Source: a virus
IMG/VR virus record: IMGVR_UViG_3300046002_005110
Span: 16,943 to 80,942 of that record
Reading direction: 5' to 3' (one strand)
DNA length: 64,000 nt
Below the pieces are notes generated by a model. That model searched no databases and was not told where the DNA came from. It worked only from the letters and a program-made list of their open reading frames with translations. This document shows, one piece after another, positions 1 to 64,000 of this stretch. How positions within the stretch are numbered: the first letter of the stretch is position 1; each line of letters starts with the position of its first letter. The position numbers were made by a program, and so were the translations under genes.

Positions 1-483
1 TTTTAATTCAACGGCTTCCATAACGTCACTTTCTTCGTCGCCTTCTTCGCTACCAAATTCTTCTTCGCCAGCTTCTTCATCACCACCAAATTCTTGTTCA
101 AATTCGGCCATTAATTGATCAAGTTTGTCTTCAAGATCAACAACCCGATCTTCAAGTTCTTCTTCTTCGTATTCTTCACCTTCTTCGTCACTGTCTAGTT
201 CAACTTCATCGTCAAACTCAACATCGCCATCTTCACCATCAACATCATAGTCACCTTCAATTTCTTCGTCATCTAGGAATTCATCATCTTCCATCATTCC
301 ATCCATGCCTTCTTCTTCAGAAGTAACTTCGTCAACAAAACCACTGGTCATGTCTTCGTTAATCAGTGATTCATAAATATCGCGTGATTTTTCAACTACG
401 ATTTCGTGAAATAATTGTTCCGCTTTCTCATTGTCTTCATTGATAATAAGATCAATAAGTTTTTCAAATTTTGCTGTAGACAT
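1..483 (-). CDS. Acidic prohead core/scaffold protein (gp67/gp68-like), C-terminus beyond window
   Basis: The reading frame begins with ATG at 483 (reverse strand) and stays open to base 1, so the C terminus is missing. The first ~45 residues are ordinary and helical (MSTAKFEKLIDLIINEDNEK), then the protein becomes extremely rich in Asp and Glu. A short helical N terminus followed by an acidic tail is typical of the T4 prohead core proteins gp67/gp68, which fill the prohead and are cleaved during maturation. It lies downstream of the portal gene on the same strand, where T4 has 67 and 68. An AAGGAG ribosome binding site precedes the ATG, and a TAAATA late box lies at 511-526. Which of gp67 or gp68 it matches cannot be settled here. 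Confidence 0.7.
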   Translation of the reverse strand, partial: MSTAKFEKLIDLIINEDNEKAEQLFHEIVVEKSRDIYESLINEDMTSGFVDEVTSEEEGMDGMMEDDEFLDDEEIEGDYDVDGEDGDVEFDDEVELDSDEEGEEYEEEELEDRVVDLEDKLDQLMAEFEQEFGGDEEAGEEEFGSEEGDEESDVMEAVELK

Positions 484-510
484 TTAAAATCTCCTTATGT
501 AAATGGCTTT

Positions 511-526
511 GTATTAATATTTAGCG
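511..526 (-). promoter_or_regulatory. Late promoter box (CGCTAAATATTAATAC)
   Basis: On the reverse strand a CTAAATA box lies about 30 bases upstream of the prohead-core start and just after the terminator of the preceding gene. It matches the box seen before most structural genes in this window and resembles the T4 late consensus TATAAATA. Confidence 0.5.
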
Positions 527-533
527 AATAGCC

Positions 534-557
534 AAAAAAATAGCGTAATATGTACGC
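534..557 (-). terminator. Rho-independent terminator after the 74-residue ORF
   Basis: On the reverse strand, GCGTA-catat-TACGC forms a 5-bp stem at 543-557, followed closely by seven T residues (534-540). It separates the small head protein gene from the next late promoter. The stem is short, so termination may be partial. Confidence 0.5.
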
Positions 558-590
558 ATTTTATGTGTTTTTTAAATATATAATATAGAT

Positions 591-815
591 TTACAAACCG
601 CCACCTTCGGCTGGTGGAGCACCATATTGTTTTCTGATGTTTTTTAAATCAATCGCTCGTTCATAACTTTGAACTTCGTTCATTTTACGAATCTTGGATA
701 TCATACCAAGTGTTAATTTGGTTTTGCGTGACTCGCCCCATTCTGGTTGAGATTTATCATCTTCAACATCTTGCCAACCTTGAGGCGCGGGGTTATAAAA
801 TTCTGTTAGATACAT
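591..815 (-). CDS. Small conserved head-module protein, unknown function
   Basis: A 74-residue protein starting MYLTEFYNPAPQGWQD, rich in charged residues and ending in a Pro/Gly tail. It sits between the portal and the prohead core gene in the same orientation. Its position suits a head-assembly accessory protein and T4 gp67 is also small, but it lacks gp67's strongly acidic tail, so I do not assign it. A TAAATA late box lies just upstream at 821-830 and a terminator follows at 534-557, so it may be its own short transcription unit. It is accepted as real because of tight spacing to the portal and flanking signals. Confidence 0.65.
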   Translation of the reverse strand: MYLTEFYNPAPQGWQDVEDDKSQPEWGESRKTKLTLGMISKIRKMNEVQSYERAIDLKNIRKQYGAPPAEGGGL

Positions 816-820
816 AATAT

Positions 821-830
821 TATTTATCTT
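821..830 (-). promoter_or_regulatory. Late promoter box (AAGATAAATA)
   Basis: The reverse strand reads AAGATAAATA ending 5 bases before the ATG at 815. The motif is good, but the leader would be very short, so it could instead be a chance match in the gap after the portal gene. Confidence 0.35.
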
Positions 831-2600
831 TTATGCCGGTGGGGGAGTTGCCAATGCACCCGGACTGGCAGTTTGATCATTGGCACCAACTGGTGCAGGA
901 ACTTCTGGAGCCATAGCATCTTCTCCTTCAGCATCACTTTCAATATTGTCGGCAGTTTCCAAATCACTATCAATATCACCAGTACTAATACCAACACTAC
1001 GTAAATCAGAACCTTTGGCTTCTTGATCTTCTGGCTCAGATTTCTCTTCTTTCCATAATTTCTGATTTTCTTTGATTTCTTCTTGACTTAATCCCAAGAA
1101 TCTTTCCATGGCAAATCTAATACTCATATATGGTAACGCTGCCATAGTAGTAAATGTTTGAACTCTAGATGTATCCAATTCTGATTGACGATAACTAGCA
1201 AAGTTTTGTGGTGGAGTAAAGTGAATATCAAACAATCCACTATCAATATTAAATCCTCTCCAACGCATAAACAATTTAAACTCTTCATTGAGTTTTTTGC
1301 TCATATAACCTTGTAATCTCTCACAATACTTATTGAATCTAAACTCTTGAATCATAGCGGTACCAACACGACCATCACTTAATGGTGTTGGATTATCTTC
1401 TGGTCCAGTTGGCAAGTAACTACTTGGCACACGTAAACCACGAGCTAATCTGTTGTTGAAGTAACGTAAGTCATCAATCTCACCCAAGTTTTGTCCACCA
1501 GGCATAAGTTCTACACTAGATCCACGTCCATCGGCTGTTACTGGAAAGAAATAATCTTCATTTGTTGACAATGGATTGTAAGTAGCATCAACAATACTTT
1601 GACCACCTTGAATACTTGGAATTCTACGTTGATGAATTTCATCTTTAATACGATTAACAAATGCCATAGCCATATTACTTGGCATGTTACCAACGTCAAT
1701 CTTAAAAATTCTACGTTCTGGTGCTCGTTGAACACGATAGATTAGAACTGCATCTTCTAACAATTCTTTTTGTTTATAAACTTTAAAAATGTTTTCTAGT
1801 ACACTTTGACCAAATGGCCAATAACGATCAAGACCTTCTGTCAATGATAGATGTACTACATGTTTGGCATCAATTGCCATTTCATTAACACCCAAACTAA
1901 AACGTGTACCTGTTGTTCCGTATGGTTCATTTGGTACTGTATATGAATATGGTGCACTGTATCCTGCAGTTGGTGGTTGTGCTTGAAAGTCTGTACTAGT
2001 CTTTTCTGCTACAGTTAAATTTTGTAAATTTGGATTGATATCTTTAACTACATATTGTTCTGGTAATTTACCTGCACTTTCGTTTACGATAACTTTAACT
2101 ACTTTAGTTGGATCAACCCAAAACAATTTGAATGTTTCTGGATCACGTAGAAATACTTGATCACCATATTTTACAGTGTTTCTAAATATTTTGAATGCTC
2201 TGACATCCATTTCATTTAATTTACACCATTGTTGTAATTGTTTACCAATCAACTCTACTTCAGTTTGTGTTGGTTCCCCATTAAAATGAATATCAAATGG
2301 AGTTTTGTTATGTTCATTTAACTGTGTAGAAAATTCACTTAGAATATCTAAACATCCATTGATTTCCGGATCACAATCCATCATTTCATATTGATTATAT
2401 CGTTCAATACGGTTTGGATGTCCGGTATATACTTCTGGTAGACGACTTTGATAGTTTCTAAAGGCAAAATTATTATCCCAACCACCTGTTGGTTTTTGAT
2501 TCATACCTGCGCCGCCATTCCAGGAACCTTCGTTACTGTTGGCGCCTGAAATTGGACTCAGTGATCCGTGTTTATTGGTAAATTTTTTCTTGTATGACAT
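831..2600 (-). CDS. 20: Portal vertex protein (gp20-like)
   Basis: This 589-residue protein has the look of the T4 gp20 portal family. Supporting segments are an N-terminal NRIERYNQYEMMDCDPEI, the central YGDQVFLRDPETFKLFWVDP, the VYKQKELLEDAVLIYRVQRA helix with the following RRIFKIDVGNMP, and LRVPSSYLPTGPEDNPTPLS near residue 400. Portals form the dodecameric DNA gate at one capsid vertex, bind the terminase and later the neck. T4 gp20 is 524 residues, so this copy is modestly longer, mostly in an acidic, Pro/Ala-rich C-terminal tail. It is followed on the same strand by the small head protein and the prohead core gene, the T4 order. A late promoter box lies at 2621-2630. Confidence 0.93.
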   Translation of the reverse strand: MSYKKKFTNKHGSLSPISGANSNEGSWNGGAGMNQKPTGGWDNNFAFRNYQSRLPEVYTGHPNRIERYNQYEMMDCDPEINGCLDILSEFSTQLNEHNKTPFDIHFNGEPTQTEVELIGKQLQQWCKLNEMDVRAFKIFRNTVKYGDQVFLRDPETFKLFWVDPTKVVKVIVNESAGKLPEQYVVKDINPNLQNLTVAEKTSTDFQAQPPTAGYSAPYSYTVPNEPYGTTGTRFSLGVNEMAIDAKHVVHLSLTEGLDRYWPFGQSVLENIFKVYKQKELLEDAVLIYRVQRAPERRIFKIDVGNMPSNMAMAFVNRIKDEIHQRRIPSIQGGQSIVDATYNPLSTNEDYFFPVTADGRGSSVELMPGGQNLGEIDDLRYFNNRLARGLRVPSSYLPTGPEDNPTPLSDGRVGTAMIQEFRFNKYCERLQGYMSKKLNEEFKLFMRWRGFNIDSGLFDIHFTPPQNFASYRQSELDTSRVQTFTTMAALPYMSIRFAMERFLGLSQEEIKENQKLWKEEKSEPEDQEAKGSDLRSVGISTGDIDSDLETADNIESDAEGEDAMAPEVPAPVGANDQTASPGALATPPPA

Positions 2601-2620
2601 ATCTCGTTTTCAATGTCTAG

Positions 2621-2630
2621 TATTTATCTA
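2621..2630 (-). promoter_or_regulatory. Late promoter box before the portal gene (TAGATAAATA)
   Basis: The reverse strand has TAGATAAATA about 20 bases upstream of the portal ATG, in the short gap after the upstream tape-measure-like gene. Position and motif both suit a gp55-type late promoter. Confidence 0.55.
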
Positions 2631-5039
2631 TTAGTTTAGCTTTGCTTCTAAAAACTTCTTTTGATTTTCCATACTAGTATCAGATAAATCTATCAACGTA
2701 TCCATTTTTTCAAATAAATTATTAAACATTTCAGTAATTTTATTAGATGAATTAGTCATCATTGATCCACTACCCAATGATGTTTTGCTTACACTTGACC
2801 CATCACCAATCTTTGATACAGATTCATCTCCGTGTAATTCTGCCAAATAACCACTTTCAGGTCCACTGAAAATACCACCTGTTCTTGCAGTTAAAGATCC
2901 AAGTTCATATCTTCCAGCACTAAAATGCATTGCATCAGATTTATTTGGCCAATCAAGACCCCATCCTAATCCCATTGATTTAGCTGCTTGTCTTGTTCCC
3001 TCTGGCATGTCAGTTATTCTTTGAGATCCCATTGGATTTTCAGCAGGATTTATATCGATTGCAGCGCCTCTAGAGTGATAACTGGGTGTGTTAGTTCCTG
3101 CTATATTTCTATCAGCATACCCACCTAAACTTTTTATCTTATATCCCGAAGCATCAAACCAATCAATTAATCCTTGAAAGTTTTTAGCAAATTCAGTTGC
3201 AACTGATGTACTTTGTCCGGATTTACTTCTAATAGTCGATAATTTTACTCCTCCCGCTTCACCTGCTGATTTTGGTTCTTCGCCAGCTCCAGGTAATCTT
3301 GCACGAGTGGCATTTTCACCACCGGACACTGATGAAGGTGCAAATACACCAACTCCAGCATCTTTTTCCGCCTGTATTCTTTTAGCAGTTGCGATTGCTA
3401 ATTGTTTTTGAGCCTCTTCTAGATTCTTTTTTGCTAGATACACATCACCAGACATAACACCGAGCTTAGTTGTGATAGAATCTACTAATGATCCTCTTAT
3501 ACCTCGATTTTTTCCAGTTTCACCAGATTCAGCATCTTTTAATTTTTTTCTTGCCTCAGATTCTTTTTCTATTGCCTGTCTTTCAGTCTTTTTTGCCGCC
3601 AAATGAGCAGGTAAATCTTCGCCGGCCATTTCATATAATTTTTCAGTTACAACCTCCAAACCGGTTGCCATGTGTTTCATTATTCCAGTTACAAGTTCAC
3701 TACTGGTCGACATTTGTTCTATGTCTCTTCCTGCCTGTTCTAAAGCCTGTTTGGTATCAGCTAATTTTGCATTTTCACTATCTTTATCTGTTATTATCTG
3801 AGCTTGTTTTGCATTTTGTTCCTCCAACAATTTTTGAGTATCTTTATTTGCATGCATTTCAGCATTTGCTTGTTCAATAGAATACTTTCCACGAACAGTT
3901 GCATCACCATATCGTCTAGTTTCTTCAAGCGCCGCTTTTCTAGCAATTCCACTCAATCTATTAATTTCATTACGAGCGACACCAGCTTTCATTTCTCCAT
4001 TTCTAAATTTTGTTAATATTGACGTTACCGCAGATGCTTGATCTCCAAAACTAGCCAACATCTCGGCTGCTTTTGCTCTGCCTGCATCACCAGTAGTCAG
4101 ATATTCTCTCATTCCTTCTTCTGTTAATTTTCCAGATTGAGCGGCTGTTAAATCAAGAAAAGTTTCATAAGTGTCTTTAAGTTTACCAGGAACATCAACC
4201 ATACCTGCTCGCCAAGCCGCATCATTCATTCTGGCTTCTCTTGCGGTTTGTATATCTTTCTTACTTGCGCCAGTAATCTTACTAATAGTATCCAGTTCTT
4301 TTATATAGTTAACTGAACCTTGAATCATTTCATCTATGGTTTTCTTTTGTCCACGACCAGTACGCATCTGTTGATTAAGATAACTCAGTTGCATCTCAGA
4401 AAATTCTTCACTACTAATACCAAGTTTTTGAAAATCTCGTCTTACATCATAACTACTAACTGATATTCTTTCAAATTCTTTTCTACCTTTTGTTGCTGAT
4501 CCTGCAAATAATGCTAAATTTTTACTGTGTTTTGTTAAAATATTTTCGGACTGAGAATAATTAAGTTGCATGGCACGTGCAGCATGTTTCATATCAGTAA
4601 AAGAAGTTACAACTCCACTATCACTTAATTTTTCGAAAGTTTGATATGATTTGTCAAAACTCTCAACCATGAAAGAAGCAACTTCACCAACTCCTTCCGA
4701 AAATCCTTTGAGTGCTTTACCAACAAAAGGTAATCCACCCATAACTTTGCCTATGACTTTGAAACCCAATTTCATGGCATTTGTCAATGGTGCAAAACTT
4801 CCTGAGCTATTAGATAAACTTTTAGCAAATCCTGTTAGACCAGAAATAGATCCAGAAATAGCCTTGGATAATTGCTTCTCAGATTCATTAAGTTCTTTTT
4901 CAATATCAGCACTGGTTTTTAACGAATTATCAAATATGTTATTACTTCTAGTAGTTCTTGCAATACTAGATTCAAAACTTTTTAGTTGTTTTGTGGTTTG
5001 TTCCAATTGATTTCGTAATTCATCTATTTCATTTGACAT
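2631..5039 (-). CDS. Tape-measure-like virion protein with M15-type peptidase domain (paralog 1)
   Basis: An 802-residue protein. Residues ~1-70 are polar/coiled coil, ~75-130 contain Gly-rich hydrophobic stretches, and ~130-450 are helical and closely parallel to the neighbouring gene at 5055-7841. Around residues 600-715 lies a D-Ala-D-Ala/L-Ala-D-Glu peptidase (M15) signature: YHSRGAAIDINP (the H..G.A.D zinc-ligand pattern) and later DAMHFSAG, supplying another histidine. The end has RTGGIFSGPESGYLAELHGD, a motif typical of phage tape-measure C-termini. The likely role is a tail-lumen or tail-tip protein that locally cuts peptidoglycan during DNA entry. It follows its paralog by 15 bases and is probably co-transcribed with it. 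The tape-measure assignment is inference; the paralogy and peptidase motif are seen directly. Confidence 0.75.
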   Translation of the reverse strand: MSNEIDELRNQLEQTTKQLKSFESSIARTTRSNNIFDNSLKTSADIEKELNESEKQLSKAISGSISGLTGFAKSLSNSSGSFAPLTNAMKLGFKVIGKVMGGLPFVGKALKGFSEGVGEVASFMVESFDKSYQTFEKLSDSGVVTSFTDMKHAARAMQLNYSQSENILTKHSKNLALFAGSATKGRKEFERISVSSYDVRRDFQKLGISSEEFSEMQLSYLNQQMRTGRGQKKTIDEMIQGSVNYIKELDTISKITGASKKDIQTAREARMNDAAWRAGMVDVPGKLKDTYETFLDLTAAQSGKLTEEGMREYLTTGDAGRAKAAEMLASFGDQASAVTSILTKFRNGEMKAGVARNEINRLSGIARKAALEETRRYGDATVRGKYSIEQANAEMHANKDTQKLLEEQNAKQAQIITDKDSENAKLADTKQALEQAGRDIEQMSTSSELVTGIMKHMATGLEVVTEKLYEMAGEDLPAHLAAKKTERQAIEKESEARKKLKDAESGETGKNRGIRGSLVDSITTKLGVMSGDVYLAKKNLEEAQKQLAIATAKRIQAEKDAGVGVFAPSSVSGGENATRARLPGAGEEPKSAGEAGGVKLSTIRSKSGQSTSVATEFAKNFQGLIDWFDASGYKIKSLGGYADRNIAGTNTPSYHSRGAAIDINPAENPMGSQRITDMPEGTRQAAKSMGLGWGLDWPNKSDAMHFSAGRYELGSLTARTGGIFSGPESGYLAELHGDESVSKIGDGSSVSKTSLGSGSMMTNSSNKITEMFNNLFEKMDTLIDLSDTSMENQKKFLEAKLN

Positions 5040-5054
5040 GTTAATTATTCACTT

Positions 5055-7841
5055 TTATGTTATTCCAATCATTGCAATTGTACGTTGATCGGAAATTTCA
5101 CTTCTAGTCACACTAATCATTTTATCCACTTTTTTAGTCATCATAATTAAAAATTGATTAATTATTTCATTAGAGAACGATTGATTATTAGTACCGTTAA
5201 ATTGTAACTCGGCCGATCCAGAATTTACTGGAGTGACTATTTCATCACCATGTAATATAGCCATGTATCCTGTACTTGGTCCACTGAGAATACCTCCAGT
5301 TCTTGTTTTTGGAAATGTGTTACCTGCAGAAACAGACTCTTGTACTGGTTGATTTTTTATAAAAGATAAATCGGCAGTTTTATCAGATCCCCATTGTCCA
5401 CTTTGCAAATTTCTCATGTAAGCGTCTTTTTTTCTGTCTTCAGTAATACTATTTGGATTTCCAATACTACGAGCAACCTGAGTATATGTGTCAGCGTTTC
5501 CATATACTCTTTTATTGGCTGCCATTCCATCTTTCATCATCATAACGGCAATTTTAGCTGCAATTTTTGGATCATTAGCCAGATCAGGATTACCGACAAG
5601 ATCAATTCCTAATAGTTTTCCATATTTTGCATAATTATCTTTAAAAGTTATTCCTATGAATCCACGACCACGATATTTATATCCATCTCCTGGACTAGTA
5701 TTTCCATATCTACCGCCGTATATAAAATCAAAGAATTGCGCTGGATCTTTTTTTAATTTAGTAAGTTGATCATAAGACATTTTAGCAAACGCTGATCCTT
5801 GACCAAATGATTTTATAATATTTTCATTTGATGTATTTTCATAGGAAATTTCAGATTGTAATCTAAATCCAGATTCTCCTTCAGCGGTTGCGGCCATAGC
5901 GGCGCGAGTATTTGTGTCAGTTACTCCTAAATCATTCATTGCCTGTAATAGTAATTGTTGATTTTGACTTACACTAGTTGATTGAGATCCAGACGGCATT
6001 CCGCTGGTCGGAGTGCTTGATGTTCCTGCAGCATTAGGTGTTCCAGATGATGTTCCAGCAGTATTAGCAGATCCAGATGATGGGGGTGCACCAACTGTTT
6101 TTCCAAATCCTGCTTTTTGATCTTCTTCCTCTCTTATTTTTGATGCATTTTTTATTAGTTCTTCTTGTATCTTTATGTTTTCTCTATCAATCTGTATCTG
6201 TTCTTTAATATTTTTTAAGGCCCTTTCTTTATCAGAAATTAATTTTCTATTTTGTGGTGAATTAGGGTTTTTCTTAAGTTCTTCTAGTTCTTTTTCAAAC
6301 TTGGCCTGTTTTGTTAAATCATTAGTAAGGTCTGCTTGAAACTTTAAGTTTTTATTAATTGCAATACGTTCTTCTTTTCTTGCTGTCAAAAAAGCTGGAA
6401 TTCCTTTATCACCAACTAAACCATATAATTTCTCAACTAAATATTCTATTCCACCAGCAACTTTATTCATTACTGTTGTCATCGTTTTACTACCAGTAGA
6501 TAATTGATCAATATTTCTAGATGTTGCGTACAGTGATCTTCTAGTTCGTGCTAAATTTGCATCAGTGGTACCAGTTTCTGCTAAATCTTTTTTTCTTTTT
6601 TCATTTAGTTCTTCTTGATCTTTTAAAAGTTCAGCCTCTGATTTAAACACAGAATTTTGTGCCGCAATATATGATGCCCCAACAATATTACCATCGCCTA
6701 TATATTTAACTGTATCTCTCGTAGATGATTCATAACGCTTAAGTGATTCTGTAACTTTTGCATAAAACGCATTTATGTCTCCTCCAGCTCTTAATTTTGA
6801 TATTTCGGTCTCTACATCCATTCCGCCAGCTCTAAGAGCATATAATGAAGCCTGTTCTTTTTCACTAACTCCTGTTGCTTCACTGGCAATGGCATCTTGA
6901 ATACCTTCTCCAAAAGCCGGAGAAAGAGCTTTAAGTCTAGGCAACAACATATCTATGTTGCCTCTTATTTTTACATCCAATGGAGCAATACCAGCCATGT
7001 ATCTGGCATCTCTGGTTTGATCCATCATTTGTTCTTGAAGTTCTTTTCTAGTAACACCTGTTATCTTACTTAAGGTATCAAGTTTTTCTATATATTGTAA
7101 AGACCCAGTAGTAAGTTCTTTATCTGTTATTCTTGTTCCTAATGATAATTTTTCCTGTCTGGTGATATAATTTATTTGCATTTCAGCAAAATCTGCAGCA
7201 CTAATTCCTATTTGTTGAAATGATTCTGCTACCGTTTTAGTTTCAAATGCTATATCCTGAAGACGCTTTCTTCCCTCACCTGCCGAACCTCCAAAAACTG
7301 CCAATTCTTTACTATATTTTGATAATACTTTATCAGTATCAGAAAATGTTAAGCCTAAAGTGTTAGCTGATACTTTTAAATCTTCAAACGTTGATATTAC
7401 ACCAGTATCAGCCAACTTTTCAAAATTACCATACGCTTTTGAAAATTGACCAATCATAAACTTAGTTATTTCGGATGCACCCTCAACTACGCCTCCAATA
7501 ATATCACCTACATAAGGTATTGGAATTAGTTGAGCTGCACTACTAATTAGTTTTGCCGAAAGCATGATGGCTTGATTGATACTATCAAAACCCTCTTTAC
7601 TACCACTAGCAGATGTTAGACCGACTGTTAAACGATACATATCCTTAATCGTCGATTCGGCCAATTCAATTGCTTCTTTTTTTATCGCCTGTTGTTTTTT
7701 TAATGACTCGATTGACTTTTTGTTGGCCAAATCGGCAATAGTCAGATTTTTTTCATCTAAAGATAATTGAGACGCAAAACTTCCGAAACCTGTATTAAGG
7801 TCATTAATTTCATCCGAAGTTCCTAAATTATTATCAGCCAT
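5055..7841 (-). CDS. Tape-measure-like virion protein with GH19/lysozyme-type domain (paralog 2)
   Basis: A 928-residue protein sharing its N-terminal half with the neighbour at 2631-5039. Matching blocks include FEKLADTGVISTFEDLK against FEKLSDSGVVTSFTDMK, and YIEKLDTLSKITGVTRKEL against YIKELDTISKITGASKKDI. The middle (~480-600) is coiled coil and a Ser/Thr/Gly/Pro linker follows. Residues ~630-790 look like a glycoside hydrolase family 19 (chitinase/lysozyme-like) domain: AATAEGESGF with a candidate catalytic Glu, and YRGRGFIGITFKDNYAKYGK. The C terminus has TGGILSGPSTGYMAILHGDE, the same tape-measure-like motif. It probably degrades peptidoglycan during infection from within the tail. It is divergently transcribed from the gp26-like gene, with late boxes for both in the gap. 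Confidence 0.78.
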   Translation of the reverse strand: MADNNLGTSDEINDLNTGFGSFASQLSLDEKNLTIADLANKKSIESLKKQQAIKKEAIELAESTIKDMYRLTVGLTSASGSKEGFDSINQAIMLSAKLISSAAQLIPIPYVGDIIGGVVEGASEITKFMIGQFSKAYGNFEKLADTGVISTFEDLKVSANTLGLTFSDTDKVLSKYSKELAVFGGSAGEGRKRLQDIAFETKTVAESFQQIGISAADFAEMQINYITRQEKLSLGTRITDKELTTGSLQYIEKLDTLSKITGVTRKELQEQMMDQTRDARYMAGIAPLDVKIRGNIDMLLPRLKALSPAFGEGIQDAIASEATGVSEKEQASLYALRAGGMDVETEISKLRAGGDINAFYAKVTESLKRYESSTRDTVKYIGDGNIVGASYIAAQNSVFKSEAELLKDQEELNEKRKKDLAETGTTDANLARTRRSLYATSRNIDQLSTGSKTMTTVMNKVAGGIEYLVEKLYGLVGDKGIPAFLTARKEERIAINKNLKFQADLTNDLTKQAKFEKELEELKKNPNSPQNRKLISDKERALKNIKEQIQIDRENIKIQEELIKNASKIREEEDQKAGFGKTVGAPPSSGSANTAGTSSGTPNAAGTSSTPTSGMPSGSQSTSVSQNQQLLLQAMNDLGVTDTNTRAAMAATAEGESGFRLQSEISYENTSNENIIKSFGQGSAFAKMSYDQLTKLKKDPAQFFDFIYGGRYGNTSPGDGYKYRGRGFIGITFKDNYAKYGKLLGIDLVGNPDLANDPKIAAKIAVMMMKDGMAANKRVYGNADTYTQVARSIGNPNSITEDRKKDAYMRNLQSGQWGSDKTADLSFIKNQPVQESVSAGNTFPKTRTGGILSGPSTGYMAILHGDEIVTPVNSGSAELQFNGTNNQSFSNEIINQFLIMMTKKVDKMISVTRSEISDQRTIAMIGIT

Positions 7842-7850
7842 TTTTTCTCA

Positions 7851-7858
7851 CTAAATAG
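7851..7858 (+). promoter_or_regulatory. Late promoter box for the gp26-like gene (CTAAATAG)
   Basis: CACTAAATAGTG is a palindrome, so the same bases read CTAAATAG on both strands. On the plus strand it lies about 65 bases before the gp26-like start, in a divergent promoter region. Confidence 0.45.
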
Positions 7859-7877
7859 TGAAGACAGTCCACTTACT

Positions 7878-7887
7878 ATTATTTAGC
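7878..7887 (-). promoter_or_regulatory. Late promoter box for the tape-measure-like pair (GGCTAAATAA)
   Basis: The reverse strand reads GGCTAAATAATAG about 40 bases upstream of the start at 7841. Together with the plus-strand box at 7851-7858 it makes a compact, overlapping divergent late promoter pair. Confidence 0.5.
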
Positions 7888-7920
7888 CTATTATTTTTAG
7901 CACTTACAAGGAAATCAATT

Positions 7921-8748
7921 ATGTCAGATCAAAACCCATTAAAACAGTATTTTCGTAGACCAAGTATCTATTTCAAACTTCCTAGTATGGGAAAATTTTA
8001 TTCATCTGGAATTGTCAATATTCCAGAAAACGGTGAATTGCCAGTTTATCCAATGACTGCCGTAGATGAAATGACCGTTAGAACTCCAGACGGATTATTC
8101 AACGGTGCAGCAGTTGTTGATTTGATCAAAAGTTGCGTACCAAATATTATTGATCCATGGAAATTAAATAATATTGATTTGGATGCTACTATTATTGCTA
8201 TTAAAGCCGCGGCCGGAGATGGAACACTGGCAATTTCATCACAATGTCCGTCATGTAGTGAAGAAACAGAATACAATATTAACTTAATGCCAATATTAGC
8301 TAATATGAAAAATGTTGATTATGATTCTGTTATGAAAGTTAGAGATTTAGTAATAAAATTCAGACCACTAACATATATAGAAACAAATCAAAATGGATTA
8401 GATCAGTTTAATATTCAAAAAACATTGGCCACTCTTGAAGATTATCAAGATGATGAACAAAAAAGTCAAGTTATGACTAATACTTTAAAACGATTAGGTG
8501 ATTTAGTTGTTAGTATTATTGCATCAACTATTGAATCAATATCTACACCAGAATCAGTAGTAACAGATAAAAATTACATTATTGAGTTTTTAAATAATTG
8601 TGATAAAAATACAAATAATGCCATTAAAGATCGTAGTATACAATTACGTGAACAAAATGAATTGGATCCTATTGATATTAAATGTCCTAGCTGTGCACAT
8701 GAATACAAACAAAAAATTGTATTGAACGTCACTGATTTTTTCGAATAA
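7921..8748 (+). CDS. 26: Baseplate hub assembly protein, gp26-like (zero-frame product)
   Basis: A 275-residue product starting MSDQNPLKQYFRRPSIYFKL. The ATG at 7921 is chosen over an upstream GTG at 7858 because AAGGAA precedes it and the extra residues look non-coding. Two CPSC zinc-ribbon-like motifs occur near residues 109-112 and 254-257, the second in IKCPSCAHEYKQKI. This matches the T4 gp26 baseplate-protein family; T4 gp26 itself is about 208 residues. In T4, gp26 assists assembly of the central hub around the tape measure. Here it is divergent from two tape-measure-like genes. Its last codons contain the frameshift site TTTTTTC, and a terminator follows at 8999-9029. Confidence 0.82.
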   Translation: MSDQNPLKQYFRRPSIYFKLPSMGKFYSSGIVNIPENGELPVYPMTAVDEMTVRTPDGLFNGAAVVDLIKSCVPNIIDPWKLNNIDLDATIIAIKAAAGDGTLAISSQCPSCSEETEYNINLMPILANMKNVDYDSVMKVRDLVIKFRPLTYIETNQNGLDQFNIQKTLATLEDYQDDEQKSQVMTNTLKRLGDLVVSIIASTIESISTPESVVTDKNYIIEFLNNCDKNTNNAIKDRSIQLREQNELDPIDIKCPSCAHEYKQKIVLNVTDFFE

Positions 8749-8784
8749 GGCTTCTTCATCTCAATCCGGATGAGATCAAGAAGC
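8736..8784 (+). promoter_or_regulatory. Programmed -1 ribosomal frameshift signal in the gp26-like gene
   Basis: At 8736-8742 the bases T TTT TTC are read in frame as GA[T TTT TTC], the canonical X XXY YYZ slippery heptamer. After a 7-base spacer (8743-8749) comes a strong hairpin: GCTTCTT (8750-8756) plus ATCTC (8758-8762) pair with GAGAT (8772-8776) plus AAGAAGC (8778-8784), with a single C-C mismatch and a 9-base loop. The zero frame stops at 8746-8748, inside the spacer. Frame -1 from 8742 stays open for 76 codons. Heptamer, spacing, structure and open downstream frame all agree. Confidence 0.8.
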
Positions 8785-8972
8785 TGACAGATGACATGGA
8801 AAAAGAAAGAATGAATATTCCGTTTAATGCTCAAAAACTAGCTTGGTTTATGAGAGGAGGAATTGATTTCAATGACATAATGAACATGAGTCATGCAGAA
8901 ATTGACAATATTAATAAAATCATTGATGAACATATGGAGACTACTAAGAAAACCAAATTACCTTTCTTCTAA
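8742..8972 (+). CDS. C-terminal extension of the gp26-like protein made by -1 frameshift (tail-assembly chaperone partner)
   Basis: The -1 frame encodes 76 residues, RIRLLHLNPDEIKKLTDD then MEKERMNIPFNAQKLAWFMR, ending in KLPFF at 8972. There is no start codon before ATG 8794, yet the residues upstream of it (LHLNPDEIKKLTDD) look like real protein. It would therefore be made mainly as a ~350-residue fusion with the gp26-like protein through the signal at 8736-8784. Internal starts at 8794 or 8809 lack a good ribosome binding site. By position it may be the counterpart of T4 gp51, which acts with gp26 in hub assembly; that match is inference. Frameshifted protein pairs encoded next to tape-measure genes are known tail chaperones (lambda G/GT, P2 E/E'). 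Confidence 0.72.
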   Translation, partial: RIRLLHLNPDEIKKLTDDMEKERMNIPFNAQKLAWFMRGGIDFNDIMNMSHAEIDNINKIIDEHMETTKKTKLPFF

Positions 8973-8979
8973 TATTAAT

Positions 8980-8998
8980 AGATGAACTACGTTCATCT
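8980..8998 (+). repeat. Perfect 8-bp inverted repeat after the frameshift product
   Basis: AGATGAAC-tac-GTTCATCT forms a tight hairpin eight bases after the stop at 8972 and immediately before the terminator hairpin. It may help termination or protect the 3' end of the gp26 message. Confidence 0.6.
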
Positions 8999-9029
8999 GC
9001 CAGTGACCTATCGGTACACTGGCATTTTT
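8999..9029 (+). terminator. Rho-independent terminator of the gp26-like transcript
   Basis: GCCAGTG (8999-9005) pairs with CACTGGC (9017-9023) around an 11-base loop, followed by ATTTTTATA. It ends the plus-strand transcript before the convergent nuclease block. Confidence 0.8.
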
Positions 9030-9481
9030 ATATCTTGAGATTATATATGTGAAAAGATGTTTTGTGTCACTAAAAGCGAGTGATAACGAGCGATGTGACA
9101 CAATACGGGTTGTTGAGCGTAGCGATACAACCCATTACTTAGATATGCATATAAGTAAAAACGTTTAAACTCACTGAATAAAGTACAATCACCCCCCTCT
9201 TTTTCTTCTATTAAACCAGATATTTTCTCTGGGGGAAGAACGTTCGCCGAAGCACCGATAAAACCCATAACTATTTGTCATTGATCTGTTGACGCAGTAA
9301 AATTCCTTCCGAGAGGATGGTTACGTTTAGAGACTAGTTGCGCTTAGTATTGTCCGCGCTTTGGTCTTACTCCACAGACAGTGGTCGGATTGTCTGTAAC
9401 GTTTCTAGTTAGATTAGACAGGTAATTGTTTGACCTGTGGGCTACATGATGTTTCATGTGCCTTGCTCTGTTTAGTGTAGT
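9030..9481. other. Hairpin-rich convergent intergenic region, no supported gene
   Basis: About 450 bases between converging genes. Perfect inverted repeats include TTGTGTCAC/GTGACACAA (9063-9071 with 9096-9104), GGGTTGT/ACAACCC (9108-9114 with 9128-9134), ACAGACA/TGTCTGT (9374-9380 with 9391-9397), ACAGGT/ACCTGT (9418-9423 with 9433-9438) and ACATGA/TCATGT (9444-9449 with 9454-9459). Two loops share GAGCG-type sequence. The composition is visibly less AT-rich than the flanks. A reverse-strand 75-codon frame at 9041-9268 reads through the hairpins, has no ribosome binding site and is not accepted. It could hold a structured RNA or stacked bidirectional terminators. Confidence 0.6.
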
Positions 9482-10078
9482 TTAGATTGTGTTTAAAGTG
9501 TTGTTAGACTTGGTGTCAGTTGAGTATTTTGTAGATTGTTGATTAGATGAGAGTAGTTTGACCAATGATCCATATCTCTGAAAAAATGGTTCAAACGAGT
9601 ATATATTCCAAGCACCATGTACTCTAGTTGAATAAGTTACATGATTGAGATCCATCCACAAACCAGTTTGTTGTTGCTGATGATGTAGAATAGATGTCTT
9701 GACTTGTACTGCTACATAGCGACCTTTACGATTAAACTTCATTAATAAGATATTGAAGTCACCAGGATCACTAGCGGTCATCAATTGATCTATCCACGTT
9801 TCCAATTGCTTAGATTCGTCAAATAGTTGATGAAATTGAAAATCAGCATAAAACTTACATTCACAATTAAACAATGGAAAACTTTGACCAGGAATAATAT
9901 CCCCTTTAAAGTTTCTAATTTGTCCCTCATGTAATATTTGTTTACGATGACTATTAGTACCACCAGTATAAGCACCAGAACCAGGTGCTCTCATGAAATT
10001 TTCTCCATATAACTCTGATAGAAATTTGGAAACTTCACGTTCAAACCCACTTCCTTTGTTTTTACTTTTACTTGGCAT
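9482..10078 (-). CDS. PD-(D/E)XK-type nuclease, Holliday-junction-resolvase-like
   Basis: 198 residues. The N terminus KNKGSGFEREVSKFLSELYG, then RAPGSGAYTGG, then GDIIPGQ and FNCECKFYADF give the classic order Glu ... Asp ... E-x-K of the PD-(D/E)XK fold, here GD near residue 60 and ECK near 73. Archaeal Hjc-type resolvases and many phage resolvases share this arrangement. The likely role is cleavage of branched DNA during recombination-dependent replication or before packaging. It is the last gene of the gp47-gp46 block on the minus strand, which supports a recombination role. The final ~25 residues are polar, low-complexity Ser/Thr/Asn. The exact substrate cannot be read from the sequence. 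Confidence 0.7.
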   Translation of the reverse strand: MPSKSKNKGSGFEREVSKFLSELYGENFMRAPGSGAYTGGTNSHRKQILHEGQIRNFKGDIIPGQSFPLFNCECKFYADFQFHQLFDESKQLETWIDQLMTASDPGDFNILLMKFNRKGRYVAVQVKTSILHHQQQQTGLWMDLNHVTYSTRVHGAWNIYSFEPFFQRYGSLVKLLSSNQQSTKYSTDTKSNNTLNTI

Positions 10079-10115
10079 GGTAATACTTATCTCTTGATTG
10101 TTAAATTTAAAAATT

Positions 10116-10355
10116 TTATGTCCAGTCAGTTATAAACTGATCTTTGACTTCTACATTGGGAAATAACCAACGTGATACAAAATCAGTTTGGTGTTCTGCC
10201 GTACAATTATGATCAGTCAACCATGATTCAATATCTTTCCAATTTGGTCCAACATGAACAATGTTGACGATTAATTCATTATCAGTATTAAAATTTATAA
10301 CATATAAATTTCGTGATAACTTACTTATTTTAATTTTTTCATAATTTATTTTCAT
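10116..10355 (-). CDS. Small protein of unknown function downstream of gp46
   Basis: 79 residues, MKINYEKIKISKLSRNLYVI, with no recognisable motif. Its ATG overlaps the stop of the gp46-like gene as ATGA, so it is translationally coupled to it. The C-terminal half is Trp-rich (four Trp). It lies between gp46 and the resolvase-like nuclease, so an accessory role in recombination is possible, but nothing in the sequence proves it. Confidence 0.65.
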   Translation of the reverse strand: MKINYEKIKISKLSRNLYVINFNTDNELIVNIVHVGPNWKDIESWLTDHNCTAEHQTDFVSRWLFPNVEVKDQFITDWT

Positions 10356-12439
10356 ACCTGAGTCTCCATGGTAGTTTCATATGATGTGAATCCGCCCTCT
10401 TTAATAACTTTTAGAACACTGGATACACGATTTGTTAGTTCATCTCTGTGTGAGACAAGCCATACTGATTTGTTACGTCTACGTGACATATCTTTTAGTA
10501 GAGCAATACTATTTTCAACTCCAATAGTATCTAAACCATTATCAATCAACTCATCAACAAATAATACATTGATAGGACTATATAGTGATTCATATACATC
10601 TCTAAATGAAAAAGATAGCCCAAGGATCAGTCTATTACGCTCACCACGACTTAGATTATCAAAGTCTAGCTCACGACCTAGCTCAGTGATTTCAACTGTT
10701 AAATCATTCTGAAATACAACTGTGTGTGGTAACCCCATGGCATCCAAATAGAAAGACAGACGACTGTTCAAATAAGTTAAATTTTGTTCAATAATCTTTT
10801 TACGAACGAAAGATTTTTTGTTTGTCAACAAATCTAACAAGTATTCTTGATGTTGCATGACTCTTGTTAGTTGATTGATATGATCAAATGATACAGTTTG
10901 AATGGCTTCACGTTCCATTTCGGCGATTTGATCTATATATGGATCAGTTTCATCATGTTTATTGGCAATTTGATCCAATAATGAACTAACTCTAGATGAA
11001 TGTTTAATTGCCTGATCTTCTGTATCATAATGAGTTACAGGTAACTCACCACATACAATCTCGTCAGCACTAATATCAATTATCTGTAGATCGTATGGGT
11101 CTTGTTCCTGACGTTTGTTCTCAATTTCTATTTGTAAATTCAATACAGTATAACCATGTTTAATGGCATCACTTTCATTCTTATAATGTGTTACTGGCGT
11201 AATATTTATAACAATCACCGAATCATTAAGTAATTCAAGTTGACTGTTAAGATCAAATATTCTGACTAACGATAAATCCAATGATTCATTCTTTAATTTT
11301 AAGACTGATTCATGATTATGATCATGAAAATCTTGTCCACATGCATAACATTTGTTTTCTTTTAGAGTTTTTATTTCATTTTCTATCTTCTCAGAGTTTT
11401 TGGTTTCTTTATCTAGTTCAAGTTTAACTCTAACAATATCTTTTTTTATAGTATTCTGATCAACAACTTGTTGATTGTATACGGCTAAGTCTTTATGAGC
11501 CTGCAATTCAGCATCAATATTAATTGAATTGAGTTTCTCAAGTTTTTCACTCAATGATTTGATATCATTGGATCGTGATTGTTTCCAACTTGTTTGTCTA
11601 GCGACTAAACTATCATAACGATTTTTCTTTTCTAGACAATCATTATAAATGGATAGGTCTTTGTGTGACTTGAGTTCTAGATTAATGTCAATCTTACTCA
11701 ACTCATCATATTCGTTAACTAGTTTAGTTAAATCTTCATCATGTTTTGTTTTCCATAAACGTTGACGACGTTTGAGATTCTCAATCTGTTCACCAATACG
11801 TTTATTGGCTTCTTCAAGCGCACGTATACGATACTCTTCCTGTTGAATATCATCTTTGGTCTGTTTGTTCAGTATCTTAATGGCATCAGCTTTTTCAGAT
11901 AAGATAGTAACACCCAATAACTGTTCAATGATAACACGTTGATCATTGGCTTTAAGTGATAGAAATGGTTCGTTGTAAGTATTCAGACCAACAATGTGTC
12001 TGAACATATCACTACTCATGTGTAAGACCTTTTCAATAGCGTCCTGAGTTTCACGACTGTCACCTTGACTGTCATTGGTCTCTTCACTAGCCATTTCTTG
12101 ATCATTTACATAAAATTTCAAAAATGTAGGTTTACGTCCACGTTCAATTCGGTATTCAATATCATCTACTGAGAATGATAGTGTTACAACCATGGCTTTA
12201 CCATTGGTTCTATTTATAAGATTGTCTTTTTTGATGTTGTTGATACCACCACCAAAAAGAGCATAAGATAATCCTTGCAAAATACTAGTTTTACCGGTAC
12301 CATTTTTAGCCCCATCACCACCTAAATCTAGATTTTCACCTAGAATTAACGTTAGGTCTTGATTGTTGAAATCGACTGTTTGACTAACAGCGCCAATAGA
12401 TAGAAAGTTCTTAAGAGTTAAAATACCAAGTGTAATCAT
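10352..12439 (-). CDS. 46: Recombination endonuclease subunit gp46 (Rad50/SbcC-like ATPase)
   Basis: 695 residues with the full Rad50/SbcC plan. Walker A GAKNGTGKTS is at ~43-52. A long coiled coil is interrupted by a zinc hook CYAC at ~363-366. The ABC signature LSRGERNRLILG is at ~593, Walker B VLFVDELIDNGLD at ~622, and the LVSHRD switch at ~660. With gp47 it forms the nuclease complex that resects DNA ends for recombination-dependent replication. T4 gp46 is 560 residues; the extra length is in the coiled-coil arms. It starts in an ATGA overlap with the gp47 stop and couples to the 79-residue gene downstream. Expression is probably early, from the promoter before gp47. Confidence 0.95.
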   Translation of the reverse strand: MITLGILTLKNFLSIGAVSQTVDFNNQDLTLILGENLDLGGDGAKNGTGKTSILQGLSYALFGGGINNIKKDNLINRTNGKAMVVTLSFSVDDIEYRIERGRKPTFLKFYVNDQEMASEETNDSQGDSRETQDAIEKVLHMSSDMFRHIVGLNTYNEPFLSLKANDQRVIIEQLLGVTILSEKADAIKILNKQTKDDIQQEEYRIRALEEANKRIGEQIENLKRRQRLWKTKHDEDLTKLVNEYDELSKIDINLELKSHKDLSIYNDCLEKKNRYDSLVARQTSWKQSRSNDIKSLSEKLEKLNSINIDAELQAHKDLAVYNQQVVDQNTIKKDIVRVKLELDKETKNSEKIENEIKTLKENKCYACGQDFHDHNHESVLKLKNESLDLSLVRIFDLNSQLELLNDSVIVINITPVTHYKNESDAIKHGYTVLNLQIEIENKRQEQDPYDLQIIDISADEIVCGELPVTHYDTEDQAIKHSSRVSSLLDQIANKHDETDPYIDQIAEMEREAIQTVSFDHINQLTRVMQHQEYLLDLLTNKKSFVRKKIIEQNLTYLNSRLSFYLDAMGLPHTVVFQNDLTVEITELGRELDFDNLSRGERNRLILGLSFSFRDVYESLYSPINVLFVDELIDNGLDTIGVENSIALLKDMSRRRNKSVWLVSHRDELTNRVSSVLKVIKEGGFTSYETTMETQV

Positions 12440-13452
12440 ATGTTCCTATAAATATCCAACAATAACTTCTTGTCAAATGTTCCTTGTTCCAAACTTTCAA
12501 TTTGTGTTTGAATAATTGTATCCACGCTTTCAAATTGAGTATCTGAATTATCTGGATTATTGTCTGTGAAATCTCGTTTGATAGGAATCAATGTAAGTTC
12601 TCTAAGATGATGTTCTGGCATGAGTTTTTCACGAATGAAACTTGCCTCTTCAAACGAGATATCAATATCTAGATTGATTCTAACATAACTATCAGACAAT
12701 AACAAGCCACTTGGATCATCCAATACATCACTTAAATTATATACACGATACTTAGGGGCATTAGGCCAACCAAAATACATGGGTTCTTTGTCCCATTCTA
12801 ATACCATCATGCCACGTTTATCATCACCAGCATCGGCATAGTTATGAGGGAAGGCATTTCCAATATAGGTAATGTTATTTTTCTTTTGACGTTTGTGAAA
12901 ATGACCACTAAATACGGCTTCATATCCATTTAAATGTTCACTTTGAATTTCTTTATAATCTGGCATTTGAATCATGGCATTCATAAAGAAATTTGGAAGT
13001 TCTAGATGAGAGAATACATATTTCCCTTTCATCTTTTTAAGACGTTTCCATTCATCTCCAACGATCCACGGAATGATAGTTACATCTCCCTGTGTGAACC
13101 ATTCATCTATTATAATGACATTTGGAAGATGTTTTGCCCATTCTACTGAATGAGTATCTCTTTTATCTCTATAAAACATATCGTGATTACCCACGATAAA
13201 GTATATTTTATCAAATGCCGCACTTAACTTTTCAAGACCTCTAAGACTAAACTGTAGAGTTTGAATATTAATAGCGGCACGATTATGATGCCAATCTCCT
13301 AGAAAGAAACAAGTTTCACAGTTTTGTTTTTTAGCAGTTTCAATAAACCAATCAACGAAATTTGTACAATCCGTATTATGTTGTATTGAATTGTTTTTCA
13401 AACCCCAATGAATATCAGTGAATGTTGCTGCTTTTTTGAATAAATTTGTCAT
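12436..13452 (-). CDS. 47: Recombination endonuclease subunit gp47 (Mre11/SbcD-like)
   Basis: 338 residues, almost the same length as T4 gp47 (339). The metallophosphoesterase motifs appear in order: FTDIHWG (Asp13, His15), LGDWHHNR (Asp53), VGNHDMF (Asn89, His90, Asp91), FSHLEL and SGHFHKRQ. These bind two metal ions for nuclease activity. It acts with the gp46 ATPase encoded immediately downstream with overlapping stop/start. A sigma70-like promoter with 17-bp spacing lies just upstream (13459-13487), so host RNA polymerase can express the pair early. Confidence 0.95.
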   Translation of the reverse strand: MTNLFKKAATFTDIHWGLKNNSIQHNTDCTNFVDWFIETAKKQNCETCFFLGDWHHNRAAINIQTLQFSLRGLEKLSAAFDKIYFIVGNHDMFYRDKRDTHSVEWAKHLPNVIIIDEWFTQGDVTIIPWIVGDEWKRLKKMKGKYVFSHLELPNFFMNAMIQMPDYKEIQSEHLNGYEAVFSGHFHKRQKKNNITYIGNAFPHNYADAGDDKRGMMVLEWDKEPMYFGWPNAPKYRVYNLSDVLDDPSGLLLSDSYVRINLDIDISFEEASFIREKLMPEHHLRELTLIPIKRDFTDNNPDNSDTQFESVDTIIQTQIESLEQGTFDKKLLLDIYRNI

Positions 13453-13458
13453 CTAGTG

Positions 13459-13487
13459 ATTATACAGTATGAAAATTGATTAATCAA
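13459..13487 (-). promoter_or_regulatory. Early sigma70-like promoter for gp47-gp46
   Basis: On the reverse strand TTGATT (13482-13487) and a perfect TATAAT (13459-13464) are separated by 17 bases, ending 6 bases before the gp47 start codon region. The transcript leader would be very short or absent. Confidence 0.7.
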
Positions 13488-13501
13488 TATTTTCGGAGTG
13501 A

Positions 13502-14443
13502 TTAACCAATATTACGTCTTTTTTCTCTTTCGCTATCTAAACTATGTTGACGAGTGAAACTGGGATTTAACCCATTAGATTCCAAAATATCATCTCTAAT
13601 GTTTTGAACACGTTTTTCTGTATTAAGAACACGACAGAAACTATTGGTAATAGCGGCTGTATAGTAGGCAAATGGATTTTGTGATTTAGCTTCATTGAAA
13701 CGTAAACCAACGTATGTCAATTGTAAAATGGCTGCACCTCTCATCTCATCCACGTAAGTATAACCACGCCAATTGAATCTTAATGAATACTTTTCACATA
13801 GTTTCAAGTACATGTTAGCCAACTTATTTGTAATTTGACCATGATCTTTTGAAAAATCTCCAGTTTTCAAATCACCAACCCAATGACTTTTACCAACACA
13901 AACTAGTGAATTTTTATCATTAATTTTGAAATGTTGAAATGGAGGGAAGTTTAAACGAACGTGAACCATATTATCTAGACCCATTTCTTTTGCTAATCCT
14001 TTGTCTTCCAAATCTTCAAATAGAATATCTTCTGTTGGTTCAAAGTCAAAGATTTCTTTTGCTGATTTTGGTTTGGAATTCTTTCTTGGTTGTTTTGGAG
14101 CAACTGGTATATGATCCCAAGTCATGACTCTAAAAACCAAATCTGTATTTTTAATGGTTTCTGGGTCAATTTTTTCTGTTTTGATTTTTACACCATCTGG
14201 ACCAACTACTTGACTCAATCTAGCCGCTCGATTTTCTTTAGCTTTTTGAATAGTTTCTGGTTTACTGGTATATTCCAAACTACGTTCTAGATTATTATTA
14301 TCTTCATAATCTACAATAAAGTCATATTGATGATCATCTAGAGTTTCAAATTTACAATATGAATTTTTACTTGCATGTATTTCTTTTAAAATATCTTTAT
14401 TGTTTAGATAGTTCTTTTTTGCTGGAATTTTTGTTGTGATCAT
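13502..14443 (-). CDS. 55: Late-transcription sigma factor, gp55-like
   Basis: 313 residues. The C-terminal half carries the conserved gp55 segment: LRFNWRGYTYVDEMRGAAIL, QNPFAYYTAAITNSFCRVLN and an EKRVQNIRDDIL tail. This corresponds to sigma region 2, which reads the late -10 element TATAAATA. T4 gp55 is about 185 residues; the additional N-terminal ~150 residues (NYLNNKDILKEIHASKNSYC onwards) form a separate domain. It would direct host RNA polymerase to the TAAATA boxes found before structural genes throughout the window. A near-consensus early promoter (14469-14497) precedes it, which fits an early/middle product that switches on late genes. Confidence 0.88.
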   Translation of the reverse strand: MITTKIPAKKNYLNNKDILKEIHASKNSYCKFETLDDHQYDFIVDYEDNNNLERSLEYTSKPETIQKAKENRAARLSQVVGPDGVKIKTEKIDPETIKNTDLVFRVMTWDHIPVAPKQPRKNSKPKSAKEIFDFEPTEDILFEDLEDKGLAKEMGLDNMVHVRLNFPPFQHFKINDKNSLVCVGKSHWVGDLKTGDFSKDHGQITNKLANMYLKLCEKYSLRFNWRGYTYVDEMRGAAILQLTYVGLRFNEAKSQNPFAYYTAAITNSFCRVLNTEKRVQNIRDDILESNGLNPSFTRQHSLDSEREKRRNIG

Positions 14444-14468
14444 ATGCTCTTTAGGTTAATATGTTGCA

Positions 14469-14497
14469 ATTATACAACACAAGGTTGTGTAAGTCAA
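14469..14497 (-). promoter_or_regulatory. Early sigma70-like promoter for gp55
   Basis: On the reverse strand TTGACT (14492-14497), a 17-base spacer and a perfect TATAAT (14469-14474) precede the gp55-like start by about 25 bases. CACAACCTTGTG in the spacer is an imperfect inverted repeat and a possible operator. Confidence 0.75.
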
Positions 14498-14538
14498 GTG
14501 AATTGGAAGATTGGTGAAAAAATACGACTATTATTTTG

Positions 14539-14548
14539 CGCTAAATAG
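14539..14548 (+). promoter_or_regulatory. Late promoter box opening the baseplate block (CGCTAAATAG)
   Basis: GCGCTAAATAGTAG lies ~45 bases before the first baseplate gene. CTATTTAG follows downstream as its inverted repeat, so the leader RNA could form an 8-bp hairpin upstream of the GGAG ribosome binding site. Confidence 0.55.
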
Positions 14549-14590
14549 TAGTAGAGGTATTCTATTTAGGGTAATACCGGAGACAACTAT

Positions 14591-16450
14591 ATGGGCAATC
14601 TTACACAAAAAACTGCGAGCGAAATAGCTGCTTTAAAAACCAATCAAGGTGAGGCTATTAATGCGGCAAATACCATTATAAACAGTCCCAAGTATACTCA
14701 GACCGCAGAATTACTTGATCGTGCAAATAAAACGGCAGAAACTGCAGCAGCAGTGTATGCAGAAACATTAGCTAATAGAAGTACTACTCCTGAACAAATA
14801 GCGTCTGCTAAAGCGGCATATAATGCTGCTAGTGATGTTCGAACATCTCTAACTCAATCACTTACAGAAATGACTGCTCAGGCCAATAATTTATTGGCGG
14901 ACGCCGCATCATATCAATCTTCTGTTGATAGAACCGCGGCAACTCAAACTACTTCTCCAGCGCCAACACTTGCTCAAGATCAGGCAGCTGCCACTGAGGC
15001 AGGTAAGATTGCGGCCTCTCAGGCGTCCCCAAATCCTCCGCCTGTTCTTGAACCTGTTCAGAATTTAGCGGATTTTGACCCTAATATTCCTACTCCTATA
15101 ACTCAAGAAATTCGTTCAGAATCAACAACTAATAACTCTTCTCCATCTAACCAAGTTACCGGAATAGTTGATATAGGGGCGTTTGATCCAAATGTAACTA
15201 CATCACGAGAGGATATCAAGACCGTATCAAATGACGAAGTACGTAATTTATTACGTAAAGATGCTGAAAATATAATACAAGAAAATCAACGTGATGTCAC
15301 GACAGATGGAGAAATTGGCAATTTTCAAGCGGCTGATGCTCAAGCATCACAAGATCAACTAGTAGTTAATGTTACTACAGAAGGTATTAAGACTGTTGAT
15401 CTGATATCTGGAACAACATATGATGCAGAAACAATTAATCCTGGATCTGACCCAAACATTCGTCCTGGTACTATCATATATGATGATGGTAGTAGTTTGT
15501 ATTATGATCCCAATACAGGTGAAACAATTACTACTGATACTGATGGTAATACATCTAGTTCAATTTTAATACCAACAACTGATAGTACAGAAAATAATAG
15601 TCTTCTCTCTGCAACATCTACATTACCTAATAGAAATCAACAATCTGGTATAGGATCACCTAAAGATTGGCGTTTTAGAATGAGTTTGGCACCTAGTGCA
15701 AATTATCTATACAAAGCCGCAACTCCTGGAATTTTAAAACCATTACTGGCAACTAATGGAGTTATTTTCCCGTATAGTCCACAAATAAATGTATCTTATA
15801 ATGCAAGTTATAGTTCTTCTGATCTAGTACATACTAATTACAAAATATATAACTATAAAAACAGTAGTATTGAGTCTATCGGTATTACTGGAGAGTTTAC
15901 ATGTCAAGATAGTGCTGAAGCCAATTATGTATTGGCGGTTATACATTTCTTTAAAAGTGTAACTAAAATGTTTTATGGACAAGATCAAAATCCTCCAAGA
16001 GGTACTCCTCCTCCATTAGTGTATTTAAGTGGGTTTGGGCAATATCAATTTGATATGCATCCAGTTGTTGTTACAAGTTTTACACATACATTTCCGGCTG
16101 ATGTGGATTATGTCAATGCTTATCCTACTAATAATAGTGTCTCAATAGGTGGACAAAACATGGCTCCATATATGCCTCAAATTGCAACCTTCTTTAGTCC
16201 ATTGGATAGACTAAGAACATTGGCTAGCAACATTGTACCTGGAGGTAGAGCACCACCACCAACATTTATTAATAGTAAGAATATTAATGAAGTAACTAGG
16301 GTGCCTGCAAAAATTACCATTCAGTTGACATGTTTGCCAATAATAACAAGACAAGCCATGTCCAATGCATTTAGTTTGCAAAAATATGCTAGTGGGGAAT
16401 TGATGAGAGGAAGTGTAAATTTCGGAAAAACAGGCGGAGGTATTTGGTAA
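14591..16450 (+). CDS. Probable baseplate tail-tube cap/initiator-like protein with Ala-rich N-terminal extension
   Basis: 619 residues. Residues 1-150 are Ala/Thr-rich helical repeats, and ~150-350 are a low-complexity Ser/Thr/Asn/Asp linker. From ~355 a compact domain begins (WRFRMSLAPSANYLYKAA, then VIFPYSPQINVSYNASYSSS and IYNYKNSSIESIGITGEF). That domain resembles the tail-tube-fold baseplate proteins of T4-like phages (gp48/gp54 type) that cap the hub and start tube polymerisation. The assignment rests on resemblance and on its place next to gp53 and gp5, not on a definite motif. GGAG precedes the ATG, and its stop overlaps the gp53 start (TAATG). Confidence 0.6.
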   Translation: MGNLTQKTASEIAALKTNQGEAINAANTIINSPKYTQTAELLDRANKTAETAAAVYAETLANRSTTPEQIASAKAAYNAASDVRTSLTQSLTEMTAQANNLLADAASYQSSVDRTAATQTTSPAPTLAQDQAAATEAGKIAASQASPNPPPVLEPVQNLADFDPNIPTPITQEIRSESTTNNSSPSNQVTGIVDIGAFDPNVTTSREDIKTVSNDEVRNLLRKDAENIIQENQRDVTTDGEIGNFQAADAQASQDQLVVNVTTEGIKTVDLISGTTYDAETINPGSDPNIRPGTIIYDDGSSLYYDPNTGETITTDTDGNTSSSILIPTTDSTENNSLLSATSTLPNRNQQSGIGSPKDWRFRMSLAPSANYLYKAATPGILKPLLATNGVIFPYSPQINVSYNASYSSSDLVHTNYKIYNYKNSSIESIGITGEFTCQDSAEANYVLAVIHFFKSVTKMFYGQDQNPPRGTPPPLVYLSGFGQYQFDMHPVVVTSFTHTFPADVDYVNAYPTNNSVSIGGQNMAPYMPQIATFFSPLDRLRTLASNIVPGGRAPPPTFINSKNINEVTRVPAKITIQLTCLPIITRQAMSNAFSLQKYASGELMRGSVNFGKTGGGIW

Positions 16451-16749
16451 TGAGTTACCCAACAAGCAGTCCTTATTATTTGACACCCGTTGTCAATAAC
16501 GTTTATTTAGATATTATGACAAATAGACCAATTTTTAGTGATCCAACTGATGTGTATTGGGAAATAACGGCAACATATAATCTTAGACCAGATTTGTTAG
16601 CTAGTGACTTATATAATGACAGTAGATTATGGTGGGTATTTGCTCAACGAAATCCAAACAAATTAAAAGATCCATTGTTTGATTTTGTAAATGGTGTTAA
16701 TATTTATATACCAACATTAGATGCTTTGAAAGCATCATTGGGAATATAA
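16450..16749 (+). CDS. 53: Baseplate wedge protein gp53-like
   Basis: 99 residues from the ATG at 16450; an upstream TTG in frame is unlikely because the ATG overlaps the previous stop as TAATG. The sequence SPYYLTPVVNNVYLDIM and the LysM-like stretch RPDLLASDLYNDSRLWWVFA followed by NPNKLKDP match the core of gp53, which joins neighbouring wedges into the hexagonal baseplate. T4 gp53 is about 196 residues, so this is a minimal version. It sits one base before the next baseplate gene. Confidence 0.82.
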   Translation: MSYPTSSPYYLTPVVNNVYLDIMTNRPIFSDPTDVYWEITATYNLRPDLLASDLYNDSRLWWVFAQRNPNKLKDPLFDFVNGVNIYIPTLDALKASLGI

Positions 16750-16750
16750 T

Positions 16751-19282
16751 ATGGCATTTGATCCAAATCAAACGTCTAACGCTTATTTGCCGGGTGAAGC
16801 AGAATGGGCTAGAAAGTCTGCGGCCGCGGCCAATTTGGCTGAAGCTGAAAGATTAAAGAATCTTAACTTGGATGATAATGTAAATTCTGGTACTCCTAAT
16901 GCTAGTGCTAAAAGTCCATCAACAGTAAACATTTCTACACCTATTAATTCTGGACAAAAAACAGGAAAAAGTTTAGTTGATCAAAATTTTCCCGGCAAAA
17001 GAAAAGATAATCCATTAAGTTATTATAGTAGTTATACATATTCATTAACATTGTATATGGTTACACCTGAATTTGCTAATGAGTTCACCAATGGACCTGC
17101 ATCTGGTGCATTGTTGGCAAAACGTGGAGGCACTAATCAAGTATTTGTAGTGGCTCAAAGTGGGGGTGTAAATACTAATGTAGATGATAGAGCAATAACT
17201 TTAAGTAAAACGTTGGGTAAAAACCAACAAGGACTTGATTATTTTATTGATGATCTTACATTTACAGCCGCGATGCCAGGAGGCCCTCAAGGACAAACTA
17301 CTGCTAGTGAAATATACTTTAAAATTGTTGAACCAAATGGATTTACTTTTTTACAAGATTTAACTATTGCGTCAAATAATTTAAATAAAATAAGTCAAAT
17401 ATCAAAATCTTCAACCACTAAACCAACAGCTGCAGCACAACATTATATTATATCAATAAGATATTATGGATATGATTCTTCCGGCAGTTTAATGCAATCA
17501 ACCACCGATAAAACTAATTTTTCTGATTCATCGGCTGCAGCAGAAAGACATATTCCCATTACCATTCGTAATATTAAGTTTAAACTTGACGATAAGGCAA
17601 CTACATATTCATGTGAAGCATTGAACTCCGGAGAACAGGCGGGTTTTGCAAAATCTACTGGTATTGTAGAACAACAAACCAGCGTTTCTGGTAGTACAGT
17701 ACAAGATGTTTTATTAGGTGGTACTGGTGGGGCTGTTGGATTACTTCAAGTTATCAACAATGTAAATAAAGATAAAAAAGATAAAAATAAAATAGTTGAA
17801 ATACCTAATGAATATACAATAGAATTTATTGGAAAAAACAATCCAATTGCCAAATCAAATTTACTTGATGATAAAAGTTTTGATTCAAGAACATCTAAGA
17901 TGAGTTCTGTATCAAGAACAGATGCATCAAACATTAGTGCTAGTTTCAAAGCAGTTACCGTAAATACAACGGCCAGAAGTTTAAGTATTGCGGCTGGAAC
18001 TCCAATTGTACAAGCAATCGATAATATTATTATTAAAAGTGATTTTATAACTGGAGCTCTTACTAAAGTAAACACTAGTGCACCCGAATCAAAAACAGTC
18101 ACTTCACCACCTACTAGACCACTACAATGGTATAGTATTAATCCAGTTGTTACTGTCAAAGGAATGGATTCAAAAACGAATAAATGGGCATATAAAATTA
18201 CATATCAAATTGGTACGTATGATGTACCATATGCAAGAAGTCCTTATGTTGGGTCAAGAGTCAAATATCCAGGGCCATTTAAATATTATGGATATTATCT
18301 TACTGGAGAAAATACAGAAATATTAGAATATGAACAGACATATAATAATTTGTATGCCATAACTGCTGGTAAAACTACAAATGATGCGGAAATATCTCCT
18401 ACTAATGTTAAAAACACAAATGTACCTTTACTATCTCAGCCATCTACCAGTAGTCCTGTTGGTGGTAAATTATTTCAAGGTAGTGAAATAAATGAAAGTG
18501 TTCGTGCGTCATTGTTTAGTCCTGGAGACAGAGCACAGGCAAAAATTAAAATATTAGGCGATCCTGATTATATAATGAGTATCATTGGTTGTAATCAAAC
18601 TGCTCAAGCAATAGGAAAAACATCTGCCGAATCAGCAATTAAATTAATGCATTATGGAGCAGATAATAGTATTAATCCTTTTACTGGTCAAGTGTTTATA
18701 CAAATTATGTTTAATCTTACTACTGATTATCAGAATAATGGCGTCATGGATATTAGCGATAAAATTCAATTTTATGATACCTCTGCAGTTGCAGATTCTG
18801 GAATTAAAGGTATAGTGTACAAAGTAAATAGAGTTGAGAGTAATTTTAGTAAAGGGTCTTTTACTCAAGTTCTTGATTTGTCAATCGTAGAAGCCAGTCA
18901 ATTATTACAAGATGAAGATAAAAAAACAGTAGAAAGAACTACTGATACTACGGGCGCCGGCAGTGGAACTGCTAGAGAAGGTAATTTAACAGCCGCGGAT
19001 CAAGAAGATGCAGACTTAGGCGCCGCCATAACAAATCAAGAAACCATTTCTCAAGTACAAAATTTTGAAAAAGAATTACCAGGCGCGGATGATGATAAGA
19101 TAACAGTGGCAAATAAACAAATACAAACTGGAGGAATAGTTGAAGATACTGCTAGAGAAGTTTTTGGTAACGAATCAGTAAACGCGTTTGGTACAAATGC
19201 GGGAGGAGCAGCATTTTCTTTTAGTAGAAAAGTAGTAAGAAATAGACAAACATTGGCACCTGGACAACAGGCAGAGGAATAA
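16751..19282 (+). CDS. Baseplate hub candidate (gp27-position protein)
   Basis: 843 residues, not matched to a named family with certainty. The N-terminal 80 residues are polar. The domain from LSYYSSYTYSLTLYMVTPEF (~90) through ~220 and the IPITIRNIKFKLDDKATTYSC region look like beta-rich hub domains. The stretch ~600-720 (GDPDYIMSIIG, NPFTGQVFIQIMFNLTTDY, GIKGIVYKVNRVESNFSKGS, FTQVLDLSIVEASQLL) resembles the C-terminal barrel of hub proteins of the gp27/gpD type, with the VYKVNRVES..F..G.FTQ pattern. The C-terminal ~110 residues are acidic and disordered. Encoded directly between gp53 and gp5, it is the natural candidate for the ring that holds gp5. Its function is inferred from position. 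Confidence 0.55.
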   Translation: MAFDPNQTSNAYLPGEAEWARKSAAAANLAEAERLKNLNLDDNVNSGTPNASAKSPSTVNISTPINSGQKTGKSLVDQNFPGKRKDNPLSYYSSYTYSLTLYMVTPEFANEFTNGPASGALLAKRGGTNQVFVVAQSGGVNTNVDDRAITLSKTLGKNQQGLDYFIDDLTFTAAMPGGPQGQTTASEIYFKIVEPNGFTFLQDLTIASNNLNKISQISKSSTTKPTAAAQHYIISIRYYGYDSSGSLMQSTTDKTNFSDSSAAAERHIPITIRNIKFKLDDKATTYSCEALNSGEQAGFAKSTGIVEQQTSVSGSTVQDVLLGGTGGAVGLLQVINNVNKDKKDKNKIVEIPNEYTIEFIGKNNPIAKSNLLDDKSFDSRTSKMSSVSRTDASNISASFKAVTVNTTARSLSIAAGTPIVQAIDNIIIKSDFITGALTKVNTSAPESKTVTSPPTRPLQWYSINPVVTVKGMDSKTNKWAYKITYQIGTYDVPYARSPYVGSRVKYPGPFKYYGYYLTGENTEILEYEQTYNNLYAITAGKTTNDAEISPTNVKNTNVPLLSQPSTSSPVGGKLFQGSEINESVRASLFSPGDRAQAKIKILGDPDYIMSIIGCNQTAQAIGKTSAESAIKLMHYGADNSINPFTGQVFIQIMFNLTTDYQNNGVMDISDKIQFYDTSAVADSGIKGIVYKVNRVESNFSKGSFTQVLDLSIVEASQLLQDEDKKTVERTTDTTGAGSGTAREGNLTAADQEDADLGAAITNQETISQVQNFEKELPGADDDKITVANKQIQTGGIVEDTAREVFGNESVNAFGTNAGGAAFSFSRKVVRNRQTLAPGQQAEE

Positions 19283-19283
19283 C

Positions 19284-22200
19284 ATGGCACAAGATACCCA
19301 ACAACGAACAGGGTCCCCTAATAATTATCAAAGTGATCGTGGCGGCGCCACACTTATTTCCGAGGCAGTTATTGGAATAGTTAAAAATAACGTTGACCCA
19401 TCACATAGCGGAAGAGTTCAAGTATATATTGCAAAATTTGGTGGTAGTGATCCTAATGACAATAAAAGTTGGATTACAGTTAGTTATTTGAGTCCATTTT
19501 ATGGAGTATCGGGACCAGGAAATAATCCAGCAGAAGGCGGGTCAGCAGAAGGTTACGGAAAGTTTGTTGGTAATCCTCAAAGTTTTGGATTTTGGTCAGG
19601 TGCACCAGAAATTGGCACTCAAGTTCTTTGTATATTTGTTGATGGTGATACTCAAAACGGATTTTATTTGGGTTGTGTTCCTCAGGCCGGTTTACTTAGT
19701 ATGACACCAGCACTTGGTAGTAGTAAAGTAATTGTCCCTAATGACGGAGAAGCTAAAACATATGGTGGGGCGGATAGATTACCGGCCGGAGAAGTAAACA
19801 CAACTAATCCTAATATTAAGAATAGTGGTACTATAGTAACTGATCCAAAACCAGTGCATAGTTATCAAGCAGCAATATTATTTCAACAGGGTCTAATTAG
19901 AGACAATGCGCGTGGAGTTATCAGTAGTAGTGCTCAACGAGAAACACCTAGTAAAGTATTTGGCATCAGTACTCCCGGCGGGCCAATATATGAAGGTGGA
20001 TATAATAACAGTACTATCAAAACTGCAGCCACCGAGTCATCTAATCCAACAAAATTAGATGTGATTGGTAGAACCGGCGGTCATAGTTTTGTTATGGACG
20101 ATGGTGATTTACAGGGACAAGATCAATTAACAAGAATTAGAACCGCCAGTGGTCATATGATAATGATGAATGATAGTTCTCAATCATTGTTTATCATTCA
20201 CGCTAATGGTCAAAGTTGGGTAGAATTGGGTAAAGAAGGTACGGTTGATATGTATGCCTCTAACTCAGTTAACATTAGAACTCAAGGTGATCTTAACTTA
20301 CATGCAGATCGTGATTTGAATTTACATGCCAATAGAAACTTTACATTATATGGTAAAAATCTAAACATGGAATCTGATAATGATATGAATATCAGAAGCG
20401 GTGCCAATTTTAGTCAATATGCTAGTTCAAATTATACAGTTAAAAGTGGTAGTGATCTGGCATTGTTTGGTGGCGGTTCTACTAGTTTAGCTGGTAGTGG
20501 ATCTACGTATGTAAATGGAAAAAAGATATATTTAAACAGCGGAAATGGTGGTACAACACCAGCTGAAGTTCCAGTAATACCAAAAGTTAATCACCCAGAT
20601 ACAACGTATAGTACAGAAAAAGGATGGATGTATCCAAGTCCAAATGCTTTACTATCGGTTACCAGTAGAGCACCAACTCATATGCCTTGGATTGCAAGTG
20701 GAAAAGGTGTTGATGTTAGTGTTTCTAGCAGTACTAATAGTAGTACTTCGACAACCACTCCAGCGGTTGCTCAAGTAAATAATAACACTCCTAGTGTGCC
20801 AAAAAGTCCTACAAATGCTGCTATTACTAGTACGGTACCACCACAAAAGGGAAGCATCATACCTGATCTTAATGGATCGGCAGTTACTGCTCTTACTGGA
20901 CAAAATGCTGCCTCTAACAGTACATTACCTAGTGGTGCACCTCCGGCAAAAGCAATTAAAGGAACCGGAACATCAGCAGTTGTCTCTCCAGTTACATTAA
21001 TGCCATTAATGTTTGTATTAAATGAAACAATAACTGAAAATGGCCAGTCAGTTTCTCCTTTTGAACCTTCATCAAATTCTAAACGAGCAAATGGAGTTCT
21101 TGATGGACCAGGGGGTTTAACGTTAGAACAAGCATGTGGTCCTGGTATGGCAATAAAACCTGGTTCGCAAGAATTACTTCAAACTAGACTTGCTCAAGGT
21201 ATGCCAATGGATAAAGCAATACAAGGTTTAGTAACTGGTAATCTTGGTGCCACTGACGCTTATAAATTATTAACTAATGTTAAAGTTCAAACTCAAATTA
21301 TTGCTGGTAGTATCAATAATTCTGCTACAAGTTTAGTAAATTCTGGAATATTAACTGGTACAGAAAGTGCTGGTCAGGCTGGAGGATTAGTATTAGCCTC
21401 TTCTAATTTTGGTGTTAACGCTGTTACCGGAATAGTTAATGGTACTGTAGGAACAGTTACTGGAATTGCACAGGGAGTTACCAATGTTATAACTGGAACA
21501 ATTGGGACAGTAACCGCTATTGCTGGTGGAATTTCAACGGCCTCCAGTAAAATATCAGATATGATGGCTGGAGGTAAATTTGCCGGACAATTAAGTGATA
21601 GTATTAGTAATGGAGTTACTGGATTAGCTAATAGTGTCTCTGGAGCCATTTCAACTAGTGTTGATAATTTAGGAAAAAGTTTATCTGGTTTAGTAACTGG
21701 ACTAGAAAGTACATTAAGAGGTGCCTTCAAAACGGTAGAAGCATCATTTAAGAATCTTACTGCTAATACTCCAAATATATTAGGCGGAAAAGGTAATGCT
21801 AGTAGTGTTACTGATTTGACAACTCCCGGCGCGAAATATGAATCCTCACAGGCTGCATTGGATTTAGCACAATCTAAATATGATGATGCTAGAGCTGCAT
21901 ATAGAAATAATCCAGATGATATAAACTCAATTGTATTAAGTTCTGCTGAATCAGAATTATCTGACGCTAGAAAGAAAGCGGCTAGTGCATCATTAGGAAT
22001 TATAACTGGTGGAGTAGATTCTGTTATATCTGGAGTTAGTAATGCAGTTAAATCTGCCACATCTACTATTTCAAATATATTTACGGGTCCTGCAACAACA
22101 CTTAATAGCGGAATAAACTCATTACCTGGGGGTTCTGGATCAATCGTTAATACTGTCAGTGAAGGTAATACAAATGTTGTCAACAATGTTAAGAATAGTA

Positions 22201-23057
22201 TTACTTCTTCCGCTAGTACAGTAACTGGTTCTACAACAGCATCAAATTCATTATCTAATCCAACTGGGTTAGTTGGAAACTTAGTTAATAATACTACTAA
22301 TGTCGTTACTGGTGTTGTAGGCGGAGTTGTTAATACAGCCACTGGACTTGTTACTGGAGTTATAAATACAGCAACAAATTTAGTAACGGGAACAGTGAAC
22401 GCCGCGGTAGGTTTAGTAAATGGAGTTCTTGCTCTACCAGGCGCAATTGTCAAGTCAATCACTGCAACAGCAAATGGAATATTAAGTAGTATTCAAACTG
22501 CTATAGCAAGTTTTGGTAACATGGGCGGGCAAATCAAGTCGGCAATTCAGGCTGTTGAAACTTTTAGTAAAACTGATATGACATCAAAAATTGGGGTTAA
22601 TATGGGAGATCCAAGAATACCAATCCCACTAACACTTACTAAATCTTCATCTCCGGAAGTGAGAGATCAAGGAACAACTGCAAATGATTCAGCATTAGAT
22701 CAACAGGCTAAATTATTACAAAAAATAAACGATATTAAATCACAAATAAGTCAGACTCGCGCCAAGATTCGTCAAGAAAATAGAGAAGATGCTGGTTTTC
22801 TTACTAAACTATCTACTTTAAATAAAATAGAAAGTTTAGAAAGAGATTTAGAAAAAGCCAATAAAGAATATCAAGCGTTAGTATCTAATCAGAATCAAGC
22901 GCCACCAGCGGACCCACCTCCAGTGACTGCTACATCAGAAGTTACACCAAATGGATGGAATGTTAGTTCTTCTAAAACGTCAATATTTGCAGATGGTAAA
23001 GGGGCAGTAGTAAATCTTACGCCAGAACAATTTAATGCTAGATATGGTAACAAATAA
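19284..23057 (+). CDS. 5: Baseplate central spike, gp5-like (OB-fold plus beta-helix) with long C-terminal extension
   Basis: 1257 residues. Residues ~25-135 are the gp5 N-terminal OB-fold: AVIGIVKNNVDPSHSGRVQV, FWSGAPEIGTQVLCIFVDGD and NGFYLGCVP. Residues ~240-420 give a beta-helix/VgrG-like series: SFVMDDGD, IRTASGHMIMMNDS, then repeated strands such as DLNLHADRDLNLHANRNFTL. This is the membrane-piercing spike. No lysozyme motif is evident, unlike T4 gp5 (575 residues); lysis functions may be carried by the tape-measure-like paralogs. The distal ~650 residues are Gly/Thr/Val-rich repeats of the VNTATGLVTGVINTA type, suggesting an amphipathic repeat domain, followed by a coiled coil (~1150-1210). 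A very large reverse-strand frame here is a composition artefact. Confidence 0.82.
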   Translation: MAQDTQQRTGSPNNYQSDRGGATLISEAVIGIVKNNVDPSHSGRVQVYIAKFGGSDPNDNKSWITVSYLSPFYGVSGPGNNPAEGGSAEGYGKFVGNPQSFGFWSGAPEIGTQVLCIFVDGDTQNGFYLGCVPQAGLLSMTPALGSSKVIVPNDGEAKTYGGADRLPAGEVNTTNPNIKNSGTIVTDPKPVHSYQAAILFQQGLIRDNARGVISSSAQRETPSKVFGISTPGGPIYEGGYNNSTIKTAATESSNPTKLDVIGRTGGHSFVMDDGDLQGQDQLTRIRTASGHMIMMNDSSQSLFIIHANGQSWVELGKEGTVDMYASNSVNIRTQGDLNLHADRDLNLHANRNFTLYGKNLNMESDNDMNIRSGANFSQYASSNYTVKSGSDLALFGGGSTSLAGSGSTYVNGKKIYLNSGNGGTTPAEVPVIPKVNHPDTTYSTEKGWMYPSPNALLSVTSRAPTHMPWIASGKGVDVSVSSSTNSSTSTTTPAVAQVNNNTPSVPKSPTNAAITSTVPPQKGSIIPDLNGSAVTALTGQNAASNSTLPSGAPPAKAIKGTGTSAVVSPVTLMPLMFVLNETITENGQSVSPFEPSSNSKRANGVLDGPGGLTLEQACGPGMAIKPGSQELLQTRLAQGMPMDKAIQGLVTGNLGATDAYKLLTNVKVQTQIIAGSINNSATSLVNSGILTGTESAGQAGGLVLASSNFGVNAVTGIVNGTVGTVTGIAQGVTNVITGTIGTVTAIAGGISTASSKISDMMAGGKFAGQLSDSISNGVTGLANSVSGAISTSVDNLGKSLSGLVTGLESTLRGAFKTVEASFKNLTANTPNILGGKGNASSVTDLTTPGAKYESSQAALDLAQSKYDDARAAYRNNPDDINSIVLSSAESELSDARKKAASASLGIITGGVDSVISGVSNAVKSATSTISNIFTGPATTLNSGINSLPGGSGSIVNTVSEGNTNVVNNVKNSITSSASTVTGSTTASNSLSNPTGLVGNLVNNTTNVVTGVVGGVVNTATGLVTGVINTATNLVTGTVNAAVGLVNGVLALPGAIVKSITATANGILSSIQTAIASFGNMGGQIKSAIQAVETFSKTDMTSKIGVNMGDPRIPIPLTLTKSSSPEVRDQGTTANDSALDQQAKLLQKINDIKSQISQTRAKIRQENREDAGFLTKLSTLNKIESLERDLEKANKEYQALVSNQNQAPPADPPPVTATSEVTPNGWNVSSSKTSIFADGKGAVVNLTPEQFNARYGNK

Positions 23058-23071
23058 AATAAGGAAATAAA

Positions 23072-23524
23072 ATGCCAACATATAAGGGATTTTCAACACA
23101 AAACGTTAATCAACCATTATCATTAGTTAGAGCTGGTGTATATGGCGGAGTGGGATCCATAACTGTTCAACCGAGAATAGGTAAAAAGTTTGCGCTTTCA
23201 GATCAAAATTTAGTAATTAGAGATTTACTTAATGCTCTAAGTATTAAACAAGGGGATAAAGTAGGACAACCAACTTATGGTACAACATTATGGTCTTATT
23301 TGTTTGAATCAAGTACACAAGACACTCAACAGGCAATTGAAGATGAAGTTCGTAGAGTTATAAATTTAGATCCTAGAATCATCTTGAACAGTGTTGGTGT
23401 ATATGTTCAAGAGAATGGTGTATTATTACAAATTGAAATGGCGTTTAATCCATTTAATGTGGCAACTCAAGTTGATTTTTTCTTAAATCGATATGATGGG
23501 TCTATTCAGCAACTGGCTCAATAA
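23072..23524 (+). CDS. 25: Baseplate wedge protein gp25-like
   Basis: 150 residues; T4 gp25 is 132. Recognised by DLLNALSIKQGDKVGQPTYG, TTLWSYLFESSTQDTQQAIE, DEVRRVINLDPRI and LQIEMAFNPFNVATQVDFFL, the gp25/W-like lysozyme-related fold without catalysis. gp25 sits at the sheath-baseplate junction and bundles gp6 and gp53 in the wedge core. A strong AAGGAA site lies upstream. After the gene come a late promoter box, a GIY-YIG remnant and then gp6. Confidence 0.92.
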   Translation: MPTYKGFSTQNVNQPLSLVRAGVYGGVGSITVQPRIGKKFALSDQNLVIRDLLNALSIKQGDKVGQPTYGTTLWSYLFESSTQDTQQAIEDEVRRVINLDPRIILNSVGVYVQENGVLLQIEMAFNPFNVATQVDFFLNRYDGSIQQLAQ

Positions 23525-23540
23525 CTGATGATATTTTTTT

Positions 23541-23551
23541 GTGATAAATAT
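23541..23551 (+). promoter_or_regulatory. Late promoter box before gp6 (GTGATAAATAT)
   Basis: GTGATAAATATATG lies 17 bases after the gp25 stop. The GIY-YIG remnant separates it from gp6, so the gp6 message would carry a ~140-base leader containing the remnant ORF. Confidence 0.55.
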
Positions 23552-23561
23552 ATGATATTCC

Positions 23562-23693
23562 ATGGACATTAATATAATGTGTGTTTACACGATCTATAAA
23601 GCAACTAATATTGTAAATAATAAAGTTTATATAGGATTTACTTCATTGACTTTAGATGAACGTTCATGGAAAATTTTAAGGACGGAAGAATAA
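23562..23693 (+). pseudogene. Remnant of a GIY-YIG homing endonuclease between gp25 and gp6
   Basis: A 43-codon frame starts at ATG 23562 (or 23577) and reads MCVYTIYKATNIVNNKVYIG, then FTSLTLDERSW, and ends at TAA 23691-23693. The pattern YxIYKxTNxxNxKVYIG is the first motif of GIY-YIG nucleases (here YTI...YIG), with the expected basic/aromatic tail just after. A functional enzyme needs a further ~60 or more residues with a catalytic Arg and Glu, which are absent, so this is a truncated relic. Its final codons supply the AAGGACGGAAGAATAAC ribosome binding region of gp6. Such endonucleases commonly insert between T4 structural genes. Confidence 0.75.
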
Positions 23694-23694
23694 C

Positions 23695-26600
23695 ATGGCA
23701 ACATCATCTCGCCAAAGCGCGCTTTTTGGATTGGCTGATTGGAAAAGATTCTATCAGACTTATAGACAGGCTGACTTTTCATCATATGATTATGAAACAT
23801 TACGAAAAAGCTTCATTGATTATCTGACTATATATTATCCAGAAACGTTTAACGATTACATTGAATCCAGTGAATTTGTTGCACTATTGGATGTTATGGC
23901 CTTTATGGGTCAAGGATTAGCGTTTCGTGACGATTTAAACACTCGTGAAAACTTTATTGATACGGCAGAACGTAGAGATTCTGTTATAAAATTAGCAAAC
24001 TTAGTTAGTTATAACCCAAAACGTAATACAGAAGCCAATGGTTTAGTGAAACTAACTGCCGTTAGTACTACAGAAAGTATATTTGATATCAATGGAGTTA
24101 GTTTAGGAAATAATACTGTATTGTGGAATGACTCGGCAAATTCCAACTGGCAAGAACAATTTAATACTATTTTAAATGCTACATATGTTAATAGTCAACG
24201 TGTTGGTCGTCCAGGAAATAGTCAAGATATTCTTGGAATTCAAACAGAAGAATATACTGTAAATATTATACCAAATCAAAATCCAGTGGTTCCATATATA
24301 ACTCAAGTAAACGGAGTATTAACTAATTTTGAATTAGTTAGTGTCACTAGCATCAATAAAGATTATCTATATGAATTATCACCAGCCCCAAATGGTCAAT
24401 TTAATATGGTATATCGTAATGATAAGTTAGGATATGGTAGTCCAAATACTGGATTTTTCTTCTATTTTAAACAAGGTACATTACAAAGTTATGATTTTTA
24501 TTTTGCTGAAAAAATTCAAAATAATTTTCAAAACGTAGATATACCTGGTATTAATAATACTGATACCTGGTTATATAAAGTAAACAATGATGGTACCAAC
24601 GGTGATCAATGGAATTTAGTTGATAATATTTTTACAACTAATTACAATAGTCAAGTAAATAGTTTAAATTCAATATTCAGTGTAGTATCAAGAACCAATG
24701 ATCAAGTAAGTTATGTATTTGGAGATGGTGTATTTGGAGAAATTCCAGTTGGCAATTATAGAGCTTATGTAAGAGCTGGAAATTCATTAACCTATAGTAT
24801 TGATCCAAGTGAAATGAATGGAATTGTAGTTAATATTCCATATGTAAGTCGTCAAAATACAAATGAAATATTAACAATAACATTTAGTTTACAAACAGTT
24901 AATAGTACGGCTCAAGCTCGTGAAAGTATACTTAATATTAAAGAACGTGCACCAGCACGTTATTATACTCAAAATCGTATGGTTAATGGAGAAGATTATA
25001 GTAATTTCCCATTTACTTTATACAATAGTATTATCAAAAGTTCGGCTCTTAATCGTAGTAGTATTGGTGTAAGTAGAAATATTGATCTATTAGATCCAAC
25101 TGGAAAATATAGTAGTACTAACGTATTTGCTGATGATGGTGCATTATATACTGATCAATTAGATAAAAATGTGACATTCTCAACTCAAAATATTAATTTT
25201 GCAATTGAATTTCTATCAATAACTTTACCATCATTTTTAAGCAGTTCACCAACTATTCAATATTATCAAGAATATTATCCAAGATATACTGGATATTATC
25301 CAGGACCAGAATCAGATGATCATAGATGTTATTGGAATGAAACTACACTTGATGGATCAAATGTAACTGGATATTTTTACGTAAAATTATCATCTGGTGT
25401 TAATATACCAATATCTTTGGGAACTTACAGTACATATTCAATGAGATATATTACTCAGGGTGCACAACTTAAATTTGTAAGTCCACCAGGATTTTATTTT
25501 GATGTTAATAACAGATTACAACAAGGTATTCCAAATTACAACAACGGTGATCATACCAGTATATGGGTTGGTGTAAATGGAGTTATAGGAGATGGTTATA
25601 ATTTTGGAGATGGTAATTTGTCTACGGGCATTGGACCAGTTACATTAAATTCATATATACCAACGGGAGCATATTTAGATCCGGATCAATCAATACCAAC
25701 TGGAATAATTCCTCAATTTGATAATACTTTCAACACTGTTTTGACTACACAAATTCTTGATTTGATAAATCTCAAACAAGATTTTGCACTTAACTATGAT
25801 AATAGTATTTTAATTAATCAAGAACGTTGGTCTATTGTACAACCAATACCTACTAATCCAACTTCAACTGATTACTTTGTTAAATTTGTTAGTGATAGTA
25901 TTAATAATTCATATCTTGTCACTATTAAAAATGTTAACTATTATTTTGCATCTGTAGATCAAGTTAGATTTACATTCGATGGAACACAACGAGTATATGA
26001 TCAACGTAGTGGTCAAGTATTTTCTGATTTTGTAAATATATTTAAAACAAATTCCAATTCTACTAATACCAGTACACTAGGTGAAGATTACATTTTAAAT
26101 GTCACTGGACAACCAGCACAAAGTGATGGAATGCCAGATGATTATCAAATTACAGTAAGTAGTATTAATTTAATTAGTGGTTACACATATGATCCTGATT
26201 TTTTTAATACTATAGTTGGTTCAAGTTCAACTGCTTATGTATTTTTTAAAATATTTTCCGATATTAATGATTTATATAGAACTCAAGTTTTACCAGTTGG
26301 TTCAGTGATATATGCCTATTCAACTCAAAATCAAGTTTTAAATGTAATATATGAATATCCTACTGAAACATTATTCTATTGCATCAATGGAAGCATTACT
26401 AATCCAGTTCCAACTTTCTATCAATCTGTTGTTGTTCCTGGAACACAACCTCCAGTTCTCATTTTAAATGATGTTAGTTCATCATATACGGTTACTAGAG
26501 GACGTGGTGGAATTAACTTTCAATATCGTCATAATAGTGACAATACTACAAGAATTGATCCGGCCACTACAAACATCATTGATTTGTATTTGGTTACACA

Positions 26601-27129
26601 ATCATATTATACTCAGTTTCAAAATTGGCTTAATGATAGTACTGGAACTGTTCCTTTACCACCTAAACCAACTATTCAAGAACTTCAACAGGCTTATGGA
26701 GAATTAGATAGTTATAAAATGATCAGTGATAGTGTGATTTTAAATAGTGTAAACTTCAAACCATTATTTGGAACAAAAGCTGCTCCTGCATTACGAGGAA
26801 CAATTAAAGTTATTAAAAATCCTACAACAACTGTTAGTGATAGTCAAATTCGTAGTAGTGTTTTGGCTGCGCTTAATAGTTATTTTACAATTAATAATTG
26901 GGATTTTGGTGATACTTTCTACTTCAGTGAACTTACGGCCTATCTACATGTTCAATTGGGATCATTAATTAGTTCAGTAGTATTAGTACCTGCTAATCCT
27001 AATCAATCATTTGGTGATTTATATGAGATTTTAAGCGGCCCAAGCGAAATTTTCTGTAACGGTGCCACGGCTAATGATATTATTGTAATTAGTGCATTGA
27101 CTCCATCGGCTTTACAAAGAACAATGTAA
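23695..27129 (+). CDS. 6: Baseplate wedge protein gp6-like, enlarged
   Basis: 1144 residues against 660 in T4. The N terminus ADFSSYDYETLRKSFIDYLT, SSEFVALLDVMAFMGQGLAF, RDDLNTRENFIDTAERRDSV and SYNPKRNTEA is the conserved gp6/J-like wedge segment. YVFGDGVFGEIPVGNYRAYV, ESILNIKERAPARYYTQNRM and VNGEDYSNFP follow near residues 340-440, also typical. The C-terminal FSELTAYLHVQLGSLISSVV is the conserved dimer-forming region. The middle ~450-950 is expanded with beta-rich inserts. gp6 forms the continuous iris ring of the baseplate. The start ATG at 23695 follows a good GGAAG site that lies inside the GIY-YIG relic. A terminator and a new late promoter follow. Confidence 0.92.
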   Translation: MATSSRQSALFGLADWKRFYQTYRQADFSSYDYETLRKSFIDYLTIYYPETFNDYIESSEFVALLDVMAFMGQGLAFRDDLNTRENFIDTAERRDSVIKLANLVSYNPKRNTEANGLVKLTAVSTTESIFDINGVSLGNNTVLWNDSANSNWQEQFNTILNATYVNSQRVGRPGNSQDILGIQTEEYTVNIIPNQNPVVPYITQVNGVLTNFELVSVTSINKDYLYELSPAPNGQFNMVYRNDKLGYGSPNTGFFFYFKQGTLQSYDFYFAEKIQNNFQNVDIPGINNTDTWLYKVNNDGTNGDQWNLVDNIFTTNYNSQVNSLNSIFSVVSRTNDQVSYVFGDGVFGEIPVGNYRAYVRAGNSLTYSIDPSEMNGIVVNIPYVSRQNTNEILTITFSLQTVNSTAQARESILNIKERAPARYYTQNRMVNGEDYSNFPFTLYNSIIKSSALNRSSIGVSRNIDLLDPTGKYSSTNVFADDGALYTDQLDKNVTFSTQNINFAIEFLSITLPSFLSSSPTIQYYQEYYPRYTGYYPGPESDDHRCYWNETTLDGSNVTGYFYVKLSSGVNIPISLGTYSTYSMRYITQGAQLKFVSPPGFYFDVNNRLQQGIPNYNNGDHTSIWVGVNGVIGDGYNFGDGNLSTGIGPVTLNSYIPTGAYLDPDQSIPTGIIPQFDNTFNTVLTTQILDLINLKQDFALNYDNSILINQERWSIVQPIPTNPTSTDYFVKFVSDSINNSYLVTIKNVNYYFASVDQVRFTFDGTQRVYDQRSGQVFSDFVNIFKTNSNSTNTSTLGEDYILNVTGQPAQSDGMPDDYQITVSSINLISGYTYDPDFFNTIVGSSSTAYVFFKIFSDINDLYRTQVLPVGSVIYAYSTQNQVLNVIYEYPTETLFYCINGSITNPVPTFYQSVVVPGTQPPVLILNDVSSSYTVTRGRGGINFQYRHNSDNTTRIDPATTNIIDLYLVTQSYYTQFQNWLNDSTGTVPLPPKPTIQELQQAYGELDSYKMISDSVILNSVNFKPLFGTKAAPALRGTIKVIKNPTTTVSDSQIRSSVLAALNSYFTINNWDFGDTFYFSELTAYLHVQLGSLISSVVLVPANPNQSFGDLYEILSGPSEIFCNGATANDIIVISALTPSALQRTM

Positions 27130-27142
27130 TTTAAATTTTTCT

Positions 27143-27171
27143 GACTGATATAGATAAATTAGTCGTTTTTT
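27143..27171 (+). terminator. Rho-independent terminator after gp6
   Basis: GACTGAT (27143-27149) pairs with ATTAGTC (27158-27164), including one G-T pair, and is followed by GTTTTTT. A late promoter box starts three bases later, resetting transcription for the giant baseplate gene. Confidence 0.65.
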
Positions 27172-27174
27172 GTA

Positions 27175-27185
27175 GTGATAAATAG
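27175..27185 (+). promoter_or_regulatory. Late promoter box before the giant baseplate gene (GTGATAAATAG)
   Basis: TAGTGATAAATAGTAG lies 28 bases upstream of the start at 27213. It nearly repeats the box before gp6, which supports a GTGATAAATA late consensus in this phage. Confidence 0.6.
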
Positions 27186-27212
27186 TAGATACAGTAATGG
27201 ATAATATAAAAA

Positions 27213-30200
27213 ATGGCAACAAAAATTCGGTCACTTGATTTTCTTCCTGAAGTTTTTAGAACTGACAGTAATGCTCAGTTTCTTGCCGCAACATTAGATC
27301 AGTTGGTACAACAACCTGATCTACGTAGAGTTGAAGGATTTATTGGTCAAAAATATGGCTATTCTATTAACCCAACTGATCGTTATGTAGTTGAACCATC
27401 AAAAATCCGCTATGATTATCAATTGAATCCAAGTGTTGTATTCTTAAAAACTGATACTCAAACTGCAAAAGATTTTATTAATTATCCTGGTATGTTAAAT
27501 GCTTTACAAAATAATGGGGCAATTACCGATAATAATAATAGATTATTTGAAAGTGAATATTATAGTTGGGATAGTTTTGCTGATCTAGATAAGATTGTTA
27601 ACTATAGTCAATATTATTGGTTACCATATGGTCCAGATGCCGTAACTGTATCAACCAACACAATTTATCTATCAGACAATTATATTGTATCCTACAGTGA
27701 TACTGGATATACAATTAATGATTCAGTACAAAAAAATCCATCTATAACATTGTTACGTGGTGGTACATATACATTTGAAGTAAATCAATCATCACAATTC
27801 TGGATTCAAGGTGTTCCAGGAACTTCTGGATATGGTGCAAGTTCTAATACTAGTACTAGAGATGTATTAGGAGTATTAAATAATGGAGATTCCATTGGCA
27901 CTGTTACGTTTGAAGTTCCATTAAAAGATGCTCAATCACAATATGATTTGCCCGGAAACAATACAGTTGATATTGTTTCTACACTAACATATGCAGAAAT
28001 TAACGGTCAAACATCGACATCAATTGGAAATATTGATGGTGTAACTCAGTTAAATGGTAGAACATTAATGTTCTATGATAATGGTGAATCAAGTTCACAA
28101 ATTAATTTTTATTCAATATCAGTAAATTCAATAACTGATATCGTTACATTAACATTAAGTACTGGAATTCCAGATTCTCAAAAAATTACAGTAACTAGCG
28201 GTACTACATATGTTGGTAGAACATTCTATCGTGATGGTACCGGTACAATTCAATTGATACCATATCTTTCGGCAGTATTAGATACATTATATTATCAAGA
28301 TGGGTCAAATCCACTTAATGTTGGTGTTATTAATTTAATAGAAAATAATACTACTAATAGTATTAACATTGATCAAATTTTAGGTAAGACAAATTATACA
28401 AGTCCAAATGGTGTTACATTTATCAATGGTCTTAAAGTTATATTTGAAGGATCTACAGTCCCATCAACATATCAAAATAATGAATATTATGTTGAAGGTG
28501 TAGGTACTGCAATCAATCTATTATTAGTTAATGATTTTCGTAGTGTAGAAAGCGATGATCCAGGATCATATTATCCTTGGGATTATTATAATTGGGACGA
28601 TAAAGAATGGGATCAATCAAATGAGGTACCATTATATCCGGATTATATAACAATCAATAGAAATAGTCGTGATTTAAATGCCTGGTCTAGAAGTAATCGT
28701 TGGTTTAATATTCAAGTTATTAATGCCACTATCGCTTATAATGGTACATTAACATTAATATCTGGAAATACTAGTACTCGTGCTCAACGTCCTATTATTG
28801 AATTTTATGGGAATCTTGGTCTTTATAATAGTGGAACAAAATCTTTAGGTTTCGTTTCATTATTTGATAATACAACAACTGATGCCTTTACTCAAATAGT
28901 TGGACAATCATCATATACTATTGATGGTCAACCATTAGTTTCTGGTCAAACAATTATTTTTAATCATGATACTAATAATTTAGTTCGTCAAAACATATAT
29001 GAAGTTTCTTTTGCACCAGTTGGTACAGGAAATTCAAATGTAATTGCACTTAATATTGTAGAAACTGCACAAGATAAAAATCAAGTTACTATCATATCTG
29101 GTACATTATGGAAATCAACAAGTTGGAGATTTAATTCTGTAGATTCTAGATGGATTCAATGTCAACAAAAATCAACAGTTAATCAGGCCCCATTATTTAA
29201 CATATATGATATAAATGACATATCACTTAGTGATCAATTATACTATAATGGTTCAACATTTGCGGGAACAAAATTATTTTCGTACACTGTTGGTACAGGA
29301 CCAAATGATCCAATATTAGGTTTTCCAATTAGTTATTCAAGCTCGGTTAGTATTGGTGACATTAATTTCACTGTCAATCTAAATGAAGATACATTTAGCT
29401 ATCAACAAAACGATAATATTATTGAATCAAACATTAATATTGGTTATGTATATGACTATATCACTGCTGATATACCAACTAAAAAAACTGGATGGGTAAC
29501 CGCATATACTGAAAGTTCTCAATATCAAGTATTTCAATTTACAGTTACTCAACCAACACAAAGTTCCTTTCAATGTGATGTGTTAGTAAAAACTGATTCA
29601 ATTGTTGATCCACATCATGTATATGTCAATGATGTTGAACTGAGTGATGATTCTGAATATACTTTTACTACTAATAGTTTTAATAATACAACAACCGTTA
29701 CATTGACAACTGCGGCAGTCAGTGGTGATAAAATTACCATTACATTGCTTAGTGATCAAGTTAGTAAAACTGGGTATTATGAAATTCCAAGTAATTTACA
29801 AAATAATCCATTCAATTCAAATATTACCACAGTTAACGTTGGTGATATTAAAAATCAATATGATTCAATAGTTCAAAATACGTTTGGCGTAATTGGACCA
29901 GTATTTGGTCCTAATAATGTTTATAACCTAGGAAACTTAAACAGATACGGTACGGCAATTATTCAAAATAGTGCCAGTTTGATATTACCTGGTGTATTTT
30001 TACGTAAACCTGGATATAATATATTTGAAGCATTACAATTCAACAGTGATCAATATACAAATTTTAAAACATTGTTGATTAATTTAACTGATCAAAACGA
30101 TTTTACAGTATATACCACTCCATCTACAATGTTGGATACAATTCTTTATCAAATTTCAAGTACCAGAAACAGTACAAATGCATTCTTCTGGAGTGACATG

Positions 30201-33200
30201 TTATATACTGGTAGTCCATATAGAACTAATAGTTATCCATTTAATGTTACATTATCTACTATTACTTTACCAACGTATAGAACATATGATTTTACATCAG
30301 CCAACTATTATGGGTTGGGTGTTTATATTACTACAACAGTTAATGGTCAGACAGTAACTAATCAATTAATACGTGGTGTGGATTATATTGTTAGTGATAT
30401 TAGTCCAAATTTAACAATAACATATGATATTGTTGTTGGTGATACTATTACAATTAATGAATATAATCAAACATATGGAACATATTGTCCCAATACACCA
30501 ACTAAATTAGGATTATACCCAAGTTTTATTCCGAGTGTTATTTTAGACAATACTTATACTACACCAACCTATTTTATTTTAGGACACGATGGTAGTTATA
30601 CAAAACTTTATGGTGATTATATTGATGAAGAATTATCTGATTTTCGTGATAAAGTTTTATTAGAATTTGAAACTAGAATTTATAATAACTTAAAAGTTGT
30701 TGGTGATATACCATTACCAGCTGATGAAGTTATTCCAGGACAATTTAGAACCACTGAATATTCACAGAGTGAAATTTTAGATATATATAGAACCAATTTC
30801 TTAAAATGGGTTGGTTTAAATCGTATTGATTATAAAACACAACAATATAATAGATCAAATCAGTTTTCATATAACTACAATCAAAGTACAAACATACTTA
30901 ACAGTGAAATATTAAAACAAGGTTATTGGAGAGGTGTATATAATTGGTTCTATGATACTAGTAATCCAGCAGATGCCCCATGGGAAATGTTAGGATTGAC
31001 CAGTGAACCAAGTTGGTGGACTGATAGATATGGTGCCGCCCCATATACTAGTGATAATACATATATGTGGCAAGAAATTAGTGAAGGTTATGTATGGAAC
31101 AATGGTGATAGTTATATTAATCCATTGAAAGTTAGACCAGAATTATTAAGAGTATTGCCAGTAAATTCGGCCGGAACATTACAATCACCATTACCAACTG
31201 TAGTTGGTAACTATGATTCATTTACATTTGATCGTAATTGGATTGTTGGCGATCAAGGACCGGCTGAAACTTCATATCTACGTAGTAGTTCATATCCATT
31301 TGATTTAATGCGTATATTGGCATTAACTAAACCAGCAAAATTCTTTAACTTAAATGTTGATCGTGACTTGTACAAATATAATACTGAATTCAATCAATAT
31401 TTGTATAATGATCGTTATCATTTAAATCCACAAGATATTATAGTATATGGCAATGGTGTAAGTAAAGCTAGTTATATCAATTGGGTAGTTGATTACATTA
31501 ATCAACGTGGTGTTGATGGTACAACTGAAGTTACTACTACATTAAAAAATCTAGATGTCAGATTAACATATAATCTAGCTGGATTTAGTAGTAAAAATTA
31601 CTTGAAATTTTTGATTGAAAAATCAACACCAAATACTCAAAATACAACATTATTAATTCCTGACAATAGTTATAGCGTCTTGTTGTACGACAATGTATCA
31701 GAAGATAAAATTGTATATAGTTCAGTTATTGTACAACGTACTAGTGATGGTTATACAGTTTGGGGTAATAGTCAAAGTGATCCATTTTTTAATATGGCTG
31801 TGCCCAAGGCCGGATTTACACAAACATTAACGGTGAATAATCTTTCAGTTACAGTTAATAATGAATTTTATACAGACAAAATCACTACAATTCCATATGG
31901 TAATTTATATTATACTGTTCAGGGAGTTAGTGAATTTCTTAAAGCATATGGTCAATATCTAGTAGATCAAGGTATGATTTTTGGTTATGTAATTGATACT
32001 ATTACATATAATTGGGATCAAATGATTCGTGAGTTTTTGCATTGGGCAGAACAAAGTTGGGAAGTTGGTAGTACTATTAATTTAAATCCATCTGCTAAAA
32101 TTGCTACTGTTAATAGACCTGGATTAGTGGTTCAGCCATTGACAATTCAACAAGATAATTTTATTTTAAATCAAAATCTAATACCATTACAAAGTCAAAA
32201 TGCTAGTATTGTAAGAGAAAATGAAAGTTTTACTGTTGGTGTATTAACTGATGGGGATAGTATTGCTCTTACAAATCTTAATTTATCTAGTATGGAACAT
32301 GCAGTGGTGTTTGATAATTATACCGTATTCAATGATACAATTTATGATTTAGTTACTGGATTACGTCAACAAAGATTATTATTACAGGGTTACAAATCTG
32401 GTGAATGGAATGGTTATGTTAATGCCAGCGGATTTATTATTAATGAAGATAATATTCAAGAATGGTTACCAAACATTAAGTATGCCAGTGGAAAAATTGT
32501 AACTTATAAAAATAAATATTGGGTTGCTAATCAATTGATTCAACCACAATCAGAATTCTTTGATGAACAATGGACTCAAACAACATACGATAAAATTAAA
32601 ACTGGATTATTACCTAATCCTAGCACTAATGCATATGAAAGTTTGTATTATTATGACAGTACTAGAGCAAACTTTGAACTAGATGCCGATCTATTATCAT
32701 TTAGTCTAATCGGTTATAGACCAAGACAATATCTCGCTGATGCAGAATTAAGCGATATTACTCAAATTGGTGTTTATAAAAACATCATTAAAGAAAAAGG
32801 AACCAACTTAATAGCAAATGCTTTTAAGAGTGCAAATTTGGCTCAAGGTAAAATTGATTATAATGTAAAAGAAAATTGGGCAGTTAAAACTAGTGTATTT
32901 GGTAGTGTATCTAACAGTAATTTTGTTGAATGTTTATTGATTCAGAATGAATTAACTGGTAATCCAACACTATTGGGATTCTCAGATAATGGGTCTGTAA
33001 GCGGTGTTCAACAAACAGTAATGATGAATGAAATCATTAACTGGAATATGCCACCAATTTCTGCAAATTTCTTACCGCCATTTAATGATGTTTATTCATA
33101 TGAGCGTGGTTTACCCAGCGCCGGATATGTCAATCTAAATGATGTAAAATTTAAAGCCTTTGAACTTACTGATTTAAACAATACATTTGACACAACTAAC

Positions 33201-36200
33201 ATAGATACATTGTATCGTAATGATAATATTTGGATTGCCAAATATCGTGGAAGTTGGAATGTATTTACTCCACAAACAGTCAATACACAAGTAATAAGTA
33301 TTATTAATAATTTAAATAATACAATTACTGTTAACTTTGGAAAAAATCCAAATTTGGCAAAATATGATCCAATCGCTATTGTTAATTTTGACTCCAGAAT
33401 AAATGGTTATTACGAAGTTTTAGCAGTGAATTCATTAACCAGTGTAATTATTGCAAAAGTATTAGATACTGCCGTATTACAATTACAAGGTAATGGTTTA
33501 GCTTTTAAATTAGTATCTAGAAGATTTACTCAAGCAAGTGATCAAGTATACAGTACAGTATTTAATAGTGAATACTATAATAAAAAATCTTGGATTGATA
33601 GAGATGTAGACAATCAATGGGCTGTATGGTCATGTGGTCCAAACTTTACTGAGATTAATATTGATTCTTCTGAATTAAATTTACAAGATTTTGGTAGTAG
33701 TGTCGCTTACAGTACAGAAATAGGATATGTCGGTGCTAGTGCAATTGATGGAACAATCTATCGTTATTATACTGACAGTACTACTAGTCAATCAATAACT
33801 CAAACTATATCTCAGACCAATTCAACATTTGGTACAGCAATGGTTGCAGTAGGTGATTATTTGTATGTTAGTGATGAACTTAATAATCTTGTTTATGTAT
33901 ATCTAGTAATTTATCCAAGTAAATATATTACTTTATATACGACTATTAGTCAAGAAACTACTGGACAAATAACAGTTAGTGAAGATAGACAGTGGTTATA
34001 TATTTCAAACGTTACTAATAAAACAATAGCGGTTTGGGCATTGATGTCCAATGGTAATTATGATTATGTTAGTACTATTACTGGTCCAAGTACGGCAATC
34101 GGATTTGGAACCTCAATCGCTACTAGTATAGATGGAGTTAAATTAATTGTAGGTGCCCCATTAGAAAGTTTAGTAACTAGTGAATCAACTCAATTGACTG
34201 CATCTGGCGCTGTTTATATATATACTAGAAGTGTACAAAGATTCATGGCTAATGGAATCAGTGATACCTATACAGTTAATGAAACTATTCCTAATTCTAT
34301 AGCTGATGTATTAATTGATGATGTATTAACTAGTGATGTAATTGTCTATTCCGATGGCAGAATTATATTTAATATAATACCAGTCTATGGTAGTATTATT
34401 GAAGTAAGTTATGGTGAAATGAATCTCGTTACTAAATTATTGAGTAGTAATCCAATAGTTGGTGGTAATTTTGGTACTAGTGTATCTACTAACAAATATG
34501 GTGCTCAACTAGTAATTGGATGTCCAAGTGAATTACAGACTGTAAACAATGTATCAAACGTACAGGGCGCAGTCTATCGTTTTACTAATGGCGGACAACA
34601 ATATGGATCTATAGTTGGATCAGTTAGTGGGTTAGTTAGTGGATATTTTTTCATTGATGGATTTAAAGTAAGTTATTCTGGAACTGCTAGTGAAATAGCT
34701 CAATCGATTAATACTCAAACTCCAACCAATATTATAGCTGCCGCTAGTGGTAATATACTTCAAATTGGGGTTATAAACAATACAGTAGAAACTATTAATA
34801 ATATTATTGATATTACTGGACCAGAATCTAATCTTGCTGATTTGGGATTAACATTGTATGTTAATACACAAGTAATGGTTAATCCAAATTTACCAACAAT
34901 TGGAAGTTTTGGAACTGTAGTATCTATGGGAACTCGCGACAGTTTGGTAGTCAGTGACCCAACTGCTACAGTATATGCTGAAACAACATTTGATTATAAT
35001 ACAGTTGACCCAACAGTCTGTAATCCTATTATATCAATTAATAATTTTACTATTTTTGATCATGGAGCTACAGCATTTATTGACACATTTGCAAACACTG
35101 GTGTAGTATATGAATTTGATTATCTACCGGCGGCTGATGAAAGTATTATAAATCCTGGAAAATATGTATTTGGTCAATATATTCAAAGTATAGATAGAAC
35201 TGGAATAGCAAACACTCCAAAATTTGGAACCAGTGTAGTTGATAATGATGGTGTAATAGTTGTGGGTGCTCCAAATTGGTACAGTACTGGTACTGGAAGA
35301 ATTTTTGGATATGTTAATTATTGTCAAACTAGTAGTTGGTATATAGATAAGAAACCATTACCAATGGTCTCTGTTGAACGATTAAATAATATTTCTATCT
35401 ATGATACTATTAGTAATAATACATTAGATTATCTAGATTATATTGATCCAATACAAGGAAAATTATTAGGTGCAGTTGAAACAAACTTAGATTATATAAG
35501 TTCAACTGATCCAGCCACATATTCTGATGGAATCGTGTGGAGTTTTGAACATATTGGTTCTACGTGGCTTGATACAACAAGTATTCGAATGTTGAATTAT
35601 AATCAACCAAGTGCTACATATAACGCTAGTAATTGGGGTAAGGCATTTCCAGGAAGTACGGCCGACATATACACTTGGGTAGGTAGTTCATTTCCTCCAA
35701 TTCAATATAATGGTAGTGGATATGTAGTTGATTTTAATAGTTATACTACGATTCAAAGTTTAGATCGCTCAACCAATGCAATTGTTGTTGATTATTTCTT
35801 CTGGGTTAAGAATTATAATATTATACCTCCAGGAAAAACATTAAGTCCGTTGACTTTAAGTCAATATATACTTAACCCACTTAATAGTGGAATTAGTTTC
35901 TTGGCAGCAATTACTACTAACATTGTTGGATTATTTAATTGTGAAAGTAGTATCAATTCTTCATCTAGTGCTTTACATATTGGTTATCGTATTGGTAACA
36001 CATTAGATCAAAAACATGAAAGTTGGACATTGATTCAAGAAAATAATGCAACTGATTTCTTAACTGGATTTCCAACAGAAAGTCAACAAGATCCAATTGG
36101 ATTATATGCAAAATATCTAGATAGTTTTGCTGGACAAAATCGTCTTGGACTATATATACCAAATTCAAAGTTGCCAATTTTGACTCGTTATGGTATTGAT

Positions 36201-39200
36201 TATTCACAAAGTATGTTTATAGATCGCCCATTGGCTTTACAAAATTATGTTAACTATGCCAATCAAGTTCTAATTAAATTCCCTATTGCCGAAACTCGTA
36301 GTTTATATTTCTTAAACAAAGTTGGAGTTGGATATGATACAAGAGATTATTGGACATATACTGATTGGTGGGCCACTGGATATAGTAGTAGTACAAAAAT
36401 TGTATTAGAAGTAAACACAGTTACTGATCTACAAACACTTCAGCCAAATCAAATACTTCCAGGAACAGAACAAATTGTTATTGGATTAAAAGATGGAATT
36501 ATTGTCAAAGTAAAAGCCAATTCACAGGGTAATAGCGAAGTGTGGACCTGGTATGAGGCTACTGGATGGGATAGAATTGGTTTACAAAACGGAACAATTC
36601 AATTATCAGATTCATTGTATAATACTCCAGTTAATTGGGATATTGGTGGATTTGATATTGGATTATATGATGATACAGTATATGAAGAAACTTATTGGAT
36701 CATTCGTTGGTTGAATGAAGAGGCTTATATAGAAGATTTGTTGATTGAACGTAATAATAGTTTGATATTAATGTTTAATTATATTCAAAGTGAATCACTA
36801 GAACAACAAAATTATCTAACATGGCTTAATAAAACAAGTTTGATTGATGTTACTCATACTGTTCGTGAATTGTTACCATACAAGAAATTTCAAAGAGATA
36901 ATCAAGAATTCTTAAGCGGATATTTGAATGAGATCAAGCCATTTCATGTTAAGATTAAAGATTTCTTATTTGTATATCCTGGACAAGATACATTCTTAGG
37001 AGATGTAACTGACTTTGATTTACCTGCAAAATATGTACCAAGTATAGGACAATTTGAAACTCCACAATTAGTATATACTACACCAAATTTATATTCCCCA
37101 GAATATTTACCTACTAGTACAGTATGGCAAGATCCAGAATATACACAGTGGTTTGAAAATTATGGTTTGAATATTACTAATGAACGCGGACTTTATAATC
37201 TAACATCATTATCGGCCTATATTACTTCAAGTTCCACAATTATTCCGGTTAAAAATACATATGGAATGCCTGATGCTGGATTTATATATATTGGTGATGA
37301 GAAAATTTCTTATAGTAATGTCGATAAGTTACAAAATATATTGACAGATATTCAACGTGGTATTGACTCAACTCCAACTGATCATATGCCAAATGCAACA
37401 GTTAGTGCCATATTGCCAGCTGTAATTGTATTAGATAAAGCTCGCGGATATTCAGAACCACCAGTAATTACTGTAATCAATAATAGTAATTATCCAAATC
37501 CAAGAACTGTTGCTCAGTTAGTTCCGATTATGATAAATGAATCATTGTTGGGAGTTCAGGTAATTAATTCAGGTTCAGGTTATGCTACTCAACCAATAAT
37601 TGAAATTGAAAGTAGTTCAATATTCTCTACATTTGTCAGTACTGACGTTAATACGGTATTTAATACTATCACTATAATAAATCATAGTTTTATTACTGGT
37701 GATTCAATTAAGTATACAATTGGATTGAATACAGTATCTCCAACAGGTTTGATCAATAACAATTACTATTATGTTAGAGTAATTGATGTTAATACTATTG
37801 CTCTTTATTATTCAGTTAAGGGTGCTTATAACATTGACAAAACTAGTTTGATGGATTATGAACGAGTTTCATTAGAAACACAAGGTTCTGGATCTGAAAA
37901 TACATTAGCGGTTACTGCCAGAGCAGCAATATTAACCTCAAGTCAGCCAGTTAGAGAATTAATGACTACTATTAAATTTGATAGAACAAGTTATGGTAGT
38001 TTAATCACTGAATGGAATAGTGGGCAAATTTATGCAGGAGAATTTACTGATATTGGTAAACTTGCAAGTTCAACATTGTTAACATCATCAAGTAGTCCAT
38101 GGGAATATTTGTCATGGACTGGAACAAATTGGGACGCTGATTTATTAGCATCAGCTCAAGGTGCATCATTTCCGATAGTACAAGTGAGAAACTCATATGC
38201 ATATGATGGTGCAGTACTTGTAGAATTAAATTATGGGTATACACCCGTAACTCCTGGACAATTGAATGGGCAGAAGATTATTGCTTATGAAGTGAGTTCT
38301 ACTGAATGGACTAATCCGATTAGTTACTATGTCAAAGTTATGACTACGACATTAGTAGAAATATATTATGATCCATTATTTAACTTTCCAGTGAAAATTG
38401 CCAACTTTAATTATACCTCAAATGATGTATTATTTTTAGAAGAGCCATTTACATTTAGTAAAAGTTTAGTAACATATGCTGGAAAATTATATCAATGTAT
38501 AGTTAGTAATAATGATACAATATTTGATTATGATAAGTGGGAACAAATTTACAGTAATAATTCAATATTGAACGCGGCCGATAGAATTGCTGCCTTTTAT
38601 GAGCCAACTGCCAACATGACTGGACGTGATCTTAGACAGTTAATGAGTGGTGTGGTTTATCCAAATGCTACTACAATTGGCGCCCCATTTAATTATAATG
38701 ACGGTCAGTTGTATGATTCTGTTAATTTTGAATATTCATCATATGATGTTAATTCAACGGCCGAACTTGATACAAATCTTCAATCTCCTGATTTTAACTA
38801 TAATCAATTGACTAACCCAACTACATATGATGTTCAGGGTGGATCATTCAATGAAGGATATGGACCAGAAGAATTGATTCCTGGTCTGGTAACTGATTTC
38901 TTACAATTTAATGTTACTACAAATCCAGATACATTAGGCCCAGGAAATTATTTGAATTTTAGAATTCAAGTTGATCAATTTGGTCAGAATTCAGTTTATA
39001 ATCCCAATACATATCCATATGTAACATATGAATATGTCACTTCAGTTTATAATACCAATCCATATACTCAAACATATTTGACACAAGATTTTGTCAGTAC
39101 TAATAGTATAAGCGATGTATTACATGTTAACGATGCTAGTAAATTAGTAAGTACGTTACAAGAAATAGTAACTACTGATAGTGATGGTGTGGCATATATA

Positions 39201-39626
39201 TTAAACGTTGCTCGATATATGACTTCCTATCCAATATTAAGTATACCAAATACGTTTACGCTTGAATATGTTAATTATAATGACATTAAGATAACTATTA
39301 ATGGTATTACTAGTCCAACACTAGTAGAGATTACAATCAGTGAAGGTAATATGTTGTTGATCAACAGTGAATATATTCAATTTACTAATATTGATTTGAC
39401 AACTAATACTGTTTCTGGTCTATTACGTGGTAGAAATGGTTCAATTACCAATCAATTAATTGAATCTGGTACAGTAATTCAAAGTGTATTAAATAGAGAT
39501 CAATTGCCTGAAGAATATTACTATCAATGGTGGTATGAATATGACATTAGTGGACCGGTAAGTCAAACTTTAAGTCAAAGTAATACAGTCCCGGCACTTT
39601 TCTTACGTAGAGTAACGGCGCCATGA
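27213..39626 (+). CDS. Giant baseplate/tail structural protein at the gp7 position, with FG-GAP-type propeller repeats
   Basis: 4137 residues, one fifth of the window. The N terminus (KIRSLDFLPEVFRTDSNAQF, LVQQPDLRRVEGFIGQKYGY, LFESEYYSWDSFADLDKIVN and YSQYYWLPYGPDAV) is a type known after gp6 in T4-like phages of aquatic bacteria, where T4 encodes gp7 (1032 residues). Residues ~2160-2700 hold repeated FGTSI...LIVGAP and FGTSV...VIVVGAP units alternating with GAVYIY/GAVYRF strands: FG-GAP (integrin-type beta-propeller) repeats. Further on are FLSGYLNEIKPFHVKIKDFL (~3240) and the SGSGYATQPIIEIE strand repeat (~3455). It is probably the outer wedge arm linking gp6 to fibres. The stop overlaps the next start (ATGA). 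Exact homology to gp7 is inferred. Confidence 0.72.
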   Translation: MATKIRSLDFLPEVFRTDSNAQFLAATLDQLVQQPDLRRVEGFIGQKYGYSINPTDRYVVEPSKIRYDYQLNPSVVFLKTDTQTAKDFINYPGMLNALQNNGAITDNNNRLFESEYYSWDSFADLDKIVNYSQYYWLPYGPDAVTVSTNTIYLSDNYIVSYSDTGYTINDSVQKNPSITLLRGGTYTFEVNQSSQFWIQGVPGTSGYGASSNTSTRDVLGVLNNGDSIGTVTFEVPLKDAQSQYDLPGNNTVDIVSTLTYAEINGQTSTSIGNIDGVTQLNGRTLMFYDNGESSSQINFYSISVNSITDIVTLTLSTGIPDSQKITVTSGTTYVGRTFYRDGTGTIQLIPYLSAVLDTLYYQDGSNPLNVGVINLIENNTTNSINIDQILGKTNYTSPNGVTFINGLKVIFEGSTVPSTYQNNEYYVEGVGTAINLLLVNDFRSVESDDPGSYYPWDYYNWDDKEWDQSNEVPLYPDYITINRNSRDLNAWSRSNRWFNIQVINATIAYNGTLTLISGNTSTRAQRPIIEFYGNLGLYNSGTKSLGFVSLFDNTTTDAFTQIVGQSSYTIDGQPLVSGQTIIFNHDTNNLVRQNIYEVSFAPVGTGNSNVIALNIVETAQDKNQVTIISGTLWKSTSWRFNSVDSRWIQCQQKSTVNQAPLFNIYDINDISLSDQLYYNGSTFAGTKLFSYTVGTGPNDPILGFPISYSSSVSIGDINFTVNLNEDTFSYQQNDNIIESNINIGYVYDYITADIPTKKTGWVTAYTESSQYQVFQFTVTQPTQSSFQCDVLVKTDSIVDPHHVYVNDVELSDDSEYTFTTNSFNNTTTVTLTTAAVSGDKITITLLSDQVSKTGYYEIPSNLQNNPFNSNITTVNVGDIKNQYDSIVQNTFGVIGPVFGPNNVYNLGNLNRYGTAIIQNSASLILPGVFLRKPGYNIFEALQFNSDQYTNFKTLLINLTDQNDFTVYTTPSTMLDTILYQISSTRNSTNAFFWSDMLYTGSPYRTNSYPFNVTLSTITLPTYRTYDFTSANYYGLGVYITTTVNGQTVTNQLIRGVDYIVSDISPNLTITYDIVVGDTITINEYNQTYGTYCPNTPTKLGLYPSFIPSVILDNTYTTPTYFILGHDGSYTKLYGDYIDEELSDFRDKVLLEFETRIYNNLKVVGDIPLPADEVIPGQFRTTEYSQSEILDIYRTNFLKWVGLNRIDYKTQQYNRSNQFSYNYNQSTNILNSEILKQGYWRGVYNWFYDTSNPADAPWEMLGLTSEPSWWTDRYGAAPYTSDNTYMWQEISEGYVWNNGDSYINPLKVRPELLRVLPVNSAGTLQSPLPTVVGNYDSFTFDRNWIVGDQGPAETSYLRSSSYPFDLMRILALTKPAKFFNLNVDRDLYKYNTEFNQYLYNDRYHLNPQDIIVYGNGVSKASYINWVVDYINQRGVDGTTEVTTTLKNLDVRLTYNLAGFSSKNYLKFLIEKSTPNTQNTTLLIPDNSYSVLLYDNVSEDKIVYSSVIVQRTSDGYTVWGNSQSDPFFNMAVPKAGFTQTLTVNNLSVTVNNEFYTDKITTIPYGNLYYTVQGVSEFLKAYGQYLVDQGMIFGYVIDTITYNWDQMIREFLHWAEQSWEVGSTINLNPSAKIATVNRPGLVVQPLTIQQDNFILNQNLIPLQSQNASIVRENESFTVGVLTDGDSIALTNLNLSSMEHAVVFDNYTVFNDTIYDLVTGLRQQRLLLQGYKSGEWNGYVNASGFIINEDNIQEWLPNIKYASGKIVTYKNKYWVANQLIQPQSEFFDEQWTQTTYDKIKTGLLPNPSTNAYESLYYYDSTRANFELDADLLSFSLIGYRPRQYLADAELSDITQIGVYKNIIKEKGTNLIANAFKSANLAQGKIDYNVKENWAVKTSVFGSVSNSNFVECLLIQNELTGNPTLLGFSDNGSVSGVQQTVMMNEIINWNMPPISANFLPPFNDVYSYERGLPSAGYVNLNDVKFKAFELTDLNNTFDTTNIDTLYRNDNIWIAKYRGSWNVFTPQTVNTQVISIINNLNNTITVNFGKNPNLAKYDPIAIVNFDSRINGYYEVLAVNSLTSVIIAKVLDTAVLQLQGNGLAFKLVSRRFTQASDQVYSTVFNSEYYNKKSWIDRDVDNQWAVWSCGPNFTEINIDSSELNLQDFGSSVAYSTEIGYVGASAIDGTIYRYYTDSTTSQSITQTISQTNSTFGTAMVAVGDYLYVSDELNNLVYVYLVIYPSKYITLYTTISQETTGQITVSEDRQWLYISNVTNKTIAVWALMSNGNYDYVSTITGPSTAIGFGTSIATSIDGVKLIVGAPLESLVTSESTQLTASGAVYIYTRSVQRFMANGISDTYTVNETIPNSIADVLIDDVLTSDVIVYSDGRIIFNIIPVYGSIIEVSYGEMNLVTKLLSSNPIVGGNFGTSVSTNKYGAQLVIGCPSELQTVNNVSNVQGAVYRFTNGGQQYGSIVGSVSGLVSGYFFIDGFKVSYSGTASEIAQSINTQTPTNIIAAASGNILQIGVINNTVETINNIIDITGPESNLADLGLTLYVNTQVMVNPNLPTIGSFGTVVSMGTRDSLVVSDPTATVYAETTFDYNTVDPTVCNPIISINNFTIFDHGATAFIDTFANTGVVYEFDYLPAADESIINPGKYVFGQYIQSIDRTGIANTPKFGTSVVDNDGVIVVGAPNWYSTGTGRIFGYVNYCQTSSWYIDKKPLPMVSVERLNNISIYDTISNNTLDYLDYIDPIQGKLLGAVETNLDYISSTDPATYSDGIVWSFEHIGSTWLDTTSIRMLNYNQPSATYNASNWGKAFPGSTADIYTWVGSSFPPIQYNGSGYVVDFNSYTTIQSLDRSTNAIVVDYFFWVKNYNIIPPGKTLSPLTLSQYILNPLNSGISFLAAITTNIVGLFNCESSINSSSSALHIGYRIGNTLDQKHESWTLIQENNATDFLTGFPTESQQDPIGLYAKYLDSFAGQNRLGLYIPNSKLPILTRYGIDYSQSMFIDRPLALQNYVNYANQVLIKFPIAETRSLYFLNKVGVGYDTRDYWTYTDWWATGYSSSTKIVLEVNTVTDLQTLQPNQILPGTEQIVIGLKDGIIVKVKANSQGNSEVWTWYEATGWDRIGLQNGTIQLSDSLYNTPVNWDIGGFDIGLYDDTVYEETYWIIRWLNEEAYIEDLLIERNNSLILMFNYIQSESLEQQNYLTWLNKTSLIDVTHTVRELLPYKKFQRDNQEFLSGYLNEIKPFHVKIKDFLFVYPGQDTFLGDVTDFDLPAKYVPSIGQFETPQLVYTTPNLYSPEYLPTSTVWQDPEYTQWFENYGLNITNERGLYNLTSLSAYITSSSTIIPVKNTYGMPDAGFIYIGDEKISYSNVDKLQNILTDIQRGIDSTPTDHMPNATVSAILPAVIVLDKARGYSEPPVITVINNSNYPNPRTVAQLVPIMINESLLGVQVINSGSGYATQPIIEIESSSIFSTFVSTDVNTVFNTITIINHSFITGDSIKYTIGLNTVSPTGLINNNYYYVRVIDVNTIALYYSVKGAYNIDKTSLMDYERVSLETQGSGSENTLAVTARAAILTSSQPVRELMTTIKFDRTSYGSLITEWNSGQIYAGEFTDIGKLASSTLLTSSSSPWEYLSWTGTNWDADLLASAQGASFPIVQVRNSYAYDGAVLVELNYGYTPVTPGQLNGQKIIAYEVSSTEWTNPISYYVKVMTTTLVEIYYDPLFNFPVKIANFNYTSNDVLFLEEPFTFSKSLVTYAGKLYQCIVSNNDTIFDYDKWEQIYSNNSILNAADRIAAFYEPTANMTGRDLRQLMSGVVYPNATTIGAPFNYNDGQLYDSVNFEYSSYDVNSTAELDTNLQSPDFNYNQLTNPTTYDVQGGSFNEGYGPEELIPGLVTDFLQFNVTTNPDTLGPGNYLNFRIQVDQFGQNSVYNPNTYPYVTYEYVTSVYNTNPYTQTYLTQDFVSTNSISDVLHVNDASKLVSTLQEIVTTDSDGVAYILNVARYMTSYPILSIPNTFTLEYVNYNDIKITINGITSPTLVEITISEGNMLLINSEYIQFTNIDLTTNTVSGLLRGRNGSITNQLIESGTVIQSVLNRDQLPEEYYYQWWYEYDISGPVSQTLSQSNTVPALFLRRVTAP

Positions 39627-39805
39627 CTAAATATAACATGAACACAAATAATGCATCTAAAATAAGTGACGAACATAGTTCGAATAAGAGACAAAGTTCA
39701 CCAACTAAGAAACCAAACGAACAAGTAGGGTTTCACTTTAGTAGTTCAATGAAGATTACTGATCCTAATACTGGAAAAGTAATACTTCATATGAGATGCG
39801 ATTAA
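39623..39805 (+). CDS. Small structural-module protein, 60 residues, related to the N-terminus of its neighbour
   Basis: The ATG overlaps the giant gene's stop (ATGA), so it is translationally coupled. The N-terminal half is polar and disordered. The C-terminal half, VGFHFSSSMKITDPNTGKVI, resembles the N terminus of the next protein (IEGFLKIHDPKSGEVFFDDH), sharing the KI.DP..G.V core. It may be a minimal copy of the same attachment strand. Function unknown; probably a tail or fibre-connector component. Confidence 0.6.
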   Translation: MTKYNMNTNNASKISDEHSSNKRQSSPTKKPNEQVGFHFSSSMKITDPNTGKVILHMRCD

Positions 39806-39816
39806 CGGATATCACT

Positions 39817-40434
39817 ATGAAAACAAATATTACATTCGAAATTGAAGGTTTTCTTAAAATACATGATCCCAAATCTGGAGAAGTATTTTTTGACGATCAC
39901 AATGCAATAAATTACGAAACAATGTCAGAAGCCATGGCGTATACGTTGGCTGATCGTGGCAGAGGTACAATTTATCAAATGGCATTTGGTAACGGAGCTG
40001 CTAGTATTGACTCAACTGGATTGATTACATATCTACCGCCCAATACTACTGGTCAAAATGCTGCGTTATATAATCAAACATACGCTAAAATTGTTGATGA
40101 TACATTAATTTCAAACAATGATCCAACCAGAAACAATATGACTGTAAATCACATAGTAGGTGAACTTTATACTGATATTTTAGTACAATGTTTATTAGAT
40201 TATGGTGAGCCAAGTGGTCAGGCTGCATTTGATAATGGTACAGATACGGATAGTACATATACATTTGACGAATTGGGTTTGTTAGCTAATTATGGTTTAG
40301 ATGGTGATGGCAATGTTATTACTAGATTATTGACACATGTTGTCTTTGCCCCAATACAAAAATCATTAAATCGTCAAATTCAAATCGATTACACGGTCAG
40401 AATTCAAACGCTGACTAATTTGGTTACAATTTAA
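39817..40434 (+). CDS. Conserved tail/baseplate-associated structural protein, unknown role
   Basis: 205 residues from ATG 39817 (MKTNITFEIEGFLKIHDPKS). The in-frame ATG at 39796 overlaps the previous gene and would add only seven non-conserved residues. Recognisable stretches are RGRGTIYQMAFGNGAASIDS, TGLITYLPPNT, LDYGEPSGQAAFDN and LLTHVVFAPIQKSLNRQIQI, a set I associate with structural proteins of T4-like marine phages without a defined function. It lies between the giant baseplate protein and the fibre genes, so a baseplate-fibre connector is plausible. Confidence 0.65.
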   Translation: MKTNITFEIEGFLKIHDPKSGEVFFDDHNAINYETMSEAMAYTLADRGRGTIYQMAFGNGAASIDSTGLITYLPPNTTGQNAALYNQTYAKIVDDTLISNNDPTRNNMTVNHIVGELYTDILVQCLLDYGEPSGQAAFDNGTDTDSTYTFDELGLLANYGLDGDGNVITRLLTHVVFAPIQKSLNRQIQIDYTVRIQTLTNLVTI

Positions 40435-40445
40435 GATAAATAAAG
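40434..40445 (+). promoter_or_regulatory. Late promoter box before the fibre genes (AGATAAATAAAG)
   Basis: AGATAAATAAAG begins at the last base of the preceding stop codon and lies ~30 bases upstream of the fibre gene at 40475, which has an AAAGGA ribosome binding site. Confidence 0.5.
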
Positions 40446-40474
40446 ATATCAGAACTCAAAGGATTAATTAAATC

Positions 40475-41599
40475 ATGGCATATACTCTAACATATTCAAT
40501 TGGCACAATAACTGTCATTGACACTACACTTAACACTCAGACAAGTCTTTCCTTGCCTGGTAGAAACTATGCAGGGTATGGCCAACCAGTAGATCAGAAT
40601 CAAGTATCTCTATTAGAAAATTTTGCTAGCTATCCAGTAACAGGACCGGCTAATCCTATTCCTGGTCAAACATGGTTTGATTCTGATTCTGTTACATTTA
40701 ACGTTAATATCAGTTCAACATCCACTCCTAATTGGGAAACTTTAGTAACTACCGGATCAGCCAACGTATCTTTTGGTAATTTGATCATAACCGGAGAGTT
40801 AACGGTTACTGATATAACTACTGGTGGTGCATCTATTCCTGGAAATATCACCGGATTATGGTCGTTAACAACTGGTAGTACTATGAATTTTTCAAATGGA
40901 ACATTCATCACTGATAATATTACTACTGGATCAAATATAACGGCTGGAGCTTTGACAGGTGGCTGGTCGTTAACAAATGGTAGTAGTATGAATTTTTCAG
41001 ATGGAACATTAACTACTGATAATATTACCACTGGGTCAAATGTAACAGTCGGAATTATGGCTGGAGCCTGGTCGATAACAAATGGTAGTAGTATGAATTT
41101 TTCAAATGGAACATTCACTACTGATAATATTACCACTGGATCAAATATAACGGGTGGCAACATTACTGGTAATTGGACACTAACAGCTGGTAGTCAGTTA
41201 AATGCCACATATGCTGACTTAGGCGAACGTTTTGAGGCAGATGCCGAATACGATGCCGGAACTGTAATGGAATTGGGCGGAGACGCTGAAATTACAGCCG
41301 TTCGTGATGAATTAAGTGATATTATATTTGGAGTTGTTAGTGAATCGGCTGGTATGATCATGAACGGATCAGCGGGTCCATCGTCAACTCATCCAATTAT
41401 TGCAATGACAGGAAGAGTTCCAGTAAAAGTTCGTGGTATAATTAAAAAGGGTGATAGATTAGTTAGTGCCGGTCAAGGATTTGCAAGAGCAGCAAAGAAA
41501 AATGAAGCCACACCATTTAATACAGTAGGTCGTAGTTTAGAAAATAAAACAACTAACAGCGAAGGAACAGTTCTGGCCGCAGTAAGTGCTAAACTTTAA
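40475..41599 (+). CDS. Tail-fibre-like protein with three 35-residue repeats
   Basis: 374 residues. The N terminus (AYTLTYSIGTITVIDTTLNT, PGRNYAGYGQPVDQNQVSLL, then PIPGQTWFDSDS) is an attachment-type domain common in phage fibre proteins. Residues 129-233 are three consecutive 35-residue units of the form WSLTNGSSMNFSxGTxTTDN followed by ITTGSN. After a fourth partial unit, the C-terminal domain (NATYADLGERFEADAEYDAG, TVMELGGDAEITAVRDE, GRVPVKVRGIIKKGDRLVSA) resembles the conserved ends of several phage fibres. It is probably a trimeric shaft with a terminal domain. Two paralogous adhesin-like genes follow. Confidence 0.7.
   Translation: MAYTLTYSIGTITVIDTTLNTQTSLSLPGRNYAGYGQPVDQNQVSLLENFASYPVTGPANPIPGQTWFDSDSVTFNVNISSTSTPNWETLVTTGSANVSFGNLIITGELTVTDITTGGASIPGNITGLWSLTTGSTMNFSNGTFITDNITTGSNITAGALTGGWSLTNGSSMNFSDGTLTTDNITTGSNVTVGIMAGAWSITNGSSMNFSNGTFTTDNITTGSNITGGNITGNWTLTAGSQLNATYADLGERFEADAEYDAGTVMELGGDAEITAVRDELSDIIFGVVSESAGMIMNGSAGPSSTHPIIAMTGRVPVKVRGIIKKGDRLVSAGQGFARAAKKNEATPFNTVGRSLENKTTNSEGTVLAAVSAKL
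40859..41173 (+). repeat. Three tandem 105-bp repeats in the fibre gene
   Basis: Units begin at the Trp codons at 40859, 40964 and 41069, with an incomplete fourth at 41174. Sequence such as GGTAGTAGTATGAATTTTTC recurs nearly unchanged. Such repeats allow length change by recombination. Confidence 0.85.
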
Positions 41600-41623
41600 T
41601 ATAAAAATACTCGGAGCAGATAA

Positions 41624-42544
41624 ATGACTTACGAACAGGGAGGAAGAATTCAGGCAACAGACTTTAACGGGTTTGTTAGTACTGGGTCTCCAAATTTAAA
41701 TAGTTTCTGGTCTACTGGTTCAGAAAGTTTGGGATATGGTCAGACCGCAGTATCCACGGTCGCTCAAAATTCATTGGTATATGCGCTAAGTTGGGCAAAT
41801 CTAATAAACGCTATTAATAATTCAGCATTACATCAAGGAACATCAATTACTGCCATAGACGTTCCAACTTCAATGGCCGAAATTTCATACGAAAGTACGT
41901 TATCATCAAGTTTAACAAGTGTTTATAATAATTCATTAAATGCAGCGGCTGTAGGAACTGATATTACTAATAGCGGTACAAGAACCGCCGATTGGGGAAC
42001 AAATGCATCTATACCTACAGTAAGTAGTGTAATAACTGTAACTTTTGGATCATATGATCAGGCTAGATATTTCTTTAATTTGGGCGGTACTATTATTGTT
42101 AGTTGTAGTAGAACTGGCGGAGATGGTACTGCAGTGGATCTAACATGGACTCAAATGTGTACCGATATAGGAACTTTGGGATTACCGGCAGTAAGTACTA
42201 GTCAATCGATTGCCGCGGCATCATATACAGGATTAACACAATTTAACGGTACTGGAGAAACTCCAGATATTTACATACGAAGTGGTTTTTATGATCTCAC
42301 ATCTACCCCACAAATATTATTCAGACAATTTGCGGGAAGTTACTATACTAGTGATAATATTGATATAGAATATAGTTTAAGCGGAAGTGTGGTGACAATT
42401 ACAGTGACATTCAATGACGGCACACTCAATGCTACAAATATAACGGGTAATTTAACTGTTACTGCTGTGGCAAGACCTCCATCAACTACTTATATCACTA
42501 ATAGTTGGGGAACTCCGGTTGTAGCAGTATCGGCTGCAGCCTAA
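41624..42544 (+). CDS. Adhesin/fibre-like structural protein, paralog A
   Basis: 306 residues beginning MTYEQGGRIQATDFNGFVST, rich in Ser, Thr, Gly and Asn with regular beta-strand spacing. ARYFFNLGGTIIVSCSRTGG is the most distinctive segment. It shares its length and order of segments with the next gene, so the two arose by duplication. The position after a fibre gene suggests a receptor-binding or decoration protein. CGGAG precedes the start. No enzymatic motif is seen. The family is not named here because only general resemblance to phage fibre tips is visible. Confidence 0.65.
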   Translation: MTYEQGGRIQATDFNGFVSTGSPNLNSFWSTGSESLGYGQTAVSTVAQNSLVYALSWANLINAINNSALHQGTSITAIDVPTSMAEISYESTLSSSLTSVYNNSLNAAAVGTDITNSGTRTADWGTNASIPTVSSVITVTFGSYDQARYFFNLGGTIIVSCSRTGGDGTAVDLTWTQMCTDIGTLGLPAVSTSQSIAAASYTGLTQFNGTGETPDIYIRSGFYDLTSTPQILFRQFAGSYYTSDNIDIEYSLSGSVVTITVTFNDGTLNATNITGNLTVTAVARPPSTTYITNSWGTPVVAVSAAA

Positions 42545-43437
42545 TAAGGAACAACATTAGATAAATGACTTATTCAGCAGCCGGATTAATACAATCAACA
42601 GACTTAAACGGATTTGTTAGCACTGGATCTCCAAATTTTAATAATATTTGGAGTATTGGATCTGGAAATTCCGGCTGGGGCCAGACGGCTGTAAGCACAG
42701 TCACTGCTGGAACCGTAGTATCATTCAATCCATGGAACACCTTGATAACAAACATGGCAAGCGCCGCGGCTCATCAAGGTACTAGTATAACTGCTATAAC
42801 CGCCCCAGTAGCCGGAAATACAATTGCTTATTTGTCAGCGTTAAGTACAAATTTGACCAGCATTAATAACGGTAGATTAAATGCCGCGGCAGTTGGAACA
42901 GATATAACGACCAGTGCAACCAGAACTGCCAACTGGGGAACTGCGGTTTCAATACCGGTGGTAACTAGTACCATTACTATTACATTTTCTACTACCGACA
43001 CCGCTAGATATTTCTTTAATGCGGGCGGCACATTACGAATCAGTTGTAGTAGATCCGCCGGAACAGGTAACCCACAAGATTTAGCATGGACTCAGTTATG
43101 TACTGACATTGGCACATTGGCATTACCTGCAGTTAGCACTGCTCAGACAATCGCGGGTACAAGTTACACTGGATTTACAAAAATCGGAGGTGGTGGAACA
43201 GCCCCATCAATTTATGTAAGAAATGGATATTATAATTTAACCGGTACTCCTACTACATATTTTCGACAATTTTCCAATACTGGAGTATATACTGGTGATA
43301 ATCTATCGATGAATCTCAGTGTAAGTTCAAACATTGTTACTATCAGCGTAATATTTACAGACGTATCTAGCGGAACAGCAGCCGACACTGTGACGGGTAA
43401 TTTAACTGTTACTGCTGTGGCAAGACCTCCATCAACT
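42443..43437 (+). repeat. 45-bp perfect direct repeat shared by the two adhesin-like genes
   Basis: The copies lie at 42443-42487 and 43393-43437 (feature limits span both). Each begins ACGGGTAATTTAACTGTTAC and ends CCTCCATCAACT. A second identical block, ACTAATAGTTGGGGAACTCC, follows in each. Identity at the 3' ends is far higher than in the rest of the genes. Confidence 0.9.
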
Positions 43438-43494
43438 GTTAATATTACTAATAGTTGGGGAACTCCAACCGTAGCAGTAACAGCACCAGCTTAA
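42565..43494 (+). CDS. Adhesin/fibre-like structural protein, paralog B
   Basis: 309 residues, MTYSAAGLIQSTDLNGFVST, parallel to paralog A throughout: WGQTAVSTV, AHQGTSITAI, LNAAAVGTDIT, ARYFFNAGGTLRISCSRSAG, GNLTVTAVARPPST. The C-terminal ~25 residues are nearly identical in both proteins at DNA level. An AAGGA site lies upstream. Divergence is concentrated in the central part (~170-260), which may carry different receptor specificity. It is the last structural gene before the modification island. Confidence 0.65.
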   Translation: MTYSAAGLIQSTDLNGFVSTGSPNFNNIWSIGSGNSGWGQTAVSTVTAGTVVSFNPWNTLITNMASAAAHQGTSITAITAPVAGNTIAYLSALSTNLTSINNGRLNAAAVGTDITTSATRTANWGTAVSIPVVTSTITITFSTTDTARYFFNAGGTLRISCSRSAGTGNPQDLAWTQLCTDIGTLALPAVSTAQTIAGTSYTGFTKIGGGGTAPSIYVRNGYYNLTGTPTTYFRQFSNTGVYTGDNLSMNLSVSSNIVTISVIFTDVSSGTAADTVTGNLTVTAVARPPSTVNITNSWGTPTVAVTAPA

Positions 43495-43508
43495 ATTTTC
43501 TAATCTTA

Positions 43509-43531
43509 TGCAAATAGAATAAGTATTTGCA
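43509..43531 (+). promoter_or_regulatory. Hairpin immediately before the first island gene
   Basis: TGCAAATA (43509-43516) pairs with TATTTGCA (43524-43531), whose last base is the A of the next ATG. No T-run follows, so it looks less like a terminator than a structure controlling initiation or processing at the boundary between fibre genes and the modification island. Confidence 0.45.
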
Positions 43532-43839
43532 TGAATACAGAACTTATCAAACAGACTAGTAAAACTAAGTACTTACACAGTCTAGCCAAAATATCAAATA
43601 AAGAAAATCATGAGTCACAACTATTAGTGACTATTTCTGGTGGGACATTTCGCTCAAGTCCAGAATTAATATCTTTTTTATCAATAACACAAATGGGAGA
43701 CAATGTCATATTATTGGACATATATGAAAATCCAGTAAGTGTTAATCGTTTAATATTATTAGACATGTGTATTGAATCCTACAAAACCACTATGTCAAGT
43801 TGGCTCGAATGTTCAGAAAAAATCAATGGACAACGATAA
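43531..43839 (+). CDS. Small island protein of unknown function
   Basis: 102 residues, MNTELIKQTSKTKYLHSLAK, with no recognised domain. A segment LLVTISGGTFRSSPELISFL is the most structured part. Its stop overlaps the next ATG (TAATG). The start codon abuts the hairpin at 43509-43531 and there is no clear Shine-Dalgarno sequence. As the first gene of a chain of coupled glycosyltransferase-like and radical SAM genes, it could be a regulator, carrier or substrate; nothing in the sequence decides this. Confidence 0.6.
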   Translation: MNTELIKQTSKTKYLHSLAKISNKENHESQLLVTISGGTFRSSPELISFLSITQMGDNVILLDIYENPVSVNRLILLDMCIESYKTTMSSWLECSEKINGQR

Positions 43840-44645
43840 TGACCAGAGGAATATTATTATTTGCAATTGATACTGAAACAAAATCATATACCACAATGGC
43901 AAAATATTGTGCACAAAAAATAAAAGAACATTTAAATTTGCCAGTTGCATTAGTAACCGATAAAGATATCAAAGACTCAATCTTTGATCATGTGATTAAT
44001 ATCAAGTCAGAAACTCCTCAATCTCGTGTTCAACAATCTACGGGTATAAAAGAACAATGGAATAATTTTGAAAGATATCAGGCATATAACTTAAGTCCGT
44101 TTGATCAAACCATTTTAATTGATACTGATTACATATGTCATAGTAACAAACTACTAAAATTGTTTGATATTAATCAATCATTTTTGTGTCATAAACGAAG
44201 AATATATCTAGGTAGTCAAATCTATTCTGAGATAGAATATTTTGGAAAAGAATTAGAAATGTTCTGGGCAACGGTTATATATTTTGATAAAAGTAATGAG
44301 TCAAAATGTGTATTTGATATGATGAAAATGATTCAGAAAAATTATGATCATTACAGTAAGTTATATCGTTTTAGATCAAATCCATTTCGTAATGATTTCG
44401 CATTAAGTATTGCGTTAAATACTGTATATGGGCATGCTATTCCAATCACTGTAGAAATTCCGTGGAGTTTAATAAATGTAGAATTCAATACACAAGTATT
44501 ACTGAAAAGTTCACATAGTTGGGAATTAAAATTTAATAAACGAGTAAACAATAAAGTTGCTGACTACAGAATCACTACATATAATCAAGACTTGCATATT
44601 TTAAATAAAGATTCTTTGTTTTCTGTTATTGAGAATGATAAATGA
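43839..44645 (+). CDS. Glycosyltransferase-like protein (GT-A fold, DxD)
   Basis: 268 residues from ATG 43839; upstream in-frame starts lie inside the previous gene. The N terminus GILLFAIDTETKSYTTMAKY is the nucleotide-sugar-binding strand-turn of GT8-like enzymes. IKEQWNNFERYQAYNLSPFD, TILIDTDYIC supplies the metal-binding DTD at ~100, and a FRNDFALSIALN segment (~190) fits the acceptor side. It likely transfers a sugar from a nucleotide donor; the acceptor is unknown. It overlaps the next gene by ATGA, and that gene is a member of the same broad family. Confidence 0.62.
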   Translation: MTRGILLFAIDTETKSYTTMAKYCAQKIKEHLNLPVALVTDKDIKDSIFDHVINIKSETPQSRVQQSTGIKEQWNNFERYQAYNLSPFDQTILIDTDYICHSNKLLKLFDINQSFLCHKRRIYLGSQIYSEIEYFGKELEMFWATVIYFDKSNESKCVFDMMKMIQKNYDHYSKLYRFRSNPFRNDFALSIALNTVYGHAIPITVEIPWSLINVEFNTQVLLKSSHSWELKFNKRVNNKVADYRITTYNQDLHILNKDSLFSVIENDK

Positions 44646-45409
44646 CACAGGGATATATCATTCAAGCAATTAATACCGACACTGTAGACTATCAAACATG
44701 TGCTCAAGTATTGGTTAAATCATTAAGGGCGGTGGGTGATATAAGACCTGTTACGATATTGACTGATATATCTAATGATAAAGTTAGTAGTGCAACATAT
44801 GGACCATATGCAGATGATTGGCAAGTATATGAACAATCTCCATATGATGAAACGTTCAAATTAGAAGCAGATATGATAGTTACCAGATCATTGGATAGTT
44901 GGTGGAATTCAATGAAAAATCGTGATTTGCATATTGCAACTGGATGTAGAGATTACAAACAACATGTATCTAAATCTAGGTATTATCGTCAAGTATTTGA
45001 TAAAAATAATTTACCAGATGTATATAATGGAATAACTTATTTTAAAAAATCATTATTGTCAAAACAATTCTTTGACATTGTAAAACTAATATTTGAAAAT
45101 TGGCAAGAAATAAATAATAATTTATCATATTCAAGTGAGTTGACCTATGGAGATACTGATACAGTATATGCAATAGCGGCTAATATTATTGGTATAGAAC
45201 AATGTACAATACCTAACAGTTCAATTCAATTTGTTCATATGAAACAGAGAATACACAATGGGTTAATGGATGATTGGACTAAAGAAATGATTTGGGAATT
45301 AATTGACTCGGACTTTAGAATAAACACTATTAGTCAATTATACCCAGTACATTATCATATTAAATCATTAGCATCAGATTTGGAATTGGCATATGACATC
45401 AAAATATAA
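44642..45409 (+). CDS. Glycosyltransferase-like protein, related to the preceding gene
   Basis: 255 residues. QGYIIQAINTDTVDYQTCAQ parallels the N terminus of the previous protein, followed by DIRPVTILTD. EQSPYDETFKLEADMIVTRS sits where the first protein has SPFDQTILIDTDY, so the DxD position reads EAD here. A YGDTDTVYAIAANII segment lies near residue 180. The altered metal-binding triplet may mean changed specificity or an inactive partner. It ends with 17 bases of overlap into the next small gene. Confidence 0.6.
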   Translation: MTQGYIIQAINTDTVDYQTCAQVLVKSLRAVGDIRPVTILTDISNDKVSSATYGPYADDWQVYEQSPYDETFKLEADMIVTRSLDSWWNSMKNRDLHIATGCRDYKQHVSKSRYYRQVFDKNNLPDVYNGITYFKKSLLSKQFFDIVKLIFENWQEINNNLSYSSELTYGDTDTVYAIAANIIGIEQCTIPNSSIQFVHMKQRIHNGLMDDWTKEMIWELIDSDFRINTISQLYPVHYHIKSLASDLELAYDIKI

Positions 45410-45689
45410 ATTATATTATAATAAACAAGATGGAACACCAAAATACTACAGTATGGAAGATTTGGATGAAGATTACATTGATGTAGATCAAAAAACTTTC
45501 GAGGCTAGTAGATATGACATCAAAGTAGTAGATGGTAAAATAAAGTCTTTATATGAGAATAGTATTTCCAAATATCAATTGATAACTGAGTCAACTGATA
45601 CCTGTATAATGTGTGATTATGATGATATATCCATAATAGTGAATAATAGTTTATCATACAAATTATGGGACTACAAATTCACTAACTAA
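45393..45689 (+). CDS. Small acidic island protein of unknown function
   Basis: 98 residues, MTSKYKLYYNKQDGTPKYYS, acidic and Tyr-rich, with two Cys in DTCIMCDYDD near residue 74. It overlaps the preceding gene by 17 bases, which supports coupled expression. The CIMC pair could bind a metal, but no family is recognised. Confidence 0.55.
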   Translation: MTSKYKLYYNKQDGTPKYYSMEDLDEDYIDVDQKTFEASRYDIKVVDGKIKSLYENSISKYQLITESTDTCIMCDYDDISIIVNNSLSYKLWDYKFTN

Positions 45690-45692
45690 ATA

Positions 45693-45710
45693 TTCAGTAT
45701 GAATACTGAA
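45693..45710 (+). promoter_or_regulatory. Hairpin enclosing the start codon of the next gene
   Basis: TTCAGTAT (45693-45700) and ATACTGAA (45703-45710) form a perfect 8-bp inverted repeat with a 2-base spacer, placing the ATG at 45699-45701 in its tip. CTAAATA at 45686-45692 could be a late box directly upstream. Confidence 0.4.
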
Positions 45711-46643
45711 AAAATTATAGAATATGTAGATGTTGCTGACTTAGATTGTATATATCTAAGTTATGATGAGCCGCAGAAAGAGCAATTTTGGGTAAAAATA
45801 AAGAACATGATACCATGGGCAAAACGAGTAGATGGCGTTTATGGTAGTGATGCTGCACATAAGGCTGCAGCCGAATTATCAGATACCGAGAGATTCATTC
45901 TAATAGATGGCGATAATATGCCAGATTCTAAATTTTTTGATTTAACATTAGAGATTACAGAACAAAACAAAAACGCTCAATTTCGTTGGAGAGCCAAGAA
46001 TCATGTAAATGGATTGTACTACGGTAATGGTGGTATGAGTAGTTGGACAAGAACATTTGTTAATAGCATGAAAACTCACGAGAATACTGATGGTACAGAT
46101 CAGACTAATATTGAGTTTTGTTTTGATCCACTTTATTGGCCAATGCATGATTGCTACAGTACTACTTATATCAATCATACTGCAAAACAGGCATGGAGAG
46201 CGGGATTCAGAGAAGGTGTTAAGATGTGTACTAGACAGGGAGTAATACCATCTAGTAAACAAGAATTTTTAAAATGGGTATGGCCTAGTAACTTACGAAA
46301 TTTAAGCATATGGCATACCATTGGACGTGATGTAGATAATGGTTTTTGGGCAATACATGGGGCCAGATGTGGCACACATTATCTTATGTTACAAGATTCA
46401 TGGGATCATACTGACGTAAGAGATTTTAATAAGTTAGATGAGCTATGGGAAATACATAAAAATGATGGACCAGCGGAGTGTGTTGAAATTGGTAAGCAAT
46501 TAAACACACATTTGGGAACTAACATTGTAGAGTTTGATGAACAACAAAGTTTATTTTTCAAAGAATATATCAGTAAAAATTGGCACAATATTGGTCCAAT
46601 GATTACTGAAATGTCAGTAATTAGATCACAAGAAGGATGGTAA
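45699..46643 (+). CDS. Glycosyltransferase-like protein with DGD motif
   Basis: 314 residues. DLDCIYLSYDEPQKEQFWVK, KRVDGVYGSDAAHKAAAELS and ERFILIDGDNMPDSKFFDLT form a GT-A-like N-terminal half with a DGD metal site near residue 91. AWRAGFREGVKM lies at ~168. The same order (GR..SQHAAA, then WYFLVNGKLKVNPKFDF, then TWRTAFRECIKL) occurs at the C terminus of the 957-residue protein at 59198-62047, so the two share a domain. The acceptor is unknown. The stop overlaps the next start (TAATG). Confidence 0.58.
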   Translation: MNTEKIIEYVDVADLDCIYLSYDEPQKEQFWVKIKNMIPWAKRVDGVYGSDAAHKAAAELSDTERFILIDGDNMPDSKFFDLTLEITEQNKNAQFRWRAKNHVNGLYYGNGGMSSWTRTFVNSMKTHENTDGTDQTNIEFCFDPLYWPMHDCYSTTYINHTAKQAWRAGFREGVKMCTRQGVIPSSKQEFLKWVWPSNLRNLSIWHTIGRDVDNGFWAIHGARCGTHYLMLQDSWDHTDVRDFNKLDELWEIHKNDGPAECVEIGKQLNTHLGTNIVEFDEQQSLFFKEYISKNWHNIGPMITEMSVIRSQEGW

Positions 46644-48061
46644 TGACTGATAAACAACCTATTAAATATGATAGAACCATTATAGAAATTAAAAATAAAA
46701 GAGATATTATCAATCAAGTAAGTCCTACTTTTTGTTCGGCAAAATGGGTTCAAAGTACGATATTATTATATAATGGAGAAACACACAGTTGTCATCATCC
46801 AAGTCGTCATAAAATACAACTCAGTGACATTAAAGATAATCCAACTGGTATTCATAATACTCAAGTTAAACTTAAAGCTAGACAAGAAATGTTAGATGGT
46901 ATACAGACCAAAGAATGTGATTACTGTTGGAACATTGAAAATTTAGATAATAATTATATTAGTGATAGAATTTATAAATCAAGTTATTCTTGGGCCTGGC
47001 CTCATTTAGAAGAAATAAAGAAAAGCGGAATTGGAAAAAATATTGATCCTACATATATGGAAGTTGCATTTGAAAACACCTGTAATTTTAAATGCTTATA
47101 TTGTAGTCCAGAAAGTAGTTCTAGATGGCAAGAAGAAGTTAGTCATCATGGTCCAATTTCAGTAACTGGATATAAACTTCATGACGTTGTTTGGCTTAAA
47201 CAAAAAGGAAAATTGCCAATACATAGAGACAGTCCAAATCCATATATTGATGCATTTTGGGAATGGTGGCCAACTCTTTATCCTAAACTTCATACATTTA
47301 GAATTACTGGTGGTGAACCATTACTTAGCAAACATACATGGGCTGTATTGGAATACATAAAAGAAAATCCAAGATCGGATCTGACACTGGCAATCAATAC
47401 TAATATGAATGTTCCTGTTAATTTAATCAAAAAATTAATAGAATATATACAGATAATTGCCCCTCAAATTAAAGATTTTGATGTATATACTAGTATTGAA
47501 AGTACTGACAGTCAGGCAGAATATGCTCGTAGTGGAATGGTATACAATCAATTCAAAGACAATTGTGAATATTTTTTAAAAAACACACCAAATAATTCTA
47601 GACTTCATATTATGACTACGGTTAATCTTATGAGTGCTCCAACATTTATTAATTTTTTAGAATTAATTCAAACATGGAGAGAAAAATATTTTCTTAATCG
47701 GCATGATTTTAGAGTCAGAACTATGATCAGTTATTTACGTTGGCCTCAGTTTTTAAGTTTAAATTTATTATCTTTAAAAGATAAACAAAATTTTGCTAAA
47801 GAATGGATAAGTTTTGTTGAAGATTTTGTAATTACAGAAGAATATGAAAGTTTTCATACGTTTTATGTTGAAGAGTTAGATCAGATAAAAAGATTATGTG
47901 ACTATATGATTACTTCTAAACCAGAAAGTCAGACTCATTATGATGATTTTCGTAGTTTTATCAATACGTGTGATCAGCGCAGAAATACAAGTTTTATTAA
48001 AACTTTCCCTACATTGGAATATATGATGAACTCAAATTATTATGGGCAAACTAGTGAATAA
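46643..48061 (+). CDS. Radical SAM protein 1 (N-terminal Cys motif; paralog of the next gene)
   Basis: 472 residues from ATG 46643, which overlaps the previous stop; the ATG six bases upstream is also possible. The N-terminal segment has SPTFCSAKW, HSCHHPSRHKI and CDYCWNIE, a set of cysteines that could bind an auxiliary cluster. The radical SAM core follows: CNFKCLYC (Cys147, 151, 154) for the [4Fe-4S] cluster that cleaves S-adenosylmethionine, and RITGGEPLLSKHTW for the GGEP SAM-binding motif. SxxSTDSQAEYARSG and TTVNL segments complete the partial barrel. Substrate unknown. It overlaps the next gene by 20 bases. Confidence 0.88.
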   Translation: MTDKQPIKYDRTIIEIKNKRDIINQVSPTFCSAKWVQSTILLYNGETHSCHHPSRHKIQLSDIKDNPTGIHNTQVKLKARQEMLDGIQTKECDYCWNIENLDNNYISDRIYKSSYSWAWPHLEEIKKSGIGKNIDPTYMEVAFENTCNFKCLYCSPESSSRWQEEVSHHGPISVTGYKLHDVVWLKQKGKLPIHRDSPNPYIDAFWEWWPTLYPKLHTFRITGGEPLLSKHTWAVLEYIKENPRSDLTLAINTNMNVPVNLIKKLIEYIQIIAPQIKDFDVYTSIESTDSQAEYARSGMVYNQFKDNCEYFLKNTPNNSRLHIMTTVNLMSAPTFINFLELIQTWREKYFLNRHDFRVRTMISYLRWPQFLSLNLLSLKDKQNFAKEWISFVEDFVITEEYESFHTFYVEELDQIKRLCDYMITSKPESQTHYDDFRSFINTCDQRRNTSFIKTFPTLEYMMNSNYYGQTSE

Positions 48062-49454
48062 ATCTAAAATTATTAATATTATTCCAAGAAAAAATATTCA
48101 GGCTAGTAGTGATATAAAAAGCTATGATCAGGCAAATGAAATTAGTCCGACTTTTTGTGCTGCAAAATGGTACATGACTACTATACATTTGGCTCATGGT
48201 GAAACTCATAGTTGTTATCATCCATGGACTCACAAAATTCCACTTGAAGAATTAAAAAAAGATTCTGGTGCTATTCATAATACTGAATATAAAAAGAGTC
48301 AACGAAAATTGATGTTAAATGGAGAAAGACCTAAAGAATGTCAATACTGCTGGAACATGGAAGATTTGGGTCACATCAGTGACAGAATTATCAGAAACGA
48401 TGAGAAATGGACCAAGTATGATTTAGCAGATTTTAAAAATATGACAGGTGATGAAAATGTTTATCCTAGACACGTTGAACTTAGTTTTTCTACTACCTGC
48501 AATTTAAAATGTAGTTACTGTAATCCAGGAGTTAGTTCTAAGTGGTTAGAAGAAATTCAGAAGTATGGAGGATATAATACTAGTACAAAATTTAATAATT
48601 TTGGTCTAAAAGGACAAGCATTACCATATATCAAAGAGTCAGATGACAATCCGTATATTGACGCTTTTTGGGATTACTTACCTAAAATGTATCCTCATGT
48701 TAAAGTTCTCAGAGTGACTGGCGGCGAGCCGCTAATGAGTAAGCATACTTTTAAATTACTTGACTATGTTAAAACTCATGAAAATAAAAATTTAGAAATG
48801 GTTGTCAACAGTAATTTATGTGTACCTGATTCACTCATTGATAAGATTTTAGAAGCGGCAATTGAGATAGAAAATGCTAATGTTATTCAAAATTTTAAAT
48901 TATTTCTTAGTATTGATGCTACTGGTAAACAAGCAGAATATGGAAGAGATGGACTTGATTGGGAACAATTTAAAAGAAATGTTTACAAGTACTTAAACAC
49001 TGTTGACAACTGTAGAATAGGTTTCACAGTAACTTTCAATATATTTTCAGTGCCTGATTTTCCTAATTTAATTAAATTTTTTCATGAGTTACGAAAAGAA
49101 TTTCATCCTCAGGGCAAAATAGTTACATATGATAATCCATATCTGAGATATCCTCCACATCAATGTATTAACATACTTCCTAATGAGTTTGTAAAATATT
49201 TGAAAGAAACTGAATTATATATGGAACAACATAAAAATGTACCTTTCGGATTCACACAACTTGAAATAGATAAAGTTAAAAGATTGCAAGCATTTATGTT
49301 ACATAAAGATGCATTGATAGATGATCAATTGAATATATATAGAAAAGATTTTGTTATTTTCGTAGACGAACATGATCGTCGTCGAGATACTAATTTTTTA
49401 AAAACATTTCCAGAGTATGAAGAATTTTATAAACTATGTCAAGGACTAACATGA
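48042..49454 (+). CDS. Radical SAM protein 2
   Basis: 470 residues, clearly paralogous to radical SAM protein 1: SPTFCAAKWYMTTIHLAHGE, HSCYHPWTHKIPLEEL and CQYCWNMEDLG at the N terminus, CNLKCSYC at Cys153/157/160, RVTGGEPLMSKHTF, LSIDATGKQAEYGRDGLDW and a common ending of the type RRDTNFLKTFPEYEEF. The tandem pair therefore arose by duplication and may act in sequence or as a complex. The first ~20 residues before SPTFC lie in the overlap with the preceding gene, so the real start might be slightly downstream. Its TGA overlaps the next ATG. Confidence 0.88.
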   Translation: MGKLVNKSKIINIIPRKNIQASSDIKSYDQANEISPTFCAAKWYMTTIHLAHGETHSCYHPWTHKIPLEELKKDSGAIHNTEYKKSQRKLMLNGERPKECQYCWNMEDLGHISDRIIRNDEKWTKYDLADFKNMTGDENVYPRHVELSFSTTCNLKCSYCNPGVSSKWLEEIQKYGGYNTSTKFNNFGLKGQALPYIKESDDNPYIDAFWDYLPKMYPHVKVLRVTGGEPLMSKHTFKLLDYVKTHENKNLEMVVNSNLCVPDSLIDKILEAAIEIENANVIQNFKLFLSIDATGKQAEYGRDGLDWEQFKRNVYKYLNTVDNCRIGFTVTFNIFSVPDFPNLIKFFHELRKEFHPQGKIVTYDNPYLRYPPHQCINILPNEFVKYLKETELYMEQHKNVPFGFTQLEIDKVKRLQAFMLHKDALIDDQLNIYRKDFVIFVDEHDRRRDTNFLKTFPEYEEFYKLCQGLT

Positions 49455-50533
49455 AAGTTAAGTTAACATTAAGAAATCCATTAAATGAGTCAGAAACTCA
49501 TGATGTATATATTATACCAAAAGATGCCCCAATTGGTAAAAAATGGATCGAAAAACTAACACACTGTCTGACAGAGAATCTTAAACTAGAGAAAAATTAT
49601 TGTTGGGTAGGTTGGCCAGATGGATCTCGTGATTTAAAATATTTGACGAACAATCTTATGAAATTTATTAATGTGATTAATAATTATAATGACAGTCCAA
49701 AATGTCTATGGACAGAAAAATATATTATAACAGAAGTATTCAATGAGTCAAATGTTATGACATCGGATTTTCAAGTGAATCATGATTTGTTTAATAAATT
49801 ACATCATCATTTTGAAATACTTCAGGGTCAAGTTTGGAATATCAGTGATTGGTTTATAAATGCCGATAATGAAACTAGATATGCTATCAGACAATTAAAC
49901 AATCATTGTCATGAAATGGAAATTTTAATCAAGCAGATTCGAGCAAAGAATGTATACCCAGATGGAATTAATCCATCAGCTATTATAGCATTTATAAATG
50001 GCCCAAGAGAATTGTTAGAGCCTGAAGATCATGATCATTTTACTCTTCAACGTGGCGCTGGTAGAGTGTTTCTAGGTTATTGTCAAATTGGAAAGATTCA
50101 TTGGGAAGCATATGTAGATGGAGATCAAGATATTCACGATTCTGGTATCAGTGGTTTACGATATGTTAGTGGGGAAATAACTATAGATTTTGGTGCCGGA
50201 ACTGATAATAGACTTCATCATCAAAATAATATTGACAAATATGCTAAATGGCTAGAATTGAATGGACTTTCAATCGACGATAAATATTTGGCTCATGGGT
50301 GGTTACATGTAGCAACGGTTGATTTAACTCCATATACGAACATGTCTCCTCTGGAAATTGAACAATATCTTAGTAAATATTTGGATATTTTTAAAATATC
50401 AGTGATTGATGATAATGATGTTACTATAATTGAATCAATATATGATTATCATTGGAACAAAGTTGATTTTGAATCTTCACAGAAATCAGAATTATTCGAA
50501 ACTTTTAAATCATTTTGTAAAAACACGGATTAA
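49451..50533 (+). CDS. Unknown protein coupled to the radical SAM genes
   Basis: 360 residues from ATG 49451 (ATGA overlap with the previous stop). No known domain is recognised. Notable segments are VNHDLFNKLHHHFEILQGQV and NISDWFINADNETRYAIRQL (~110-150), ELLEPEDHDHFTLQRGAGRV (~185), DSGISGLRYVSGEITIDFGA (~240) and LAHGWLHVATVDLTPY (~285). It is rich in His, Trp and Asp, suggesting metal or ligand binding. It is the only large gene inside the radical SAM run that is not itself radical SAM, so it is the prime candidate for a partner, tailoring enzyme or carrier. No function is assigned. Confidence 0.7.
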   Translation: MKVKLTLRNPLNESETHDVYIIPKDAPIGKKWIEKLTHCLTENLKLEKNYCWVGWPDGSRDLKYLTNNLMKFINVINNYNDSPKCLWTEKYIITEVFNESNVMTSDFQVNHDLFNKLHHHFEILQGQVWNISDWFINADNETRYAIRQLNNHCHEMEILIKQIRAKNVYPDGINPSAIIAFINGPRELLEPEDHDHFTLQRGAGRVFLGYCQIGKIHWEAYVDGDQDIHDSGISGLRYVSGEITIDFGAGTDNRLHHQNNIDKYAKWLELNGLSIDDKYLAHGWLHVATVDLTPYTNMSPLEIEQYLSKYLDIFKISVIDDNDVTIIESIYDYHWNKVDFESSQKSELFETFKSFCKNTD

Positions 50534-50538
50534 TATAA

Positions 50539-51510
50539 ATGAAAGTAATCAAGATAGAAAGACAATTGGATTCAGTAAACAGAAAAACATTTTTTATATG
50601 TTGGACTCTGCATGATTTTTGTAATTATAGATGTAGTTATTGTCCACCAGGACTCAATGGTGGTAATAGACGACATATTACATTTGAACATGTAAAAAAG
50701 TTATATACTAATTTAAAAAGTAAATTGAGTTCAGATACTAAAATAATTATTGCCTTTAGTGGTGGTGAACCAACATTACATCCAGAATTCATAGAGATAG
50801 TTAAATATCTCAGAGAGAATGGATGTGAAGTAACTATGACTAGTAATAGTGGTCGTGGTTTAGAATGGTGGAAAGAAATAGAACCATATCTTACTCATAT
50901 GGTATTCAGTTATCATCCAGAATTTACTAAATTTGACAAGTTCTATGAAAAAGTTGAGTATCTAAGCCAACACTGTTGGATCAATGTTGATATCATGATG
51001 GATCCAGATCATTGGGACGAACTAATAGGATATGCAAATGAATTTAAAAAACTCAAGAGAAATGTAGGTGTAATTCATCTTCCAATTCAACAAAATTTTG
51101 GAACTACTAATGAAGGTCTACTATATTCTTATACTGAAGAGCAAAGACAATTTTTAGCAAATCCTCCTAATTTTTATGGATCTCATGATATACCAAAACA
51201 TAAACTAGCTCAAAGTGGTGGAAAAATTGGGCGTGGGCCAGCTACTGTAACATATGATGATCAAACAACTGAAAGACTTGATTATAAGACTCTTATCGCT
51301 AAAGATTTAAATAAATTTAATGGTCTGACATGTAATATTGGCTTGGAAGGATTAATATTAGAATTTGAAGATGTTTATAGAGGTTACTGTCATGTGGGTG
51401 GTAAAATAGCAAATCTATTAGATGATGATTTTGATCTTCCTATTGATCCAGTGATTTGCAATAAGGAAAGATGTGCTTGTTCAGTTGATATAGAAGTGAG
51501 TAAGTATTAA
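50539..51510 (+). CDS. Radical SAM protein 3 (core at the N-terminus, C-terminal Cys cluster)
   Basis: 323 residues and different in layout from the others. The cluster motif is right at the N terminus, CNYRCSYC (Cys28, 32, 35), with AFSGGEPTLHPEF at ~74 and VTMTSNSGRGLEWW at ~95. The auxiliary cysteines are C-terminal: LTCNIG, YRGYCHVGG and ICNKERCACS, as in SPASM/twitch enzymes. It thus has the usual orientation of peptide-modifying radical SAM enzymes, in contrast to its neighbours. It begins 5 bases after the unknown protein and its stop overlaps the next ATG (TAATG). Confidence 0.88.
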   Translation: MKVIKIERQLDSVNRKTFFICWTLHDFCNYRCSYCPPGLNGGNRRHITFEHVKKLYTNLKSKLSSDTKIIIAFSGGEPTLHPEFIEIVKYLRENGCEVTMTSNSGRGLEWWKEIEPYLTHMVFSYHPEFTKFDKFYEKVEYLSQHCWINVDIMMDPDHWDELIGYANEFKKLKRNVGVIHLPIQQNFGTTNEGLLYSYTEEQRQFLANPPNFYGSHDIPKHKLAQSGGKIGRGPATVTYDDQTTERLDYKTLIAKDLNKFNGLTCNIGLEGLILEFEDVYRGYCHVGGKIANLLDDDFDLPIDPVICNKERCACSVDIEVSKY

Positions 51511-52772
51511 TGAATTCTTCATTTTGTCCCAATCCATTTATATATCTGACTAATAGCACCGACAGTAAAATTAAATATTGTTGTCTGATCAATGACGGAA
51601 TAAAAGACAATGATGGAAAATTGTTCAGTAGTGACAGTGCAAATATGACTGAAGTATGGAACTGTAATGAACTTAACAATGTTCGTAAAAAAATGATCAA
51701 TGATGTAAAATTACCACAGTGTCAAGTCTGTTATAAAGCGGAAGACAAGGGTGGTAGTAGTCTGAGATTGGATCTATTGTCATATTGGTATAATGGTCCA
51801 AAAAGACCAGAATTTCAGAAAATGTATGATGAATATCTCAGTGAAACAACCATGACTGGACCAGTCAGTGTTGAAGTTAGAACCGGTAGCATATGTAATC
51901 TAAAATGTCGTATGTGTTACCCATCATGTAGTATACTTATTGAAAAAGAGTATAACAAAATACAAAAAACTGAACCAGGATGGCATAAATTAAGTTTTGG
52001 CTCAGGCAGTAGTACTGTAATACATGACAAGTATTTTTTAGAAACTATTAAAAATTTTGAAAACATTGAAGTATTAAGATTCAGTGGAGGAGAACCATTT
52101 TTAAATGAATCAACTAATCACTTGATATCCGAAGCAGCAAAATCTGGCCATAGTAAACATATTGATCTGTATGTCAATACTAATTTTACTAAAATCACTG
52201 TACAATTGTTAGAAGATTTAAGTACATTTAAAACCGTTAACATTGATATTAGTTTAGATGGATATAAACAAGTTCATGAATATATTAGAAGTGGATTATC
52301 TTGGACTACTATTGAGGAAAATTTAATTAAATTACGTCCATATTTAAATGAAAATTTTTACTTGACCACTAATACTACTGTTCAAAATCTAAATGTGTTA
52401 TATTTAAAAGAAATTCTAGAATGGACTATATCTGAATTAAATATTACTCCAGTACTCTGTATGCTTAGTAATCCAAAATTTTTAGCAGTTAATAATATGC
52501 CAGATGAAATGAAAATTGAGGCTCTCAAACGGTTGAATGAATTGATGAACAGTGATTTGGTTAATAACTTTAAAAATAGTCATTGGCTCAAGGGCCGATT
52601 GACCAATATTATTGAGACTATTAATCTTAGTTCAGATGTTAATACATTTCAAGAATTTTTGTATTTTACCAAAGTTACTGATAAAGAAAGAAATCAAGAT
52701 TTTCGTGTCAATATACCGGAAGTTGCCGAATATTATTTAAATTATTATAATCAAGAAGATATCAATGTCTAA
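51510..52772 (+). CDS. Radical SAM protein 4, twitch-type with N-terminal cysteines
   Basis: 420 residues. The N-terminal module has FCPNPFIYLT (Cys6), IKYCCLIND (Cys24-25) and LPQCQVCYKAEDKGGSSLR (Cys71, Cys74), then the radical SAM motif CNLKCRMC (Cys129, 133, 136) and RFSGGEPFLNES (~195). The block DISLDGYKQVHEYIRSGLSW follows at ~250. The N-terminal pattern looks like the SPASM/twitch signature usually found after the barrel, here placed before it. It overlaps the next gene by 8 bases. The substrate is unknown. Confidence 0.88.
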   Translation: MNSSFCPNPFIYLTNSTDSKIKYCCLINDGIKDNDGKLFSSDSANMTEVWNCNELNNVRKKMINDVKLPQCQVCYKAEDKGGSSLRLDLLSYWYNGPKRPEFQKMYDEYLSETTMTGPVSVEVRTGSICNLKCRMCYPSCSILIEKEYNKIQKTEPGWHKLSFGSGSSTVIHDKYFLETIKNFENIEVLRFSGGEPFLNESTNHLISEAAKSGHSKHIDLYVNTNFTKITVQLLEDLSTFKTVNIDISLDGYKQVHEYIRSGLSWTTIEENLIKLRPYLNENFYLTTNTTVQNLNVLYLKEILEWTISELNITPVLCMLSNPKFLAVNNMPDEMKIEALKRLNELMNSDLVNNFKNSHWLKGRLTNIIETINLSSDVNTFQEFLYFTKVTDKERNQDFRVNIPEVAEYYLNYYNQEDINV

Positions 52773-54048
52773 TAAAATAAAAAATTCTAGTTTCTGTGTT
52801 TTGCCATTCATTCATGTGGCTGCAGATCCTGGTGGGGAAATTAAACCATGCTGTCTGACAAGAAATAGAAATGTGGATGCAACTGGCAAGCCATATAATT
52901 TAGGGTATGATAAAATTGAAACATTTTTCAACAGCGATTATATGAAATCACTGAGAAAAGATATGATGACAGACGTTCGCCCAACTACATGTCAGACATG
53001 TTACGATGAAGAATCTTCTGGCGGTATTAGTCAGCGACAGACATATACTAAAGGATGGTTTGAAAAAGACCCAGAACTAACTCAAAAGATACTAGACAGT
53101 GAATTACAAGATTATCAAATTGAACCAGATATTAAATATTTTGATTTGAGATTTGGCAATATGTGTAATCTAAAATGTAGAAGTTGTGGTCCTGTTAATA
53201 GTGTACAATTGTTAAAAGAGTCAAGAGAAATACAGATTAATAATCCGGAAATAAGAAAATATTTTTTGTTCAATGATAAAAAAGTTGACAATATCAATGA
53301 TTGGTATCAAACATCTGAATTTTGGGAAAATTTTGTATCTCAAGAAGACAACGTAGAACAACTATATTTTACTGGTGGTGAACCAACTATTATTGAACAA
53401 AACTATGCAATATTGAATAGATTGGTTGAAACTGGACGATCACAGTCTGTGTCATTAATTTTTAGTACTAACATGACAAACATTCAACCTAAGTTTTTGG
53501 ATTTAATAAATCAGTTTAAGAGTGTGACATTTTTGGCAAGTTGTGAGGGATATGGTAATGTTCATGAGTATCTTAGATATCCAGCCAAGTGGTCGGTATT
53601 TGAAACCAACATTCGTAAATTGGCAAAAATGGATCCACATAGAATAACTATACATTGCACTCCAGTTGTTCAGTCGGTTAATCTCAGTCAGATCACTGAA
53701 TTCTTTAAATGGATTGATTCAATAAATGAAGAATATGGATTTAATAGAGTAAACATTTTACCTATAGTATTAACATTTCCCACTCACTTGACGTTTGAAA
53801 TTCTCCCATATGATATGAAACAACGAGCATTGATTAAACTTAACGAGTTTTTGAAAACATCTAGATCATCATTAAATCCTCATTTTGTGGGTAGAATTAA
53901 TGTAATAGTTGACAAATGTAATAAAGACATGTATAATGAGACAGAACTTATAAAATTTAAAGAGTTTACACTGCTTCTGGATCAGCATAGAGAACAGAGT
54001 TTAAACACTGTTAATCCGGAATTATATCAATTGATTTCAAAACTATGA
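52765..54048 (+). CDS. Radical SAM protein 5, twitch-type
   Basis: 427 residues. FCVLPFIHVAADPGGEIKPC is followed by a second Cys and by TCQTCYDEESSGGISQR, the same N-terminal module as protein 4. CNLKCRSC lies at Cys134/138/141 and YFTGGEPTIIEQN at ~205. ASCEGYGNVHEYLRYPAKWS shows the loop common to this group, although it has ASCEGY where the others have SIDGY or similar. It closes with an EQSLNTVNPELY tail like the others. It overlaps the next gene by four bases. Confidence 0.88.
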   Translation: MSNKIKNSSFCVLPFIHVAADPGGEIKPCCLTRNRNVDATGKPYNLGYDKIETFFNSDYMKSLRKDMMTDVRPTTCQTCYDEESSGGISQRQTYTKGWFEKDPELTQKILDSELQDYQIEPDIKYFDLRFGNMCNLKCRSCGPVNSVQLLKESREIQINNPEIRKYFLFNDKKVDNINDWYQTSEFWENFVSQEDNVEQLYFTGGEPTIIEQNYAILNRLVETGRSQSVSLIFSTNMTNIQPKFLDLINQFKSVTFLASCEGYGNVHEYLRYPAKWSVFETNIRKLAKMDPHRITIHCTPVVQSVNLSQITEFFKWIDSINEEYGFNRVNILPIVLTFPTHLTFEILPYDMKQRALIKLNEFLKTSRSSLNPHFVGRINVIVDKCNKDMYNETELIKFKEFTLLLDQHREQSLNTVNPELYQLISKL

Positions 54049-54959
54049 ACAATTTAAATACATCAATAGAATTGGCATTAGATACAAATTGTCAGGCAAT
54101 GTGTATTCATTGCTCGCCATCATATAGTGATTTCTATAGAAATGAATCTGATTCTTTAACTCAAATTACTGATCATAGAGTAATCAAAGCATTTTATAGA
54201 ACCAGAGCTAAAAATGCATTCACAGAAAAATCTGAAATTAAAAATTCTGTATATTGGGATAATTTTTGGCAAAATTTAACTCAATTGACTGAGATTAGTT
54301 TGAATGGTGGTGAACCATTACAAAGTGAAAACACATTAAAATTAATAAAAGATTTAAGTAATCATGATCATGCCAGTAAGATAACATTAAAAATATTTAC
54401 TAGTGGAATGTCAATTCCTGATTGGTTTTTTGAAATATTAGAAAAATTTAATCAGGTCATTATAACATTCAGCATTGATGCTACTGAAGAACAAGCCGAA
54501 TATCTTAGATGGCCAATTAGATGGGAATCCGTAGTTGATAATGTAAAAAAATCAATGTCATATTCAAATGTTAAAATATATTTCGCTCTATCGGTTCATT
54601 CATTAAGCTTAAGTTGTTTTCCTGATATAATTAAGTGGATATTCAGTTTAAATTTAAACTTGGATTATAATCCTTTAACTTTTAAATATGTTCATAGACC
54701 AACTTGGATGGATGTAAGATTTGTTGAACAACATACTAAAGAATATATAAATCAAATAATTTGGGACTTTATTGGCCAATGCAATCAAGATGACTGTCAC
54801 AAATTATTAATTAATTCTCTCAAAGGATGTTTAGATTTTATGTGGCAACATAAAGATCAAAGACAAAATGTATTACTTCGTAATTTTATTATTAGTATGG
54901 ATAAAAAGCGTAATACTAATTTTGATATAGTTTTTCCCAAACTAAACAAGGTCATATGA
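54045..54959 (+). CDS. Radical SAM protein 6, short form without the N-terminal module
   Basis: 304 residues. It starts almost at the barrel, with CQAMCIHC (Cys16, 20, 23), then SLNGGEPLQSENT (~86) and FSIDATEEQAEYLRWPIRW (~143). The N-terminal auxiliary-cysteine module of its neighbours is missing, and no C-terminal Cys cluster is obvious, so it may use only the SAM-cleaving cluster. The NTNFDIVFPKLNKV ending matches the family tail RNTxFxxxFP. It is coupled to both neighbours by ATGA overlaps. Confidence 0.85.
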   Translation: MNNLNTSIELALDTNCQAMCIHCSPSYSDFYRNESDSLTQITDHRVIKAFYRTRAKNAFTEKSEIKNSVYWDNFWQNLTQLTEISLNGGEPLQSENTLKLIKDLSNHDHASKITLKIFTSGMSIPDWFFEILEKFNQVIITFSIDATEEQAEYLRWPIRWESVVDNVKKSMSYSNVKIYFALSVHSLSLSCFPDIIKWIFSLNLNLDYNPLTFKYVHRPTWMDVRFVEQHTKEYINQIIWDFIGQCNQDDCHKLLINSLKGCLDFMWQHKDQRQNVLLRNFIISMDKKRNTNFDIVFPKLNKVI

Positions 54960-56212
54960 AATTTAATTTAAAAGAATCTAAAACTTTTTGTGTATACCCA
55001 TTTATTCACATGGCAACGTTGACCAATGGCAATGTCACTCCATGTTGTATTGCCGCCGGAACATCTGATAATTTAAATTCAATGACTATAAAGCAGGCAT
55101 GGAACAGCAATGACATGAAAAGTATACGATTGGCAATGATGGCAGATCAGCCAGTTAAAAATTGTAAACAATGCTATTTCGATGAAGAGTATGGTATAGA
55201 AAGTCATAGACTTAAATCAAATAAGTTTTATTCATCTAAATACTCAGAAAAACTTGATTTAGCTTTAGAATCAGTAGATGAATTCGGACATAGTAGTATT
55301 GATCCATTTACACTAGATATTAGAGCCGGAAATACATGTAATCTAAAATGTATAATGTGTCGTCCAAATGAAAGTTCTAAATGGTTGGCTGATAGTAAAC
55401 TATTAAGTGAAATCAGTCAAAATCCATCACTGAAATCCATATGGACTAGTAACTCAATGATTGACATTGGTCAGTTTACGTGGGTTGAAAAACCAGAATT
55501 TTGGAAAGAATTTGAAATATTAGTTCCAGAACTACAAGAAATAATATTTGGCGGGGGCGAACCGTTCTTATCAAAAAGCATTAATAATTTAATACAGTAC
55601 ATGGTAGATACTGGACATAGTGAACATATTAAAATTAGATTTCATACTAATGGAACTCAAATACCCACTTCGTTTTGGTCATTGATTCCAAAATTTAAAG
55701 AAATAGAATTGATGTTCTCTATAGATGGATATGATGATAAAAATTACTATGTCAGATATCCTGCTCAATGGTCTGAGATAGAACATAATGTTAATCTTAG
55801 CATTGCTAGTGGTGCAAAAACAATGATCTTAACCAGTATACATGCTCTTAATGTTTTAGATTTAGTAGAATTATATCGCTGGTGGATGAAATTAGACTAT
55901 AAAAATACTACTAGATATCCTATTGTTTTGGGAAGAGTATACAATCCAACATATTTAAATCCACAGATTCTTCCAAAAAATGTTAAGAATAAAATTGAAC
56001 AGAAAATACAGGAATTTTTACTTGAAGTCAATGACAAATTTCCTGAATATTATTTTACGTCACTGAAAAGCAATCTTAGTTGGATTTTAGAATCTTCTAA
56101 TACTAATATTGAAGCCATTACTGAGTATGTGACACATTTAGATACAATTAGAAAAACTAACTTTTCAGAAACATTTCCAGAACTTAATCAATTACTAATG
56201 AATAATGAATAA
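54956..56212 (+). CDS. Radical SAM protein 7, twitch-type
   Basis: 418 residues. N-terminal module: FCVYPFIHMATLTNGNVTPC with the following Cys, the IKQAWNSNDMKSIRLAMMAD stretch and NCKQCYFDEEYGIESHR. Core: CNLKCIMC (Cys128, 132, 135) and IIFGGGEPFLSKS (~197), where one extra Gly precedes GGEP. FSIDGYDDKNYYVRYPAQWS follows. Tail: RKTNFSETFPELNQ. It overlaps the next gene by eight bases. The full motif set suggests an active enzyme. Confidence 0.88.
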   Translation: MKFNLKESKTFCVYPFIHMATLTNGNVTPCCIAAGTSDNLNSMTIKQAWNSNDMKSIRLAMMADQPVKNCKQCYFDEEYGIESHRLKSNKFYSSKYSEKLDLALESVDEFGHSSIDPFTLDIRAGNTCNLKCIMCRPNESSKWLADSKLLSEISQNPSLKSIWTSNSMIDIGQFTWVEKPEFWKEFEILVPELQEIIFGGGEPFLSKSINNLIQYMVDTGHSEHIKIRFHTNGTQIPTSFWSLIPKFKEIELMFSIDGYDDKNYYVRYPAQWSEIEHNVNLSIASGAKTMILTSIHALNVLDLVELYRWWMKLDYKNTTRYPIVLGRVYNPTYLNPQILPKNVKNKIEQKIQEFLLEVNDKFPEYYFTSLKSNLSWILESSNTNIEAITEYVTHLDTIRKTNFSETFPELNQLLMNNE

Positions 56213-57377
56213 CAAATCATCTGATCTATTTTGTTACGCTCCTTGGACTCATTTATATGTTAATCCAGATAGTAGATTATTGCCATGTTGTTTGTATGAG
56301 GATAAGAATCATGAATTTTCAGTATTAAATAATACTCATTCAATTTTAGAATCAATGAATCATCCAAGAATGATTCAAATTAGATCGGAATTTATACAAC
56401 ATAAAATTCCTGCAGGCTGTTACAAATGTGAGTCTCAGATGAAAATGAATATGACTCCTTATAAACAAAAAATAAATAATATTGCTGAGTCTTCTGATAA
56501 ACCAATTGAAATACTACAAGATGGAACAGTTGAACATTTTGAACCATTGTACTTGGATATAAGATTTGGAAATTTATGTAATTTAAAATGTTTAACATGC
56601 AGTCCTACTTTTAGCAGTAGCATTGCGGTTGAATTCAATAAAATACATAATAGAAAAAATAAAACTCTACATAGATTAGATCATGAGATTATAGACGAAA
56701 TTTTTAATGATCTAGTTCAGGTTAAAGAAATATATTTGGCTGGTGGTGAACCACTGATAACTGAAGAAAACTATAATCTACTGAATATCTTAATAGAACA
56801 TGAATTAGATCCAAGTTTAACCTATAATACTAATTTGACAAACATTCAATATAGAGATAAGCAGTTGACTGATCTATGGAACAAATTTACTAATATTACT
56901 GTAATTGTTAGTTTGGATGGTTATAAACATGTCAATGATTATATCAGATATGGATCTGATTATGATTCAGTTATTAATAATATTTTGACAGTAAAGCAAC
57001 AGACGCCACATGTCAAAATAAAAATAAATAGTGTGGCTAGTGTAATGAGTATGTTGTCTCTTCCTGACTTGGGACAGAATCTATTGTCAACACATATATG
57101 TTCCGCCAAAGATATTATGTATAGTATTGCTCATCAACCAGAAAATATGGATCCCACGGTTTTACCATTGGATAAAAAAAATCAGATTGTAGAACGATGG
57201 GAAAGTTATATACTATGGCTAACTGAAAACAATCATGATTATGATTATATAGATCGTTGTCGTGGGTTGATCAATTATATGATGAGTAAAGATAATTCCA
57301 TAAAATTTGAACAGATAATTTATAAACTTCAAGAAACTGATCGATTCAGAAATTCTGATTATAAAACTATACTATGA
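56205..57377 (+). CDS. Radical SAM protein 8, twitch-type
   Basis: 390 residues. FCYAPWTHLYVNPDSRLLPC and the next Cys, then GCYKCESQMKMNMTPYK form the N-terminal module. CNLKCLTC is at Cys125/129/132, YLAGGEPLITEEN at ~180 and VSLDGYKHVNDYIRYGSDY at ~243. The tail RFRNSDYKTIL is a shortened version of the family ending. The stop at 57375-57377 overlaps an ATG at 57374 that opens the remnant of a further family member. Confidence 0.88.
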   Translation: MNNKSSDLFCYAPWTHLYVNPDSRLLPCCLYEDKNHEFSVLNNTHSILESMNHPRMIQIRSEFIQHKIPAGCYKCESQMKMNMTPYKQKINNIAESSDKPIEILQDGTVEHFEPLYLDIRFGNLCNLKCLTCSPTFSSSIAVEFNKIHNRKNKTLHRLDHEIIDEIFNDLVQVKEIYLAGGEPLITEENYNLLNILIEHELDPSLTYNTNLTNIQYRDKQLTDLWNKFTNITVIVSLDGYKHVNDYIRYGSDYDSVINNILTVKQQTPHVKIKINSVASVMSMLSLPDLGQNLLSTHICSAKDIMYSIAHQPENMDPTVLPLDKKNQIVERWESYILWLTENNHDYDYIDRCRGLINYMMSKDNSIKFEQIIYKLQETDRFRNSDYKTIL

Positions 57378-57430
57378 ATTATAATGACTTTTGTGTATTA
57401 CCGTTCATTCATACTATTGATAGATTCTGA
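57374..57430 (+). pseudogene. Remnant start of a ninth radical SAM gene
   Basis: From ATG 57374 (ATGA overlap with radical SAM 8, as in the rest of the operon) the frame reads MNYNDFCVLPFIHTIDRF then TGA at 57428-57430. FCVLPFIH is exactly the opening motif of radical SAM protein 5 and nearly that of 7. Sequence after the stop continues, in another frame, with IDSDSPECIYINKY before the next gene. No radical SAM core follows. This is best explained as the surviving 5' end of a deleted, frameshifted copy. Confidence 0.7.
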
Positions 57431-57479
57431 TTCTCCAGAATGTATTTATATTAATAAATATATCACATGGAGTAATATT

Positions 57480-57578
57480 ATGTTTATAGTCAAATTTTTC
57501 AAACGTCTGATCAGAGAATATAGATTTAAAAAACGTCTAAAAGAATTACGTGAAAAAGATCCATTTATATACAAATGA
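57480..57578 (+). CDS. 32-residue basic peptide before the carbamoyltransferase
   Basis: MFIVKFFKRLIREYRFKKRL then KELREKDPFIYK: a short hydrophobic start followed by a strongly basic amphipathic helix. GGAG lies 8 bases before the ATG at 57480; an in-frame ATG at 57384 gives a 64-residue version but overlaps the radical SAM relic and is not preferred. The stop overlaps the start of the next gene. It could be a membrane-associated adaptor for the carbamoyltransferase or a modified peptide; both are guesses. Confidence 0.6.
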   Translation: MFIVKFFKRLIREYRFKKRLKELREKDPFIYK

Positions 57579-58516
57579 TACATTGGGGAGTAAACGCATT
57601 AAACCACGGACATGGTATTGCCGTATTTAAAGATGATAAATTTATTGACAATTATGTTGGTCAACATGATCAAATATCAAGTTTAAACATTGATTTAGCA
57701 CTTGAACACGGAACTCCTGACCGAATTTTTTGGTATGAAAATCCTTGGATAAAAAAGGCTCGGCAAATATATGCTGGTCAATATAATAGGGCATTTGATT
57801 TTAGTGTATTACCAAAAAATTATATGAATCTATATACATCAGCGCCTATTACGTATACTTCACATCATTCTAGTCATGCGGCGGCTGGATATTATACAAG
57901 TCCATTTAGTAACTGTGCAATTGTGGTTCTTGATGCAATAGGAGAATTTGAATGTGCTACAATTTGGCAAGCTAAACACGGTGAATTACATAAAGTATGG
58001 AGTCGCAATTATCCACATAGTTTAGGATTATTTTATAGTGCATTTACTAAGTTAGTGGGACATACACCAATCAAAGACGAATACTTATTACAAAACATGG
58101 CAGAATTGGGAGATTCTACCAGATATTATAATCTCGTATTAACATATATGAATGGTCTGATTCATTCTCAGAAGAATCTTCATCGTGGTATATCTGATTG
58201 GCCTCACGAGATTAAAAATTTGCAAGATAAATGTGACATTGCTGCATCTGTTCAACAAGTATTTGAAATTCAAATTGAATCAGTTATGATAAAAGCCAAA
58301 CAGTTAACTGATGCAGATTCATTAGTTTACATGGGAGGTTGTGCTATGAACAGTAAAACGAATAAAGACATTGTAGAACCAATGTGGAAATATATATGGT
58401 CATTGCCGAATCCGGGTGATGAAAGTAGTGGTATTGGTTCAGTATTATATCATACTAAAAATCGTATACGTAATTATCAATGGAATTCAGTTAAACATAT
58501 TACTATCAAACTTTAA
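57575..58516 (+). CDS. Carbamoyltransferase-like protein (NodU/TobZ Kae1-like domain only)
   Basis: 313 residues. The N terminus MIHWGVNALNHGHGIAVFKD is the Kae1-type phosphate-binding start of NodU/CmcH/TobZ enzymes. TSHHSSHAAAGYYTSPF (~96-111) carries the metal-binding histidines, VVLDAIGEFECATIW is the central strand, and GGCAMNSKTNKDI with NPGDESSGIGSVLY near residue 290 forms the distal nucleotide site. Full-length family members are about 550-600 residues, with a YrdC-like second domain that makes carbamoyl-adenylate. That domain is absent here, so the protein may use a host-supplied intermediate or catalyse another transfer. It converges with the methyltransferase 5 bases away. Confidence 0.8.
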   Translation: MIHWGVNALNHGHGIAVFKDDKFIDNYVGQHDQISSLNIDLALEHGTPDRIFWYENPWIKKARQIYAGQYNRAFDFSVLPKNYMNLYTSAPITYTSHHSSHAAAGYYTSPFSNCAIVVLDAIGEFECATIWQAKHGELHKVWSRNYPHSLGLFYSAFTKLVGHTPIKDEYLLQNMAELGDSTRYYNLVLTYMNGLIHSQKNLHRGISDWPHEIKNLQDKCDIAASVQQVFEIQIESVMIKAKQLTDADSLVYMGGCAMNSKTNKDIVEPMWKYIWSLPNPGDESSGIGSVLYHTKNRIRNYQWNSVKHITIKL

Positions 58517-58521
58517 AACTT

Positions 58522-59151
58522 TTACTTACGCCAGATACTCATGTATCTGGTATATTGATCAGTATGAAATTGTCCTGAAAATAATGGATTATATACATTG
58601 TTCATATTCTCAAAGTCATTTAAACTTTGACTACATCTAATATGTTCTGAACAATCAAAAAAGTTATTGCCTTGAACCACTATTAAACTTCCTGGACAGA
58701 TCATGTTAAACCAGTGATCATAAGTAAATTGATCTACATGTTCACTACTAGTATTGATTACTACATCACTGGTAATACCCCAATCATAATCATATGATTT
58801 CATATCATTGGTAATAGCCTTGAATCTCCACTCATCCATTTCATATGGTTTATTGATCATATCTGCTATTGACTCACACCATGGATCCAGATCAATGCTA
58901 CGAATCTTTTTAACTGGCAAATGTTGAAACATCATACTGGCCAATATTCCAATCCATCCTCCAAATATATATACATTACTTGGTTGATTCATATATTGTT
59001 TTAATGTGTTTACTAACCAGGCTTTACTCTGAAGTTGTCCGGACCAAGTAGCGTCTAGAGCGCGAGTACGTTCGTCGTCTGGTAGATTTCTAATAGCATT
59101 AAACCAATATATCAAATCATTGGTATTGATGGTGAGTGATTGACTTGTCAT
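58522..59151 (-). CDS. SAM-dependent methyltransferase-like protein
   Basis: 209 residues. YIFGGWIGILASMMFQ (~64) is the glycine-rich SAM loop, although with GGW in place of the usual GxGxG. IRSIDLDPWCESIADMIN (~89) provides the acidic ribose-binding residue, and DVVINTSSEHVDQF with SLIVVQGNNFFDCSEHIRCS fill later class I motifs. I recognise this type from aquatic phage genomes without a known target. It is transcribed against the island, converging with the carbamoyltransferase and diverging from the repeat protein. An ATAAATA box lies 5 bases before its start, too close for a normal leader. Confidence 0.7.
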   Translation of the reverse strand: MTSQSLTINTNDLIYWFNAIRNLPDDERTRALDATWSGQLQSKAWLVNTLKQYMNQPSNVYIFGGWIGILASMMFQHLPVKKIRSIDLDPWCESIADMINKPYEMDEWRFKAITNDMKSYDYDWGITSDVVINTSSEHVDQFTYDHWFNMICPGSLIVVQGNNFFDCSEHIRCSQSLNDFENMNNVYNPLFSGQFHTDQYTRYMSIWRK

Positions 59152-59197
59152 ATATATATTTATTTTTGGTTACATGTATTATAAAGTAAATATTAAC

Positions 59198-62047
59198 ATG
59201 GATAATAATGAGTTAGAACGTAGACGTAAATTGTGGGAACAAGGATTTTGGGAAATTCCAGATGATATAGACTGCGATAAATTTGATTTTAACTGGCGTC
59301 CATACCCGTATGATCGTCCATATGTTCACGAATTTGGAACTCAATGGCAACGCACGGGCGGGCCAAGATTTGTAGTTCCTGAATATGAAGGAATAAAATA
59401 TCGTACTGAACAACAGTCCAAAAAGATACAAAGCAAAATAATTCCTAGTAACTTTAAAGTTCTAGTTGATGATAATATAGAATTTGATTATAGTTGGCAT
59501 CCAGATAATACAGAACCTCCATTTATTTGGGTATTTGGCAATCAACATTTAAGTTCATCTGAAATGCCAACTGTTGAATATCATGTTACTGGAGCCACTG
59601 AAAGAAAATTTGTCACTGATGTTTCTGCCAGAATTATTGGAGATCCTCAGTGTTGGAGAGTATTAATTCCTGTTGATTCTACATTTGACTTTAACTGGAC
59701 TCCACATCCATATGATCCTCCATATATATATGTTTGGGGTAACAAATGGAATGATGCTACTATTGAGCCAACAGTTGAATATCATATGTCTGGAGCAACT
59801 GATCGTAAGTATATAACTGATTCAGTTGCCAATTTAGAACCTACTAAAGATAATTGGACTGTATCAAATCCAGAAGATAATAGTAGTTTTGATTTTAGTT
59901 GGAGACCAAATCCATTTAGTCCACCTCAAATCTATCAATGGGAAAATAATGGTCCAGTATATACTGTTCCAAATGCTACTGAAATTGTTTATATGACTAG
60001 AGAAGATTCTAATGACATTATTGCCAAATATTATGTTACAACTACATTAGAAGATTTGATCGAACAACATTCAACAGAAGTATTCTGGGCATTGAACCGT
60101 GATTTGAATTATGATAAGTTTGATTTCAATTGGAAACCAACATCAGATAACTTCAGACATATAAATGTATTTGGAACTTCATTGAGTAAAGATGTAGCCA
60201 CATACTATATTAATGGACCAATTTGGAGTAAAGGATTCAGAGAACTTAACTATATAGACTATGAACTTGATATTGTTACTGATCTAGATATGTTCTATGT
60301 CAATCGTGGAAATAATTCAGATCAGTTTGATCAATTGAAATTACAATTCCCACAACTACAAAAAACCAGATATGCCAGTAGCTGGATTGATACTATCAAT
60401 CGTTGTATAAAGAAATCATCCACCAAACTTATATGGATATTAAGTAGTGAAGTAGACTATAGTGAGTTTCAGTTTGATTTTTATCCAAGTCATTGGCAAC
60501 GCAACATGATTCATGTATTTGGTACTCAGTGGTCACATTGGGGAAATACATATATGATTAATACTGAATCATTTGAGACAGATACCAAATATCTAAAACA
60601 GATAGAACATGTCAAGAATATTAATTTTGTTAGACGTAGACGAGCCAAGATATCACAATGTCTACATGACATTGTTTATATTGATTTTGGAAATAAATCT
60701 GATTCACTATATCAATTACAAGACAAATGTGATGGTCATCAAATAACAGTGTTGTCATATGATAATAGTTATATTGAGACATTGACCAAGTGGGTCAATA
60801 GTAAATCAGAATATGAAATCAAACAAGAACATTATGTTTGGGTTTGTTCTAGTTTGTGTGACTACGAGAATTTTGATTTTACTTGGGTAGGAGACCCATT
60901 TCAATTTAATCAAGTACATGTATTCTCAAGTAAATTTGAAAACTCAAGACAAAAGTTTGGTGATACATTCTTTATCAATATAAATGAGTTCAAGAAAGAA
61001 AGTGAAGACTTAACTTCGCTTGAAGCTTATAGTAAATCTGTAAATTACATTGGACATATAACAGTTCCCAGATTAAAACATCCTGTTATTGAACATGATT
61101 ATGATAGTCAAGCAGATGCTATTATGAAAATTTCTAATAGAAATTGGCCGTACTATGAATTAATTAATGGTAATTCTGCTTCTGAAAATAAGCAAAATGT
61201 AGTTCCTAATATGTGGGATTCTCGTGATCATCAGATAATTATTACTAGTACGGGATCATCACGAATTTTTGTTCCTGATATATCAATTGATATAGTACAG
61301 TCTGAAGTATATGATTATCCAAACATAAAGATGTCTGAACAATTAGATGAATCCAAATCATTGGACATTGTATTCTTTAGTAATGGAGAGCCAAATGCTG
61401 ATGAAAACTATGATCAAATACTGAAAATAGTATCAGATCAAAGTTTATCTAATAGAGTAGTCAGAGTTAAAGATGTAGTTGGACGAGTTGCCAGTCAACA
61501 TGCCGCGGCCAATGTCAGTAATACTAGTTGGTATTTTTTAGTTAACGGTAAACTCAAAGTAAATCCAAAATTTGATTTTTCATGGCAACCAGATAGATTA
61601 CAGAGATCAAAACACTACATCTTCATGGCAACAAACCCAGTTAATCATTTAGAATACGGTCATCAGGCTATTGTAGCAAACAATAAACGATTGACATTAT
61701 TAACTGACGTTCGTGGTCTAGACTTTACAATGGATAGTGCACATGAAGTTGTAGATATGAATTCTGGAGTTGCTATTTATAATACTGATAGTTGGACTAC
61801 TTGGAGAACTGCATTTAGAGAATGTATTAAACTCAAACATTATAGTGTTGTCAATGACAATCAACAGAACTTGGATCGTTTGAATACTTGGTTAACTGTT
61901 GGTGATGGTAAAAATGGACAATGGAGTACTGGTGGGGCATATGATGCCATGGAGTACTATGAATCAGTTAATGGTGAATTGTCAGAATTAATGAAATCTT
62001 ATGATTGGGCAATGTTGAAAAAACTTTACGATAGTAAGTATAGTTAA
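59198..62047 (+). CDS. Large repeat protein with glycosyltransferase-like C-terminal domain
   Basis: 949 residues from ATG 59198 (957 if the in-frame ATG at 59174 is used; neither has a strong ribosome binding site). Residue numbers here use the longer form. A FDFxWxPxPxxPPYIxVxGNxW motif recurs at ~37, 104, 171, 239, 316, 432, 567 and 800; the first four are 67-68 residues apart. The repeats alternate with VEYHxTGATxRKYxTD segments. From ~730 a domain with VVRVKDVVGRVASQHAAANV, WYFLVNGKLKVNPKFDFSWQ and TWRTAFRECIKL matches the glycosyltransferase-like protein at 45699-46643. The repeats may bind glycans or template a sugar acceptor. Confidence 0.62.
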   Translation: MDNNELERRRKLWEQGFWEIPDDIDCDKFDFNWRPYPYDRPYVHEFGTQWQRTGGPRFVVPEYEGIKYRTEQQSKKIQSKIIPSNFKVLVDDNIEFDYSWHPDNTEPPFIWVFGNQHLSSSEMPTVEYHVTGATERKFVTDVSARIIGDPQCWRVLIPVDSTFDFNWTPHPYDPPYIYVWGNKWNDATIEPTVEYHMSGATDRKYITDSVANLEPTKDNWTVSNPEDNSSFDFSWRPNPFSPPQIYQWENNGPVYTVPNATEIVYMTREDSNDIIAKYYVTTTLEDLIEQHSTEVFWALNRDLNYDKFDFNWKPTSDNFRHINVFGTSLSKDVATYYINGPIWSKGFRELNYIDYELDIVTDLDMFYVNRGNNSDQFDQLKLQFPQLQKTRYASSWIDTINRCIKKSSTKLIWILSSEVDYSEFQFDFYPSHWQRNMIHVFGTQWSHWGNTYMINTESFETDTKYLKQIEHVKNINFVRRRRAKISQCLHDIVYIDFGNKSDSLYQLQDKCDGHQITVLSYDNSYIETLTKWVNSKSEYEIKQEHYVWVCSSLCDYENFDFTWVGDPFQFNQVHVFSSKFENSRQKFGDTFFININEFKKESEDLTSLEAYSKSVNYIGHITVPRLKHPVIEHDYDSQADAIMKISNRNWPYYELINGNSASENKQNVVPNMWDSRDHQIIITSTGSSRIFVPDISIDIVQSEVYDYPNIKMSEQLDESKSLDIVFFSNGEPNADENYDQILKIVSDQSLSNRVVRVKDVVGRVASQHAAANVSNTSWYFLVNGKLKVNPKFDFSWQPDRLQRSKHYIFMATNPVNHLEYGHQAIVANNKRLTLLTDVRGLDFTMDSAHEVVDMNSGVAIYNTDSWTTWRTAFRECIKLKHYSVVNDNQQNLDRLNTWLTVGDGKNGQWSTGGAYDAMEYYESVNGELSELMKSYDWAMLKKLYDSKYS

Positions 62048-62050
62048 TTA

Positions 62051-62692
62051 TTAGAAATGAGGAACAACCCAAGGATCAACGATAACTGGAGTGCCATCAT
62101 CTCTTTTCATAAAGTTTTGATCATGAAGATCCAAAACCCAATCCTTGGTATTTCCAATTTTATTTAACTTTTTAATAGTTTTATATAATTTATCTACACC
62201 CGCGGGCCCAACTAATTTATCTAAATCTTCAAAGGCCATTTGAATATTTGAACCATATTCTACTGGTATTAATTTTATAAATGTTTCAAAATCACCGTTT
62301 TCTTCAACATCATCAGCCATACCCGCTAATAAATCACCAGTTCCCTGATCAAGTTGAAATAAGAATTCTTGACGTATTTGTAAATAACGATGACCTTTAA
62401 ATATGAAACTGTCATACCCATAAAATTTTGGTAAAAATGGATTGTCTTTATTTTTATCGCAAAACTTAGCCCATTTGAAAAACATCAGATGATCTTCACT
62501 AAAACTATCACTATCTTTTTGTGTTCCAAATACTTTTAAAACCATATTAGTTCCTGGTTCTAAGTAGGCACTTTGATCAACACCCGCTTTCAAGAATTTA
62601 TATCCTTTCTTTTCAAGAGCACGTCTAATACCAACGTCTGTTTGACTGTATTCTTCCAGTTCTTGTTCGGGTATAAATTCTTGATATTTCAT
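62051..62692 (-). CDS. Protein-kinase/phosphotransferase-fold protein 1
   Basis: 213 residues. AYLEPGTNMVLKVFG (~43-57) has the Lys of the ATP-binding strand, RYLQIRQEFLFQLDQ fits the hinge region, and WVLDLHDQNFMKRDDGTPVI VDPW (written with a break) near the C terminus gives the catalytic loop D..HDQN (Asp188, Asn193) and the metal-binding Asp206 in DPW. The protein is small and lacks a typical N-lobe, resembling minimal phage kinase-like proteins. It is a paralog of 63062-63709 and shares the VGIRRALEKKGYK opening (IIDALKKKGYK there). Target unknown. Confidence 0.68.
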   Translation of the reverse strand: MKYQEFIPEQELEEYSQTDVGIRRALEKKGYKFLKAGVDQSAYLEPGTNMVLKVFGTQKDSDSFSEDHLMFFKWAKFCDKNKDNPFLPKFYGYDSFIFKGHRYLQIRQEFLFQLDQGTGDLLAGMADDVEENGDFETFIKLIPVEYGSNIQMAFEDLDKLVGPAGVDKLYKTIKKLNKIGNTKDWVLDLHDQNFMKRDDGTPVIVDPWVVPHF

Positions 62693-62693
62693 A

Positions 62694-62987
62694 TTAACCG
62701 TTTAAGATTGATGTTACTTTAGCGATTAAATCGGCGTTTGCCCATGTATCACGAATAGCATCATATTCATCATTTTCCCAAACAGTTACGCCGCGAGTGG
62801 ATGACCCACGAGTTTCAGTTTCTCCATTTGGACGTTCTTCGGTAATAAATGGTCCCAATTCAACTCTAACATGAACTTTACGATTTTCAATTTCTTCTTG
62901 AATTTCACGAATTCTAAACTCATTTGTTACTTGTCTTTCTGATAAAACTACTTCATTAGTTAATGATTGTGTACCTAAGATAGCCAT
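62694..62987 (-). CDS. Small conserved phage protein between the two kinase-fold genes
   Basis: 97 residues, MAILGTQSLTNEVVLSERQV, with a charged central helix (FRIREIQEEIENRKVHVRVE) and an ending DEYDAIRDTWANADLIAKVT. I associate this type with T4-like aquatic phages, without function. It has a good AAAGGAAAT ribosome binding site and its own late box at 63015-63023, so it is probably a virion or late-expressed protein. It is one base upstream of kinase-fold protein 1 in the same transcript. Confidence 0.65.
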   Translation of the reverse strand: MAILGTQSLTNEVVLSERQVTNEFRIREIQEEIENRKVHVRVELGPFITEERPNGETETRGSSTRGVTVWENDEYDAIRDTWANADLIAKVTSILNG

Positions 62988-63014
62988 TTTATTTCCTTTT
63001 AAAAATGATACAAG

Positions 63015-63023
63015 TATTTATTC
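63015..63023 (-). promoter_or_regulatory. Late promoter box (GAATAAATA)
   Basis: The reverse strand reads TTGAATAAATACTTG about 28 bases before the start at 62987, with AAAGGAAAT between. Spacing suits a real late promoter. Confidence 0.55.
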
Positions 63024-63061
63024 AATTTTTTGTTAAAAAAGAAGTTTCATTTATTTTCATA

Positions 63062-63709
63062 TTATAGAGCCCATGGATCAAGAATAACTGGTGTGCCATC
63101 TCGACGCATCATGATGTTGTCACCGTGAAGATCATAGGCCCAGTTTTTTTGATTCGCAATATTGGCAATATCTATCATTGTCTGATAGAACAATCTCAAG
63201 TCTTTGTCATCTATTTTCTCTTTTATTTGTTTCCATGATGCTCTGGTGTCAGCATAATTATTATTAGTGTACTTTTCGTCCATTGTCTCAAACGGAACTT
63301 TGCGTCTGGCCATCATGGCCATGGATTCTATTGTTCTTTTTTGATCTTTTTCCAAGTCATATAATCGTTCTTGACGAATCTGTAGATAGACTGAACTGCC
63401 CCAATGAAAACTTTCAATGCCTGAAAACTTTGGTAGAAATTTATTATCAGAATGCATATCGCAATACTTAGACCAATAATATGCCATCTTTTGATGTTCA
63501 TTAAAATTGGTCTGTGGTTTGCCATTCTTTTTCACAACATCTGCCCCGTCTCCAGTTCCAAATATTTTGAGAATTTGTCCAGTTCCTGGTTCTAAGAATG
63601 CAATCGCATCATCTCCACGACCTTTCTGTTTATAACCTTTTTTCTTGAGAGCATCAATAATACCTGGATCTATGTGACTTTCTTCATTGATAATTTGATT
63701 GATTTTCAT
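63062..63709 (-). CDS. Protein-kinase/phosphotransferase-fold protein 2
   Basis: 215 residues from ATG 63709 (MKINQIINEESHIDPGIIDA). A longer frame starts at TTG 63727 but that region holds the late promoter. IAFLEPGTGQILKIFG (~40-55) has the ATP-site Lys, VYLQIRQERLYDL resembles the hinge of paralog 1, and WAYDLHGDNIMMRRDGTPVI then LDPWAL provides the catalytic DLHGDN loop and the DPW metal site. The catalytic loop is closer to the HGDN consensus of aminoglycoside-phosphotransferase-type kinases than that of paralog 1. The central ~100-160 region differs most between the two. Confidence 0.68.
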   Translation of the reverse strand: MKINQIINEESHIDPGIIDALKKKGYKQKGRGDDAIAFLEPGTGQILKIFGTGDGADVVKKNGKPQTNFNEHQKMAYYWSKYCDMHSDNKFLPKFSGIESFHWGSSVYLQIRQERLYDLEKDQKRTIESMAMMARRKVPFETMDEKYTNNNYADTRASWKQIKEKIDDKDLRLFYQTMIDIANIANQKNWAYDLHGDNIMMRRDGTPVILDPWAL

Positions 63710-63716
63710 GATATAG

Positions 63717-63725
63717 TATTTATCC
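63717..63725 (-). promoter_or_regulatory. Late promoter box before kinase-fold protein 2 (GGATAAATA)
   Basis: The reverse strand reads TTTTGGATAAATACTATATC directly before the ATG at 63709. The leader would be only a few bases, but the motif agrees with the other late boxes. Confidence 0.45.
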
Positions 63726-63733
63726 AAAATCTC

Positions 63734-63762
63734 TTGACTGTTATGTATAATTATGAGATAAT
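63734..63762 (+). promoter_or_regulatory. Early sigma70-like promoter
   Basis: TTGACT (63734-63739), 17-base spacer, GATAAT (63757-63762). The start codon at 63769 lies where transcription would begin, so the message may be leaderless. A second TATAAT at 63746-63751 lacks a matching -35 element. Confidence 0.5.
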
Positions 63763-63768
63763 CATTAA

Positions 63769-63954
63769 ATGAGCGAAGAAAACATTTTTGATTTTACTGG
63801 TTTACCACCACCAAAAAAGAAAAAAGAAGTGGTTGATGATGTTAGAAATATCTTAATTCTAGAATTGCCAGGAACTAAAGATGGTGAAATGAAACTTAAG
63901 AAGATATATGAAGAACTTACTGAAAGAGGATTCAAGTGCAAACTTATGAATTAA
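63769..63954 (+). CDS. Small early protein of unknown function
   Basis: 61 residues, MSEENIFDFTGLPPPKKKKE, with a Pro/Lys-rich N terminus and a helical C-terminal half (GEMKLKKIYEELTERGFKCK). It follows an early-type promoter and overlaps the next reading frame. No domain is recognised. Small basic/acidic early proteins of this sort often modify host processes in T4-like phages, but nothing here shows a target. Confidence 0.55.
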   Translation: MSEENIFDFTGLPPPKKKKEVVDDVRNILILELPGTKDGEMKLKKIYEELTERGFKCKLMN

Positions 63955-64000
63955 CACTTAAATGTGATGCTCCAGAAGACTTTTACGTTATCTCTTCTCT
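63936..64000 (+). CDS. Start of a further gene, cut by the window edge
   Basis: GTG at 63936 opens a frame (MQTYELTLKCDAPEDFYVIS if GTG is read as Met) that stays open to the last base. AGAGGA lies six bases upstream and the frame overlaps the small gene before it by 19 bases, as in a coupled operon. Only ~21 residues are visible, so no function can be given. Confidence 0.4.
   Translation, partial: MQTYELTLKCDAPEDFYVISS

Follow-up and report, generated by a model that had tools for sequence, protein, structure and literature searches.

What might eight radical SAM genes, packed into one phage operon, be for? The question is raised by a 64,000-nucleotide stretch of DNA (positions 16,943 to 80,942 of the IMG/VR virus record IMGVR_UViG_3300046002_005110), called the window here; genes are named by their first position. 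The operon of eight was proposed by a sequence-only reading and is confirmed, as CxxxCxxC and GGEP are present in eight ORFs, with the Cys at residues 149/147, 153, 28, 129, 134, 16, 128 and 125 (the two values for the first gene correspond to starts at the upstream ATG, 46637, and at the ATG of 46643, respectively), and a PF04055 search of the whole 80,942-base record, probably an incomplete genome, returned exactly eight matches. Seven of these pass the curated cut-off, while 54045 lies slightly under it (27.4 versus 29.5 bits). With one gene that is not radical SAM, 49436, they occupy 46637-57377 with nearly no intergenic space. Membership of the family N_Twi_rSAM (N_Twi) is defined by a whole-protein score above the curated NF033640 cut-off of 170 bits.

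46637..48061, + strand: N_Twi_rSAM 1, ETHSCHHP subtype (NF033640 305 bits; N-terminal module Cys 33, 52, 94, 97)
48042..49454, + strand: N_Twi_rSAM 2, ETHSCYHP subtype (332.8 bits; module Cys 39, 58, 100, 103)
49436..50533, + strand: unknown operon protein, not radical SAM, relatives always close to N_Twi
50539..51510, + strand: radical SAM of another type, C-terminal cysteines (PF04055 55 bits; no NF033640 match)
51510..52772, + strand: N_Twi_rSAM 3 (305.5 bits)
52765..54048, + strand: N_Twi_rSAM 4 (351.9 bits)
54045..54959, + strand: predicted twitch-less radical SAM paralogue (NF033640 168.5 bits, positions 112-397 only; core Cys 16, 20, 23)
54956..56212, + strand: N_Twi_rSAM 5 (345.9 bits; model pLDDT 93.8)
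56205..57377, + strand: N_Twi_rSAM 6 (308.3 bits)

Overlaps by TAATG or ATGA, first described for the genes at large, account for one 1-bp and two 4-bp junctions, respectively; the others overlap by 7, 8, 8, 19 and 20 bp, and there is a single 5-bp gap.

An N-terminal cysteine module had been assigned to five or six of the proteins. Exactly six carry it, because 46637, 48042, 51510, 52765, 54956 and 56205 match NF033640 full length (305-352 bits). The Cx9-15Gx4C motif is exact in 46637, 48042, 52765 and 54956, with Ser replacing Gly in 51510 and 56205, and the 'CC' ascribed to the module is a single Cys in 46637 and 48042. PF13186 (SPASM) covers the N-terminus of 54956 across all 67 positions (3.5e-9) and also matches that of 56205 (7e-7), both over cut-off. 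Among 74 relatives, the module cysteines are invariant or almost so, and loss of cluster ligands was accordingly rejected. Together, NF033640, PF13186 and this conservation uphold the suggested likeness to SPASM/twitch: the module is a twitch/SPASM-type site, a predicted auxiliary-cluster domain, and the six enzymes have conserved cysteine sites for one SAM-cleaving and one putative auxiliary cluster. The cysteines of 54956 are 12, 30, 31, 70, 73, 128, 132 and 135 and no others. Folds near its model include SkfB, SuiB, anSME and BlsE, and viperin-like folds too.

The two remaining radical SAM proteins are as first described. In 54045, which misses the NF033640 cut-off, the N-terminal part is absent and neither cysteine module is found; judged by this alignment, it is a twitch-less paralogue. 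The C-terminal cysteines of 50539 are residues 265, 284, 307, 312 and 314. Viperin identity was rejected, the best NF038283 score (51.6 bits, from 50539) standing against a cut-off of 180 bits.

The density of these genes, from which a modification pathway had been suggested, is not exceptional: eight copies are ordinary within this phage group, since 1-21 N_Twi copies occur per viral record, and two records picked solely by their portal gene have 17 copies. Nor are the genes scattered independently; they recur together, co-linear and co-inherited, and 78 of 80 N_Twi-N_Twi junctions measure <=30 bp. In L012/L013/L091 the order of six radical-SAM genes, a 49436-type gene and the glycosyltransferase is the same as here, with identities of 33-62%. 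Positional counterparts of 48042 and 50539 in L012 are 62% and 51% identical, respectively, and 54045 and 56205 have no counterpart there. In the tree, 51510 and 52765 each group with L012/L014 genes (support 0.998 and 1.0). Recent tandem duplication was rejected, as no two window paralogues form a sister pair and their mutual identities are 21-38%, with catalytic residues retained. On these comparisons, the radical-SAM genes are old paralogues whose order is conserved in another phage. Beyond the first enzyme, gene content differs strongly between phages. An A-type Fe-S carrier is absent from the present record; it was found in 8 of 27 records searched, not close to the N_Twi genes.

Here and in many other phages, the array sits behind fibre-type genes (40475, 41624 and 42565 in the window) and GT8-like genes. 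The block immediately upstream comprises:

43800..44645, + strand: putative glycosyltransferase, GT8-like (DTD-type motif in translation; homologues in the same position in L092, L147, L154, L163, L113 and L091)
44642..45409, + strand: putative glycosyltransferase, GT8-like (family of 43800, 20 locus groups)
45393..45689, + strand: small protein of conserved position (homologues in L092, L147, L154, L163 and L113)
45699..46643, + strand: putative glycosyltransferase before the N_Twi_rSAM genes (motif and context)

A variable island with fibre genes and putative glycosyltransferases, which in the window are assigned by homology and motif, marks the region as a probable host-recognition cluster. 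Pfam search at 0.01 gave no match for 43800, 44642 or 45699, so the glycosyltransferase role of the 45699 and 43800 types is read from motif and context; tblastn of 45699 and 59174 against the annotated phage collection gave none either. All 13 strong homologues of 45699, from ten large records, have an N_Twi_rSAM gene no more than 10 kb away, where 2.8 such cases were expected (p<=0.0002) and the Fe-S control gave 0/12. Sampled N_Twi neighbours include GT7, GT2, UDP-glucose dehydrogenase, dTDP-sugar isomerase, GDSL and carbamoyltransferase, and the PF13704 glycosyltransferase is rare in large records. The non-radical-SAM protein 49436 has 15 relatives in 11 locus groups, every one <=3 genes from N_Twi, and its family conserves H123, H159, K220 and W272. 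Its model (pLDDT 78.5) retrieved nothing significant from the PDB, the matches being uncharacterised phage proteins only.

Behind the array, four further genes were considered:

57480..57578, + strand: short conserved protein ending KDPFIYK (earlier start possible at 57384)
57575..58516, + strand: NodU-type carbamoyltransferase, N-terminal domain (PF02543 6e-27, phrog_1601 5e-23)
58522..59151, - strand: methyltransferase-like, weak spermine-synthase fold match (PF01564 0.0013, below cut-off)
59174..62047, + strand: 957-aa protein with a repeated FDFxWxPxPxxPPxIxxFG motif seen in translation

The 58522 family occurs beside N_Twi in 33 locus groups, and the C-terminal region of 59174 is related to 45699, both falling in one blastp family. 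The KRDPFIYK-ending protein (~33 aa), 100 bp downstream of the final radical-SAM gene, was previously unrecognised; its nearest PHROG matches are not significant, and tblastn against annotated phages found no match. It is single-copy wherever found and usually overlaps the start of the carbamoyltransferase gene, as does the stop codon of the 57480 ORF that of 57575.

The multi-step modification pathway proposed at first remains the most reasonable reading; of the substrates then named (peptides, glycans or virion proteins), gene context favours glycans. We tentatively suggest, at a probability of roughly 45%, that a surface glycan, belonging to the infected cell or to the tail fibres, is tailored by radical chemistry in several steps, the operon being a glycan-tailoring cassette within the region that a large T4-like phage uses for host recognition. 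This is argued from the position behind fibre-type and GT8-like genes, the constant proximity of 45699-type homologues, the sugar-related neighbours and the conserved cluster ligands. Further arguments are the isolated Vibrio phage K566, in which four N_Twi-type genes are interspersed with two GT8 genes and a GT4-like one (161548-169287 of OZ196521), the presence of a sugar-nucleoside decarboxylase, BlsE, among the folds near 54956, and N_Twi junctions that leave a peptide precursor no room. Moreover, this type of region has been published as a glycosyltransferase-bearing host-recognition cluster (PMC7029224). Against it stand the peptide and protein substrates of SkfB, SuiB and anSME, the derivation of the 45699/43800-type role from motif and context, and the weak linkage of epimerase and carbamoyltransferase to N_Twi (p 0.04-0.2).

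Under glycan tailoring, glycosyltransferases would attach sugars to a carrier, which could be the lipopolysaccharide or capsule of the host or else fibre proteins of the phage itself, and the radical-SAM enzymes would then alter unreactive carbons stepwise, possibly by oxidation, dehydration, epimerisation, decarboxylation or bond formation. The auxiliary twitch cluster might assist substrate holding or electron uptake, and the carbamoyltransferase and methyltransferase-like enzymes might attach finishing groups. The product would be a phage-specific surface structure altering receptor recognition, e.g. for competitor exclusion or virion masking, with the first enzyme and glycosyltransferase retained across phages and the remainder exchanged.

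The main rival, which we consider unlikely without being far-fetched, is modification of virion proteins (the three fibre-type proteins or 59174) or of a small peptide. It likens the array to the SPASM/twitch maturases of ribosomal peptides, and SkfB, SuiB and anSME are indeed among the closest solved folds; fibre-type genes directly precede the array, and the conserved KRDPFIYK protein adjoins it, lying <=25 kb from N_Twi in 11 of 13 records. However, the window yielded neither a PqqD/RRE-type partner nor a protease nor a hypervariable precursor, the arrays have no precursor-sized gap, and the KRDPFIYK protein goes more with the carbamoyltransferase (70/110) than with N_Twi (2/110), occurring in 11 of 50 records in which no N_Twi was found. 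A RiPP precursor inside the array was rejected, as no such gene fits there and the KDPFIYK ORF, linked mainly to the carbamoyltransferase, lies behind the array.

Clearly less probable is the absence of any linear pathway, the genes being interchangeable, partly redundant cassettes that act singly and are assembled by recombination. The range of copy number, the variable content after the first enzyme and the two genes without counterparts in L012 would fit this, whereas the order shared by L012/L013/L091 and the catalytic residues held by such divergent paralogues argue against it. It would be surprising if the KRDPFIYK protein, made on the ribosome, served as a scaffold or carrier in the manner of the mycofactocin or PQQ precursor peptides, the glycosyltransferase, the radical-SAM enzymes and the carbamoyltransferase then assembling on or from it a modified product that might also be glycosylated; if so, this would be a phage-encoded multi-enzyme peptide/glycan pathway of aquatic jumbo phages. 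Least probable is viperin-, QueE- or MoaA-like nucleotide, cofactor or antiviral-nucleotide metabolism for replication or counter-defence. The viperin-like folds and a weak viperin/QueE profile similarity (7e-14 for 50539) speak for it; against it, the profile scores are far under family cut-offs such as that for prokaryotic viperin, and the genes lie in a tail-fibre/glycosyltransferase region, not a nucleotide-metabolism module.

Many aquatic phages devote several kb, up to ~20 kb, to oxygen-sensitive radical-enzyme arrays of one uncharacterised family. Their products, once known, would account for part of the so far unexplained jumbo-phage gene content and of cell-surface phage competition, and the arrays would contribute a large, untested set of radical enzymes. 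Given the conserved order, the glycosyltransferase partner and the small cluster in an isolated phage, K566, the question is open to direct testing.

In SPASM/twitch peptide maturases the auxiliary domain follows the barrel. SkfB, SuiB and anSME, the best fold matches to 54956, likewise combine a radical-SAM core with an auxiliary-cluster domain, at 12-17% identity and TM-scores of 0.3-0.4; here, unlike in them, that domain precedes the barrel. BlsE (cytosylglucuronate decarboxylase), the second-best match (E 2.9e-7; 16% identity over ~250 aligned columns), offers a sugar radical-SAM precedent from antibiotic biosynthesis, where it works on a nucleoside sugar. The family is not new, as the first reading had supposed of the system: NF033640 is already named ('twitch domain-containing radical SAM protein'), and two papers report radical-SAM genes in phages. 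No reaction has been assigned to NF033640, which is defined by sequence and says nothing on arrays, glycosyltransferase partner or gene order; a literature search found no paper on it. The marine T4-like environmental genome TARA_ERS488813_N000010 has, like this aquatic phage, many radical-SAM genes, 12 in number, and the emphasis of that paper is on Fe-S assembly genes (PMC5332604); in the record studied here, the A-type carrier is missing. Pelagimyophages, of ~150 kb where the present phage looks like a jumbo phage, have a similar hypervariable fibre region, one that bears glycosyltransferases and has gained radical-SAM cassettes; the cassettes are mentioned without being analysed (PMC7029224). 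What the present locus adds is an array of apparently old paralogues, conserved in order in another phage and placed behind a tail-fibre/glycosyltransferase block, and a putative glycosyltransferase family, that of 45699, which adjoins N_Twi genes far above chance.

The eight radical-SAM genes claimed by the sequence-only reading were borne out in the array, and no ninth was found across the whole 80,942-base record, of which the window covers bases 16943–80942. Six of the eight match the NCBIfam twitch domain-containing profile N_Twi_rSAM (NF033640) over its full length, at 305–352 bits against a cut-off of 170. The remaining two (genes are named by start position) are 54045, an N_Twi_rSAM relative without the twitch that scores just under the NF033640 cut-off, and 50539, which is of another radical-SAM type with C-terminal cysteines. 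Array member 49436 is not radical SAM and matched nothing in NCBIfam, Pfam or PHROGs. Its structural relatives are uncharacterised phage proteins only, including a 768-aa protein and one from Agrobacterium phage Atu_ph07. This gene and three others discussed here are as follows:

27213–39626, + strand: probably a giant fibre or adhesin, 4137 aa, with weak matches only (FG-GAP, chitin-type carbohydrate-binding module, lactonase repeats)
49436–50533, + strand: array member, fold unknown, in which His123, His159, Lys220 and Trp272 are conserved
57480–57578 (possible start 57384), + strand: unannotated short protein of 32 aa ending in KDPFIYK, behind the last radical-SAM gene
59174–62047, + strand: 957-aa protein with an FDFxWxPxPxxPPxIxxFG-like motif about eight times and a C-terminal region related to 45699, the putative glycosyltransferase directly upstream of the array

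The cysteine module placed before the barrel, which had been likened to SPASM/twitch, is likewise real and conserved. Across 74 members of the family, the module's Cys 30, 70 and 73 are invariant, as are core Cys 128, 132 and 135 and G200, G201 and E202; conservation is at least 90% at Cys 12, Gly 25 and Cys 31. Four of the six N_Twi proteins match the spacing of the twitch signature (Cx9-15Gx4C, then CxxC) exactly, and the other two have Ser for Gly. The N-terminus of one of them, 54956, matches Pfam SPASM over the whole length of that domain (3.5e-9), and its only cysteines are 12, 30, 31, 70, 73, 128, 132 and 135. The N-terminal module of the six proteins is a predicted auxiliary-cluster site.

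The array is a co-inherited gene set. In the 357-kb record that contains L012, and in L013/L091, the order is 45699-type glycosyltransferase, 46637-type, 48042-type, 49436-type, 50539-type, 51510-type, an extra gene, 52765-type and 54956-type. From its 46637-type gene onwards, the 9.6-kb contig L014 is arranged in the same way, except that it has no 49436-type gene. The extra gene (L014 5039–6028; L012 7725–8705), inserted in this syntenic operon, has about 24% identity to part of the 50539-type enzyme and may be a stand-alone auxiliary-cluster domain. In a FastTree phylogeny of 189 non-redundant proteins, 48042, 51510, 52765 and 54956 each group with their positional counterpart (support 0.998–1.0); as the alignment was untrimmed, only close groupings with strong support were used. 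The nearest relative of 46637 is a gene in L153/L166 (65% identity) and not its positional counterpart, so its position was exchanged or is older. No counterpart of 54045 or 56205 was found in L012.

We assign the phage to the T4-like myoviruses because it carries portal, endolysin, baseplate hub and wedge, gp25, SbcC/D-type nuclease and late sigma factor genes. The closest portals (47–54% identity) belong to jumbo phages of 285–490 kb, such as PA5oct and Atu_ph07, and the record is therefore probably a jumbo-phage fragment. The radical-SAM family is widespread, with more than 500 contigs matched in each of two IMG/VR searches. Viral records picked because they contain it have 1–21 N_Twi matches, with up to 18 in 57 kb. 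In a second sample of relatives, chosen by the portal gene alone, family matches over the cut-off (1–17) were present in 9 of the 22 fragments that reach 30 kb and in 6 of the 7 that reach 100 kb. Three bacterial MAG genomes (Bdellovibrionales, Oligoflexia and Bacteriovoracaceae) had 11–26 matches. Translations at the MAG loci L168–L177 read as apparent glycosyltransferases, capsule-type ABC transporter genes and a carbamoyltransferase beside N_Twi genes, and at L175 as a nearby PqqD-like small protein.

In several phages, fibre-type genes are followed by two GT8-like genes, a gene of about 100 aa, a 45699-type glycosyltransferase, one 48042-type N_Twi gene and then a variable set of N_Twi genes, SGNH-like proteins, epimerases, dehydrogenases and carbamoyltransferases, several of these labels being read from translations. 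The window's glycosyltransferases were assigned from motifs and from their homology to neighbours, and no Pfam match supports them. Strong 45699 homologues lay within 10 kb of an N_Twi gene in 13 of 13 cases in ten large records (2.8 expected, p<=0.0002), compared with 0 of 12 for an Fe-S biogenesis control gene; proximity was weak for epimerase and carbamoyltransferase. Neighbour frequencies are conditional, because N_Twi itself served to find most of the relatives; the viral contigs compared are fragments. Of 136 neighbours taken at random, Pfam labelled 27 as radical SAM, 4 as GT7, 4 as GT2, 3 as B12-binding and one or two each as sugar-nucleotide enzymes, GDSL hydrolase, carbamoyltransferase and tryptophan halogenase. 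The halogenase (PF04820, 1.7e-92) adjoins N_Twi genes in other phages, as do 2OG-oxygenase-like proteins (read from translations); together with the B12-binding neighbours, these suggest further tailoring chemistry in N_Twi islands. In Vibrio phage K566, which has been isolated, four N_Twi-type genes (two of them exceed the cut-off) are interspersed with two GT8 genes recognised by Pfam and one GT4-like gene.

The short protein behind the array is a candidate carrier, and no other short, conserved candidate was found. It had no significant PHROGs match and belongs to no known family, and its stop overlaps the start of a NodU-type carbamoyltransferase gene. A degenerate DNA pattern encoding KRDPFIY-x-stop, run against IMG/VR, retrieved at least 120 stretches. 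Among the matches listed were 110 distinct peptides, mostly of 30–49 aa, the relatives ending in KRDPFIYK; a NodU-type carbamoyltransferase lay directly downstream for 70 and the overlap with the next start was exactly 4 bp for 74, while N_Twi_rSAM occurred in 39 of 50 pattern-bearing records. A looser pattern matched 13 of 33 records, each in single copy, and a reversed control pattern none of the same 33. Eleven of these 13 matches had an N_Twi gene no more than 25 kb away (4.5 expected, p=0.0002). The protein's primary tie is to the carbamoyltransferase, and its tie to the radical-SAM array is secondary. At a few loci (L204, L250) this C-terminal motif ends a longer protein.

The enzymes, the conserved ligands, the gene order and the 45699-family association are directly supported. 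We infer the substrate, reactions and purpose of the array, and the best reading, a tentative one to which we give a probability of about 0.45, is surface-glycan tailoring by sequential radical steps within a host-recognition region. Protein or peptide modification is less probable but has to be taken seriously as a rival, since peptides are the substrates of many characterised SPASM/twitch relatives. This rival also draws on the fold matches of the AlphaFold2 model of 54956 (pLDDT 93.8, pTM 0.91), for which the closest solved folds are SkfB, BlsE, viperin-like enzymes, SuiB and anSME, at low TM-scores of about 0.3–0.5. Two precedents have been published: the pelagimyophage host-recognition cluster contains radical-SAM cassettes (PMC7029224), and 12 radical-SAM genes are reported from a T4-like genome (PMC5332604).
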